From the NCBI GenBank assembly GCA_020055645.1, contig CM034549.1, positions 7,440,001-7,504,000 on the forward strand: a DNA stretch of 64,000 nucleotides, written 5' to 3'. The position numbers were made by a program, and so were the translations under genes. Positions 1 through 64,000 of this stretch are shown here, in pieces. This DNA is from Tomocerus qinae (Eukaryota; Arthropoda; Collembola; Entomobryomorpha; Tomoceridae). Numbering within the stretch: the stretch's first letter is position 1; every line of letters begins with the position of its first letter. The notes beneath the pieces were generated by a model, which was given only the letters and a program-made list of their open reading frames with translations, had not been told where the DNA came from and made no database searches.

Positions 1-350
1 AAATAGCTCTACAATATTTAGCTCCTAGAAATAATAATATAATGATCGGGAATCAAATGTTCGATCACAGAGAAGTGGGTTTTATTATTCAAAGGCACAT
101 CTCAAAGAAATTTGACTTTGTGTTACTAAATTCCTTTGTTTGCTATATATTTTGAAATGTCTGTTAATTACGTGGAAGTGTTAAAATTGTATTTAAATAA
201 AAATTGCCAACTATGACAAGAAAATCTATACAGGACACATCAATTTCCATTCCTAAACTGCTTTGTGTTGGCACCAGATGTTGATATTTAGTGCAGACTT
301 GCTAAACTGTTGTTTATTCAGAGGAGTTTACTCCGATGTATGCGTTTACA

Positions 351-420
351 CTTTCTGTCTGTCTGTCTGTCCGTCCGTCCGTCCGTCCGTCCGTCCGTCC
401 ATCCGTCCGTCCGGTCCGTC
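351..420. repeat. (TCTG)n/(TCCG)n microsatellite
   Basis: About 70 bp of TCTG units grade into TCCG units, with a few interruptions near the right end. It sits immediately inside the hairpin end of element A. The same microsatellite in the opposite direction occupies the equivalent position in element B (about 4400-4425). Confidence 0.95.
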
Positions 421-430
421 CTTATCCGCA

Positions 431-840
431 ATAACTTTCGAACGGTTTAAGTTGGACAATTCAAATTTTCAGGATACATCATTAAGGTAAAATGTAGGTC
501 TGAGTTTGTATATGAGCAGGATCGGTCACATCCCCTGATTGGGGGAAAGGGTTGAATATTTCAATTGGCGATAACTTTGGAACGGTTATACCTAAACTGC
601 TCAAATTTTCAGAGCACAATATTGAGGTAAAATGTAGGTCTGAGTTTGTATATGAGCAGGATCGGTCACATCCCCTGATTGGGGGAAAGGGTTTAAAATT
701 TCAATCGGCGATAACTTTGCAACGGTTATACCTAAACTAATCAAATTTTCAGAAAGCAATATTGAGGTGAAAAGTAAGACCTAGTTCGTATGTGAGCAAG
801 ATCGGTCACACCCCCTGACCGGGGGTGGGGTTTGAAATAA
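431..840. repeat. 140-bp tandem repeat, left array
   Basis: The motif AATGTAGGTCTGAG recurs at 491 and 631, and in decayed form at 771, an exact 140-bp period. A partial unit precedes it from about 431. Each unit contains GATAACTTTGGAACGG-like and GATCGGTCACA motifs. The same unit occurs again at 2393-2800, on the other side of the repeat ORF. Confidence 0.92.
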
Positions 841-841
841 A

Positions 842-1001
842 CACGCAAACATTACCAATGCATTTTACAAGTGTCTGACAGTATATTACTACTATAAAGC
901 TAAGCGGCATGTATGCCTGTATGCTAATTTCTGCGCTGTAAGCCACGCAGCAACAAACGCGCAAACATTACCAATGCATTTTACTAGTGTCTGACAGTAT
1001 A
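842..1001. repeat. Direct repeat of about 44 bp
   Basis: A roughly 44-bp block containing CATTACCAATGCATTTTAC occurs at 842-884 and again at 958-1001 with only a few differences. The spacer between the copies is unremarkable. Confidence 0.8.
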
Positions 1002-1077
1002 AAGTTGTAGTGTGTACTCTATTGACATCCGGCACATTCTGCGTGTAACTGGCAATATTGTTCGTTAGACGACATAT

Positions 1078-1155
1078 GACCAAACAGTATTTTTGATTAT
1101 ATATGACCAAACAGTATTTTTGATTATATATGACCAAACAGTATTTTTGATTATT
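1078..1155. repeat. 27-bp tandem repeat, three copies
   Basis: GACCAAACAGTATTTTTGAT starts at 1078, 1105 and 1132, an exact 27-bp period. Shorter relatives (ACCAAACAGTA) recur near 1386 and 1609, so the 1.1-1.65 kb stretch appears built from a diffuse AT-rich repeat. I see no gene between 890 and 1690. Confidence 0.85.
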
Positions 1156-1691
1156 TACAGTTGACCAATGTGAGTTGTAGATTGAAATACAACAAATTCA
1201 AAATTCTTGTACTGTTATATTTGCTCTGTCTGTACAGATGTTTAAATTGACAAACGACATATTCAAAATTGTTGATCTACTGTGTTTACTAAGTAATAGG
1301 TAAGGAGATTTTGACAAAATTTTTATTATTACAGTTTACGTACATTCAAAATTAACTTTCTGGTCCATAATAAGTAACGAAATATGACCAAACAGTATTT
1401 AAACTATTTTGACTGTTAACAGTTGAACGGTGCGAGTTGAACGTTGAAATATATCTCTGTTTGTACATCTGTTTACATTGACATACAACAAATTAAAAAT
1501 TAACGACCTACTGCACCTACTATTTAATAGGTAACGAAATACAGATGATTTTCATAATTTACGTAAATTCAAAATTAAATTTCTGTTCCATAATATGAAC
1601 GACATATTACCAAACAGTATAAAATCAATTGTATAATCTTTCCAGACAGTTTACATTTTACAGCCACCAGTACTGTTAAAATTTACGTAAA

Positions 1692-2399
1692 TTGAAAATG
1701 CCAAGACTTAGAAAGAAAAGTGTCGAACAAAAAATGCAAGAAATGCGAATGAGGGCAGAAAGTAAGAGGAGCGATCCAAATACAAGAGAAAAAATTCAAA
1801 ATTCAAACACACAATCTCATCAAAAAGCCAGACAAGACCCCTATCATCGTCAATCGGAACAAATTTTAAATACTGACGCCCACAGGAAAGCAAGAAAAAA
1901 CCCCCATTTTCGCCAATCTGAACAAGTTGCTAATACTAAGACCCACAGGGAAGCAAGGAAAGACCCCGGTCGTCGCATATCTGAACAAATTGCTAATACT
2001 AAGGCCCACAAGGAAGCAAGGAAAGACCCCGGTCGTCGCATATCTGAACAAATTGCTAATACTAAGGCCCACAGGGAAGCAAGAAAAAACCCCCATTTTC
2101 GCCAATCTGAACAAGTTGCTAATGCTAAGGCCCACAGGGAAGCAAGGAAAGACCCCGGTCGTCGCATATCTGAACAAATTGCTAATACTAAGGCCCACAA
2201 GGAAGCAAGGAAAGACCCCGGTCGTCGCATATCTGAACAAATTGCTAATACTAAGGCCCACAGGGAAGCAAGGGAAGACCCCGGTCGTCGCCAATCTGAA
2301 CAAGTTGCTAATACTAAGGCCCACAGGGAAGCAAGGGAAGACCCCTGTTGTCGCCAATCTGAACAAATTGCAAATATTGAAGCCCACAGGAAAATGTAG
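1692..2399 (+). CDS. Protein of 21-residue charged repeats (element-borne ORF)
   Basis: An ORF of 235 residues: a basic head (MPRLRKKS with a second Met at codon 3) followed by about nine repeats of 21 residues built on ANTKAHREARKDPGRRISEQ. Units alternate between NPHFRQSEQV and DPGRRISEQI endings. A three-unit block (189 bp) is itself duplicated, with the tract CCCCCATTTTCGCC at 1901 and again at 2090. The composition is Arg, Lys, Glu and Gln rich and probably helical. The pattern recalls basic repeats found N-terminal in some arthropod Helitron proteins, and more loosely the 23-residue STPR DNA-binding repeat, but the period differs. The stop codon is supplied by the first 140-bp satellite unit, so the reading frame simply runs into the array. 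It may be a fragment of a longer element protein or a chance open frame kept by repeat expansion. I do not assign a function. Confidence 0.45.
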   Translation: MKMPRLRKKSVEQKMQEMRMRAESKRSDPNTREKIQNSNTQSHQKARQDPYHRQSEQILNTDAHRKARKNPHFRQSEQVANTKTHREARKDPGRRISEQIANTKAHKEARKDPGRRISEQIANTKAHREARKNPHFRQSEQVANAKAHREARKDPGRRISEQIANTKAHKEARKDPGRRISEQIANTKAHREAREDPGRRQSEQVANTKAHREAREDPCCRQSEQIANIEAHRKM

Positions 2400-2800
2400 G
2401 TCTGAGTTTGTATATGAGCAGGATCGGTCACATCCCCTGATTGGGGGAAAGGGTTGAATATTTCAATTGGCGATAACTTTGGAACGGTTATACCTAAACT
2501 ACTCAAATTTTCAGAGCACAATATTGAGGTAAAATGTAGGTCTGAGTTTGTATATGAGCAGGATCGGTCACATCCCCTGATTGGGGGAAAGGGTTGAAAA
2601 TTTTAATTGGCGATAACTTTGAAACGGTTATAGCTAAACCACTCAAATTTTCAGAGCACAATATTGAGGTAATATGTAGGTCTGAGTTTGTATATGAGCA
2701 GGATCGGTCACATCCCCTGATTGGGGGAAAGGGTTGAAAATTTCAATTGGCAATAACTTTGGAACGGTTATACCTAAACTACTCAAATAAATTTCAATTG
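2393..2800. repeat. 140-bp tandem repeat, right array
   Basis: ATGTAGGTCTGAG recurs at 2393, 2533 and 2673, again with an exact 140-bp period and the same unit as at 491-840. The last unit is truncated before the AAACTCCTCTG end of element A. Confidence 0.93.
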
Positions 2801-2834
2801 GTGATACTTTGGAACGCGAAACTCCTCTGCTGTT

Positions 2835-3405
2835 ATACCCCGTTTTGCAACGGTTTATTTTATACATACAACTGCCATATCTTAAGTGAATTACTTTTAC
2901 ATAATTTATTGCTTTATTTATGAGGATTTTATTTCATGGCACATTTAGAGTTGTAGTTGGAAAAGGAATACAAACACATTTAAACTAGTAATGCCTTTAT
3001 ATTATTACGCTTTATGTAAGGTAACACCATAGTTTTGAGTGGGAAATGGAAAAATTGGGAAATTGGGACGCCAAAAGTGAGATAGGGATAACTTGCAAAT
3101 TATGGCCTTACGAATTTACGTTATTTGAGTAATAAAAATATGCCTTTCCTTTTATTTTTGAAGAGATACATAAATTATAGATTCATAAGGAAATTGATGA
3201 CCCTTTTCCAATAATATGACTGTTTGAAACTTGATCTGTAGTCTGTAAGTGCTAAGCCATGTCGTTGCAACCGATGCTTTAAAAATTGGCACCTAAAATT
3301 GTCATCTTCTATTGCGATTAAATAGTAGACCAGATGATGTAAACATTCTTTTGCAAATAGAAACCTATTTATCATAACAGGTATTTGTAATGACTTTACC
3401 GGTTT
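2835..3405. other. Spacer with no recognisable gene
   Basis: AT-rich sequence between elements A and B. Only short, unconvincing open frames occur. I see no repeat or RNA gene here. Confidence 0.6.
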
Positions 3406-3407
3406 AT

Positions 3408-4465
3408 TTTAAAAACCTACGGCAAGCCGTAACAGAAGCTCGCCTGAGTGAAGGGGACCGTGTACACATTTTTTGGTGGAACAATAATAGAAATACATTT
3501 ATTTTGATTAGTAAATTGTTATTCAAATTAGTTCAATATTAATCTATTTTGATTTAAACAGACTAATATTGATTATTAAAATCAACAGAAAATCAAAATA
3601 GATTAATGTTAACTATTAAAATCAACAGAAAATCAAAATAAATTAATGTTGACTATTAAAATCAACAGAAAATCAAAATAGATTAATATTGACTATGAAA
3701 TTCAACAGAAAATCAAAATAGATTAATATTGACTATTAAAATCAGCATAAAATCAAAATAGATTAATATTGACTATTAAAATCAATATAAAATCAAAATA
3801 GATTAATATTGACTATTAAAATCAACAGAAAATCAACATAGATTAACATTGACTGTGAAAATCAACAGAAAATCAAAATAGATTGATATTGACTATTAAA
3901 ATAAACAAAAAATCAAAATTGACTAATAATGAGTATCAAAATAAACAAAAAATCAAAGTTGATTAATATTGAGTATCAAAATCAAAAAAAAATCAAAATC
4001 GGTTAATATTGACTCATAATGAAAAGCAATTCGAAAAATATAAATTTGACTATCAATTTGCATATAAATGCGAAATAGATTTATTTCCGTCATATAATAA
4101 GTATTTTCCGGTTTTTTTTACTTTGTTATAAAATCTTAAATTTGGTCGAAGCGGCATTTAATATTTTGTACTATCAAGCTAACAATCCATTGGAAGCACA
4201 TTTGAACTTTTAATGTCCATTTAATGCCACATTTTCATTTTGACTATCAAAATGAAGACAAAGTAAGCGCGCGGCATCTCAGCAACCTTTGGACCAATGT
4301 GGCCCATTTTCAATAGGCTTTTTCACAGGTCCATAAGCAATGTTTTTGCTAAGTTTAGTTGAAATCCATCAATGTCTTCAAAAGTTATCGTGTACACGGA
4401 CGGACGGACGGACGGACGGACAGACTGTGCGATTCTATAAGCTCGCTTTCTCAGGCGAGCTAAAA
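3408..4465 (+). mobile_element. Helentron-like element B with internal 40-bp minisatellite
   Basis: The left part carries GCTCGCCTGAG (3438-3448). The right part carries its perfect inverse CTCAGGCGAGC (4450-4460), which forms one arm of an AGCTCGC...GCGAGCT hairpin (4440-4461). A (CGGA)n tract lies just before the hairpin and a 40-bp minisatellite fills the left half. This is the subterminal-repeat plus 3' hairpin layout of Helentron/HINE elements. A second copy of the same family begins at 63096 with a nearly identical first 40 bp (ACCTAC, GCAAGCCGTAACAGAAGC). There is no coding capacity, so it is non-autonomous. Confidence 0.6.
3561..4010. repeat. 40-bp minisatellite, about 11 copies
   Basis: Units of the form GATTAATATTGACTATTAAA followed by ATCAACAGAAAATCAAAATA repeat at exactly 40-bp steps (3561, 3601, 3641 and so on to about 4000), decaying to the right. 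It is a low-complexity A/T repeat with no coding potential. The related array at 63.2-63.56 kb has less regular unit lengths. Confidence 0.95.
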
Positions 4466-5147
4466 ATTATATAAAAAAGTTACGAATGAATACGTCCAGA
4501 ATTCGAAAATATTGTATTAATTTATTTATCTGTTTTATGAAATAATGCCATGAGCCATAGTAGCTATAAATTGAAATTATAAACACTGATTTGATATTAC
4601 TCTGCCGTATAATATTGATTGACTTTAGTTTCCGTATTTAATTTACATAGTAGCCACAACTTTTCTATGTACTGGATTCTTGAGTAATAATATGAGGCAT
4701 GAAAGGGTAAACACACTGTAAATGTAAGAAATGAAAATTATCTGCAAGTTTGGCTTTTAGTGCTAAAATACCTTTACTGTGTTTTAAAATATTTCTACAC
4801 ACATAAGAATCTGAGTCTCACTGAGTTATAAAGCATTAAAACATTTAAACCTTTAGTCAGATTAACGATATGTTATTATTATCTTAAAGAGGATAGAGGC
4901 CTTTTCCATTCTTAAGGGACGATATGAAAAATTTATTTTTGAAAGGTTTCTTGGATACTTTAATAACTCACATGGCTATGTTATAATTCAAATGTAGTCA
5001 CCAAGCTAATGTTCCTTAAAAATAAGACTAAAAAGAAAATAAAGTACAAGCTCGTCTAAAACGCTTATAAATATTTTTCGCTAATTTCTACTTAATAATG
5101 AGAATAATGAACAATAAACCGGAAGCCAATTTTTCGAATCTAACACT
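4466..5147. other. Spacer with no recognisable gene
   Basis: About 680 bp of AT-rich sequence. I see no gene, RNA or obvious repeat. Confidence 0.6.
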
Positions 5148-5370
5148 ATGCAAATCGGTTAAGAAAAACCGAATAAAAAAATTTTGAAAATAAAAAGCTA
5201 AACATTTTCAAAATTCTGCCCGCTTTCCAACTCTTCGAATTCCTTAGGTCACCAAGAATATTAATTTGGAATATTATTTCCAGAATCACTATTAGAATCG
5301 CATTAGTGATTTTTCCACCATTTTCATCAAAATCGGATGTGGTCGATTTTTTAACTTTTTTGTGGATTAC
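5148..5370 (+). repeat. Partial copy of the dispersed TGCAAATCGGTT repeat
   Basis: This stretch starts with TGCAAATCGGTTAAGAAAAA and aligns over about 220 bp with the element at 30093-30402, sharing GGAATATTATTTCCAGAATC and TGATTTTTCCACCA in the same order. The right terminal repeat seen in the other copy is missing here, so it is a truncated, older copy. Confidence 0.75.
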
Positions 5371-5549
5371 TCCAATTTTGACATATACATTTAGTAAAGA
5401 CACTATATACTACTATATATTATGTCCTAGTACAACTGGCCGGCTATTATCCGTCCGTGGACAAATAATTATAAATCATGTTTTGCATACACATATTATT
5501 GTACATATGCACCATACAACTTACATGTGCATGTGTTGACAAAAAGTGA

Positions 5550-5625
5550 TTTCTAAAAATAATTTGTTGACAAAATGGTGTTGACAAAAAGGTGTTGACA
5601 AAAAGGGGTAGGCAAAAAAGGGTAG
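5550..5625. repeat. GTTGACAAAAAGGT short tandem repeat
   Basis: Four or five imperfect copies of a 14-15-bp unit (TTGACAAAAAGGTG) run in tandem and end in a GGGTAGG tract. Confidence 0.8.
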
Positions 5626-5720
5626 GGTATTTTAAATGTATACATCTTATTCATTGACATTGGTCAATAACGCGTAATAACACAATAACAATATATGAAA
5701 TATTCAATCCATTTAATTAA

Positions 5721-8700
5721 CTACGCATAATCGCCTAAGTCATCATCGTCCCCTGCGAGATCCTCTTCGCTGATTGTGGTAGCCCCACCTCCACCGTACT
5801 TCTTTAACAACACAAAGTAGCAGCTTTCTTCCTTCTCACCTTTCTCATTCTCAGCTAGAGACTCCCAAATGTAATGACTCACCATATATTGGATTGTTCC
5901 CAAATTGATGACGTACATTGCCAGCATCATCATTCGAAAATTTCGGCCCTATATTCACAAGATTCAAAACGGTATGAAATATCTACAATAAATCAAGCAG
6001 TGGACCATTTATTAACGGTGTCTATGAAAATAGAAAGTTACAGGAGCATCCCGATTGAAGAGACGAACAACCGGGGGCGGTAAATAACTCCGTGGAGGTT
6101 GAAAGTCCATTTTCTTGTCAGTGCTTTTCATGTGGATGTCCATCAAAATAAACCACACAGTGACAAATACAGTCCACACCACAATAGTGTATACAACATT
6201 GCATGTCATTCCGCTTTGTTTCACAAATGCCATCGCAAACATCGAAGCGACTAAAATTTAAATTCATGATACAATATTCATGATTTCGTTGGTTTACAAG
6301 CCAATAATATAAATCAGGCACGTATCCAGGAATTTGAACAAGGAGGGTATATAGCACAATATATAGGGAAAAATACTTTTTTCCAATTTTTAACCCGTTC
6401 TTTTTAATTTTTAACCTTTTTTGACAAAAAAATCTTTTTTTCGAGATTGAGAGAAGCCCTTTCAAATTCAGGCATGATAGAGATCTCTTACATACCGGCA
6501 CAAAAGATATTGAAATTGCCAACTAGCCAGTGGAAAAATATTTGATGGATTCTTTTGACGGGATCAGCTCGACGGAAAAATCCGGTAAATATCTCGACGT
6601 AGAATACGCAAATAGAGCAGTAGCCCAATATTTTGTGAACGAGGAGATTAGTGCTGACGGCGATTTCCTGTCTCTCGCCCCGATATAGAGACAAAATGGC
6701 CCACATGCTGAATCCACACGCAATGATCAGAAGAACGACGTGCCACATGAACCACCAGTACTCTTGGAAACAGAATACGGTGATGAACGTCTCCTTGTAA
6801 TACCGAGCGACGAAACACGCCAAGGGAGCTAGAAACATGTAGGCCAAGGCCATGTGACTCGCGTGAATCAATCGTCCATGTAACTGCCGAATACATTCAA
6901 GAATAATTCAATAATGAACCCTGAACTGTTGAAGTTTGAGATATTTTAAGATGATAGTGTCGATACCCGAGCAGGGTCCGCAGTTCGTTGCTCGAGTGGT
7001 TCGGGAGAAGCCACTGCTGGACAAGGGCACTGGACCCCATCAGTTTGTGCTATGAATTCTGTCGCCCTGGGCGTTCCTGTCTTCAAGCTTCGATCAAGAA
7101 GAGGTCTCAGATTTTTTTCAGCGACTGGGTCCGGGTTAAGTAACCTAGGAGCTCTGCACACGGGGAACTCTGTACCTATGTATTGTCCAAAGTATTCTAA
7201 AGAATAATCACCGAATGTGGTCACACCTCCCGAGGCTTTACCGGCCTCACTTAGCACTGAAATGAACATAGTCAAAAAAAACTATGAGATTTTAAATTGA
7301 TTAAGTTGTGTTGAGACCAAACAATTTTTTTTCAAATGGCCTATAGCTCCTATGATCTATAACTACTATTAATACTTAGAACTATGATCATTCGTTTATA
7401 TTATACGCTACATTCAGCGTCCAATCTTGCCATATGATGATACTGACGGGGAACCTTGACCGCTCCAATGACATTTCCGCTGCTGTCCAGTTTGTTGGCT
7501 GGAATGACTCCCTTTGTAAATGGCGCATTAGCAGTTTTGGGAGCGTCGAACAAAGGGACGTGACAATCAATCTCATTTGTTTGCTTGTCGCGCTTTTTCC
7601 AGTAGTCGATGTTGACATAGTCAGCTGCTCCAAGTGAGTCTTTTCCTTTTGGGTACAGAATATTGTAGATGGCTGGCCATGCATAATATCTGCAGTCGCC
7701 GTGTTCCGTAGCTGCAGTTGCTTCAGTTGTTGTGCCGCAGAACATGTCCCATTCTTCATATAGGTCTTCAAAGATCATTGTGCTGTATGGAAAAAATTAA
7801 ACTATTTGATTAGTTGTTTATCCGAACATTTATCATCTAAAACTGTATTCGGTGCTAGATACTAGTTTTTCTGTTTCGCGATCTCCATACTCCCTCTACT
7901 CCCTACTATATCGCCTTTATTGTACGGATTAAGTTTCACTATTCAAACTTGAAAGAAAAATGAGAATTGAAGAAACGTACTAAATATGTATTTCTGTGAC
8001 AAAATTGCACGTGTCCTGATTAAAACTCCAAGTAGCATGAACTTCTCTGACGCCCTCCTTCACTCTCATTTTATTCGTTTTTCTTTCTTCGTCCTGTTGA
8101 AATAAAATGATAAACCTTTTCTGGATATATATTTTGGATACTTTAAATAGAATTTTTAGTTACTTCATTTTTGAAAACGCCTTTTTTTAAGTAATCATCT
8201 GATGGTTTTTTGTAAAATCCCGGATCCGCGTCGTAAATAAACATTCCAGGGTGCTGTTCCAATAAGAAAACATTCATTGACTATTTCTATACTAGCTCAG
8301 TATAATATAATCGTTATAAATATTAATTTACGGAGGTGGCCCTTGGTGGGGTGTAGGTAGGTATGTAGGTAGGAGTTTATTGATTGTTTCGGCACACAAC
8401 ACACAATCATATCATATTATTATATTATTATGTTAGAACAGATTGTATTTTAATTATAATTAATACTTAAATTAGTCTTAATAGTTTAGAATAAAATTCC
8501 TTGTTTTAATAGCTATTTTAAAAAATGTATACACACGTGCGGCGTTTGAAATTGTTATATTTTTAAATATGGTTAAAAAGTTTTCCCTTGAAACGTTGCT
8601 GGCTTCTACAGGGTATTTCCTTCTAGCGTTCGAGTAGTGGGGGCATTCAAAGATTACATGATAAACATCTTCTCTTTTATCCATATTACATATATCACAA

Positions 8701-11700
8701 TTTTTGTATCCCCCCACGCGTGAATAATTGAACCAGTAAGATTTCCTATCTATCGTTATGTAATTACAATTCATTCTAAGTTGGGCTATAAGTCTTTTTA
8801 TACGCCATGACATATTTGAATTTAGGTAAGGCTCGTTGCCTATTTTTTCCTTAACTATATTATACATACATTTTGGATGGTCCTTCATTAGAGCTATATT
8901 TTCAACATTTAGTCTTAATTTGTCACTTCTTAAATTACATTTTACGGAGTTGATATTTAGAAATCTATCGTTTAGTAGATGACCAAGGTTCCTAGATGCC
9001 AGAAAGTTGTGCACATTATAATACCATGACCTATTATCACATTTATCTTCCTCATAAGTTGCAAAGCAGTCTTTGACAAGTGTACCAGGTGACTTTTTCT
9101 TAATTCGCAATATAAATCTAGTCAAAAGGTTAAGAAGGAAGGAAGAGATAGGAGTCATGCCAGTTTCCAGTGCTATTTTCCATCTTGGTGTCTCTTTCGG
9201 CAGGAAAAGGATTTGTCTTATGAAGCGGTATTGAAGTGCAACAAACTCTTCTACATATTTGATGCCCCAAACTGAGACTGCATAAAATAGTACGGACCGA
9301 ACAAGAGAGTTGAATAGTTTTTCCTGCACTTTGAATGTCTTCGCTTTGCTTTTAATAATAAGAGTAATCAACCGTTTAGATGCTAGAGTTGCATTGGAGA
9401 TAAAATGATTCTTTGCTTTTTCGAAGCTTCCAGACGAGTGAAAGGGAACCCCTAGATACGTATATTGTTTTACTATTTCTATATTTTCATTCTCCCATGT
9501 AAATATATGGTTAAGTTTATTTGTGCTTCTTCTGAATATCACGATTTTGGTCTTCCCGAGGTTAATCTGTAGGCGATTTTCTTTAAAGTATGATTTTAGG
9601 CATTCGATTTTTTTGCGCAAGTCACTTGGATGTTTTGCCACGCACACAATATCATCCGCAAAGAGCAGCATGTGTACTTTCCAGTTAGCAATACGTACAC
9701 TTGAGGTCAACGTTTCATTAACAGCGTCCACAATGTCGTTAATAAATAAGGAAAATAATTTTGGCGAGAGTATTTCGCCTTGTAAAACTGAATTAAATAT
9801 TTCTATTTGTTCACTTTGTCCGTCTGAGGTTCTTACAGTCGCTTTTGCGTGTGAATATAATATTTGAAGCGTTGTTAAAAATTTTGAGCTAATTCCAGCT
9901 TTATAAAGTTTTTCCCACAGTAGTTTTTGGCACGTTCCGTCGAAAGCCTGCGAGACGTCTATAAATAAGGCAAAGAGCTTCCCTCCAGGTTTATTTATCG
10001 TTCTCTGTATTAAGGTATTTAAGATAAACACTTGTTCTTCGCACCCTGTGTTTTTTTTGAAGCCTGCTTGGAAGTCAGTAATTTTTTTGTTTTTGTCGCA
10101 CCAGATTGTTAACCGTCGCGACATAATTGTGGTGAACAATTTAGTAATGGTGTTGATCAGTGAGATTGGTCTGTAGTTAGAAGTTTCATTAGGGTTTCCC
10201 TTCTTAAAAATGGGTACGATAGCAATTTCACCCCAGTTTGCTGGCATTGTGTCAGGGTTAGAGAGCACTTTGTTGAAACATTTGATAATATCAGCCTTGC
10301 TTTCCCTCGGTAAAGATTTCCAGACTTCGTTTGGTATGCCGTCAGGACCACTAGCTTTGTTGTTGGCAATTTTTTTCAGTGCAAGATTAAATTCCATCAT
10401 ATTGATCTCAGAGTCAAAGATATCTTCTGATCTTTCTGGGAAATATATTATTTCGTTTGGTTGGTTGGTGTATTTTTGAAACACAGCTTTAAAATGTTCA
10501 TGCCATTGTTGTAGTGTGATGTCACCATAAATTTGACACCTGTCTCCACTTCTGAACACACCTAGAGCTTCCCAAAATTCCTTAGAGTTCCTTGCCGAGA
10601 TAATTTGTTGGTGTATTTTATCGAAGTAAGCTGCCTTCTTTTGCATAACTAAGTCTGCGTGCGTCTTTTTCTTCGCTAGGTAAATATTTTTGCAGTTGCT
10701 AAAATGGTAATAATCTTGAGATGGGTTGGCTTTTCGAAATGCTTTTAACGCTAGTGAAAGTTGTTTCTTGGATCTATGGAATTCTTCGTCCGACCATGCT
10801 GGTGATAATGTCTTTTTGCCCATTCCATAGTTAACACTTGTTTTTAGTCCACATTCATTAGCTGCTCTGTAGATTGAGTTGACTAGCGTATCCAGGTTTG
10901 GATCCTGTCTTTCTAGTTCACCTTGGATTCTCTTTAGTTGCTTTTGGAATTCTTTTGCTTTGGATTCATCCCAATATATTTTCTTTCTGCGTTTGATTTT
11001 TGTTCTGCAACTGGTCTTTTGATTTACTTTAAGCTGGAGTAGCACTGGAAAATGGCACGAGAGACTTTGATCTAGAATTTCAAATTTATATACATCTTTT
11101 AGCACATTTGGAGTAACTAAGGATAAGTCTACTGTACTGGCCCCGTTTTCGTTGACAAATGTAAAATTTCCGTCTAAATCTCCTGGTACACTGCCATTAC
11201 AGATGGACCAATTTTTTAGGTTATATTCTAGAAGTTTTTTACCTCTTTGATTCATAGTGATATCTTTATTATTATCATGCAAGTCAGATTTTCTCCCCAC
11301 TCGGGCATTCAGATCACCTATACAAATAGAATTAGTGTATTCATTATTTTCAAGAACAGTTAATACTTGGTCAAAATGTTCTTCTCCTTCCACTGACGGA
11401 GCACAATAGCAAAAGTTAAGTTTTAAATTATTATCCATACCAAATTGTTTATCTATCGTCAAACTTATAATATACTGTTCTAAATTCTTAATATTTACGT
11501 ATTTAATCATATCTAACTTAATACCTAAAAGGAACCCATTCTTATTTCTTCCTGAACGAAAATTATACCCCGCTCCGACTACAATTAATTTATAAAAGGA
11601 TTTTAACTTAGCAATTTGTTGTGGACTTTTAATTACTGATTCGTTTAAGCACCATGTTTCGGCTAGGCAAAAAATATTAGGGCATTGCTTTAAAATAAAA

Positions 11701-14700
11701 TCAAGTTTGTCATACGCATTATGGCTTACAAGACCATCGGAGTTCCAGTAAATAATCGAAATATTTTTTTCTAATTTTTGTTTTGTGTTGTTGCCGTCAT
11801 CCTACGCATCAGCTGATTTGATCACTACCCCGTTCTTGACAGTATACTCTTCGCCGTTTACCGTGAGAACTTCTCCCCTGAGTGTGACGGTACATCCTTG
11901 TTGTAGAGCATCATTTTTTGCCTTCCTCAATAGTCCTCTGATTCTTCGAATCTCAACAGGCAGGTCATCGTTGAAGAAGATACCTTTTGTGTTTACGTCG
12001 TTCGTCAGATTTTTGGCACCTGACATGATCCGGTGTTTGTCTCTGAGGTTTGTTAAGGATATTTTGATCGGACGAGTGGCTCCTCCCATCTTGCCTATTC
12101 GGTGGGCTACATCGATCGACACTTTATCAATTTTAATATCGGAGAAGACATTCGATACTGTTCTTATGATGTCACGAGTCGTTTCTCCGGTTTGCTCCTG
12201 AATCCCGTGTATTATCACATTTTTTGCGTTAACTTCGGTCATCAGCTTTAAATTTTGCATTTGAAGATCTTTGATAATGCTATTGTAATTCTTAACGTCT
12301 CCTTCGAGTGTTCCAATTTTTGTTTGCAGTCCCTTCATCTCGTTTTTCAGTTCCGCGACTAATGCAGTTGAATTGTCTATTTTGTCTCCCAGATCTTTCT
12401 TCATGTCTAACATCATCTTAGCCAGGTCTTCGAGTTGCATTTCGCCTAACTTCCTCTTTTTATTTTCCTGTTGGCTTGGTGGTGTTATCGATGTCATCTG
12501 ACAAATAGAATTTTTGCCGGTAGTGACTGTTTTGACTTATATGGTGTTGTTTTGTGAAGGTAATGTAAGGTTATAGAAGAAATGTTTAAACTTGCCTTGT
12601 TTTGTGCTCGGCACTAGACTCCCGCCTTTGATTTGCCAAAGTTAATTTTGAGAAATTTTAATCTCACTGTCTAGGCCGAGCTGTAATTTGAAGTGGGTCC
12701 AGCAGGCACGTCAACTGTCCGAATTAGACCTCATTTACGTCTAGTTAAGTATTTTAGGTCGATATTATAATTTAAAAAATTACAAAACTTGAGGAGCAAA
12801 AAAAATAATAACCTCCTCTTTTTAAATCTCGCCTCCCGAGGCTTTACCGGCCTCACTTAGCACTAAAATGAACATAGTCAAAAAAAACTATGAGATTTTA
12901 AATTGATTAAGTTGTGTTGAGACCAAACAATTTTTTTTCAAATGGCCTATAGCTCCTATGATCTATAACTACTATTAATACTTAGAACTATGATCATTCG
13001 TTTATATTATACGCTACATTCAGCGTCCAATCTTGCCATATGATGATACTGACGGGGAACCTTGACCGCTCCAATGACATTTCCGCTGCTGTCCAGTTTG
13101 TTGGCTGGAATGACTCCCTTTGTAAATGGCGCATTAGCAGTTTTGGGAGCGTCGAACAAAGGGACGTGACAATCAATCTCATTTGTTTGCTTGTCGCGCT
13201 TTTTCCAGTAGTCGATGTTGACATAGTCAGCTGCTCCAAGTGAGTCTTTTCCTTTTGGGTACAGAATATTGTAGATGGCTGACCATGCATAATATCTGCA
13301 GTCGCCGTGTTCCGTAGCTGCAGTTGCTTCAGTTGTTGTGCCGCAGAACATGTCCCATTCTTCATATAGGTCTTCAAAGATCATTGTGCTGTATGGAAAA
13401 AATTAAACTATTTGATTAGTTGTTTATCCGAACATTTATCATCTAAAACTGTATTCGGTGCTAGATACTAGTTTTTCTGTTTCGCGATCTCCATACTCCC
13501 TCTACTCCCTACTATATCGCCTTTATTGTACGGATTAAGTTTCACTATTCAAACTTGAAAGAAAAATGAGAATTGAAGAAACGTACTAAATATGTATTTC
13601 TGTGACAAAATTGCACGTGTCCTGATTAAAACTCCAAGTAGCATGAACTTCTCTGACGCCCTCCTTCACTCTCATTTTATTCGTTTTTCTTTCTTCGTCC
13701 TGTTGAAATAAAATGATAAACCTTTTCTGGATATATATTTTGGATACTTTAAATAGAATTTTTAGTTACTTCATTTTTGAAAACGCCTTTTTTTAAGTAA
13801 TCATCTGATGGTTTTTTGTAAAATCCCGGATCCGCGTCGTAAATAAACATTCCAGGGTGCTGTTCCAATAAGAAAACATTCATTGACTATTTCTATACTA
13901 GCTCAGTATAATATAATCGTTATAAATATTAATTTACGGAGGTGGCCCTTGGTGGGGTGTAAGAACAGGGATAAGCATTCCGGCGGTCTCCGTAGTACAC
14001 ATCGTGGGGATACTTAAAGCAGGTTTTGCTGCATGGCAGTTCTTGGGTGAAGTCCCCAATCGGGAAACCATCTTGATCTTTGATCATCATCAGCATGGCA
14101 GATATTTTCCCTTTGGCATTATGTTTTCTCTCTCTGTTTGTGTGGAGATTTTCTCGGATGGGATCGCCCACGCTGTGGTTCATGAAGACTCGGAAGTGGA
14201 GCCAGTTATGCAACAGCTCTCCTTTTATCGAGATGCCAGATACTTCAACAAAGTATGGGTTGGGAGCACCCACGTCCGGAGGTCGGGGATATCCTGCTTT
14301 TGCTGTCGGAATTACGTATCTCGGATTTTCTCTATGCTGTCCTGATTTAGGTGGAGGGTAGAAGGCTTGTGGGAAGTTATCATTATAGACGAATGACGTA
14401 ACCCTTTCGTGCTATCTATTAATGTTAGTATTACGTATGTTGGTGGTACTGAGGTCGAATAGTTCAAGAATGTCAAAATTCGTCGACTCTGGGTCTCTGA
14501 AGCCAGACCTCAGTCCTTTTCCTTTGTAGAAAATGCAACTGTCCCATATACCGTTTCCACTGTACCCTTCCCATACTCTGGCATCTGGGTCTGCATGGTA
14601 GGTGCACTTACTTTGTGTACTCCAACCTGGAGTTGGATAACTTTGATCAAATGGTTTACCACAAAGCGTTTGGCATTGGCCACACTGGAAAATTGCACAT

Positions 14701-14750
14701 ATCATGAAGAACAGTATTAAGAATCCTTCTATGCCTTTTCTGTATAACAT
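5721..14750 (-). CDS. Secreted-start membrane protein with cytochrome b561-type core, interrupted by a LINE
   Basis: Multi-exon gene. The start at 14750 gives a signal peptide ending near QCGQCQ. Exons toward the 3' end: a first exon to about 14450, one ending at 13938, 13770-13859, 13587-13699, about 13026-13388, then after the LINE 6967-7256, 6496-6883, 6042-6250 and 5721-5948. Phases agree from 7256 to the stop, and each of these introns is GT-AG. The C-terminal part has five or six membrane helices with single histidines in successive helices (LHGRLIHASH, FMWHVV, LLVHKIL, HQIFFHW) and the ARYYK motif, as in b561-type trans-membrane electron-transfer proteins of the ferric-reductase group. 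The Cys-rich ectodomain is not one I recognise. Exons 3-5 exist twice (7981-8253 region and 13587-13859 region) because of the duplication around the LINE. A product is possible if splicing skips one set together with the LINE. The first intron has a TACTAAC branch motif near 14430. The exon 5/6 junction is ambiguous. Confidence 0.75.
7226..8355. repeat. Direct duplication, copy 1 (flanks LINE)
   Basis: 1,130 bp identical to 12832-13961 at a constant offset of 5,606 bp, apart from two differences I could see: G/A at 7259/12865 and G/A at 7676/13282. It begins inside a host exon (CCTCCCGAGG) and ends at GGTGGGGTGTA inside the exon ending at 13938. It contains complete host exons 7981-8093 and 8164-8253 and the exon starting at 7782. 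Confidence 0.97.
8478..11801 (-). CDS. LINE ORF2 protein: APE endonuclease and reverse transcriptase
   Basis: Open for 1,107 codons directly after the ORF1 stop. The endonuclease occupies about residues 14-250 (IIYWNSDGL, CLAETW, GDLNARVG, then a late SCHFPV segment whose His suits the C-terminal active-site position). The reverse transcriptase is at about 430-730 (NYRPISLI, QAGF, FALFIDVSQAFD, LFADD catalytic pair). A Cys/His cluster lies near the C-terminus (CDICN...H...C). The first AUG in frame is at 11510, after the endonuclease residues WN and AETW, so an AUG start there would remove part of the active site. A full enzyme therefore needs UAG read-through, non-AUG initiation or reinitiation. 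The AUG overlapping the stop region (GATGAC) is in another frame and yields only nine residues. Confidence 0.9.
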   Translation of the reverse strand, partial: DDGNNTKQKLEKNISIIYWNSDGLVSHNAYDKLDFILKQCPNIFCLAETWCLNESVIKSPQQIAKLKSFYKLIVVGAGYNFRSGRNKNGFLLGIKLDMIKYVNIKNLEQYIISLTIDKQFGMDNNLKLNFCYCAPSVEGEEHFDQVLTVLENNEYTNSICIGDLNARVGRKSDLHDNNKDITMNQRGKKLLEYNLKNWSICNGSVPGDLDGNFTFVNENGASTVDLSLVTPNVLKDVYKFEILDQSLSCHFPVLLQLKVNQKTSCRTKIKRRKKIYWDESKAKEFQKQLKRIQGELERQDPNLDTLVNSIYRAANECGLKTSVNYGMGKKTLSPAWSDEEFHRSKKQLSLALKAFRKANPSQDYYHFSNCKNIYLAKKKTHADLVMQKKAAYFDKIHQQIISARNSKEFWEALGVFRSGDRCQIYGDITLQQWHEHFKAVFQKYTNQPNEIIYFPERSEDIFDSEINMMEFNLALKKIANNKASGPDGIPNEVWKSLPRESKADIIKCFNKVLSNPDTMPANWGEIAIVPIFKKGNPNETSNYRPISLINTITKLFTTIMSRRLTIWCDKNKKITDFQAGFKKNTGCEEQVFILNTLIQRTINKPGGKLFALFIDVSQAFDGTCQKLLWEKLYKAGISSKFLTTLQILYSHAKATVRTSDGQSEQIEIFNSVLQGEILSPKLFSLFINDIVDAVNETLTSSVRIANWKVHMLLFADDIVCVAKHPSDLRKKIECLKSYFKENRLQINLGKTKIVIFRRSTNKLNHIFTWENENIEIVKQYTYLGVPFHSSGSFEKAKNHFISNATLASKRLITLIIKSKAKTFKVQEKLFNSLVRSVLFYAVSVWGIKYVEEFVALQYRFIRQILFLPKETPRWKIALETGMTPISSFLLNLLTRFILRIKKKSPGTLVKDCFATYEEDKCDNRSWYYNVHNFLASRNLGHLLNDRFLNINSVKCNLRSDKLRLNVENIALMKDHPKCMYNIVKEKIGNEPYLNSNMSWRIKRLIAQLRMNCNYITIDRKSYWFNYSRVGGYKNCDICNMDKREDVYHVIFECPHYSNARRKYPVEASNVSRENFLTIFKNITISNAARVYTFFKIAIKTRNFILNY
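11802..12497 (-). CDS. LINE ORF1 protein (coiled coil plus RRM-like)
   Basis: 231 residues. A heptad-like helical segment (about residues 20-90, LEDLAKMMLDMKKDLGDKI and following) is followed by an RNA-binding-type domain with VIIHGIQE, VDVAHRIGK-like and RPIKISLTNLRDKHRI motifs, as in L1-type ORF1 proteins that trimerise and coat the element RNA. It ends in UAG. Remarkably, the next 97 codons after that stop stay open in the same frame and lead straight into ORF2. Confidence 0.88.
   Translation of the reverse strand: MTSITPPSQQENKKRKLGEMQLEDLAKMMLDMKKDLGDKIDNSTALVAELKNEMKGLQTKIGTLEGDVKNYNSIIKDLQMQNLKLMTEVNAKNVIIHGIQEQTGETTRDIIRTVSNVFSDIKIDKVSIDVAHRIGKMGGATRPIKISLTNLRDKHRIMSGAKNLTNDVNTKGIFFNDDLPVEIRRIRGLLRKAKNDALQQGCTVTLRGEVLTVNGEEYTVKNGVVIKSADA
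12832..13961. repeat. Direct duplication, copy 2 (flanks LINE)
   Basis: Partner of 7226-8355. In this copy the host exon that follows the intron acceptor near 12862 is cut off by the LINE 5' end after SEAGKASGG. The only coding change seen between copies is Pro versus Ser (7676/13282). Confidence 0.97.
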
Positions 14751-15365
14751 TTTCCTTGAGGTCAAAAAGTAAGCAAAAAAGATTAATGTCTGATCTTGGA
14801 TAGTGTTCGATAAGTGATGGATAACTTTACTTCCAAAGAAGGTTCCTTTCATAACTTACTGATATGCTAGAATTCGCAGTAGTTTGGTTCAAGGAAAATA
14901 GAATATGGTTTGATGCGCCCAGATGGGGGAGTAACTATGGCAGAAAATATAGTATAACTATTGCGGATTCGGGTCGTAAAAATTCAGCCCGTAGTACAGG
15001 TACAACTCTATAAGTGAGCTTTATGGGCTCAGGTTCAAGCTGCCCGTACGGGATAAACTGGATATTGAAGAACTCTCGAACTTTTTTGAAAATTTTGCTT
15101 TTGTTTGAAATAATTTAAATTTTAGCCACTGGCCAACATACAATTTAGCCAGCCACTTAGGCTATCTTTATTTACGGATAATGGTAACTTGTGTTTGCGG
15201 TGAAAAAGTAGATGCAATGGGGGAGAGCGACAATTCTCTCCTGAATCTTGAAACAACTTCCTACTAATAATTTTCTCTATTTTTATGCATAACAGTTTGC
15301 GTGTACATTTATTATTACAAAACAAGCCTCGCAGCAAATCGTTAACAAAGCATTACCGAAAAGTA
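14751..15365. other. Spacer between b561-type gene and FB1
   Basis: Contains the presumed promoter of the minus-strand b561-type gene (5' of 14750) and the 3' flank of FB1. No TATA box or other gene stands out. Confidence 0.5.
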
Positions 15366-17211
15366 TCAAAGCCACTTAGTAATGAATGACACTTTCATAT
15401 TGGATCCAATGATTAACGAGGGTAGCCTTTGAGTTAGATCGGCCAAACATGATTGTGTTATCTGTTATTGGTTGAAAATTGATTAGTAAGTTGCATTTAA
15501 AATGAAAACTTTTTTGGTCTGTCTCAACAGAATTAATGAAAAAATCGTATTACATTAAAATAACTTAATTTTCACTTACTTTAGGACATTTTAACTCCAG
15601 GTTTATTAATTTCTGTAGTACAGAAATTCCCAAGTACCCCGTAATATCATTCAAGATTTGTGATGAAAGTTTTAATGTTCTGAGTTCTGGAATAAAATCA
15701 TAGAAATTAAATAGGTAAACTATTTCACAAAAAGTGTATTCTAAATTGACGTGAAAAGTTACCTTTTAAATCCCTGATTGATGATTTGATACTCTTGATT
15801 GTGAAATCAGACTGACGATAGTCTTCACTTGTACTCAATCGAAAACAGTCAAACGCATCTAGTCCTAAATATACTGCATTATATCTGTCTTCGGTATTAG
15901 CATTACGAACAGGGTTGGTCTCAGAAATATCAAGACCGATGAGATTGGGCCAAGACTTCCAAATGCATTCTAGTGCTTCCGGTTCTTGATATAATACTGT
16001 AATATTTTCGACTAGTGGAAATACATTGGCTAAACTGACGACGAAATCATGCTGAGAAGCTTTCAGCCTGGCAGGTAATAGTAATCTATGAAGATTAAAG
16101 GAGGAATTAGTCGGGGAAGCGATTTTGTTTTTGATTGGGAAAATTTCTTCAATAAAATGAAAATTATTGATTTCAAACTTTTTCAAGTCCAGAATTCTAA
16201 GATTTGGAAAATAAACCGACAAAGAGGGAAAAGAGAAACGGACTGTATGAACCGGAAAAGCTATTCTTTGTAGGGCAACCATTTGGGGAAAAGTTATTGC
16301 TAACGACGAAGAAGCCGGCAGCACAAGATTTTGCAATGTTGTGGATTGTTGTTGACAAAGTTGAGAAAGTAGTTTCCCCAGTTGATTGTTTTGGTCTTCT
16401 ACTGTACAGTTGGAGAAAGTTAGTTTGCTCAATTTGAATTTTGATTGAGTTAGAAGGGATAAAATATCTAGAGCTGTTTCAAAATCGAAGTCTACACTTT
16501 TAATTTTAACATTTTTGATTTTAGAATGCCGACTGGAATCAAGAGACTTAAGGGCCTTGATTTGGTTGCTGACATCATTGGACCAACCGAATTTAAAGGA
16601 AATCATGTTTGGACACATATTTAGCAAATCTAAAGTAATGCCAAAACTGCATTCTTGAGTCAAAGAAACTTTTTTTACAGTTTGCAAAAGGGGACTTTCT
16701 GCTTCTGGAGAAAAAATCCTGTCTGTGGTATGAAATGAAGTGGGAAGATTTTTTAGCTGTAGTTCCTTGAGGTTACTAAATTTTCCGAGCAAACTGAATA
16801 AATAAATTGGTCCTATATTTGATCTATAGCAATTCAAACTGATCTTATTTACTGAGGGACCAAAATCCTGGGAAAATTTTTCAACTTGGTATACTGAAGG
16901 TCCAGAGAAATAGAATGTAGCCATGGGCAAATATCCACAATCTGTGTTTTTCATCAGCGTTGTAAATTCCTCCATTCCATCCACATTAGAGCTGAAATTC
17001 GTTTTGACACGTAATCGAATTTCAGGTAGACATTCTTCTTTCCATGAACGACAAACCAGTCTGCATGTTTTCAATTGTTCAAGGTTGCAATGACGAAAAA
17101 TCTCTTTTCGCACCTACAAGAAACGAAAACTGCACACTCATTCCTTAAAGACAGTTATCAATTTACAAATGTATTTCTTACAAGATAAATTTTCAAAGGA
17201 TCTTTCTCCAT
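15366..17211 (-). CDS. F-box/leucine-rich repeat protein FB1
   Basis: Four exons: 17182-17211 (ten codons, MEKDPLKIYL), 15763-17113, 15580-15686 and 15366-15461; 527 residues with all phases closing. The F-box spans the first junction (PLKIYL, then KEIFRHCNLEQLKTCRLVC, W). The rest is leucine-rich (LKELQLKNLP, LRILDLKKFE and similar), as in substrate adaptors of SCF ubiquitin ligases; that role is inferred from family. The tiny first exon and the ITQ-starting last exon are conserved in FB2-FB4, which supports the model. The protein is a mosaic: the middle (GPIYLFSLLGKFSNLK to the DVSNQIKALK region) is nearly identical to FB2, while the later part (LAITFPQMVALQRIAFPVH to FEINNF) matches FB3. 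It lacks the roughly 65-residue insertion of FB3 and FB4. Confidence 0.85.
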
Positions 17212-17909
17212 GAAGAAATTTTTTAAACTGTTCTCTTCTAAGCGATTTTACAAATCCTTTTTGTATATATTGGCAGAATTACTCAAAAAATGGTTAATTG
17301 AGTTTTGTGAATGTACTCTTATGTAAATGTAGACATGAAAATTCCCAAAGACTGTATGAACTGGAAAATGCTGGTGAATAAAATAAATTACATTTATACT
17401 GTTAATTGTTATTTTGCAACTAAGTAATAATAAATACCATAATATAATATTTGTAATGCTAATAATAAAAGTGGGCTTTGATAAATTTATCATTTAAATC
17501 CCAACAATGTAGGTCACATATGGTTTTATTGGTCAACCCTTGCATTATAATCTTATCAGAAATTGAACCATACTCTGTACACGTTCAGATAAATATGAAC
17601 TTATGTCCATGACATAAATGTACCGATAACAGAGTATGTAAAGCAACTACCTACCGATGTGCATTACATTGTGTTTTAAAAAACCATTTTATAGTAGGAG
17701 TTATAAGGAACATTTCACATTTTTGTCTCTCACTTGAGGATATAAAGTCGGAATATATAATACACAAAAACTCACAAATATTCGGTTTCAAACGATGATA
17801 TCTTCACATTTCCTTTCAGTTTTATTCATACAAAGCTTTCGCTTCAAAAATTGGAGGTAAAGCAAAAGCTTTGCTTTATTCTTGTCGCCCAATTTTATGA
17901 TATTATTAT
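17212..17909. other. FB1 upstream region with a Harbinger-end relic
   Basis: No gene seen. At about 17825-17895 the motifs AAGCTTTCGCTTCAAAAATTG and AAAGCAAAAGCTTTG match the left end of the Harbinger element at 22353 in reverse order, so this is probably a solo terminal remnant of that family. The upstream motif shared by FB2-FB4 is absent here. Confidence 0.5.
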
Positions 17910-18141
17910 CAGGGTGACTCGAATGTTATAGGGTGAAGACAATAGGATGTTTTGCTCTTTTTCTGTAGCCAGTTTAGATAGGAAAACTGGGTGCAGGCCA
18001 AGGGGGGATCAGTGGCTATATCCATGACCACGGGATTTTTCACAGATAAAAGTCAACTGAATGCACCCAAACCTCAAACTGGCTGTAGAAAGAGAGCAAA
18101 ACATTCTACTGTCTTCACCCTATAACGTTCGAGTCACCCTG
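17910..18141. mobile_element. Foldback MITE with 8-bp target duplication (hAT-like)
   Basis: 232 bp with terminal inverted repeats of about 65 bp (CAGGGTGACTCGAA at the left, TTCGAGTCACCCTG at the right). It is flanked by a perfect 8-bp duplication ATTATTAT (17902-17909 and 18142-18149). CAGGG termini with 8-bp duplications are the hAT pattern. It is non-coding. Confidence 0.9.
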
Positions 18142-18501
18142 ATTATTATTATGCCAAAAATAAAATGCTTTTTCCATGAAGATTTATTACCAAGGGTTAG
18201 TGTAGAGATCCTATTGATTGCCATACGTAACTAAGTAGTAATAAAAAATAACTTATAATAAATAAATATACAATACTACGTAGCTTTCCATTTATGCCGG
18301 TCGAAGAGCCGCTATAATATTATGCTGTAGAAACTTCAGAAACTGAGTTCTAAAATACTTACCCACAAACTTGATGAAACAAGAACGAAACATAATTTTA
18401 GCTCAGAATTGTTTTGTATTTAAGGATATTAACTGGTCCACCAATTTCTGATTTAGATCAATAGGGTGTTAAGTGCTTTGTTGGGGATAATTGGCTTCAA
18501 A
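18142..18501. other. Spacer / probable promoter of the CARD-F-box gene
   Basis: About 350 bp, AT-rich. No clear TATA box or repeat beyond the MITE boundary. Confidence 0.45.
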
Positions 18502-19858
18502 ATGGAAAATCTGCCTAAACGTAAAGAGAAAATAGGTTCAACTGCCTTAAAGGATTGTGTGCTGAAATTGCGACACCAAAATCTAATAACGGAGGCTGAA
18601 AAAGATGCAATTATTATTGTTGTAAGTCAAAATGATACACCGAGATATACCAAACACATAAGTAGTAAAATGAATGATGGATTATAAAACAGGAAGAAAA
18701 CGTGCAATCAAGACTATTTGATTTGTTAATGGAGAAGGACACTAAATCCGCGATACAAGTGTTGGAAATGCTGCGAAATGAGGTTGTCATTCTCTCTAAG
18801 TCCAGTGGAAAAGCATTTTGCTTCGAGCACCTTGAAACATTAAATGCTTTAAAAATTTCTGTGGTTAGATTTGGCTATTTAAGTTTTTAATGTCAAGGTC
18901 TATTATTCTTTTGTGCAAAAACTCAATAAATATTTATTGATGTTTGTTGCAGATTATCCATTGCATCTTCACTTATTTGCCACTGGCGGACATTAAAAGA
19001 TGTCGTTTCGTTTGTCATGCATGGGATTACGAAGCGGAACCATTTCTCAGAAAGTTGTCTCAAATCTCGATTGGCACAAAATACTCAAACGAAAATTTTA
19101 GAGAAGCTTTTGAATTTAGTCAGACTGTGAAAGATTTTCATGCTTTACGGCTTCGGAATTCATGGATAGCGTGGAAAGAATCGACCGTTAGAGAAGTAAT
19201 TTCTGATTGGACAGCATTAAAGGAATTAAAGATGATTAATATTCAAATTGTGGACGATCCTGTTCCGAAAACTTCTTTGGACATGTCGAGTTTATTAAGT
19301 CATGTACACCTCACAAAGGTTTATGTAGCATCTTTAAAAAGGCCTCTGAAGTTTTCGATTAAAAACTTTCTTCACGTTAAGGATCTCCGATTGAAGTTGT
19401 GCGATCTTGTAATCACTGAAGGAGATCGTCTTTCTGCAAATCATCTGGAAATTATATTCTGCCGATTCATATTCCAAAACGGGAGGAAATCATTAAATAG
19501 CTTCATCAACTTTGAAACTGTAAAAACCGTCATTTATCGTGGCATGCCCGATACTCAGAAAATTGAGTTGGACGCTGGTGGGAGTGGTCAGATTGTCTTC
19601 GATCATATTGAGTTGAGACATGTAACCATCTTGAACTGGAATACATCAAACTGGATAGTTTGTGAACTGCGTTTTGTCCAAGTTGATTTTGCAGGAGTAT
19701 CTCAGAATGTCCCGGAACTGGATGTTCATCGTTCTAGAATTCCTTTTTGTGATCTTCCTAAAATGCTTGCCCGTCATAACACGAACGGTAATCTGTTAGG
19801 ATTTACTATTACGGGATATAACGAAGGATCAAAAGATCTCTTCTGGGGTGACATGTAA
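18502..19858 (+). CDS. CARD-like plus F-box protein
   Basis: Three exons, 18502-18621, 18693-18863 and 18953-19858; 398 residues, all junctions in phase 0 with GTAAGT, GTTAGA and TTGTTGCAG signals. Exons 1 and 2 encode a helical domain (ALKDCVLKLRHQNLITEAEK, then VQSRLFDLLMEKDTKSA, VLEMLRNE) whose spacing of Leu, Ile and LL pairs fits a caspase recruitment domain. An F-box follows across the exon 2/3 junction (LKISV, IIHCIFTYLPLADIKRCRFVCHAW). The remaining 270 residues have weak leucine-rich character (LKELKMINIQI, VKDLRLKLCDLVI). An F-box suggests an SCF ubiquitin-ligase adaptor; a CARD suggests recruitment to an apoptosis or innate-immunity complex. The combination is unusual. It is transcribed away from FB1 and shares the F-box style (IKRCRFVCHAW) with the FB cluster. 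The CARD call is by eye. Confidence 0.75.
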
Positions 19859-20307
19859 TGAGTGAATTGGCATGGCATGTTAATTCCACTTTATTTCCCA
19901 AAATATCTTAAATGCTATACCTTATTCTGATCCATAGCTGCTATAATTCGTTAGTATTTATTTGTACACAATTCTGCTATAAATTAATTTATGCAAGTGA
20001 TTTAAATGAGCTAAGGCAGCAAAATTATTATTTAAACATGAGTTAATCATTAAGATTTCTGGTATTATCGCTTGAATGAATTGCATGCACGCATAGTACA
20101 TAGGACGCTCTTATTTCTAGTATTATTATAGCATGGTAATACGAACATTTTGCAATACAGATTTTAGTTTTTTCGCATTAGTAGCATGCATTTAGAATTT
20201 CATATTCTACAACAAAAATGGTTTATATATTTTATAAAGAAGTTAACTCAAAAGAAGTTGTTTATATGGAATTCCCGTTAAATGTTTCTTTTAACAATTC
20301 TTGATTT
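19859..20307. other. Convergent spacer between CARD-F-box gene and AKR
   Basis: The two genes converge here, so both 3' UTRs should lie in this stretch. I see no other feature. Confidence 0.5.
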
Positions 20308-21814
20308 TCATTCATCCTCTTCGTGAAACTCAGGATGTTCTGTTGCTCTAAAAATAATTTAGGGGACTTTGATTACAAAAGTCCTACTATTATATTTATT
20401 TTACATAAGCAATTATTTCCTATTATTTCCATTTACCCAGGTACATCGGATAATTTTATTAATCTTCCTTTCCCTTTTTCATCCAAACTTTGAAGTGCTT
20501 CCATTTCATCATTTGTTAGTTCAAAGTCAAAAACCTTCAATTTCAAGGCAAACCAACTGGGTTCATTATTTGCTATATAAGTTAGTACTAAAACATGCTA
20601 TTTGAAATTATAGTGTAACAAAATAAATATCACGAACTTGTATGTTAGTTTTTAAGCGATCTGGGTTAGTACTCTTAGGAATGGTAGCAACTCCCAATTG
20701 TATTAAAAACCGTAGCAGGATCTGTGCGGCAGTTTTCCCGTGACTGTCGGCAATCTCTATTACTTTTTCGTTTTCTAACAATCCCGGTTTTTCAAAGTGT
20801 CTATACAGATAATATTATTTTACCGAATGCTAACCTTAATTTCCAATAAGGTATTAAAAGTTAAGACACTTACAGGCCCCATTCATCATACATGATTTGG
20901 CGACCTGGAGAACCGAACGGACTGAAAGCACAGATTGTAATATTATGTTTGGCACAACATTCTCTAAGACGTTTTTGTTGGTAGAAAATATGCATTTCAA
21001 CCTTTAAAACAAGAATAAGGGTTAATTTAATATCTCTAATTTTTTTGAAATAGTGTAGTGGTTATTAAATAGTACCTGATGATTTGCAGGTTGAATGCGA
21101 GCAACTTTCATAATCCTCTCCACTTGGCTGCAGCTGAAATTAGAAATTCCAATTGATTTAGCAAGCCCAGCATCAACTTGAGCTTCCATTGCTTTCCAGA
21201 GATTTTCTAGATTTGTAGTTTTATCCAAAGCTATTTTCCCATTTCTCATTGGAATTAGGTCATTATCATCGAAATACTGAAATCCGACAGGAGAATGAAT
21301 CAAGTAAAGGTCTACATAGTCCAAATTCAAATTCTTGAGAGATTTTCGGAGAAATTCTTCTACTCGCTCAGGCTGCAATGCAACTGCTGGAAGCTAGTTA
21401 CAAAAATCAAAAGCAATCCTTGACGTACAAATTCTATAAATCAATTCTTAAAGAACTTCTCAATATTGACAACTTTACTTTTGTGACGATAAATAATTCC
21501 TCTCTTTTTATTTTCCCAGAATCGATCCACCTCTTTAAAGAATTTCCAATCTCTTGTTCATTTTTATAAAGAAATGCAGTATCGATGTGTCGGTACCCTA
21601 ATTTTAAGGCTTCATCCAAAGCTGTTTCTAATTCCTTGGGGTTTGTTGCTTGAAACGTTCCTATATAATAAGAAGGCATTCATTAATTATTAATTGATAT
21701 AGTTCTATTTACTTACAGAATAAACAAAAAGATTCAGAATGTTTGTAGTATATCTGACATACCTAACCCGAGTAAGGGCATCTTTTGTTGATTGAAAAAT
21801 TCCAAATACTTCAT
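20308..21814 (-). CDS. Aldo-keto reductase
   Basis: Seven exons: 21763-21814, 21479-21660, 21076-21393, 20874-21001, 20638-20800, 20437-20534 and 20308-20347; 981 nt, 326 residues, typical for the family. The catalytic tetrad is present: Asp in YRHIDTA, Tyr in FLYKNE, Lys in FIVTK, His in YLIHSP. The NADPH-site motif IPKS followed by TNPDR is intact, and KMPLLGLGTF and the C-terminal EHPEFHEEDE are family-typical. It should be a cytosolic TIM-barrel enzyme reducing aldehydes or ketones with NADPH. The loop residues that set substrate specificity do not let me name a substrate. All splice sites are GT-AG. Confidence 0.95.
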
Positions 21815-22061
21815 CTTTAGAGCAATTAAACTATTTATTTTGAGATTACCGATGGAATATCTATCCAATAAAAAAGAAAACTCAATAGTTTGTAGATTTA
21901 TACTGCCTCCACTGTACTATAAGCACTTTGTTAACTGTTAGTGTGCCATTACCTTGAGTGTGTATTTAAAAAGCTGCTAACTCATCATTCATGTTCGATT
22001 TTGTTTTATTTGCAGTTGACCATCTGGCTAAAATGGACAAAATGCATACTGTCCCCAAAGT

Positions 22062-22251
22062 GATTTGAATGTTTCCAGGGCTCCGCCCTCAGGGACAAAG
22101 TGACGACATGCTCTAGAAAACTGGTTTCCCCCAACCAGTTCTCCGAATCGAAATCGGGGGTAAAGTAGTTGGAAAGAACTGGTTGGGGGAAACCCGTTTT
22201 CTGGAGCATGTCGTCACCTTGCCCCTGAGAGGCGTAGCCATGGGACCAATC
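22062..22251. mobile_element. Foldback MITE, GATTTGAATGTTTCC family, copy 1
   Basis: About 190 bp, almost entirely palindromic. The left arm carries GTGACGACATGCTC and ACTGGTTTCCCCCAACC; the right arm carries their inverse complements. The same family, with AAGGTGACGACG and CGTCGTCACCTTACC arms, forms the core of the large palindrome at 41367-42321. Target duplications could not be fixed. Confidence 0.85.
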
Positions 22252-22718
22252 AAGGCATCTTGACTGTCCCAATATTTTAACAATTTACTGATAATAGAAT
22301 GCAAGAATGAATAGTTCTATTTAAATGGTCACAAATCGTCACAAACGACATTGGGCCATATGATTAAAACGAAGCTTTTGCTTTCCCTTCAATTCTTGAA
22401 GCGAAAGCTTCGAAGTTTATGAATAAAAATCGAAGGGAAAGATTTAGCTACTGCCTGGATCCAAGTCAAAAGTAAAAGCTACGGTAGCCATGACTTTCGC
22501 TTCGAAATGTAGTCAACACTGAATTTTGACATGAATAAAACCGTAGCAAATGCTTCTCCTACATAGTGAAAGCTAGGAAAATGAGGATCACCTCATGAAG
22601 TGGATCCAGCTTTGACTACAACCCGATTTCCGAATGTTTAGCCAAACAATTTTTAGATATAAACGCAATAAAAGCTTAATCAGACGACAGTTACGCAAAT
22701 TGCAGTTTACATACCATA

Positions 22719-23811
22719 ATGGCAGAACTGCCATTACCAGTTATTCGCTCTAGAAAGCTTTACAAAACACGCAAGCACACCGAAACAAAAAACTTCCGAA
22801 GCTTGTATCGTTTCGACGAAGAAAATGTAGAATGGATTTCAAACCATTTTCTTGGAGAAGGTTTCGAAACAAGGGGTGGCGCTTTGTCAAGTAAGCAGCA
22901 GATGCAGACATTTTTGAGATATATTTCTGACCCGGGGTTTCAAACTGGAGTGGCAGAAGATCTTGGCATTGATCAGTCAACGGCTTGCAAAACGATTCAC
23001 AAGGTTAGAATAGATTAAAATTTTGTCTAATGTCCGATAGCTAATGCACATTTTTTAAATCAATGTTTGCCTTAAATTGCAGGTTAAAAGGAAAATATTG
23101 GAGAAAATGAGCGCATGGATAAGATTTCCTGGAAGTGCAGCTGAAATTTTAGTAGCTAAAAATGAATGGCAGCAAAAGTTTTCAATTCCTTGCATAATTG
23201 GTGCTATAGATTGCACACATATACGCATAACTAAACCATTCATTAGCGGGGACGAGTACATCAATAGAAAACGCTACGCAAGTATAAATGTGCAAGCAAC
23301 TTGTAATGCCAATGAAGTTTTCACCAGTGTCTCTGCCGAGTACCCAGGCTCAGTGCACGACAGTCGAATTTTCAAAAATTCTGAAATTTGTCGATTTCTT
23401 AAAACTAAGACAGAAGAAACAGCATTACTTGGAGACAGCGGATACGCCTTGGCTCCTTGGTTGATCACTCCGTTTGAAAATCCGGATTCCGATGTACAGA
23501 GATACTTCAATAGGATTTACGCAAAAGAACGGGTGATTATTGAAAGATGCTTTGGTCAAGTGAAGAGAAGATTTCCTATTTTGCACTACAAAGTTCGAGT
23601 CGCTACTGCCAGTGTGCCTGGGATCATTTTATGCTGCTTTATTCTCCATAATGTTGCCAAGTATTTAAATGATGCAAATGATTTTGATGAGCTAGAGATT
23701 GAAGATTTGCCGTTCGTAGAGGAAGAACAGTCTGACGCTCAAATTAGAGCTCGTGGACAAATGGTACGACAGCGAATGGCTGAAATTGTTTACAGAAACC
23801 GTGATTCTTAA
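22719..23811 (+). CDS. Harbinger transposase (HARBI1-like DDE nuclease)
   Basis: Two exons, 22719-23003 and 23083-23811, join in frame (TIHK then VKRK) for 337 residues, near the usual length of about 350. An N-terminal helix-turn-helix region contains GVAEDLGIDQSTACKTIHK. The DDE catalytic core reads GAIDCTHI (first Asp), GDSGYAL (second Asp) and IIERCFGQVKRR (Glu). The metal-dependent nuclease would excise and insert the element together with the Myb-like partner. The alternative, a domesticated HARBI1, is unlikely because the gene lies inside intact inverted repeats. Confidence 0.95.
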
Positions 23812-23971
23812 AGATTTATTTGGGTTAATATGATTTATAAGTTAGAAAATTAATTACAGCCATATTCGTACATTACAAATTTCATTTTAGCAACTTATAT
23901 TTCTTCAGTGTGATACCTATTTACCATAATAAATATCTGTAAAATACCTGAAATGTGCTAGTAATACTAAA

Positions 23972-24862
23972 CTAATCAACATTCTCGAAAGAGCTTAGAT
24001 CTGGAAAATCACTGTTTAACTCCTTTTCTAATTTTAATTTCTTTAACTTAATTAATTGCAGTTGCTCAAGCAAAACTAATCGTTGAAGTTGAGATGTTGA
24101 TAAGATAAGTGTATCTTCAGTTTCTGCAGCTCTCAAAATATTTTCAGCGGATTTCCTTTTCTTTGCTGAATCAGGCGGTGGGGGAATTGTCGAATCAGTT
24201 TTTGAACTTGTAGTTGTTTTCAATGCCAAAGGTGTTTCTGGTCTAGGTGCGATGCTTTGCATTACCATTGGGGTTTCAACTCCCGATGACAGTGCTCCTA
24301 GATTTATAATTCATTATTAGATATATGGTTATTTCGCATTTGTCTTTATTGGCGTCTATCGATTAGGGCAAAGGCGGATTACTAATTGGTAGTTACTTAA
24401 TTACACAAAGTAGTAGTCAGTACCTGGCACCTTTGAGAAAACTGGATTTGATTCTGGCTTCAGTAGCTGGAAGAAAATTTTTTCCCATCGGTTAAGACAG
24501 ATTTTACGGTTACCAGTTTTGTTTTCATCAGTCTTCTGCTTGATTTTAGTTTTCATATTTGTCAATTTTTTGAAAAGACTTTTTTCGTTTAAGGTTTCTC
24601 CAAGAGAAGCAGTCACGTCTTTTATCATAAGCTGTGCAGCTAAAGATTTTGCTGTCTTCACCGCTGGAATCTGGGACTTTTCGAGGAGCACAGGATAATT
24701 TTTTAGAATCATGACAAAAGTAAGTTGTCTATTTGTCATTTCTTCAGTTTGAGGTTCGGTTTCTTCTCCGTCTGAATCCATCTCCAGATCTTCCAGTTTC
24801 GTTTTTATTCTTCCTAACTTTTGGTTGTAAAATTGACCATTCGAAATGAAATTGCAAAGCAT
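23972..24862 (-). CDS. Harbinger Myb/MADF-like DNA-binding partner
   Basis: Two exons, 24424-24862 and 23972-24297, total 765 nt, 254 residues. The N-terminal half has a helical Trp-containing DNA-binding-type segment (LTFVMILKNYPVLLEKSQIP ... NRWEKIFF). The C-terminal half has a Pro/Ser linker, then a Leu/Lys-rich coiled coil (LQRLVLLEQLQLIKLKKLKL). In this superfamily the second protein binds the terminal repeats and brings the transposase to the nucleus. It lies tail to tail with the transposase, as is common. The domain name is assigned by position and layout, not by a strong motif. Confidence 0.8.
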
Positions 24863-25091
24863 TTTATCTTATTTTCGTTTTGCCATCTTCTGCTCATGCG
24901 CTGTTGTAAAGCTGAAGCTAAAGCTTCGCTTTGCAACAAATTTCTAAGATGTTGCTAGGTAGTAAAAGAAAAACTTTATTCATAGATTTTGGAGCGATAG
25001 CTTTCTCTTGTAGCTTTGACTACGTAGCTAAACCTTTAGCTCTGACTTCTAACTCCGGGGCTTTCGCTTCGTTTTAATCATATGGCCCATT

Positions 25092-27168
25092 GATTCAGTC
25101 TAGGGCTTATTCCAAATTAAAATCTTGCTAGGAAATGATTATGAAAAAGGTCAAATGATAATTTTAATAAAATAGTAAAATGTTAGATTTAGTTTAGTAT
25201 CAATCAAACCTCTTCTTCAGCGACCTTCATGGACAATGGACTTCATGGTCAGCAGAAAAAGTTTCGGGCTTAATCTTAGTATATGAGCTGCGTTGAGTAT
25301 AAATGTGACATAACTTCATCCTTTGCAATTGCATAATGATTTACATGCCTACACTCAATATTGTATACATTGAATTGTCATTCCTCTATCAGCACATTAT
25401 AATTGGCAGATGAAGCACGATGCATTATGCTTTTTTGACCTTGCTTCCATGAGCGTGACAAATTATAAAAAGTTTTATGACCTTGCACTTAAACTAACAA
25501 CACAAAAAACAAATACTCATAGGCTCTCAAGGAACACATAATATTCATTACCAAAAATAACCAATTTTTCGAATACAATTGTCTTCAATGTCATAATCCG
25601 AGAAATTTTGTTCGTAAATTATATAATATATGGTTCCAAATATCTCAGTAAAAATGTATCTCCTTCCTGGTCAAAATCAATAAAATAACCTCTAAAGAAA
25701 ACATTAAAAATAATTTATAAAAACAAATGCAAGCACTATCATATATATTTGTGATTTATTGACAAAAAAATTTTGATAGGAGAATTTTCTTCTAGACTTT
25801 GTGGGTCCTGTCAAGATGATAGTCAAGCTATGCCAAGAAAATGCACTGCGTTTTATTTTGTTTCATAACCATAAATATTAATTTACTACACGAAAATGAA
25901 ATTATTCTATAATAGACATAGATTGATATTTTTCAAAGTTCCTCTCTAGCCAGTTGACCATAGAACAGTATGCAATAATTCAAAACATATACAGGTTTGA
26001 TACATAGAATACATTATTTCACACCGACTAACTGATAGTTCTGAACAAAAATTTCTGACGCATACCCAATTGCATCTACTAGTCTACTACCCGCGCGCGT
26101 AACGAAAGCTTGGTGTCCTTCTCCATTTGGGTACACGGCCCATCAGGACTTTGAAAATCTCAATTCACACACATAAACAAATATAACAACATTTTAACCA
26201 AAAATAATAAATGGCAATTACTCCGAACTTTAGGTACATTATTACTACTACATCTTACTACATCTAGGTTCACAATGCGTATATCAACTTCAGAATAATT
26301 AAACCGAAATAATTGACTTAGCATACACAATAATACACATGACACTTGACTAATTACAAATATGAACACAGAGTCACTACTTGGCTTGAGTTTCTATTCT
26401 GCACCCCCATATATGTACATTCAGGGCAACTAATACATTAGCTTCACCCAAGTACAATTTTCACCAGTCCATCCCCTATACACTAGGTAATACTAGCCAA
26501 GATTCACATTTCAGTAAAGCAATAAGAAAGCTAAGGTACAACATTTACTAAACTTAAGCTTACACTTACTACATTTATGCCCGAGTGCCATGCTCGTAGC
26601 ATCTCACAAATAAAGTTTCGATTGTGCGGACGAGACCGATCTGCTTATAATTTACAAATCTCCAGCATAATCTCGCACACAATCTTTCTTTTTCACAAAT
26701 ACAACATCCAACTCACTATTTTTTGCACTCACTGCATGTGGCAAACCCGAAAAAACCGATTTTATTTCAAAGCAACGGACATTATTTGCTCTCTTAAGAA
26801 CAGTTCAAGTGTCTAAAATGCCTTTATTGCAGAGCGACGCGGTACATACATGAACTTCTACATTTAAGACCTTAACCAGACTCCATTTTGTTCTATAATA
26901 TAGAATGGAATGTACAATGCCAAACGGTATGCATAAATCTATATAAACGTTTAACTATAATAAATAAGAATTTCTTTGCATGCAAATGCATATAAATATT
27001 TAAATAAGAATTTCTTTGCATGTAAATGCGTATAAATGTTTAAATAAGAATTTCTATGCATGCATACAAATGTTTAACTATGATAAAAATTTCTGTATAT
27101 GCATGTATATATATTTAAATAAATAAATTTAATTTTTTATTTAACACCTGAATTCTGCTGTAATAAAT
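25092..27168. other. Intergenic region, 3' flank of FB2
   Basis: About 2 kb with no gene I can support. Part of 25640-25760 resembles 38370-38580, which lies in the corresponding 3' flank of FB4, so the segmental duplication unit reaches at least this far. A three-copy 40-bp repeat lies at 26961-27080. Confidence 0.55.
26961..27080. repeat. 40-bp tandem repeat with octamer motif
   Basis: TAAATAAGAATTTCTTTGCA recurs at 26961, 27001 and 27041, an exact 40-bp period. The first unit contains ATGCAAAT, a POU-type octamer; the second has ATGTAAAT and the third has diverged there. It lies about 90 bp beyond the FB2 stop. Confidence 0.85.
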
Positions 27169-29103
27169 TCACTTCTTTGTAAAATTTGCATTTGACCAAC
27201 TGATTAACGAGGGTAACCTTTGAGCAAGGGCGTCCAAACATGTTTGTGTTATCTGTTATTTTATGATTTAAAAAATGACAGGTAAGATTTATAAAATAAA
27301 ATCAAAAACTCATTAGCAAAATATTTACTGTAAAATGGATGCAAAATGCATTCAGATAGTTCACTTACCTTCGGACATTTTAGCTCCAGGTGTATTAATT
27401 TCTGAAGTGCAGAAATTCCCAAGTAGCCCGTAACATCCGTCAAGTCTAGTGACGAAAGTTTCAACATTCTGAGTTCTGGAATAAAATCATAGAAATTCAA
27501 TAGATAAAGTAGTAGTATTTATACAATAAAAATATAAAAGTATGTATTCTAAATTAAAATAAACGTTACCTTTTAAATCCCTGATGGATGGTTTGATAAC
27601 TTCAATTGTGAAATCAGGAAGACAATAGTCTTGCCTAGACAGTTGAAAACAGTCAGATGCTTCTAGCCCTACATATATTGCATTATGCTTGTCGGGGTTT
27701 AAGTTAGAGTTGTCCTCAGACAGGTATACTACTTCAATATTCCTGTCTCCGATACTAGCATTACGAAAGGGGCTGGTCTCAGAAATATCAAGAGCGATGA
27801 GATTGGGCCAAGACTTCCAAATGTGTTCTAGGATTTCCGGTTCTTTATATATTACTGTAATAGTTTGGACTAGTGGAAATATGTTGGCTAAATTGACGAT
27901 GAAATCTTGCTGCGAAGCTTTCAAATTTGCAGGTAGCAATAAGGTATGTAGATTAAAGGTGGAATTATTCGGGGCAATAATGTTGTTTCTGTTTCGGAAA
28001 ATTTCATTATTGAAATTAAATTTATACACCTGAAACTTTTTCAAGTCCAGAATTTTAAGATTTGGAAAAGAAAGCGAAATAGAAGGAAAAGAGAAACGGA
28101 CGGCATCATCCTGAATAGCTATTTCTCTCAGAGCAACCATTTGTGGAAATGTTACTGTTAAGCCTGTGGAATACAAAAAAATCGGCCAAGGAGCCAAAGA
28201 CGGCAACACTAGTTTTTGCAAGGTTTCCGATTGTTGTTGGAAAAGTTGAAGAATTAGTTTTCCCAGTTGGTTTTTACGGTCGGATAATACTGAACAGTTG
28301 GAGAAAGTTAGTTGCTCCAGTTCGAATTTTGATTGAGTCAGAAGTGACAAAATTTCTAGGGCTGTTTCAATTCCTAAATACACACCTTTAATTTTAATTA
28401 TTTTGATTTTAGAATGCCGACTAGAATCAAGACACTTAAGGGCCTTGATTTGGTTGCTGACGTCATTGGACCAACCGAATTTAAAGGAAATCATGTTTGG
28501 ACACATGTTTAGCAAATCTAAAGTAATGCCAAAGCTGCATTCTTGGGTCAAAGAAACTTTTTTCACAGTTTGCAAAATGGGAATTTCCGCTTCTGGAGAA
28601 AAAATCCTGTCTGTGGTATGAAATGAAGTGGGAAGATTTTTTAGCTGTAGTTCCTTGAGGTTACTAAATTTTCCAAGCAAACTGAATAAATAAATTGGTC
28701 CTATATTTGTTTCCTTGCAATTCATACGGATAATATTTACTGAGGGACCAAAATTCATTGAAAATGGTTCAACTTGATGTACTGCTAGTTCTAAGAAGTA
28801 GAAGCTTGACATTGGCAAATAATCCGCATTATTCATTAGCACTGTAAATTTATTTCTTTCGTCCAAGTCTTTGGAGATGATAGTTTTGGCCCGTTTGCGA
28901 ATGTGAGGGCGGCATTCTTCTTTCCACAAATGACAAACCAGTCTGCATCTTTTCAATTCTTCTAAGCCGCAATAACTGAAAACGGTGCTCAGTATCTATC
29001 AAAAACGAAAACGATAATTTTTCATTCATTCTTAAAACTAAACAAGCTTTAATTTATTTCAAATTACAAGAGAGTTCAACAACGGATTGTTTCCCTGCTG
29101 CAT
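27169..29103 (-). CDS. F-box/leucine-rich repeat protein FB2
   Basis: Exons 29068-29103 (MQQGNNPLLNSL), 27570-28995, 27369-27475 and 27169-27252 give 550 residues with all phases closing. The F-box reads NPLLNSL then ILSTVFSYCGLEELKRCRLV, with a following W. Leucine-rich segments follow. The last exon starts ITQTCLDALAQRLPSLI. Compared with FB3 it lacks the roughly 65-residue N-terminal insertion, and near the middle it has an extra segment with the motif WPIFLYSTGLTVTFP. Its role as an SCF-type substrate adaptor is a family inference. The upstream palindrome at 29487 is shared with FB3 and FB4. Confidence 0.86.
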
Positions 29104-30092
29104 GATGGATTTGAAAAATGGCTAAGAAAGGACTTTTAAATCGTGTCAACAATTTTGGAGAAGTTCCAGTTAAAGAACAGTTTGTTCAGCTTGCTGCTCC
29201 TCTTCTTGTGTAAATGTGAACATAAGAACAATACTGGTTTATGTAGAATAAATTAAATATTATAGACTATATTTAACTTGGTAGTACTATAATAATTCGC
29301 TTAGAAGAACAATCAACAATGAGATAGGTGAAATGAGACTGAGTTGTAAATCAACAATTATTGATAGTAGTGAAGAAGTAAGTTTTATTTCCTGGAGATT
29401 TAGGCCTTTAAATTTTACAAAGGTTGTCAGGCAAGAGGATATGGGGTGTAATAAAATTATTAACGATTTTTGCAGCTCTGACGCAATTTCCGGATGCGCG
29501 GAAACAGGTGTATGTCGAATCTGCCGTGATAGATTTGCAAGTAGATCCTTTTATATAGAATCTTCTTTCCCAAAGAAAGAAAGGATCTCGAACATATAGA
29601 TAGCTATAAAGCGAAGGGGAGAAAGGGGTATATAGTTAAATATGAATGCTGTTGGTATTATATTTTCTTGTATGTATTATGCTTATTGAACAGAATGGAG
29701 TCTGTTTTATACCTATACAGTTAAGACTGTCTCACTTGTCACATTAGGGCTTAAAACCATTCTGTATATCAATCCATAATATTTGTAGTGCAACACTAAT
29801 ATGCCTATTGTGATCTAATGATTTTTATCAATTACATTCCAATAATCTCTAAAGTAGGACACATTCGGAAATAATTTGATTTTTAAGCATCTGCATTTTT
29901 ATTACTAAAAGTAGTTCACATCCCACACCCATTGGCACTTAATTTAGGTTAATATGAATTTCATTTCACCCACAAGTTCAGGGTTCTATCTTGTACAATT
30001 CCCCCCCCCCCACCCCTACCACAGCCCCACAGATTAGATATCAAAATGGGTTATATACCATCTTGTAGAGAATCTAACCGACTCCAACAACC
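29104..30092. other. FB2 upstream region
   Basis: Homologous to the regions upstream of FB3 (37293-38170) and FB4 (45169-45900). It contains the shared palindrome (29487-29504) and, on the minus strand, a TATATA motif near 29628-29634 that could be a promoter. A poly(C) tract lies at about 30001-30011. No gene is seen. Confidence 0.5.
29487..29504. promoter_or_regulatory. Conserved palindromic upstream motif of FB2
   Basis: TTTCCGGATGCGCGGAAA, 6-bp arms TTTCCG/CGGAAA, 384 bp upstream of the FB2 start codon. The same 18 bp are present upstream of FB3 and FB4. A regulatory role is inferred from conservation only; recent duplication alone could explain it. Confidence 0.4.
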
Positions 30093-30402
30093 TGCAAATC
30101 GGTTAGGAAAAACCGGGTAAATAATATTTTTAAAACAATAAGTTAAAAATTTTAAGAAATTCTGCCAGCTTTCCAATTTCTCGAATTTTCCCAGGTAGCT
30201 AGGAATATTACTTTGGAATATTATTTCCAGAATCATTATTAGAATCGCATAAGTGATTTTTCCACCAATTTTCATCAAAATCGGAGTCAGGTTTTCAACT
30301 TTTTCGAAATTTTTTTTCAAAATTTGGTAATTCACAAAAAATATTAAAAATTGATCACCTCCGACAAATAATTTTTACCCAGTTTTTCCTAAACGATTTG
30401 CA
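30093..30402. mobile_element. MITE with TGCAAATCG terminal repeats
   Basis: 310 bp with inverted terminal repeats of about 33 bp (TGCAAATCGGTTAGGAAAAA at the left; TTTTTCCTAAACGATTTGCA at the right). The interior aligns with the truncated copy at 5148-5370. A clear target duplication was not found. It is non-coding. Confidence 0.8.
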
Positions 30403-30719
30403 TGGTGTGGGGGTCGTTTAGATTGGCAAAATTATTCTCTATAAGTTGGTATATAGACCATATTTTTATCTAGTCTTTATTGGGCTGTGATCGGGGGGGG
30501 GTGGTAATTATATTATAAGTGATGTGATGACCCTGTACATACCCCACCCATAATAAATAAGGATTAAATACAGTATATGAAAACGACATTTCTTTATAAA
30601 TAATTCCAAGGTCCTTGAAAAATTGTTTAATATGCATTGCACAATGCCAAACTGTCTGCATAATAATGTAATAACAGTTTTACAGCCATTCTATTTCTTG
30701 ACTGTAATTAACGCTATCT

Positions 30720-31080
30720 TACCTTTGCAAAATGTAGTCTTTTCACTAACTCAAAGGACCAACCTGAAATAGGTAACAGACGATTTCTAAGGATTGTTTC
30801 GTTCTCATATGTTCTTCTATTCAATCAACAGTCGAGTGAGGTTTCCAATAACACAAAAAGTTACACTTTATTAGGCACCAAGTCAAACACAATAAATGAA
30901 ATTCATCAGAATCCACAGTTAATAAATAAAATTCACTTACTATATTAATTATTCTAGCTCAGGGCGTTGAAGCACAAGGGTCAACTACCCAAGTTACACA
31001 CATTCAATTTTACATAAAGGGTCAGTGCCGACCTACTAGCAACCGCCATACTACTCCCACTTAACATTATAACATATCCA
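30720..31080. repeat. Segmental duplication block (partner 39440-39785)
   Basis: About 350 bp that align almost continuously with 39440-39785 in the same orientation, for example TTACACTTTATTAGGCACCA and the ACCTACTAGCAACCGCC block. They are the 3' flanks of FB3 and FB4 respectively and mark the duplication unit. Confidence 0.9.
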
Positions 31081-33195
31081 CACTTATAATTTACGGAATG
31101 CCGTAGACTTTTGCCTTCTGATCATGCGCGAGTTTGGAGGAGGAGAGGGCTGATGATATAGCAGGCAATGTGTGCGTAGTAAGGAAGGTTGTAGGTTGGG
31201 AGATGCAGGCTATTGGGATTGGAAGAAATGCAATGCAATGCAGTGAATACACCGAGCCGAGCGAGTAAATAACAGAACAGAACAAGAGATGGCAGCTGTA
31301 TCATATCTCATATTCTCCTACAACATGAGAAATGTGCACTTAAGGCCTCAGTTAGAGGTGTAAGCTCTATATAATAAATTACGCAAATGTTGTACAACTG
31401 GGTTGATGAAAAAATTATTTTTGTTATGGGGCGGGTTATGGGTGGGGAAGTGGAGATTACGTGGAGCTAATAAAAAACTTTTTTCCATTGTGGGAGGAGG
31501 ATGGGTGGGGAAGTAGAGACTACTTGGAGCTAATAAAAAACTTTTTTTGCTTTGTGGGAGGGGGGTGGGTGGGGAAGTGGAGACTGCGTGGAGCTAATAA
31601 AAAACTTTTTTTGCTTTGTGGGAGGAGAATGGGTGGGGAAGTGGAGACTACGTGGAGCTAATAAAAAACTTTTTTTGCTTTGTGGGAGGGGGATGGGTGG
31701 GGAAGTGGAGACTACGTGGAGCTAATAAAAAACTTTTTTTGCTTTGTGGGAGGAGAATGGGTGGGGAAGTGGAGACTACGTGGAGCTAATAAAAAACCTA
31801 TTTTTCCTTTATGGGAGGGGGATGGGTGGGGAAGTGGAGACTACGTGGAGCTAATAAAAAACCTTTTTTGCTTTGTGGGAGGGGGATGGGTTGGGATTGG
31901 AGATTACGTGGAGCTAATAAAAAACTTTTTTGCTTTGTGGGAGGAGAATGGGTGGGGAATTGGAGACTACGTGGAGCTAATAAACATATTTTTTGGGTTG
32001 TGGGAGGGATTTGGGTGGGAAATGGAACTACGGGAAGTTTATATTTTTTGTTTAGAGGAGTGGCAAGCGTGTGGAGCTAATAAAAATATATTTTGGTCAG
32101 GGAAAGGAATGTGTAGAAAAATGGGGATAATTATTTAGAGTGAAGAAAATTGGTGGGAAGGTGAAGATAGCAGGGAGTTGATAAAATTAGGGGTGGGATA
32201 GGGTGGAGACATTAACCTGAATTTGATAACATTTTTGTTTAGGGAAAAGAAATGTGAGTTTAAGATTTGGGCCTAAGTAAAATTGTTTTTTTGTTTAGTA
32301 GAAGTGAAATGAATAGTGAAGCAGAGATATTTTAATGGGGAAAAATTGGTGAAAATTGGAGGCTAAATGAAACTTATGTTTTGTTGTAAGACAATTGCTT
32401 ATTCATTTAGTCGAACAATGGAAAAGACATACAATATGTAGTTTTTGGATCCACATTAATCCTGTTCTTGGGCCAAAGTAAGAGCAATTTAAGATTGAAA
32501 AACTTTTATGGGAATCGTGCGTGCGAAGTGATTGTGGAGAGCGAAACGGATCTGTAATATAATTTTTTGTTTTCAGTGGAGAATAGGAGGGCAGATATCA
32601 CATGGAAAATATATGAGGCTGGTTAAATTTTTTTATTTGGGGGGAGGGAATGGAGCGGAGAGCTAAAAAATTCGTTGATCTGAAACGTTTACCGAACTAA
32701 TAAAAATTTCCTTTGTGACAATTGGGTGTAAGTTGGGGCCTACATGAAACTGATTCATTGGTAGCTGGCAGTAGCTTTGGTAAATGGATGAGGAGATAAC
32801 ATGGAGCTCATAACAAGTATTTTGTAGATTGGAGGACTTAGTAGGAAATCGAGCATACACAGAACTTTGGTCTGGGGGAGGGCATTGTGTGAGGAAGTGG
32901 AGACATCATTTAGTAAATAGAAATTACTTTTTGTTAGGGAAGTCAATGCGTTGGAAGGTGGAGATTAAGTGGAGCTTATAAAAACTATTTTGTTGGGGTG
33001 GCGGATAGGTTGGGAAGTAGGAGACTACATCAAAGATATTTATAATTGGTTAGGTAGATATGTTGGTTAGAAGTAAATGGATAATATTAATTTTTTGGTT
33101 TCCTGTTAACTTTAATCTTAATTTCTATTTTTGTGAATAAAAGTTTTCGAACAATTGCTACCGTGACGAAGTCACGGGTCGAGAACGGGCTCGTT
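31081..33195. mobile_element. 2.1-kb insertion carrying a 64-bp minisatellite (type uncertain)
   Basis: Sequence present between the FB3-side blocks but absent between the matching FB4-side blocks (TTATAACAT, then TTTAATTT and CTAGATTGC). Most of it is a minisatellite that decays to the right. The right end has a hairpin CCGTGAC-GAA-GTCACGG (33161-33177). A minisatellite plus a 3' hairpin again recalls HINE-type elements, but I could not find matching subterminal repeats. The alternative is simple satellite expansion plus loss in the other copy. Confidence 0.45.
31441..32080. repeat. 64-bp GT-rich minisatellite, ten regular units
   Basis: GGTGGGGAAGTGGAGACTAC-type units start at 31441, 31504, 31568, 31632, 31696, 31760, 31825, 31889, 31951 and 32014, a spacing of 62-65 bp. 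Each includes GTGGAGCTAATAAAAAAC and TTTGCTTTGTGGGAGG. Degenerate units (GTGGAG, AGCTTATAAAAACT) continue to about 33030. Strong strand asymmetry: the plus strand is G/T/A-rich and almost free of C. Confidence 0.95.
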
Positions 33196-33861
33196 TAATT
33201 TAATTTCTACCTTGCTATTTCTAGATTGCTAAACGGCTACTTAAGGTTAACATAAATTATTTGCTACTTGCTAGCTTAAGCGCCACCTAAAGGTACCATA
33301 AACTAGTATGCTAGCTGGCCTACTGGCAGAGGAGGTACATTTCGTACCAGAAAGAGCAGATTAGGCTTCTATCTCTAATGTTAAATAAATAAACTAATTT
33401 CAAATGGCTATAGCATTAGCAACTCACCTCTGCGGTGGATCTTGTAACTTACATATATATTGTTAATTAGTAATTAGAGTAAGACAATTTCTACTGATGT
33501 ATACATCATTGCTCCAGTTTGAACCAGTGTACATCAAAAACGGAAAAGATCTAACATCTAAGTAAGGGATTGCGTTAAGCAGTGTAGTTTTAAACAGCGG
33601 TCCTTCCCTACACTAGCTTTACTCTGTGCGTTGTTCAAGTTTCCCATTTATTTACAACTGTTACTCGCTAAATTCTTATAATATACTAAACACTTCTTAG
33701 TCATATAAAGACTCAAACAAATAGTACAATTAAAATATTTAAAATGTTACATATTTGATACTTACTACAAATTGTACATTTCTAATTAGCATCAGCAAAT
33801 AGCTATAATTATTTAATTTCTATTTACATAAATGTTAAATCTAACTTAACCTAGTGTAATC
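33196..33861. other. Duplicated 3' flank of FB3
   Basis: Pieces align with 40436-40488 and 42720-42905 on the FB4 side (TTAACATAAATTATTTGCT; CGCTAAATTCTTATA). No gene is seen. This side serves as the empty-site reference for three insertions in the FB4 flank. Confidence 0.75.
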
Positions 33862-34774
33862 GGTTCCCGGATATATGTGCCAACGGTCAAATGTGCCAAT
33901 TATTTTTTTCAGAGATTTTGAGAAGTGCCAAAAACAAAAGTGCCAATGAAATTAAATGCCAATGCAAGTTTAATTAGTCATTGTTAAGTCTCATGTTATG
34001 TACAAGGGTATTACTTTGTAAATTATAATCCTATGTGAGTTTAAGTCTTTCATCCTTGATTATTCCGTCCCACTAAATGTGTACATGCATTTAAATAATC
34101 GATAATAATATTAGGTTTTGTGAGATACTGTACAACCTGAAAAGAAATCTTTTCATCAAGCTCCCTGTACCTTTTATTTTGAGGTGTTGCCATTCCGCTG
34201 TTAAAGTAAACGATCATAAGCGAACAATTACTTTATTCGCTTTGGAAATGGGACAATAACATCTAAATTGATGGATGCGGTTTATTCACTCTAGGATAAT
34301 AATTAAAACCATGATGCCAACTTCCAAGCAATTTGTTGTTCTTAGTACATCTTCTTGTACATGTTTCCAATATCTTACGTTTTTAACAACACATGTTTTA
34401 TATAGGAATACCTGTGCAGGTGTTTCTTTTCAACTACTGGGGCCAAGGCAAATGATAAACAGAAATAAATGTAGGATACTTGTTCCCTAAGCTAGGACTT
34501 TAGCTTATCAGCTTAGCGTTTACATATCAGCGTATTCAAATTACACAAGGCTTTCTTGATTGATCTAAGTTCGTTAGTCTTCCATTTACTATGAACTACA
34601 AATAGAATTGCTAGAAAAGCATAAATATTTTAGAATATATCATCCAAAGCAAACTTTTGGGATTTTGGCATTAAATGCTTTGGCACTTAAATTTTTGGCA
34701 CTTTTGAAATTGACACTTATGGACATTGAGAGTGCCAATTGGCACTTTTATTTTGGCACTTATATCCGGACACC
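33862..34774. mobile_element. Non-autonomous DNA transposon, 8-bp target duplication, TGCCAA-rich ends
   Basis: 913 bp. Termini GGTTCCCGGATATATGTGCC and its imperfect inverse ending ATCCGGACACC are flanked by GTGTAATC at 33854-33861 and 34775-34782. The FB4-side paralogous site (CTAGAGTAATCGACA at about 42895) lacks the element and has one copy of the site, so the ends are well fixed. Subterminal GTGCCAA/TTGGCAC motifs repeat many times on both sides. GG ends with 8-bp duplications are compatible with Merlin, but this is tentative. No transposase is encoded. Confidence 0.88.
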
Positions 34775-34919
34775 GTGTAATCGACAACCAATGCAATGCA
34801 GGGTATAATGTTTGCATGCATTAACTAACAATAATAGGGAAAAACATTAGGATTTCTAAGCATGCATATGCTTGTACATATACTATAATATAGTTTAAAT
34901 TAAATAATGCAGTATGTGT

Positions 34920-35174
34920 ATTGGGAGTTTACGAAAAGGTGTTCGGTATTTGAAAGATACATAGCGGAAAATTTGCACAGGAGGTATCTGTAACCAATAC
35001 TAGTGATGATATCAAAATCACTTATACACCGACCAAGTACTGCCAGAAAATAGGCGACACAACCTTTCGTTATCTCCTGTGCAAATTTTTTTTCTGTGTA
35101 CTTTCCATGTAACATGTTTGTATCTTTTAAATACGGAACACCTTTTCCTTTCGTAAACCCTGTAAATCCCCAAT
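34920..35174. mobile_element. MITE with ATTGGG ends
   Basis: About 255 bp. Left arm TTTACGAAAAGGTGTTCGGT and right arm ACGGAACACCTTTTCCTTTC are inverted repeats, and AATTTGCACAGGAGGTA / ATCTCCTGTGCAAATTT pair inside them. The FB4-side paralogue (ATGCAGTATAGACGCGCTATTA, about 43040) lacks it. The target duplication is unclear, possibly TA. Confidence 0.8.
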
Positions 35175-35209
35175 AAATAACGCGCTATTATGTAATCACA
35201 ACGGCATTT

Positions 35210-37292
35210 TCAGAACTTGTATAATGTTGCTTTTTTGTCATTTTCATTTGACCAAGTGATTAAGGAAGGTAGCCTTTTAGCAAGGTCGTCCAAACATGTT
35301 TGTGTTATCTATTATTATTTAAAAATTGATTGGTATTAAAAAACTCACTATATAGTAAAAATTTGAAATACAAAAGCAAAATCCACATGACATTATTTAA
35401 TTTTCACTTACATTAGGGCAATGTAGCTCCAGGTTCATTAATTTCTGTAACGAAGAAATTCCCAAGTAGCCCGTAATATCCGTCACGTCTAGTGACGAAA
35501 GTTTCAATGTTCTGAGTTCTAGTATAAAATCATAGAAATTAAATGGATAAACTATAGTACTTTTTTTACAATGAAAATATAACAAATAAAGTGTAATCTA
35601 AATTAAAATATAAGTTACCTTTCAAATCCCTGATGGATGGTTTGATAATTTCAATTGTGAAATCAGGTTGACGATAGTCTTGACTTGCCTGCAATTGAAA
35701 ACAGTCAGATACTTCTAGTCCCAAGTATGCTGCATTATCCCTGTCTCCGATTTTAACAGTACGCAAAAAGCCGCGGGCGGTCTCAAAAATATCAAGACCG
35801 ATGATATTGGGCCAAAACTTCCAGATGCATTCTAGTATTTCCGGTTCTTGATATAATACTGTAATATTTTCGACCAATGGAAATTGATTGGCTATACTGA
35901 CGATTAAATTATGCTGAGAAGCTTTCAGCATGGTAGGTAATAGTAATCTATGAAGATTAAAGGAGGAATTAGTCGGGCCGGCGATGTTGTTTCTGATCGG
36001 TAAAATTTCTTCCATTAAATTGAAATTATTGATTTCAAACTTTTTCAAGTCCAGAATTCTAAGATTTGGAAAATAAACCGACAAAGAGGGAAAAGAGAAA
36101 CCGACTGAATGAACCGGAAAAGCTATTCTTTGTAGAGCAACCATTTGGGGAAAAGTAATTGCTAACGACAAAGAAGCCGGGAGCACAAGATTTTGCAATG
36201 TTGTGGATTGTTGTTGACAAAGTTGAGAAAGTAGTTTCCCCAGTAGGTTGGTTTTGTCTTCTAATACTGTACAGCTGGAGAAAGTTAATTGCTCCAGTTC
36301 GAATTTTGATTGAGTCAGAAGTGACAAAATTTCTAGGGCTGTTTCAAAATCGAAATCTATACCTTTCATTTTAACATTTTTGATTTTTGAATGGCGACTG
36401 GAATCAAGAGACTTAAGAGCCTTGATTTGGTTTCTGGCGTTATTAAAGCCACCGAATTTAAATGTGGTCATGTTTGGACACATGTTTAGCAAATCTAAAG
36501 TAATGCCGAAACTGCATCCATGGGGCAAAGAAACCTTTTTCACAGTTTGTAAAACCGGAATTTCTGCTTCTGTAGAAAAAATGCTGTCGCTGGTATCAAA
36601 AGTAGGGGGAAGATATTTCAGCTCTAGTTCTTCGAGGTTACTAAATTTTTCGAGCAAGCTGAATAAATCAATTGGTTCTATATGCTTTCTCAGTTGTTGA
36701 GGTTGAAACAATGGTCCACAGAAAGTGAAGCTTGAAGTTGAAGAAGATTGACCCATTCTATCCAAATTAAAGCCTCGGTTAGCACAAACCATGTTTGTGA
36801 ATTGAAGATAAGTGGGAGTCTGTGATTCTTCAGGGTAATCACAGTTTGTGAACAAACTGGGTAAACCAGCTTCTCCCATCGTTAGCCCTGCATAGTCTAA
36901 GCCAATTCTTTTTACTGAGGGACCAAAATCCTGGGAAAATTGTTCAATTTGATTTAGTGTCGGTCCAGAGAAGTCGAAACGAGACATTGGCAAATAGTCA
37001 CAGTCCCCATTTTTCATTAGCTTTGTAAATTCATTAATTCTTGGCAAGTTTTTGGAGTTGAAATTTGTTTTGGCACGTTTGCGAATGTGATGGCCGCATT
37101 CGGTTTTCCATAAATGACAAACCAGTCTGCATCTTTTCAATTCTTCTAAGCCACAATAACTGAAAACTTTGTTCAGCACCTGTAAAAAACGAAAACAGTA
37201 ATTTTGAATCTATTCTTAAAACTAAACAAGCTTTAAAATTATTTATTTCACATTACAATGGAGTTCCGCAACGGATTTTTTTCCTGCTCCAT
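35210..37292 (-). CDS. F-box/leucine-rich repeat protein FB3
   Basis: Exons 37257-37292 (MEQEKNPLRNSI; an extra Met lies just upstream), 35619-37179, 35412-35518 and 35210-35308 give 600 residues, phases closing. The F-box reads NPLRNSI then VLNKVFSYCGLEELKRC and W. Between the F-box region and the first strong leucine-rich units it has a roughly 65-residue segment (GEAGLPSLFTNCDYPEE ... GQSSSTSSFTFCGP) shared with FB4 but absent from FB1 and FB2. The last exon starts ITQTCLDDLAKRLPSLIT. Role as for FB1. Confidence 0.87.
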
Positions 37293-38867
37293 CATGGATA
37301 TGAAAACAAAGTCTTTTAAATCGTGTTTGTAATTTTGTATATGTCCAATTAAAAAACAGTTTGTTCAACTTGCTGTTTCTCTTCTTATGTATGTGTACAT
37401 TAGAACAATACTGATACAAAATAATGTAAATATTATTATATTTCACTTGGGAATATTAGTTTGCTTATCGGAATAGTAATGAGATGTGTAAAATGAGACT
37501 GGGTTGAAAATCAGCAATGGTTGGTAGCAGCAGAAAAGTTTTATTTTCTGGAGATTAATAATTTAGGTCATAGAATTTTACATACGTTGAAATCAACCTC
37601 AGTAGGTATAGGTCGATAATGTAGATGGAATTCGGTAATTGGGAATTTCCGGATGCGCGGAAACAAGAGTGTCGTGTCGAATCTGTCATAGCAGATTTGC
37701 AAGTAGTTCTTTTCACAATAGAAGCTCCTTTCCCAAAGAAAGAAAGGATCTCGTGCATATAATTATAAGGCAAAGGGGAGCAAAGGGTATATAGTTAAAT
37801 ATGAATGCTGTTGGTATTATGTTTTCATATATATTATTATGCTTCTTATGTTGAACAGGGTGAAGTATGTATATCTACACAGGTAAGTCAGTCTCACTTG
37901 TCACATTAGGGCTTAAAGCCATTTTGCATATCAATCCATAATATTTATAGTACAATAACATTCGGCCTATTGCGATCTGATCATTGTTATAAATTACATT
38001 TCAATATAATCTCTAAATTAGGATACATTCGGAAATAATTTGATTGGTCTACATCTGCATTTTATCCTATGACTCGGAGCTTTGCAATAAGTACAAAGTA
38101 CAACTAGTTCACATCCCACACTCATTGGCACTTAATTTAGGTAATATGAATTTAATTTCTCCCTCAAGTACATAGCCAACCCCCATTCCTGATCAAATAA
38201 AGTCAAGTATTTTTAAAAGCTGATTTGAAGAAGAACAATGATGTTCTTCTAGGACGCTTAGCTCAGGTCAAAGATTGGTCAAAGATTGGTGGAGTCATTT
38301 GAACATATTAGGTGATTTGGTTGGCCTTTCCATAATATGTTACTCAATATATATAGTTCTTGTTTTAAAGGTTTCAGTAAAAAATGTATCTCTTGGCCAG
38401 CACCGTATTAAGAAGTCGATTTCGGAGGACGGGAGGACGTAACGTTGTCATAAAGCCATAATATGTATTAATTTGTCCCCCCTCAGTACAGCCTTCTCGG
38501 TCAAAAATAATACAAAACCTCTTCAGAAAACATTTGTACATCAAAAATAACTTAAAATAAATAATAGAAAATACTTGGTGAATTATTAAACTTTATTTTT
38601 ATTTTGCAAAAGAATATAGGGCTGTCTGCATCTGCATGTATGAAAAATATTTTGTGGCCTGAAGTCTAAACGATAAAGTTGATATTATAAAAAGTTATTA
38701 TTGCTAATTTGTACTGCAGTAAAAAATTGTCAAAAAAAATAAAGAAAACTGAATACCAAAATTAATCTTTATACTTTATTAAAACATAATATGAAGGCTG
38801 TGATATTACTCTGATTCAGGTATATTGCTGTTACTGTTTTTAAACGATGGCATTAGAGTATAGTCAT
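37293..38867. other. FB3 upstream region
   Basis: 37293-38170 is homologous to the FB2 and FB4 upstream regions and includes a minus-strand TATATA near 37787-37792. 38170-38867 has no gene I can support; 38370-38580 resembles 25640-25760. Confidence 0.5.
37646..37663. promoter_or_regulatory. Conserved palindromic upstream motif of FB3
   Basis: The same 18-bp TTTCCGGATGCGCGGAAA as at FB2 and FB4, here 354 bp upstream of the FB3 start. Confidence 0.4.
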
Positions 38868-39233
38868 AATATAATAATAATAATTTTATTACTGTCTCAA
38901 AATGAGATTGCCTTTAAGACACAGTAAAATAATTCAAATTGAATTTACAAAAATAAAAGTATTATGTTTAGAAAAGAGTAACTTAACATTTAATTTTAAA
39001 CAAATGATTTTGTAGAATAGTTGCTGATCCTTTCACAGCAGCAATAGCAACTTGTTCCAATGTTCCCGATGGTAAATTGAATCTTTTACAGAAAGATTCA
39101 AGAAAAGTGGAGATTGTACCACGGGCACCTACAAACAATCCTATAAATTCAAAATCATAATCAATAGAATATTTATGTTGTAAGTCTGGGATACAGTCTG
39201 TGTAAATATTGTAGTCTTGTTTCACTGACTCAT
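38868..39233 (-). mobile_element. Probable 5'-truncated LINE fragment
   Basis: On the minus strand, an open frame of about 80 residues (VGARGTISTFLESFCKRFNL, then VAIAAVKGSATILQNH) resembles the last residues of some non-LTR reverse-transcriptase proteins. It is followed by a short 3' region (AAGGCAATCTCATTTTGAGA) and an (ATT)n tail at about 38868-38885. A short ORF end, 3' UTR and simple-repeat tail suggest a typical 5'-truncated insertion. It is not the same family as the LINE at 8.4-12.8 kb. Confidence 0.45.
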
Positions 39234-39439
39234 TGGGCCCACATCAAATTCTGTTTAGGGCCAAAACATTGTGATGACTTTATGCTTTCCAGATTTTGAA
39301 TAAATCGTTGTCAAGATTAAGATACTACAATTTATTTTGTTTCTCATAAATACTAATGTACTGTATGAAAATGACATATTATAAATAATTCCAAAGTCCT
39401 CTGTTGATTGTAACTAACGCATAACGGTATCTTGCCTTT

Positions 39440-39785
39440 GCAAAATAGAGTCTTTTCATTAACTCGAAGGGCTGACCTAAAATAGATAACACTCTAAAGA
39501 TTTTTTCGCTTATATGCTCTTCTATTAAATCAATGGTCGAGTGAGGTTTCCAATAAATAACACAAAAAGTTACACTTTATTTGGCACCAAGTCAAACACA
39601 ATAAATAAAATTCATCAGAATCCACAGTTAATAAATAAAATTCACTTACTATATTAATATTCCAGCTCAGGGCGATGAAGCACAGAGGTCAACTACCCAA
39701 GTTACACACATTCAATTTTACATAAAGGGTCAGGGCCGACCTACTAGCAACCGCCCTACTACTCCCACTTAATATTATAACATGT
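39440..39785. repeat. Segmental duplication block (partner 30720-31080)
   Basis: FB4-side copy of the shared 3'-flank block; see the FB3-side copy. It continues into the reference sequence around the three insertions below. No gene is seen from 39234 to 39813. Confidence 0.9.
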
Positions 39786-39817
39786 TTAATTTTCTAGATT
39801 GCTAAAAGGCGACTTAA

Positions 39818-40432
39818 GAAGGCTCACCACGCCTGCATAGCAACCGCATGGGCCTATCTAAATGCGTGTTAAAAAATGCTTTACATCCAGGTTTATTCCT
39901 CCCGAAGGATAAGGCCGATTTTTATGGGACTTACATTTTTGGATTCCTGGGCTATCGAGGAACACAGGAGGGCGGATGGATTTTTTATACCGTTGCTTTA
40001 AATGGTGCAAAAAAATCAACATTTGTATAAAAACTAAAACTGATTCACTTTGTTTGGAATTTGATTTTTTTAAAGCATTTAAAGCAACGATATAAAAAAT
40101 CCATCCCCCCTCGTGTGTTCCTCGATAGTCCAGGATTTCAAAAATAAGGCCTATAAAAATAGGGCTTAAGCTCCCAGTATACTTTGCGAAAAGATTTAGA
40201 TTGCGAATTCCAAGGAGCCGTTCACATAGCGCGGGAAGCTCAAATTCAAAAAGCCCTCGCGCGGTAAACTGTATTTCTATATGAACAACCCCTTGAAAGT
40301 CGCAATCCAAATCTTTTCGTAAGGCCTAAACACAGCTTTATCCTTCGGGAGGAATAAAGCCAGAAGTAAAACATTTTTTAACATGCATTTAGATAGGCCC
40401 GGTTGCTATGCAGGCTTGCGTGGTGAGCCTCC
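39818..40432. mobile_element. Palindromic MITE with TTAA target duplication
   Basis: 615 bp. Ends GAAGGCTCACCACGCC and GGTGAGCCTCC are flanked by TTAA at 39814-39817 and 40433-40436. The FB3-side site has a single TTAA (CTACTTAAGGTTAAC, about 33240). The whole element folds back: the arm around 39915-40010 (TATCGAGGAACACAGGAGGG) pairs with 40076-40160. TTAA duplications are typical of piggyBac and Kolobok. No transposase is encoded. A second foldback element sits in its right arm. Confidence 0.88.
40187..40319. mobile_element. Foldback MITE nested in the TTAA element
   Basis: 133 bp with arms CGAAAAGATTTAGATTGCGA and TCGCAATCCAAATCTTTTCG. It offsets the symmetry of the host element, so it entered the right arm after that palindrome existed. 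Confidence 0.75.
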
Positions 40433-40488
40433 TTAAGGTTAACATAAATTATTTGCTTCTTGATAGCTTACCTAAAGGTACTATAAAC

Positions 40489-40704
40489 CAAGGAGTGTCA
40501 ACAGTTTCAACAGGAGGGTTCAGCTAGGCACTTTGCGTGAATATCTATAAGGGACAAATCCTACCAGTTGTCATTGGCAACAATCGGATAAGGGACGAAA
40601 AACGTCCCTTATAGATATTCACGCAAAGTGCCTAACTGAACCCTCCTTATGAAAAAACAGCCAAAGAGAAACCAAGGGATACCTAAACCAGTTAAAGCTC
40701 CTTG
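40489..40704. mobile_element. MITE with 8-bp target duplication CTATAAAC
   Basis: 216 bp, termini CAAGGAGTG and CTCCTTG, flanked by CTATAAAC at 40481-40488 and 40705-40712. The FB3-side site has one copy (CATAAACTA, about 33298). Inside is a near-perfect palindrome, 40513-40646 (GGAGGGTTCAG ... CTGAACCCTCC, 43-bp arms). The pattern is hAT-like; it is non-coding. Confidence 0.85.
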
Positions 40705-41366
40705 CTATAAACTATCTCCTTCTTGCTAGCTAGCTAAAACGCTATCTATGGTTGCCATAAATTAGCTTTCTATTTGGTAGCTAGCTAAAACTTTATCCAA
40801 GTTTCCCGTATTTACAACTGTCTTCTCCCGAGAAAGAAGGGCCCTTGGATTTTGATGCCCGTGACAACCAAATATGAAAGGTCATGGGTGTTTACAAAAA
40901 TTACGCAGACGAAATATTTGTAACTGCAAGCTCACAATGTTATTACAGATTTCGGTTAATTTTTGTATTACCTATTTTCAACTTTAGTTATATGGTTCAG
41001 ACGGATTTAAAAGTTTCAAGTTACCAGGTTTTAAAACTAAAAATAGGTAGAATTAGACAGCATTTAGATCTAAATAAAAATGCTCGAAGGAAAAGCGAAA
41101 GAAACTTGGGAGCGCCTTACATATCGACGGCAGGCCACCTAAAAAACCACCCCTCCCCCACTAAAAAGATGACGGTCGAAATGCACAGTTAGGCGTTACG
41201 TAATTTCGCATAGTGGTCTGAAATTAAAATTTTCAAATATTTAGGAAGAGGGGTCCAAAAATTAAAATTTCGACGTTTTGCGCACATAATGGTCTAGAAA
41301 TTACAATTTCGTCTTTTACTGTTCACACTGGCCTGAAAATTAAAATTTCGACTACGATTACACTAG

Positions 41367-42321
41367 CCTTGACACCAGCATATTTTTTTGTGGCCCGACT
41401 TCCAAGAAATCGTGGAAAGCCAGAAAGTTTTCAAGTTACATCATTCGGTAAATTTCGAAGTTTTATGCATATCGTCTAAAAATTAAAATTTCGACTTTCT
41501 CTATGCACACTGGCCTGAAAATTAAAATTTCGACATTCTTCGCGAACATTGCTCTGAAAATTAAAATTTTGACATTCTTCGCGAATATTGCTCTGAAAAT
41601 TAAATATAAAAGACTGCGCATACAGGTGTGAAAATTTAAATTTCGAAGTTTTGTGTATATTGTGACAAAATTTAAATTTTCTAAATTTTGTGGACAGAAA
41701 AAATTTGTCAGACCACATTGTACGCTAAACTTCAAGGAGATTTGAATGTTTCCATGGCTTCTCCTTCAGGGGTAAGGTGACGACGTGCTTCAGAAAGCTG
41801 ATTTTTCCCAACCATTTTCCCGAATAAAAATATTGGTTGGCGGAAAGCAGTTTTCTGGAGAACGTCGTCACCTTACCCTTGGGGAGCAGTCAAGGAAACA
41901 TTCAATCATTTTGTTAAACTTCAAAAATTTAAATTTTGGGCCACAATATGCACCAAATTCGAAATTTTAATTAACAGACCAGTGTGCTCAACGAAAGTCG
42001 AAATTTTAATTTTTGGAACTTAGCAAGCAAAAAATTTTAATATTTATACCGCAATATGCACTAACATTCGAAATTTAAATTTTTGGAACCCAGTATGCAT
42101 AAAACTTCGAAATTTTAGTTTTCAACTCACAATGTGCACAAAACTTCGCCAATTTAATTTTCAGACCAGTGTGCATAGAAAAAGTCGAAATGATAATTTT
42201 TAGACGATATGAATAAAATTTCGAAAAATTAATTTCGAATGATGTACCTTGAAATCTTCCTGGCTTTCCAAGAAGAAAATTCCAAGAAATCGTTCCACAA
42301 GCCAATATGCTGGTGTCAAGG
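41367..42321. repeat. 955-bp imperfect palindrome with repeated AAATTTCGA units
   Basis: Left arm begins CCTTGACACCAGCA and right arm ends TGCTGGTGTCAAGG. Each arm carries several roughly 55-bp degenerate units of the form GAAAATTAAAATTTCGAC plus TGCACACTGGCCTG, in opposite direction on the two sides. A MITE of the 22062 family sits at the centre (41739-41907). Confidence 0.9.
41739..41907. mobile_element. Foldback MITE, GATTTGAATGTTTCC family, copy 2
   Basis: 169 bp with the same arms as the element at 22062-22251 (GGTAAGGTGACGACG; CGTCGTCACCTTACC) and ends GATTTGAATGTTTCC / GGAAACATTCAATC. It forms the apex of the 955-bp palindrome. Confidence 0.88.
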
Positions 42322-43060
42322 CCAAAAACAACCCAATCCAAAAACCCGGGTTTTTGGGTTTTACCTCACCAAAAGGAAAAACCCATGGGTTTTTCATGCC
42401 CTGATCGATTTCGTCCTACCTCCGTAACGGCCTTTCTACCTTAACTTGCCACCGATTTGTAACTATTGATAATGATCAATCAGACATTGTTGTACTGTTT
42501 TCTAAATGTTTTATATGTATTAATAATTTCGTTGTTAAGTTCATATACGAAAAGAAAGCTGCAGATTCATTTTGAAGTTTTAAACGGTACCAAACACTAG
42601 TTATTCAAGCGGTAGTCACAGATTATTGTAGCAATTATTTATGAACACTCCTTTATATCAGTTAATAAATTTTTTGGCACGATCATAGCAACCCAAAGGC
42701 CCTTCTTTCTCGGGAGAAGACAACTGTTCCTCGCTAAATTCTTATATTATTACACTCAACATTTCTTAGTCATACAGCTACTCAAACAAATAATACGTTA
42801 AAATGCTACATATTTGATACTTACTACAAATGGTACATCTCTAATTAGCAAATAGCTAAATTATTTAATTTCTAAATGTTAAATCTAACTTAACCTAGAG
42901 TAATCGACATCAAATGTGGGTAATTGTTTGCATGCACATAAAGATTAACTAACTATAATGGGAAAATCATTAGGGTTTCTAAGCATGCATAAGCTTGTAC
43001 ATATATATAATACAAATACAGGATAAAGTAAATATGCAGTATAGACGCGCTATTATATAT

Positions 43061-45168
43061 TCACCACAGCATTTTCTTTACTTGGTTTAATGTAGCTCTT
43101 TTGTCATTTTCATTTGACCAACTGATTAAGGATGGTAGCCTTTTAGCAAGGTCGTCCAAACATGTTTGTGTTATCTATTATTGTTTGAAAATTGATTGGT
43201 AAGTTATTTTAAATAAAAACTTCACCTGTAAAAACTTTACTGAAATATAAAAGCAAAATCCATATGACATTATTTATTAATTTTCACTTACATTCGGACA
43301 ATGTAGCTCCAGGTTCATTAATTTCTGTAACATAGAAATTCCCAAGTAGCCAGTAATATCCGTCAAGTCAAATGACGAAAGTTTCAATGTTCTGAGTTCT
43401 TTAATAGAATCATAGAAATTAAATAGATAAATATTTTTATTCAATAAAACAAAAGGGTATTCCAAATTGAATTGATTACCTTGTAAATCCCTGATGGATG
43501 GTTTGATAATTTCAATTGTGAAATCCGGTTGACGATAGTCTTGACTTGCTCGCAATTGAAAATAGTCAGATGCTTCTAGTCCTAAGTAGGCTGCCGCTAG
43601 TCTCGATGCTTCATTATCCCTGTCTTCGATATTAACAACACAAAAAGGGGAAGGGGTTGGCCCAGAAATATCAAGACCGATGAGATTGGGCCAAGACTTC
43701 CAAATGCATTCTAGTATTTCCGGTTCTTGATATAATATTGTAATATTTTCGACCAATGGAAATTCATTGGCTAAACTGACGACTAAGTGATGCTGAGAAG
43801 CTTGCAGCATGGTCGGTAATAGTAATCTATGAAGATTAAAGGAGGAATTAGTAGGGGCGGCGATGTTGTTTATGAACGGGACAGTTTTTTCATTAAAACC
43901 ATCGGAATCAAACTTTTTCAAGTCCAGAATTCTAAGATTTGGAAAATAAACCGACAAAGAGGGAAAAGAGAAACCGACTTCATGAACCGGAAAAGCTATT
44001 TTTTGTAGAGCGACCATTTGGGGGAAAGGGAAAGTTAGTGCTAACGAAAAAGAAGTCGGTAGCACAAGTTTGTGCAATGTTGTGGATTGTTGCTGGAAAA
44101 TTTGACAAAGTAATCCTCCCAGTTGGTTGTTTCGGTCTTCTAATATTAAACAGTTGGAGAAACTTAGTTGCTCAAGTTCGAATTTTGATTGAGTCAGAAG
44201 AGAAAATATTTCTAGGGCTGTTTCAAATTCTAAATACCCTCCTTTAATTTTAATTATTTTGATTTTAGAATGGCGACTAGAATCAAGAGACTTAAGGGCC
44301 TTGATTTGGTTACTGGCGTTATCAATGCCACCGAATTTAAACGTAGTCATGTTTGGACACATGTTTAGCAAATCTAAAGTAATGCCGAAACTGCATGCTT
44401 GGAGCAAAGAAACCGTTTTCACAGTTAGTAAAAGGGGAATTTCTGCTTCTGGAGAAAAAGCCCTTTCTGTGGTATCAAACGAAGTGGGAAGATTTGTCAG
44501 CTCTATTTCCTTGAGATTACTAAATTTTCCGAGCAATCTGAATAAATCAATTGGTTCTAATTTTTTTGTCGGTTGTTCAGGTTGATACACTGGTCCAAAG
44601 AAATTGATGCTTGAAGTTGAAGAAGATTGACACATTCTATCCAAATTAAAGCCTTGGTAAGTATCAAGCCTTCTGCTTGCGCTATGAAAAAAAATGGGAA
44701 GATATGCCCGCTGTGGTTCAATGGAAGGACAGTTTTGGAACCAACTGGCTAAACAAGGCTGTCCTGACGCTTCCCCTGCATGATCTAAACAAATTTTATT
44801 TACTGAGGGACCAAAATCCTGGGAAAATTGTTCAATTTGATTTACTGCCGGTCCAAAGAAGTCGAAATTTGACATTGGCAAATAATCCGCGTTATTCATT
44901 AGCACTGTAAATTCATTTCTTCTAGCCGAGTCTTCGAAGCTGAAATTTGTTTTGGCTCGTTTGCGAATGTGAGGGCGGCATTCTGCTTTCCATAAATGAC
45001 AAACCAGTCTGCATCTTTTCAATTCTTCTAAGCCGCAATAACTGAAAACGTTGCTCAGTACCTATAAAAATGAAAACGATAATTTCGCATTCATTCTTAA
45101 ATCTTAACTAGCTTTAATTTATTTCAAATTACAATAGAGTTCCGCAAAGGATTGTTTCCCTGCTCCAT
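43061..45168 (-). CDS. F-box/leucine-rich repeat protein FB4
   Basis: Exons 45133-45168 (MEQGNNPLRNSI), 43480-45061, 43292-43398 and 43061-43174 give 612 residues, phases closing. The F-box reads NPLRNSI, then VLSNVFSYCGLEELKRC and W. It shares the roughly 65-residue insertion with FB3 (FNLDRMCQSSSTSS, then VYQPEQPTKKLEPID). The third intron (43399-43479) is 81 bp and has no in-frame stop, so a retained-intron product would add 27 residues; in the other paralogues the intron is 76-100 bp. Leucine-rich SCF-adaptor role inferred as for FB1. Confidence 0.87.
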
Positions 45169-46042
45169 GATGGATTTGAAAAATAGCTGAGAAAAGACTT
45201 TTAAATCGTGTTAGCGATTTTGGAGAAGTTCCAGTTGAAGAACAGTTTGTCCAGCTTGTTGTTTCTCTTCTTGTGAAAATATGTATATAAGATTATATTT
45301 CACTTGGGAATACTGAAGTTTGCTTATCATAAGATATGTAAAATGAGACTGGGTTGAAAATGGTTGATGATAGCAGTAGAAAAGTTTTATTTTCTGGAGA
45401 TTAATTTAGGTCATAGAATTTTAGATACGTTGAAATCAGCAGCAGTAGGTAGGTCGATAATGTAGATGGAATTCGGTAATTTGTCATTTCCGGATGCGCG
45501 GAAACAAGTGTGTCGAATCTACCTTAGCAGATTTGCAAGTACTAGTTCCCTTCTCAAAGAAAGAAAGGATCTCGTGCATATAATTATAAGGCAAAGGGGA
45601 GAAAAGGGTATCGGGTATAGGGATAAATAAATACTCTTCATGTTTTAGTGTAGTTTTGGTCCTGTTATGCTTATTGAACAGAGTGAATTTTGTTTGCATA
45701 CACAGTTGTCATCATACCTATAGTTGTCATACACTTGTCTCATTTACGACTAAAAGCCGTTCTGCAACTGAAATTATGATATTTGTTACAATATTATGAC
45801 TATTATCATTTTTAATCAATGAATACCCCAATAATCTCTAAAAGTAAGGACACAGACATGATTTGATTTCTAAAGTTGCCTTATCACTTTAATTTTTACT
45901 TGTTACTCATGCTTATATACAATCTCCATTATTTTTTTAAATTTTATATTGCTAGCATTACAAATTGTGAATTATATTCCTTTTTAATTTACCTACTCCG
46001 TCTATTATGTACATATTTTCCATAAGATTTCTTATAAGTCGT
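45169..46042. other. FB4 upstream / PKS 3' flank
   Basis: 45169-45900 is homologous to the FB2 and FB3 upstream regions. No other gene is seen before the PKS stop codon. Confidence 0.55.
45487..45504. promoter_or_regulatory. Conserved palindromic upstream motif of FB4
   Basis: Third copy of TTTCCGGATGCGCGGAAA, 319 bp upstream of the FB4 start. Confidence 0.4.
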
Positions 46043-49000
46043 TTACAATTCATTGAATTGAATGTTTAAGTTTTGGAAGATACCTTCCGCTTTGGCATAT
46101 TGAAACATGTATTTGACAGTTTCAGATGGATGTGGGATCATAGTTTCTATATTTGGGACAACTTCTAATAATTTCCTACCAATACGGCTAATATTTCCAT
46201 TGTCTTTCATCGCGTGTCTAAAGATAGGGCTAATGCCTGCCACCATTTCATTGACATCTTTGTTTCCAAGAGCCTCTTTAAAAATTTCAATTAGTGAATT
46301 TTTATCCTCCATTACTATTTTCGCGAATTCATCCCCTTCCACTATTCTTAGCTTTAGTCCAGATTTTTCAGCGACCTCGGCAAGGTTGGCCGAAGTTACA
46401 GGACTGGAGCCAAAGATATTGTAAAGACCTGTGTGGGCTTTGTCGTTGAAAAAAACTAATGAAACTATTTTGGCAGCACAGTCAACAGGTAACACTAACC
46501 ATCCACCCGGGATTGAAGGGAAGACTTTCAATTGCAAACCTGCGAGAAGAACATTCATGATGAAATTGGTATCCAGAGTAAAATGTCCTGTGCTACTATT
46601 TCCAATTAAAGTTGGAAATCTCATAACTGTACAAGGAATGCCACGCTCTATGGCTTGTCTCATCAATTTTTCACCCACAAGTTTTGTAAATGCATAGCCC
46701 TCCCCAAGAGTCTTCCCATTATTTGATTCCGATGGTAAATCGTCGGAAATGAAGCCATCATCATCAAGTTCAGTTGCAGCAGTGTATGAAGAAGTAAAAG
46801 CAACTCGCTTTGTTCGAGATGTTGTTGCAAATTCAAGAATATTAATTGTTCCCAGTACATTTACTGTACGAATATCTTTAGTTGTTTTAGATTTCTTATA
46901 CATTTCAATATGATTGGCTTTCACTGCGCAGTGGAATATTGCATCAACTTTCTTTGATAATTCAACGTATTCATTACTTGCCATTCCAAAATGCTTTTCA
47001 GTGATATCTCCCAAAACAATAGAAACATTATTTTTAAATGCATGACCTAATTTAAATTTCTTTAAATTGTCGTCCAATTTTTTATTGGCAATTTTGATAT
47101 TTTTCCCTCGTACCAAACAGATAATATTAATATCATTCCTACTCGCTAATTCTGCTAATAAATAAGGACCAAAGTGCCCTGTGGATCCTGTAACTAAAAT
47201 AGTTTTAACCATAGAAGGTAATATTGGTTCGTCAATTTTGCAAATATGCTCCGGTAGAACGGAATCTTCTTTCGCTAATTTCTGTTGTTCTTCCTGTACA
47301 TCATTATCTGATGTAATAGAAGAAGATTCACAAACTGACATTGTCAATCCAGCTAAGAATTTGCTAAGACTTGACAAAGATGGATAATCTAACAAAGATG
47401 TAGGGTTAAGTTGTAAATTCTTTCCGAAAATTTGCTGCAGCTTATTTCTCATTTCAACCGCCATCAAAGAATCTAGCCCCATTTCCGAAAAAGTTTGATA
47501 CTCATCAATCCCTTCTGTTTCTGGAAGTTTTAGAGTTTGTCTAATTATTGACTCTATGCATTGTTTAATTACTAATTCCCTTTCTTCTTCGCGCAAATTC
47601 TCAATGCTATTCCAAAATTGTTCTGTTTGGGCAGATGATTGAGGATTTGCAGTCTGTTGACCTGCAGTTAATTCGGACATATACTCCGCAGAATTAGGAA
47701 AGGATTCTGCAAACTCAGCAGCGTTTATTTGTATCACCGCAGTCTGTGTGTATGGTCGACTCATAATGAACTTTAAGGCTGCTATTCCTTGACCTGCAAT
47801 AAAATTGAGCTTCATTGTATTTTTTCATCAAAATTTTTAATTAAAAATAAAATTGATTTTCAATATTTCATTTACCTGGACTGAAAGGAGTAACGCCGAA
47901 GGCCCCTTCCTTTCCATACACTGTATTAGTAGCAGCCCCGATTTCCGACCATGCTAATTAAATACAAACAAAAACAATTAATTCAACTATTTATCAAGAT
48001 AAAAACGTAAAAAATTGTTTTTCTGCATGGTAATATGAATTTTATATTAATAAAATCATGATGATATTTGTACTGACCTCCCCAATTTATTGTCTGAGCC
48101 GGCAGACCTAGTGAATGTCTGAAATGTACAAGGGAATCCAAAAACATGTTAGCAGCAGCATGATTACTTTGTCCAGGAGGACCCATGATTGCGGCTGCTG
48201 AAGAAAACAGGACAAAATGCTCCAAATTCATGGATTTTGTCAAGTTGTGCAGATTCCAGCCTCCGCTCACTTTAGCATTGAAGACAGTTTGGAATTTCTC
48301 CCACGATTGACTTGTCATTGTTCCATCAGACAGAGAACCAGCTGAATGAATGACTCCTCGTAATGGGGGCATTTCATTCCCAATAATTTCAAATAGTTCC
48401 TTGCATTGTACTAGATTACCGATATCAACCTGTCTAGTAAGAACATGAACTCCCCCCGTACTTAAGGATTTCAACACCTGCTGAGTCTTTTCATTCGGTG
48501 CAGTTCTTCCTACTAGAACTACGTGTTTAGCTCCGCATTTGACCATCCATTTTCCTACTTCTAAACCAATTCCACCTAAACCACCTGTGATTAAGTACGT
48601 TGAATTTTTGCTGAAGAGCAAATCATTAGTAAACCTTTTCCCAAGACTTTCTTTAGTTTCGGGCATTGCTACCACAATTTTTCCAATATGTTGAGCCTTG
48701 AGAAAATAATGCAGGGCTTCTTTAATTTGGGAAACGACGAATCGGGTAAAGGGCAAAGGTTTGACCTTATTTTCTTGAAACGTTTCGTTCATTTTGGACA
48801 TTAAAATTTTCATTTCATCGTCTCCAACTGTTTCAAGATTGACTATTGTATATTTTACATCTGGTCGAAGCTTTTTCACATCTTCGACCTGCCAGATATT
48901 CATTTTCCCCATTTCTACAAACCTTGCATTAACCGCACAAACTTTTAATGATGTTTCTTTAAATCCTGGCCCTGTTAGCGAATTTAAAACTAAATCAACA

Positions 49001-52000
49001 CCTTTTCCGTTAGTTACTTTGTGAATTTCATCCCCAAATGTCAATTCACGAGAGTGGAAAACGTTTTGAAGACCAATTGATCGAAGATAAGCTCTTTTCC
49101 TCTTGCTTCCTGCGGTGGCAATGATTTTTGCCCCTATATTTCTGGCAATTTGAATTGCTACTAGACCAACTCCTCCAGATGCAACATGAATTAAAATTGT
49201 CTCTCCCATTTTCAAATTTCCTACATTGACCAAACAATGATAAGCTGTCAAGTAGACTGACGGCAGAGTAGAAGCCTCTGCAAATGTAAAATACTTGGGT
49301 TTGTGAAGAATGAGATCAGAAGGAACAATAACATGACTAGCAACTGAACTTGTATTAGATATACCGAATACTTCATCCCCAATTTTATATTTTGTCACAT
49401 GACTGCCAGTCCGACAAACAACTCCTGAGAAGTCTGTTCCTACTGCTTCAAACCGAGTAAAATACTCCTCTGGTTTAAGAATTACTAATACATCTCTGAA
49501 ATTCAATGCTGTGGCCCGTACAGTAATTTCTACTTCGTTTGATTCTAATTGACGATATTTCATGGCTTTAAAAGTAACATCATTTATATTTTTAGTTCCT
49601 GGAATTACTACTTCATAATTAACATTAGGTAAAACTAAAGGAGCCGGTGGAGTTGCTAAAGGAGAAATTCTCGACACAAAACGCTTATTCTTCCGATATG
49701 CTATTAAATACTCTGGCTCCGTGCTCCACATCTGAAAAAATATTTGGTCTCTCTCAATTTTTGAATCACAATTGTCAGGATCCAAATCAACCAAAAACAC
49801 TTTCATTTCTTGACGTTCGTTTTTACAACTTTTAAATATTCCCCAGGCTGTTCCTTTAGAAGGATCTCCGTGACCTTGATCCCCAATAAAGTGAACTCCT
49901 CGAGTAGCAATTACCAATTTGCTCGGCTTTGCAGACGAACAAATGTACTTGCAAACATTCAAACATACTTTAGAGAAATCATCCCCATTATCGTTTTTGT
50001 CTAGCCCTAAAAGCAAAATATAACCACGGATGTCATAATCGCTATTAAAAGATGTCATAAGCTTTGAAATATCATTTTCATTACATAAATCTATAAAATA
50101 TGAAAGTTTAGTTTGATTTTCTACTGAATCTCCAGCACTGCTAACCATCATAGCAATATCGCCAGAATTTTCAATTGACTCTTTTAAATTTTGGGCTAAG
50201 GTCGTATCTTTCCCAGAAAAGACGACCCAAGATGGGGATTTTCCTATCACAGAATTTAAATATTGTTGAGTTGTGTACATAGAATTTTGAGGTGAAGCCT
50301 GAGCGATTACGACACTGACGTATTCTTTGTCGTCCGAAATATTTGTCGCAGATGTGAAGCCACTTTTCTTTGCAACATCAAACCATGTTTGTCCATCAAC
50401 GCACGGATGGTGTTGCCGAATATCGTAATCTTTAAAGCACCAATAACCTTCGAGCATTCCAAATATCAAATCAATGTGTCTAATAGGTTTAAGCATTTCC
50501 ATCAATGCAAAAATACCAGACGGGGCTAATAGCTGTCGAATATTTACTACAGAACATTGTAAGATCTCTGTCGCGTGAATAACGTTTGCGGCTATAACAA
50601 TATCATAACAATGAGGTGCGAATCCTTGGAGTTTAGGATCTTTGTCGATATTCAATACTTTGTAGTCCACTCCCGATACATTTTTGAACATTTTCTCAGC
50701 TTCTACCAAAAAGTGTGGAGAGATATCAGTAAATGTATACCGAAATTGTATTCCTTGTTTCTGAAGACCATTTATTATCTCCTTAGATGTAGAGCCACTT
50801 CCAGCTCCTATTTCTAAAATCCTAACAATAGATCCTTTGTTCTTTAAGTGTGATAACAATACTTGCAAATATGCACTCAGCCTCAAGTTAGCTAACCGAG
50901 TTCCTTTTCCTTCGGTGTAAACAATGAGTGGATTCACCACGCTGTCGTCTTCCCCAAAAAGCAAATTCACTCCAGTAATTTTACCTGAAAGTAATTCACT
51001 CAAATGTGTTCCGCAATGTTCAAGAACAGCTCGTTCGTTAAATGCTTCATTTAGCGTGTCAAATTGACTAATTGTTTCATTTCTTCGAATTATTGCTTCG
51101 TTAAGTGGTAGTACATTTTTATGAACTACCCACTCTACTTCCCCGTTCTCAAATGTCTTTAACAAAATCCCATCTTCTGCCAGTATTGTCAGCAGCCGAT
51201 TTACATATTGAGAATGTATGGGTGAAATTAAAATGTCAGCCATAAGGTTTTCTGTAGTAAATCTGTCTCCTAACTTTGGTTTCCACCCCAATTCATAAAA
51301 TGCTATGATAAAGTAGTACGTACAAAGAGTCTCTGCAATATCACAACCTGCTATTATATCTGGGTTCGTTTTTTCAATCATAAGAGAATCTACCTCTTTT
51401 GCAGTATTTCTGAATGGTAATAAATTGGATAAATCTACTCTGGCATGGAATGGGGCATCCCTAGGCCTCCATACTTCTTGGTACATTCCGGGAAGTTTAT
51501 TTTTTGTACCAGTGATAACATTCATAAATGAACCTATTGACGTCTTCACTAATGTCACGCCGGACATGGTAGCCAATAAAGTTTTGTTATCGTCGTATAA
51601 ATTAATCGTTCCATTTTCTCGACTTGCATGTACCAGAAAATATTCCGGATTTGTTTTTGATATCATCAAAAACTTTGAAATTCCTACAGGAAGATGTAAA
51701 TCCAATGTATTTTTACCTGTTAGCAGTCCAAACGATTGAATCATCGCATCGAGTACGATAGGATGGTAAATGTATTCTTTCATATTGCCCGCCTGAACAG
51801 GAGCGAGGACTTTTGTCAAAATTTCATCTTCTCCCGCCCATATTTCTGAGATACTTTGGAATGTATCACCAAAATTAATACCGAGTTGGGAAGTTGTTTT
51901 GTAAAATTCTTCTGCTGACTTTTCCTCGGTGCATCGCATTTTAATTGCAGAAATAGGATCCTCAACAGTGTCAGTAAAGATACCTAAATTTAATGAAACA

Positions 52001-55000
52001 TTAGCACTTGCAAATTGTGCCCAACCTTTTTCATCGTTGTATCCATTTAGATATTTATATAGGAAGACTCTGATGAGAAACATATTATCTTTCCCTTCTA
52101 TTTCTGAAGCAACGATTTGAATTTTATGTTCTTTGTCCTCCTCTAGCTCCATTGGAGCTTCAACTACAAAATTTTCGACGAGTAAAGCACTATTGTGGAT
52201 TCTAAGATTAAAAACCTCTTTGCCAGCTGCGAGAATTAACTCTAGAAATCCTGCACCAGGTAATACAATTACATTTGCTATTTGATGATCTTTAAGGTAT
52301 GAAAAATCTTGCAAATCCCAAGTAGAATGATAAACTTGATCTTTAATTACGGCCAATGGAACTTTCCTACCTAGCATCGGATGTAGAGGCTTTGAAATTT
52401 GTTCTGACTTAGATTCAATCCAAAACTTTTGTCTTTGGAATGGATAATGGGGTAAATCTATCTTTTTTCTAGCATAGCAAGACTCCATCTTTTCCCAATC
52501 GATATTGATGTCATTTACGTACAATTTAGACAAACTGTCTAATAAAGTCTGCCAATTATCTTCATTTCTCCTAATAGAAGGAAGCCAAAGGCAGTTATCC
52601 TGCTCTGTTAAAGACAAGTTGTTCAATGTCAAAGCAAGTAAAATTGGATGAGCCCCGATTTCTATAAAAATATTACATCCTTGTTGACGAACCAAGTTAA
52701 TTCCCTTTGCAAAATCAACCGAATAGCGAGCATGGTTTTGCCAATATTTTGCCGTAATATCCTCTGAGGTAAGGATCTTCCCAATTGATCCTGAGATGTA
52801 TGTACATGTGGGCGATTTATACGAAATTTTTTTGGCAATCAGTCCAAACTGATCAAGCATACCTTCCATTGCCCGAGAATGAAATGCATGGCTCGCAGCA
52901 AGCAATTGTGATTTCATATTTTTATCTGTACAAAAATCGGAAAACTTTTTCAATGATGGGACTTCCCCAGCTACAACTGTTTCGTCAGTTGAATTAACGA
53001 CTGCAATATCCACCCATTCCTCAGCGTTGGCCGTGGAAAAGGATTCAATTAAACTTTCCACGCTTTTCTTTGATGCCCTAACTGCGAGCATTCCTCCAGT
53101 GGGTAAATTGCTGATCAAACGGCTTCTTTCGGAAACAAGGATCAAAGCTTCTTCAAGTGTCATAACACCAGAAGCTACCGACGCTGCGAATTCTCCAACA
53201 CTATGACCCAACACACAATCTGGCTTAATTCCAAAACTTTCCCACAGTTTCAATAAACTGTACTCAATACAGAAAATAGATATCTGACTGTAAATCGTAT
53301 CGTCAAGATTATTTTTGACACCAGATCCCCAAAGAACATCCACCAGCGAAATGCCAACATTATTTACCATTATTTCATTACAAGAATTAAATGCGCTTTC
53401 AAAAACAGGATTTGTATCATAAAGAGTTTTTGCCATTCCAGAATATTGAGAACCTTGTCCCGTGAATAGAAAAGCAAATTTCGGTTTATCAACTACAGTC
53501 GCTTCGGGAGGGAAAATAGGATTTTGTAATTTATCTTGTAAATCCTCAATATTTCTAGCAATTGCTGTGAAACGATATTTTAAGTGTGATCTTCCTGTGT
53601 TTGCTGTATAGCACATATTTTCAATACTAAGCCAAGGAGTTTTGTTTAAGAACGAAGCGTAACTAGAAATCATATCTTTCCGAGCGTTTTCTGATTTCGC
53701 TGAAAGTGTTAATATGTGACAAGGTCTTTCTTTTTTAAATTGGCTAGCAATAGAAGTTTGGAAAATCTGTGGTGGCTCTTCTAAAATAATATGCACATTT
53801 GTTCCACTAATACCGAAAGAGCTTACTCCTGCAATTCTTTTCTTGTCATTTCTTGGCCAAGGGATGGCATGTTTTGGAATTAAGGCCGGAAGGGAATCCA
53901 AATCAATGTTGGGATTTACAATGTCTAAATTTCTATGAGGAGGAATAATTTCTTTCTCCATGGCCAAAATAACCTTGATGATTCCTGCCAAACCCGCTGC
54001 GGATTCGGTATGGCCGATGTTTGTTTTGACAGAGCCAACAACAACAGGTTTTTCCCTATACGCTTTATAACCAGCAGAAATAGCGGCGAATTCAATAGGA
54101 TCCCCAATAGGGGTTCCTGTTCCATGAGCCTCGATGTAATCTACCTCCTCAGGTCTCACTCCAGAAACCTTTAACGCATCGCGAATAGCAATTTCCTGGC
54201 AGTATTTACTAGGAGTTCCGAAACTGGAAGTAGTTCCCTCGTTACTCAGTCCTGAACCACGGATTATCGAAAGAATTCTGTCCCCGTCTTTCAACGCATC
54301 GGAATATCTTTTTAGTACCAGTACAGCAACACCCTCTGCCCTTGCAAATCCGTCTGCCTTTTCGTCAAAGGTTTTACAATGACCATCTTTAGCAAGAATA
54401 GCAACCTCGCTGTGTGGAAAGTGGGAAATCAAAAGATTGACTCCAGTCGCTAGTGCTAGGTCCGTTTCCCTTTTCTTTAAACTATCACAAGCCAAATGTA
54501 AACTAACCATCGAAGAAGAACATCCCGACTCTGTAGCTACGTTCGGCCCATTTAGTCCTAGAAAATAAGATACACGGGCTGATGTAGCACTGAATGCATT
54601 TCCCAATATCACATGATGGAAATCCCGGCCACTGCTATTTTCACTTAACAAACGTTCGTATTCGTGAGTCCACACACCAGAGAAAACTCCCGTGTTGCTA
54701 CCTTTTAACTTTTCAGGGTTAACTGCCGCATTTTCTAATGCTTCCCAAGCTACCTCTACCATTAGCCTTTGCTGTGGATCCATGAATGCAGCTTCCCTAG
54801 GACTGATCCCGAAAAATTTTGCGTCGAATTCGTCGATTGGACATTTTAGAAAGCCTGCCTTGATAGATGTATAGCGTGGATCATCACTTCGACACTCTGG
54901 AAGACGTTCCAATGGAATGGATGTAATACCATCTGAACCAGTCGCCAACAGATCCCAGAATTCATTGATATTGTTCGCTCCAGGAAACCGACAACTATGT

Positions 55001-55455
55001 CCAATAATGGCAATCGATTCCTGAATATCAGTATGCAATTTTTTGTCAACACCTTCCTGGCAATTAAAAGCTTTCTTCAATTTCCATGTATCGACTCCCT
55101 GCAACTCAACCTATAAATATTTCATTCATTAGTTAGCTGTAGCTCTCCCAAACAAAAATTTTAAAACCTCAATCAATAAAATAACGAAGGTTTACGTACC
55201 TCACGATGCAAGAAAGATGGCAAAACATCTTTAGCAAATGTCTCGATCCAAAGTTTTGAAATATACTGCAATCAAATAATTTTCAATTTTTATGATTCCT
55301 AAATATTGACCAGATCATGACAGAATTTATTGAAATACTATTCATACGTTGATTTTCTCATCATTATCCAGTTTATTGATGTCATTTAAAAGAAACCAAG
55401 GCTTTATGTCAATTAAGTTCCAGATTTTTGCACCACTCACAGCCAGTCTATACAT
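46043..55455 (-). CDS. Highly reducing type I polyketide synthase with terminal reductase
   Basis: Five exons (55348-55455, 55200-55265, 48078-55110, 47876-47953, 46043-47793) encode 3,011 residues. In order: an unrecognised N-terminal 88 residues; ketosynthase (Cys about 254 in SGCSSSM, EAHGTGTPIGDP, VKTNIGH); malonyl-type acyltransferase (GHSVGE about 695, HAFHS); dehydratase (His in LKDHQIANVIVLPG, Asp in LDAMIQ about 1180); C-methyltransferase (LEIGAGSGS about 1492); enoyl reductase (HVASGGVGLVAIQ about 2036); ketoreductase (TGGLGGIG about 2237, SSAAA, with His in the NHAAAN active-site position); carrier domain (GLDSL, Ser about 2535); and an NADPH-dependent thioester reductase (VTGSTGHFG about 2629, GYAFTK about 2795). 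There is no thioesterase, so reductive release as an aldehyde or alcohol is expected. Methyl-branched, reduced chains are possible. It would be a large cytosolic homodimer. Introns show it is a host gene, not bacterial contamination. Product unknown. Confidence 0.95.
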
Positions 55456-55535
55456 TTTATGAAATATTGCCTTACATAAATTAACTGCAAGGCAAAGTGG
55501 CAACACTTACATAAGTATTGTCAACTTTAAAAAAC

Positions 55536-56412
55536 TTACGATTCAGAGTCATGTCCAGTGGGAATTCGTTTAATAATATTCATAGCCATAATTCTGATTT
55601 TTGTTCCAAGTTGCTTAATATGTTTCCAATTTTCAACAAATTTTCCATCTATACACAGCAGGTAATTGTAAGGAAAATAGTTGGAATTTCGATATGCATT
55701 AAAAATAAAGTATGTGACAATAGAATAGAAAAATAAATTAGTATGACAAAAATGAATACTGGTATTTACCATATATAAATGAGTTCAAGTTCACAGCAGA
55801 TGTCATATTCAAGTAGATTTCATATGAAGGCTTCGCAATAAGCAGAGAAATATCAAGATGAGAACGGTTGCTAACATCAGTAATCGCTGATGAATCTTCT
55901 AATTCAAATAATTCATCGCTATTTTTGATAACCTAAAATATAGCATCGAATTAATATATTGGTTGCAGAAAGAGAAGCAGATGGATCAATAAAAATGTGC
56001 ATCCTGCCTTAAGAATATTTATAAATCGTTTACCATTAGATTTGGGTTGATAAAAATACATTTTTGGTACATAGTCAAGCTCCAGACAAACACTCTTGCT
56101 TGATCCAGGGACGACAATTGAGCTGTTTTCAAATCCGTTTGGAAATCCAGGATGACATCAAACGCATCCGATAAAACAATTCTGTTTTAAATGAAGAAAC
56201 ATACAAGAATTATTCCGAATATCTCAAATACGTAAGAATAGTAAAATATAGCTATAGAGGGACTTGCCGATAGGATGAAGTGACATCTTGAGAAATGAGC
56301 AATACAATCTTGGCAGTTGTCACAACTCTTCGGAGAGACTTGGCCAACACGAGAGCTTGTAGACAAGTTTCCTCATTGTAGGCCACTGTCACCCATGCAC
56401 ATTCTGCAGCAA
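55536..56412 (-). CDS. Glycogenin-like (GT8) protein, divergent and probably inactive; 5' end not found
   Basis: Four phase-consistent exons: 56268-56412, 56034-56181, 55770-55932 and 55536-55648 (about 189 residues). The first has a GC-AG donor (CG|GCAAGT). The start AWVTVAYNEETCLQALVLAK and SLRRV closely follow the glycogenin N-terminus, and FVWSLTMYQKCIFI matches its WxLTxYxKCxFxD strand. However, the metal-binding DAD is replaced by NPN, and the NSG and GDQGLLN regions are missing. The protein ends early compared with the usual 330 or more residues. It is therefore unlikely to transfer glucose. At least one upstream exon carrying the start is missing from my model. It lies just 5' of the PKS in the same direction, with only about 80 bp between its stop and the PKS start. 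Confidence 0.65.
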
Positions 56413-59244
56413 CTGTATTCAGAAAATAATTTATCACGATTTCGAACACACAAACGTTTGATTAAATGAAATTTTCAATAGATTTATTTGTACACTAAGG
56501 CAGGAGTGAGAATTTAATTTAAGAATACTAAAATATTCCTGATTTCTGCAGATCAATGTCAACCTCACGCGGGATATGCCTTAAAAATTACGTAGCATTT
56601 ACTGCCATACTTATTGAAGTTTATCGCAGTATTCCAAAACTAATTCTAGCCCTGTGCAATTATAAATGCTAACCAAGGAGAAGATTCAATTAAAAGAGAT
56701 TCACCTGGCATTTTCAAAATTCTAAATATGAGATTTGAGAAAATCAACAGTTGCTAATTGTTGTAGATTTCGTTTAGATTATAGGTAGACGGTATTATAT
56801 TTATTGGTATAGGTCGCTCTGTTTTAAAAACTGAACTGGGGATATTCTGGAGAAAGTTTCCCTATTTATCTACTTGAATTGTGCGTTGTAAAATTTTGGA
56901 CTAGTTCATTAGTGTCGTTAGAAAAAAATCATGGTATGATTATAATATAAAGCATGCCGTGATGGAAAACCGGTAGCAGACAAAAGCAAAGCATGTGAAA
57001 TTTCTGAAATTTGCTCCAGTTCACAAAGGGTTCTACTATAGTATGCTATTACAGGTTGAGACTTTGAGACTAAATTGGACTTTATTAGTATAGCAAGAAT
57101 TACCTTTGGGAAAAGGTTTAAAGCTCAGTGCTGAATGTATATATATAAGTAGTATAAGTACAAAATTCACCTTTTCATATTATGTACTGTTCCTGGCGGA
57201 TATCAATAGATAATTAATACCTATAATTAACGCAATCTGGATGGAACTAGAATATAATATAGAATATTTAGCAACCTACCAAGTTAACATAATTATCTTC
57301 ATGTGTATCAAAATGATCTACCTTTAAGAACTATTTTTCGAAAACAGAACCTACTTATGTTGAATGTGAATTTACGCACAGCAAATTAAATCAATAATGC
57401 AGAGAAATACTGTCGGGATAGGTTCTCAAACATGTCCGTGAAAAAGAATACAGGATTCATTAGTTTTCAGACAATTATAAACTGAGATTTAAAAATTCTT
57501 AATTACAAAATTTTCCATCTACGTAACCAAAGCCTGGTACAATGCTATATACGTAGACACGAAAGACGCACAATGACTACGGAACTACATTTACGTCAAC
57601 AAAAGAACACTTGAAATGATTGAAAGTGATGGATCGCATAAAGATTTCATAATTAATAAGCTGGCGTATCTTTGTTCTTTATTTTATTAATTGCAGCCTT
57701 GCAGTAGTGCATCTGCAGTGTAAGTTCATAATTGTAATCATTCAAATTGCAAAGAGCAACATTAGCATTGTTCATTTACTTTTGATTGCATTTGATCCAG
57801 AATGGTATTCTCACGCAGTCACATAAAATAGAACTAACCAACAACGAAAAGTTTGACACGGTCACGGCTTAAAATTAACAGCTACTCTGTGGGAATAAAT
57901 ATTAAAGCTCATCAGTAAATAAAAGCTAGCAATTGATTGTTTATAATTGCTCATAATTGCTTTTATACACAACATTTTATAGGTTGGTAAATCCAAGAAT
58001 AATTTTACTTATTATCTTGTGAGAACAAAATACTTGCCATGCAATACAATAGTCATGCTGTTATCAATTTCTTTTTTTGATCTATCATCAGTATCACTCA
58101 TAATCCAACTTTTTCAAATACAATCAAGCAAAATTAAGAAACAATAATTAAAACAAGAAAATATTGTTACATTCACTGAAGGTAATGTGAAAATGCATTG
58201 AAATTATTAGCAATTAGGATTGATACAGTAATGAAGACCTTAAGAGTAACTGATTTCAATAGATGCGTGTATAAATCAAGCATTTTATAACTAAATTGAA
58301 TAATTGTATCATTCAATTCCCAAGAACTGTCGTTTCTTTTTCGTCCTTTGCAGATATTGCAGAATAGATTTAAATGGATGTGAACTAACCTTAGACATGA
58401 AGTGAATTGATACATTTTAAATCGAACGCACCATGCTTCTATCGTGTCTATAAGAAATGAATTAACTTGTTAACTTACTCCTGCTACTGGCTGTAGACTA
58501 GTAAAATAATTAAATTGGTCCGTGGACGTGAGTGACACAAGAGGACGAGTGACACTATACAATTAATAGACATTCTGTAGTGTTGATTTATTCCCTGGGC
58601 GAAGCCTGAGCAGTCCGTGCTATATAAATACCATAAAACTAAAAAATCAAACATAATAATTTAATAAATTGGCTAAAATAAAAATATAATGGTATGTATC
58701 TGTAGAGTTTCATCAATCCCATCATGATATAGGATTGAAAATAATATCATCAGTATAGATACCCCAACCCCTACCGCTTATGAATGTCGGCAAACTGGGA
58801 GTAAGGAAAAGGAAATGGCAGAATAAAACAATAATATCGTTTGGATGATTGGTTAATTAAATGCCATTATATTAAATTTGTAATATGAGCAGTATCAGGT
58901 ATATCAGGAAGTACTAATTCATCGTATGGAATCATGCAACTGTAAATGATGACATAATATATGGTAATAAATGCAGACAAAGGAGAAAGAAATTAGTTTT
59001 TTGTTTTTTATTTGCATATTTTAAATTTTGAAACTGCATTCAGCCGATTGGTAAACTATCAACAGTGGCCTATTCATTTTGAGAACCAATATTGAAAAGA
59101 CTAAGAAGTTGATTGGAAAAATTCATCCAGAGATAAAATCCAGTGAAAAAATTAAAGACTAAACTTGACTATAAGGTCAAAAAATCCTTATTTCTGGCAG
59201 TGGAGTTCAACCCCGAATGAATTGACAGGTGGAAGGAAAGAAGT
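56413..59244. other. Intergenic region upstream of the glycogenin-like gene
   Basis: 2.8 kb that should hold the first exon and promoter of the glycogenin-like gene. I found no start exon with the required phase. No other gene, repeat or RNA was recognised. Confidence 0.5.
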
Positions 59245-60729
59245 TTAGTATTGGATTTCCTTGTTGATGAGGTTCTCGTAGGTGTTGACTGGTCGGTTAA
59301 CGAAGGTCTGTGGAACCTGTTGTCCAAGGTATCTCTCTTGTTGAACCTGATAATCATAATTTAATTTAGGAATTTGTCGGATAATATAGATTTACATTTT
59401 GAGTTTGCAGTTTAGTATGTGAAATATCTCTTACGGTGTTGACGAGGGCATCGCGGACCAAACGTTCAACTGGAGTGACGGTTTCACGGACAACTTCTGG
59501 AACACGGGGGATGACTTGTTCATCGACAACCTATGCAAGACAAGGAAATCGTTTAAAAATGGGCAATTTGTTTGGGGTTGAAAAAAATAACAAGTTAATG
59601 GTGGGTACTTACGCGGAGTGGGTTGACGATGCGTTCTTCAACGGCAACACGCTCTCTGGGCAAAACCTTGACATCGGTGACGACTTCAGTGGTTGGGACA
59701 ACATTTCTGTTTAAGACGATGTTTCTGTAGATTCTCTCCAACAAGTTCAAGATCTCGACAGATCGGATTTGTTCGTAGACTCCACCGACTTGTTGTTGTC
59801 CGTAGATTCCTCCAACTTGTTGTTGTCCATAGACTCCACCGACTTGTTGTTGTCCGTAGATTCCTCCGATGAGTTGTCCGAGGTAATCTCCACGACGGGT
59901 AACATCAGCATAACGGGGGAAGACTCCTTGGTATTGGCGACGGAGAACATCGAGGTCAAGATTGTCACGGACGACACGGTCTCCGAGGACGGAACGGATG
60001 GTTTCAACGTTGTCGAGTCCAACACGGTCTCCGAGGACGGAACGGATGGTGTCAACATTGTCGAGTCCAACACGGTTTCCGAGGACGGAACGGATGGTGT
60101 CAACGTTGTCGAGTCCAACACGGTTTCCGAGGACGGAACGGATAGCTTCAACATTGTCGACGACTGGGCGGACGGTGTTGTAGAGGTCGGTGGTGTCAAC
60201 TTGGCCTTGTTGAGAGATGGCAACAACTTGTGGGTAGATGTACTTGTAGAAGAGGACTGGGTTTCTGAAGTATTGTTGGAATTCTCTGTAGACGAAGAAT
60301 CGTTGGAAGAGAGGAGAGATGATGTAACGTTGGAAAGCTGGGACTTCGAGGTATTGTCTGAACAATGGGATGTTCAAGTATTCACGGAAGATTTCCGTGT
60401 TGTACAATTCTTCGATGGTGAGGATGTTAAGCCCGGTCAAGCTTTGTTGTTGTCCTCCCAAACGTTCCAACAGAGGAAGAGTCACGCGCTCAAGTTCTAC
60501 ATCGCGGACAGTGGACAAAGGAAGACCACGGAGTCCTCCAATTTTCCTCAAGAGTCCATTGTTCAGGCTCCTTTCGTAGGAAAGGGGTCCGGCAGCAACG
60601 GAGACCACGAGCAGGGCAACAGCGACCTATATCAAAAACAATTCGTCTTTTAATACCAGAATTTTCTCAAGAATTATGATAAAATTTGCTTGCTACTGAT
60701 AACAAATGAATACTTACGAAAGCCTTCAT
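59245..60729 (-). CDS. Secreted repeat protein (extracellular/cuticle-like), function unknown
   Basis: Four phase-0 exons: 60718-60729 (MKAF), 59613-60626, 59435-59530 and 59245-59346; 407 residues. The tiny first exon plus VAVALLVVSVAAG forms a signal peptide, an arrangement common in arthropod secreted structural proteins. The body has a Leu/Tyr/Phe-rich region (IPLFRQYLEVPAFQRYII), four copies of a 17-residue unit on VGLDNVDTIRSVLGNR, then about four GGIYGQQQV repeats, and Val/Glu/Arg-rich tail exons (VPEVVRETVTPVERLV). There is no chitin-binding R&R motif and no cysteine pattern I recognise. It is probably an abundant extracellular protein. Codon use is more GC-rich than the neighbours (GTC, ACC, CGT), as in highly expressed genes. 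Confidence 0.88.
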
Positions 60730-60812
60730 GTTTGTTTTGTCAAGAGAGCAAGTTTGTTATCCGAGAAGATTCAGGCAACAGACTTCGAGGCTGAGTGGAA
60801 GTTTCTCCCGAG

Positions 60813-60820
60813 TATTTATA
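60813..60820 (-). promoter_or_regulatory. TATA box of the secreted repeat protein gene
   Basis: TATAAATA on the minus strand, about 85 bp upstream of the ATG at 60729. That leaves room for a start site about 30 bp downstream and a short 5' UTR of about 55 bp. Confidence 0.65.
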
Positions 60821-63095
60821 CCAAATTGGAAACTCAAAAATTGCATCTTCTTCCATACTTACCTGTATAAGGTGAGTCTGGCTACGTTGACACTCTGCAG
60901 ATCTGCAATACTACTCTGCATCTCTATCCATGGACCAAGAAACTCATCCAGTACAAGTTAAGAATAGTGTCAGTGTTCCATTCTATGATTCTACCTGTTC
61001 TACTAATACCTACTACTATCATATCCAACCAGACATAATTTAGCACAGTGCAATGAAATGAAAACCTGCTGGAGATCACGACAGACCACTTAAATCATGT
61101 CTTAAAACTTGATCTGTCTTACTCGACTTTATTGTTTACGTAACTCGTTTAACCAAGTTAACTTTTCTTTTTTAAATCTCAATCTTTAAATCGCATCACT
61201 TTATTTTCACGTGCATCTTCGTTTTCATCTCATTTTATACCACATAATAACGTCAAAAATCAAAGGATTTGACTCGTAAACGTATCTCTCTTTTCTATGC
61301 TCGATCGCTGTACCTTTACCAATAAATAGTATTGAACTTGTATCAAAAACCAATATAAAGTATTGTTCTAACACAATATCAATCCAGAAAATTCAGGTAC
61401 CAGTTCAGGAGCTCAAGCTCTGATTAGTCTTGTTACGAATTGGATCGATAAGTTTACAAGTTCGATTTTTAAACAAGATTTTTTATATTTGAAGCGTATT
61501 TTAGTTCCTATGCAAGCAATCACTTTATTACATAGGAAAACATGTAAAAAATCTGCTTGAACATGCGAAAGTCTACAGGAGACTTCTTTAATAAAAAATC
61601 TATCAAGTAATCAGGTCTATATCATATTAGATGTGATATTATGTGAAAGCCTATTGTTATCTGATTGTTGCAAAAACTACAACGTTTAGGTACTTGAAAA
61701 AGTTTACTTACTACTTAGCAATATATATTACACGTAGACTTAACGATAAATGTTCAAGTTCATAGAAGTTGCCAGTTGCTAGGTTGATCTCGTCTTCTCT
61801 CAAGATCAAAGTGTCTTCTTCAACTTTCATGTGACTAGAACATGGACAATTGGATTGAACTAAACGACCTAACCCTGCCTAAAATTGCAGGATCCTCCTA
61901 AGAGCATTTACCGTACAATAACCACGTCTTAATACAGGTATAAAGTAAATACTCTAATCAAAAGATGAAGTATTTATTGCATTGGCTAACAAGAGATAAA
62001 AAATAAAAATGTACCTATGGGCATTTAAGGATGAAGATGAAGGCACACGCAAGTCTAGCAAAGTAGAGTGGGGCACTGTGAAGCAAAAGTACATTTAATA
62101 CCTACTTACTTATTATGTAAGTTTAGAATAAGAAAAATGGAGTTGGGAAAATTGTAAAAAAGTAATTGATGGAGTGACATGGGCCGAAGACTGCATCAGT
62201 GTCCATGAACTGTTGGAGACACCGCATAACTAATAGACGAAGTCTCAACGGCCTGGCCACCACGATTTGCAATGTCTAAGCAAACTCAACATTTAAGCTG
62301 ATTATTATTCCACTTGCAGTTTCATCCATGGACATAATACTACAGACTGCACTCTGTACATTGCAAAACTTCTGGAGCTGCAAAGACAAGTTTTTCTTCA
62401 GAAGAGACTCTTCTACAGTTAAGCTATCTCAATTGCAAGAGCCAAAGCGATGAAACAGGTGTCTGTGAAATAACAGGTTCTTCTCCCTCATTAAAATGCA
62501 CATCTATAATAAATCCAAGCGAAACCAACTGCATCGACAGCTACTGACTCTTATTGGTTACCTTACCGTCAACTGAGCACAATTAAACTAGAAATATAAC
62601 GAAATGAAAATCTAACGATCCTACCAATTAACGCATTTTGGTATTATATGCTTCAAATTATTATTTTGTCCAGAATCTGATAAGAATATTTAAGAATTTT
62701 GCTTATATAGTTAATATCGTCACTAATTATATAATATTACTTTGTTTCGGTACCCACAAATGTTTTACAATTCCTTATCTGGATATCCAATTATGATTAC
62801 ATAACTTAGGTAAATAATTCTTGTATGCAGTTAATGCGTGTTTTTATACAAGGTTTGTCAGTTTATTTATAGAAAATCTTATACCCATCAGTTTAATACT
62901 AACCTGTTTGTTTTTTCACTAGCAATTAACATAGACTGAAGCTTTGTAAACGAAAACTTTAAATATCTATAATAATAATACGAAAACATTTCACCTTTTT
63001 CATTGGTGAAATACGTAATTAATAATTAAACTAAATATTACCATCTCTAAATCTCGGTTTAAACTAAATATAAATCGACGCATTAGAATCTTAAC
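60821..63095. other. Intergenic region
   Basis: 2.3 kb of AT-rich sequence with no gene, RNA or clear repeat that I can support. Confidence 0.55.
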
Positions 63096-64000
63096 TATAA
63101 AAACCTACAGCAAGCCGTAACAGAAGCTCGCCTGAGTAAAGGGTACGTGTGCACAATTTTGGTATATCAATAGAGGAAATAAATTGATTTTGATTATTAA
63201 AGTGAACACTAATCCAAATTAGATTAATATTTATTCATAATTCACAATAAAAATAAATAGTTGATTCATATTGAGTATTAAAATCAACAGAAAATCAAAA
63301 TCGATTTATATTTATATTGATTATCAAAATCAAGAGAAAATCAAAATCGATTTAGATTTATATTGATTATCAAAATCAACAGAAAATCAGAATCGATTTA
63401 TATTTATTATCAAAATCAACAGAAAATCAAAATTAATAATTATTGAACATTACAATTAACAGAAAATCAAAATTGATTAATATTGGCTATGAAATTCAAC
63501 AGAAAATCAAAAATAGATCAATATTGAATATCAAAATCAGCAGAAAATCAAAAATAGATCAATATTAGAAGTAATCAAAAGTAAAATCGAATCGGATTTG
63601 ATTTAGATTCAGATTGAAGAAAATGGATCAAATCCAACATAGCTTTTGAGTGCTCTGATTAAAATAATTTGACAACTATGACGATTCAAAAACATAAGTA
63701 ATGATATTCTACAGCTTAGCCAAGGTGAGTGAAATTGTCATGGTAATTGTCCCCATAACAATTTCACTCACCTTGAGCTTAGCTAAAAAGTGTTAGGCTG
63801 ATTCCACACTTTAACACTACAATCTGCGATTTTCCAACCAAAATCTTTCTAATCCGAATCTAAATCGTCCTAGGAGACGATTCAAAAAATTCCGATGAGA
63901 ACGATACGATTTTCTTGTTCGCGCATGAGCAGACGCAGTTTTGATGCAAAAAGTAAATCAAATCGGATTCGATTCTACTTTTGATTACTACTATTGAATA
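63096..64000 (+). mobile_element. Helentron-like element C (same family as B), cut by window end
   Basis: Begins with the same block as B (AAAAACCTAC, GCAAGCCGTAACAGAAGC, GCTCGCCTGAG at 63126-63136). It continues into irregular 30-45-bp units of ATCAACAGAAAATCAAAAT type up to about 63566, where a MITE interrupts it. The right end lies outside the window. Confidence 0.65.
63567..63991. mobile_element. MITE inserted in element C, with internal hairpin
   Basis: About 425 bp with terminal inverted repeats of about 37 bp (AGTAATCAAAAGTAAAATCG at the left; CTACTTTTGATTACTAC at the right) and a probable TATT duplication (63563-63566 and 63992-63995). Inside, 63713-63738 (CAAGGTGAGTGAAATTGT) pairs with 63758-63784, forming a 26-bp-stem hairpin. 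It is non-coding. Confidence 0.82.

Follow-up and report, generated by a model that had tools for sequence, protein, structure and literature searches.

The window, a stretch of 64,000 nucleotides of the Tomocerus qinae genome (G000:C4:7440001-7504000; eukaryotic assembly of 334 Mb in 115 contigs), carries on its minus strand two long open reading frames, 47983-55110 (2375 aa) and 46043-47824 (593 aa). A 78-base exon flanked by two GT-AG introns links them near the end of a ketoreductase (KR). Upstream of the exon encoding the ketosynthase (KS), six short coding exons (56412-55200) keep the frame; of the introns behind them, one is GC-AG and five are GT-AG. Spliced in silico, the ten coding exons of the polyketide synthase (PKS) gene form one open frame that encodes about 3,199 aa (56711-46043, minus strand). 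Splice sites were picked by us such that the frame stays open, and the exon joins are predictions from the sequence. The initial annotation had placed the gene at 46043-55455, which is too short: The gene extends upstream to approximately 56711. The exons are, in order of translation:

56705-56711, minus strand: probable first coding exon, ATGCCAG with donor gtga, gives MP(V); recurs in paralogues
56268-56412, minus strand: glycogenin-like exon 1, first beta strands, followed by the GC-AG intron
56034-56181, minus strand: glycogenin-like exon 2, NPN replaces the catalytic DxD (INPNL)
55770-55932, minus strand: glycogenin-like exon 3
55540-55648, minus strand: glycogenin-like exon 4, with matches in paralogues
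55348-55447, minus strand: glycogenin-like exon 5, AKIWNLIDIKPW
55200-55265, minus strand: glycogenin-like exon 6, C-terminal part, joins the KS exon
48078-55110, minus strand: 7-kb exon with linker, KS, acyltransferase (AT), dehydratase (DH), C-methyltransferase (cMT), enoyl reductase (ER), and most of KR
47876-47953, minus strand: 78-base exon inside the KR end
46043-47793, minus strand: last exon with KR end, acyl carrier protein (ACP), reductase (R), and stop

The start exon ATGCCAG with its gt donor also precedes the glycogenin exon in two paralogues (L141 and L142), and ATGTCAG does so in L015. Among the other four paralogues scanned, L026 shows a seven-base candidate (ATGAAAG), L016 and L029 show candidates of other lengths, and the upstream scan of L012 yielded no start-exon candidate. 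The window itself holds a second, weaker candidate, ATGCTAC. The KS exon begins right behind the acceptor TATAG. The motif that opens the KS lies at residue 34, well ahead of the first methionine at residue 110. Without a methionine ahead of the KS, this exon must splice to an upstream exon. The glycogenin part packs six introns, or seven if the start exon is counted in, into some 0.73 kb, whereas the roughly 8.9 kb of the PKS part have two. This distribution agrees with an intron-poor PKS of foreign origin that became attached to a host gene.

Pfam assigns KS, AT, DH, methyltransferase, ER, and KR domains to the 2375-aa frame, and ACP plus a thioester reductase (NAD_binding_4, 1.6e-44) to the 593-aa frame. 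With KS-AT-DH-cMT-ER-KR-ACP-R on one chain, the order corresponds to the layout of a type I reducing PKS:

53926-55020, minus strand: ketosynthase, Cys (ESGCSSS) and the two His kept (Pfam, motifs)
52510-53472, minus strand: acyltransferase, GHSVG and HAFH (Pfam, motifs)
51541-52383, minus strand: dehydratase, HxxxG without its Gly, His and Asp kept (Pfam, motifs)
50353-51333, minus strand: C-methyltransferase region, SAM-binding fold with LEIGAGSG, plus a sub-threshold HTH_51 match
48670-49542, minus strand: enoyl reductase (Pfam, motifs)
48079-48603, minus strand: ketoreductase, Tyr replaced by His, GQSNHAAAN (Pfam, motifs)
47354-47554, minus strand: acyl carrier protein, GLDSLMAVE (Pfam, reading by eye)
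46466-47194, minus strand: thioester reductase, GSTGHFG and YxxxK by eye; closest solved structure MxaA

These Pfam domains and the single spliced frame bear out the initial annotation in its main claim, a complete, host-encoded, intron-bearing reducing PKS that has a cMT and a domain for reductive release. Its count of nine parts holds once the N-terminus that it left unassigned is recognised as a degenerate glycogenin domain.

The catalytic Cys-His-His of KS, the Ser of AT, and the Ser of ACP (in GLDSL) are all found. Moreover, the KS, AT, cMT, and ER motifs and the His and Asp of DH are kept in the window and in 12 long-frame paralogues, with one change in the SAM motif of L016, and the Gly of the DH motif is missing in all 13. 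HAFH in AT presumably denotes the malonyl type; branches should therefore come from cMT and SAM. The R domain combines an NAD(P)-binding motif with a reductase-family match, scoring 152.4 against PF07993 (cut-off 20.1) and 187.8 against TIGR01746, which is under the cut-off of 213.35. Among solved structures, the terminal reductase MxaA is closest (4.4e-34); it belongs to a bacterial line and yields an alcohol.

The catalytic Tyr of KR was not found in the window or in any of the 11 readable paralogues (L012 being unreadable), all of which carry His at this site, as do L020, L022, and L023. Decay of one gene was considered as an explanation and rejected, since the change is family-wide in the copies read. 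The Tyr is retained in separate modular PKS arrays of the same genome, and His occupies its site in 3 of 47 bacterial KR motifs; the His may be a tolerated variant. We take KR to be working, given that DH and ER, whose steps depend on it, are conserved and that the same His occurs in some bacterial modules. The predicted KR function is the weakest link of the proposed pathway: If KR were dead throughout the family, reduction of the chain would be incomplete.

The product of the N-terminal exons matches the solved structures of glycogenin-2 and glycogenin-1 (phmmer, E down to 3.9e-16, residues 6-145), with the alignment stopping near residue 145. In this N-terminal part, Pfam found no family, and a GT8 profile search of the genome did not match the domain; given the Pfam blank, routine annotation would miss it. 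The sole apparent true glycogenin seen in the genome lies at C1:83.795 Mb (L146), with LDADTL intact and no KS or R in reach. Its intron after LDADTL has the same position and phase as the window intron after INPNLM, which indicates that the fused domain most likely stems from an animal glycogenin gene. By sequence and gene structure, the N-terminal domain is a glycogenin homologue.

In contrast to glycogenin (GT8), the window N-terminus is fused to a PKS and lacks the DxD motif. DxD is absent from all 17 fused copies read at this site, comprising the window, 13 of the 20 loci L012-L031 (the other seven are unreadable there), L144, and also L147 and L149, which were classed as fused from their position before a KS. 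The replacing residues are NPN, NSD, NPH, YPH, DPH, KPD, HSN, SPN, NPD, SSD, and GPD, and the fused domain looks catalytically dead. Judged by dN/dS, the DxD-less domain is under purifying selection: The glycogenin exons have a median of 0.217 and a maximum of 0.35, compared with medians of 0.065 for KS and 0.073 for cMT, across nine close relatives (36 pairs, 35 usable per domain) and over the tblastn-alignable exon stretches only. Many pairs approach saturation in dS; the six in which the glycogenin dS is below 0.6 give dN/dS values of 0.22-0.35.

Close to ninety paralogues in the genome apparently have this glycogenin-PKS layout. We counted 127 KS matches, in which four pairs are pieces of one KS, leaving about 123 places. 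A genome search with a 48-residue exon-1 query gave 110 matches. Behind 88 of these, a KS follows downstream in the same orientation at no more than 10 kb (median 2.9 kb), each time a distinct KS match, where 0.2 such pairs are expected by chance from match numbers and genome size. Only two pairs are arranged otherwise, one on opposite strands and one downstream on the same strand. An R domain (PF07993) follows within 13 kb of 98 of the 127 KS matches, and 81 KSs have both the glycogenin exon and the R domain. Thus, the earlier description of the gene as rare and single does not hold for this genome.

The 22 exon-1 matches that have no KS within 10 kb were considered as free-standing glycogenins. 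This was rejected, because an R domain lies downstream within 20 kb in 11 of them and L144 has a KS. Three of these loci were read: The KS of L144 is split by an intron, while exon 1 alone is visible in 2.5-3 kb at L143 and L145. From their surroundings, at least some of the 22 are predicted to be further fusions. Among the 11 that lack an R domain in reach is the locus at C1:83.795 Mb, the one seen to retain DxD. Conversely, 39 KS matches are without an exon-1 match in 10 kb, nine of them in modular arrays. Outside these arrays, the open frame that contains the KS match is 2840 aa or longer in 46 of 118 cases. A 33-residue exon-5 query yielded 11 matches, from the window and its closest relatives, as this exon is too diverged elsewhere for a census.

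The modular arrays (L001-L008; C1:34004020-34019998, C1:35263003-35286506, and C100:3304-11683) contain tandem KSs spaced by about 7.6 kb, some of which score identically, with frames reaching 3769 aa. L001 shows the KS motif DTACSSS, the KR Tyr is kept in seven of eight loci (L003 shows no KR motif), and none has a glycogenin exon match. Apparently, these are multi-module PKSs of the animal assembly, distinct from the glycogenin family.

Compared with the PDB, the window KS scores best in a single stretch against CurL (399 bits), ahead of LovB (266) and the fatty acid synthase (FAS) 5my0 (241); the 568 bits against 7zma are summed over two matched stretches. Among the best 80 of 169 relatives in a scan of bacterial genomes, KS identity reaches 50% (a Parachlamydiaceae MAG, L060, and Microcystis, L063), with many cyanobacteria near the top, and in the 20 loci listed first it is 43-50%. 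A quick LG+G4 tree with midpoint root was built from 164 KS rows: 41 of the family including the window, four from the modular arrays (four further array copies were dropped), and 119 bacterial, limited to at most two per locus after removal of short matches; fungal, protist, FAS, or animal FAS-like PKS (AFPK) rows are not part of it. In this tree, the family KSs form one side of a branch (SH-aLRT 99) placed among bacterial KSs, the topology singling out no bacterial neighbour as the nearest, and all 45 of the genome's own KSs in the tree fall among bacterial-type KSs. Further, the window protein resembles bacterial modular cis-AT PKSs (Brasilonema L064 and L065, Xenococcus L061, CurL) in its layout: L064 is collinear with it from mid-KS to ACP (31.5% identity, 1109 bits), and the KR signature GQSNHAAAN is common to the window, L064, and L065. 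In contrast to the window gene, the bacterial loci examined have several modules and no glycogenin, and the window protein has its own terminal R. By these comparisons, the KS is of the bacterial modular type.

The initial annotation had set a KS grouping with bacteria, coupled with artefactual introns, against its reading. Half of this pattern is seen, since the KS is of the bacterial modular type and stands among bacterial KSs; the introns are real in that they restore one frame, and they cluster in the glycogenin part.

At C1:53.1-53.5 Mb and C1:57.07-57.56 Mb, KSs (L045, L047, L050) nest in the family and have no exon-1 match within 10 kb upstream; a loss of the glycogenin domain in this group is possible from the sequence. 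Near the window, at C4:6.95-8.03 Mb, family KSs sit in short open frames of 300-390 aa, which probably reflects introns within the PKS part; these may have been gained after the fusion.

Four other explanations deserve consideration. The locus could comprise two adjacent genes, a degenerate glycogenin-like gene and a PKS with its own start, as the exon joins are predictions and nine of 20 genes carry a methionine before the KS on the KS exon. In this set (the window and 19 of the 20 loci L012-L031, L021 being unreadable), the other 11 genes including the window have no such methionine, the frame is continuous, and 88 pairs agree in order and strand versus two arranged otherwise, which makes separate genes highly improbable. 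Likewise, an active glycogenin domain that glycosylates the enzyme or its product, or primes glycogen on the enzyme, would agree with the retention of whole-length exons and with purifying selection. The loss of DxD from every fused copy read, set against its intact state in the true glycogenin, renders such activity quite improbable.

With regard to the PKS half, descent from an old animal enzyme of the AFPK/FAS line or from a fungus, rather than from bacteria, is the reading to which we give appreciable weight while judging it unlikely. Fungal highly reducing PKSs have a similar single-chain layout with cMT. AFPKs, too, are animal single-chain reducing PKSs, and a few arthropod sequences of the AFPK study end in R domains, according to its accessible text (PMC10764717). 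Unlike AFPKs, which that text places in a clade with animal FAS (PMC10764717), the window protein has a pseudo-glycogenin N-terminus and a KS scoring nearer to bacterial modular KSs. Against this descent stand also the ranking of CurL over LovB and FAS, the separate KS clade among bacterial KSs in a tree of rows from this genome and from bacteria, and the KR signature found in Brasilonema modules as well. With such a tree, a fungal or protist donor keeps some probability. Bacterial contamination or an assembly artefact that inflates copy number might be suspected from the bacterial-type KS and the many copies on the single contig C1. Introns and attached glycogenin exons, a contig of 33.8 Mb, a GC content of 35-38% inside the window range of 31-41%, and KS dS values from 0.26 to saturation among the nine close relatives leave this explanation a negligible probability.

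Hence, an acquired bacterial-type PKS joined to a duplicated host glycogenin, giving an expanded chimera with a dead GT8 domain that would make branched alcohols or aldehydes, is the reading that we hold to be probable. That the family represents a new megasynthase class of around ninety genes, in which a host pseudo-glycogenin scaffold sits on an acquired bacterial PKS to produce methyl-branched surface lipids, is a bolder proposal that we advance tentatively. In the reading held to be probable, a PKS of bacterial type would have entered the animal genome by horizontal transfer and landed under a duplicated host glycogenin gene, gaining a promoter, a start codon, and an intron-rich 5' half; sugar transfer would have been lost, and the chimera would have multiplied. 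Glycogenin itself dimerises. The enzyme would form a homodimer through KS, with the pseudo-glycogenin acting as an N-terminal scaffold or docking domain instead of transferring sugar. AT would load malonyl units, cMT would add SAM-derived branches, KR, DH, and ER would reduce the chain, and R with NADPH would free it as an aldehyde or primary alcohol. Likely products are methyl-branched fatty alcohols or aldehydes, for example precursors of the branched epicuticular lipids of springtails.

The domain composition makes a methyl-branched alcohol or aldehyde the likely product, perhaps a cuticular lipid. In Anurida maritima, a 2,4,6-trimethylhexadecyl ester of an acid with the identical skeleton is described, and 9,17-dimethylpentatriacontane is a lipid of Tomocerus vulgaris (PMC11321324). 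The accessible text of this source ascribes the non-terpenoid lipids to the fatty acid pathway and does not contain the word "polyketide" (PMC11321324). Such a branched alcohol would be the direct product of a reducing PKS that carries a cMT and releases the chain through R, the link to the lipids being our suggestion. Thus, the alcohol or aldehyde and the branching foreseen in the initial annotation follow from the predicted domains and fit some published springtail lipids.

A springtail genome rich in type I PKS genes has a precedent in Folsomia candida, where 30 type I PKS clusters were called by antiSMASH and, in the accessible text, most cluster genes are described as horizontally acquired, so that a foreign origin is proposed in both species (PMC5490193). 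In contrast to the present genome with 88 KSs behind a glycogenin exon, "glycogenin" occurs zero times in the main text of that report (PMC5490193). Titles and abstract beginnings of the open literature, a scope mostly outside subscription journals, yielded no report of a PKS-glycogenin fusion, and no open-literature match was found for Collembola together with glycogenin. The gene is real and intact; its parts are known separately, their combination is apparently new, and its function is predicted from sequence. PKSs have been reported as few or absent in arthropods, where AFPKs predominate (PMC10764717), in contrast to the 127 KS matches here. The locus offers a testable gene structure for how a biosynthetic gene that is foreign and poor in introns may turn into a gene of the animal through fusion with a duplicated gene of the host; if true, this would be domestication through capture of the 5' half of a host gene. 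It also introduces to PKS biology a glycogenin fold that looks dead yet is under constraint, and the family becomes a candidate source of the unusual methyl-branched lipids that springtails have.

Beside the PKS gene, the window contains, as read by eye, a local cluster of four similar F-box/leucine-rich-like genes at 15725-17113, 27487-28995, 35566-37209, and 43277-45061, for the last of which Pfam found no family. By eye, 8478-11801 reads as a LINE endonuclease/reverse transcriptase and 22680-23811 as a PIF/Harbinger-type transposase, and near-identical copper monooxygenase-type duplicates (7388-7796 and 12994-13402) flank the LINE-like frame. Across the assembly, TTAGG repeats give 400 overlapping matches versus none in the reversed control, which fits an arthropod.
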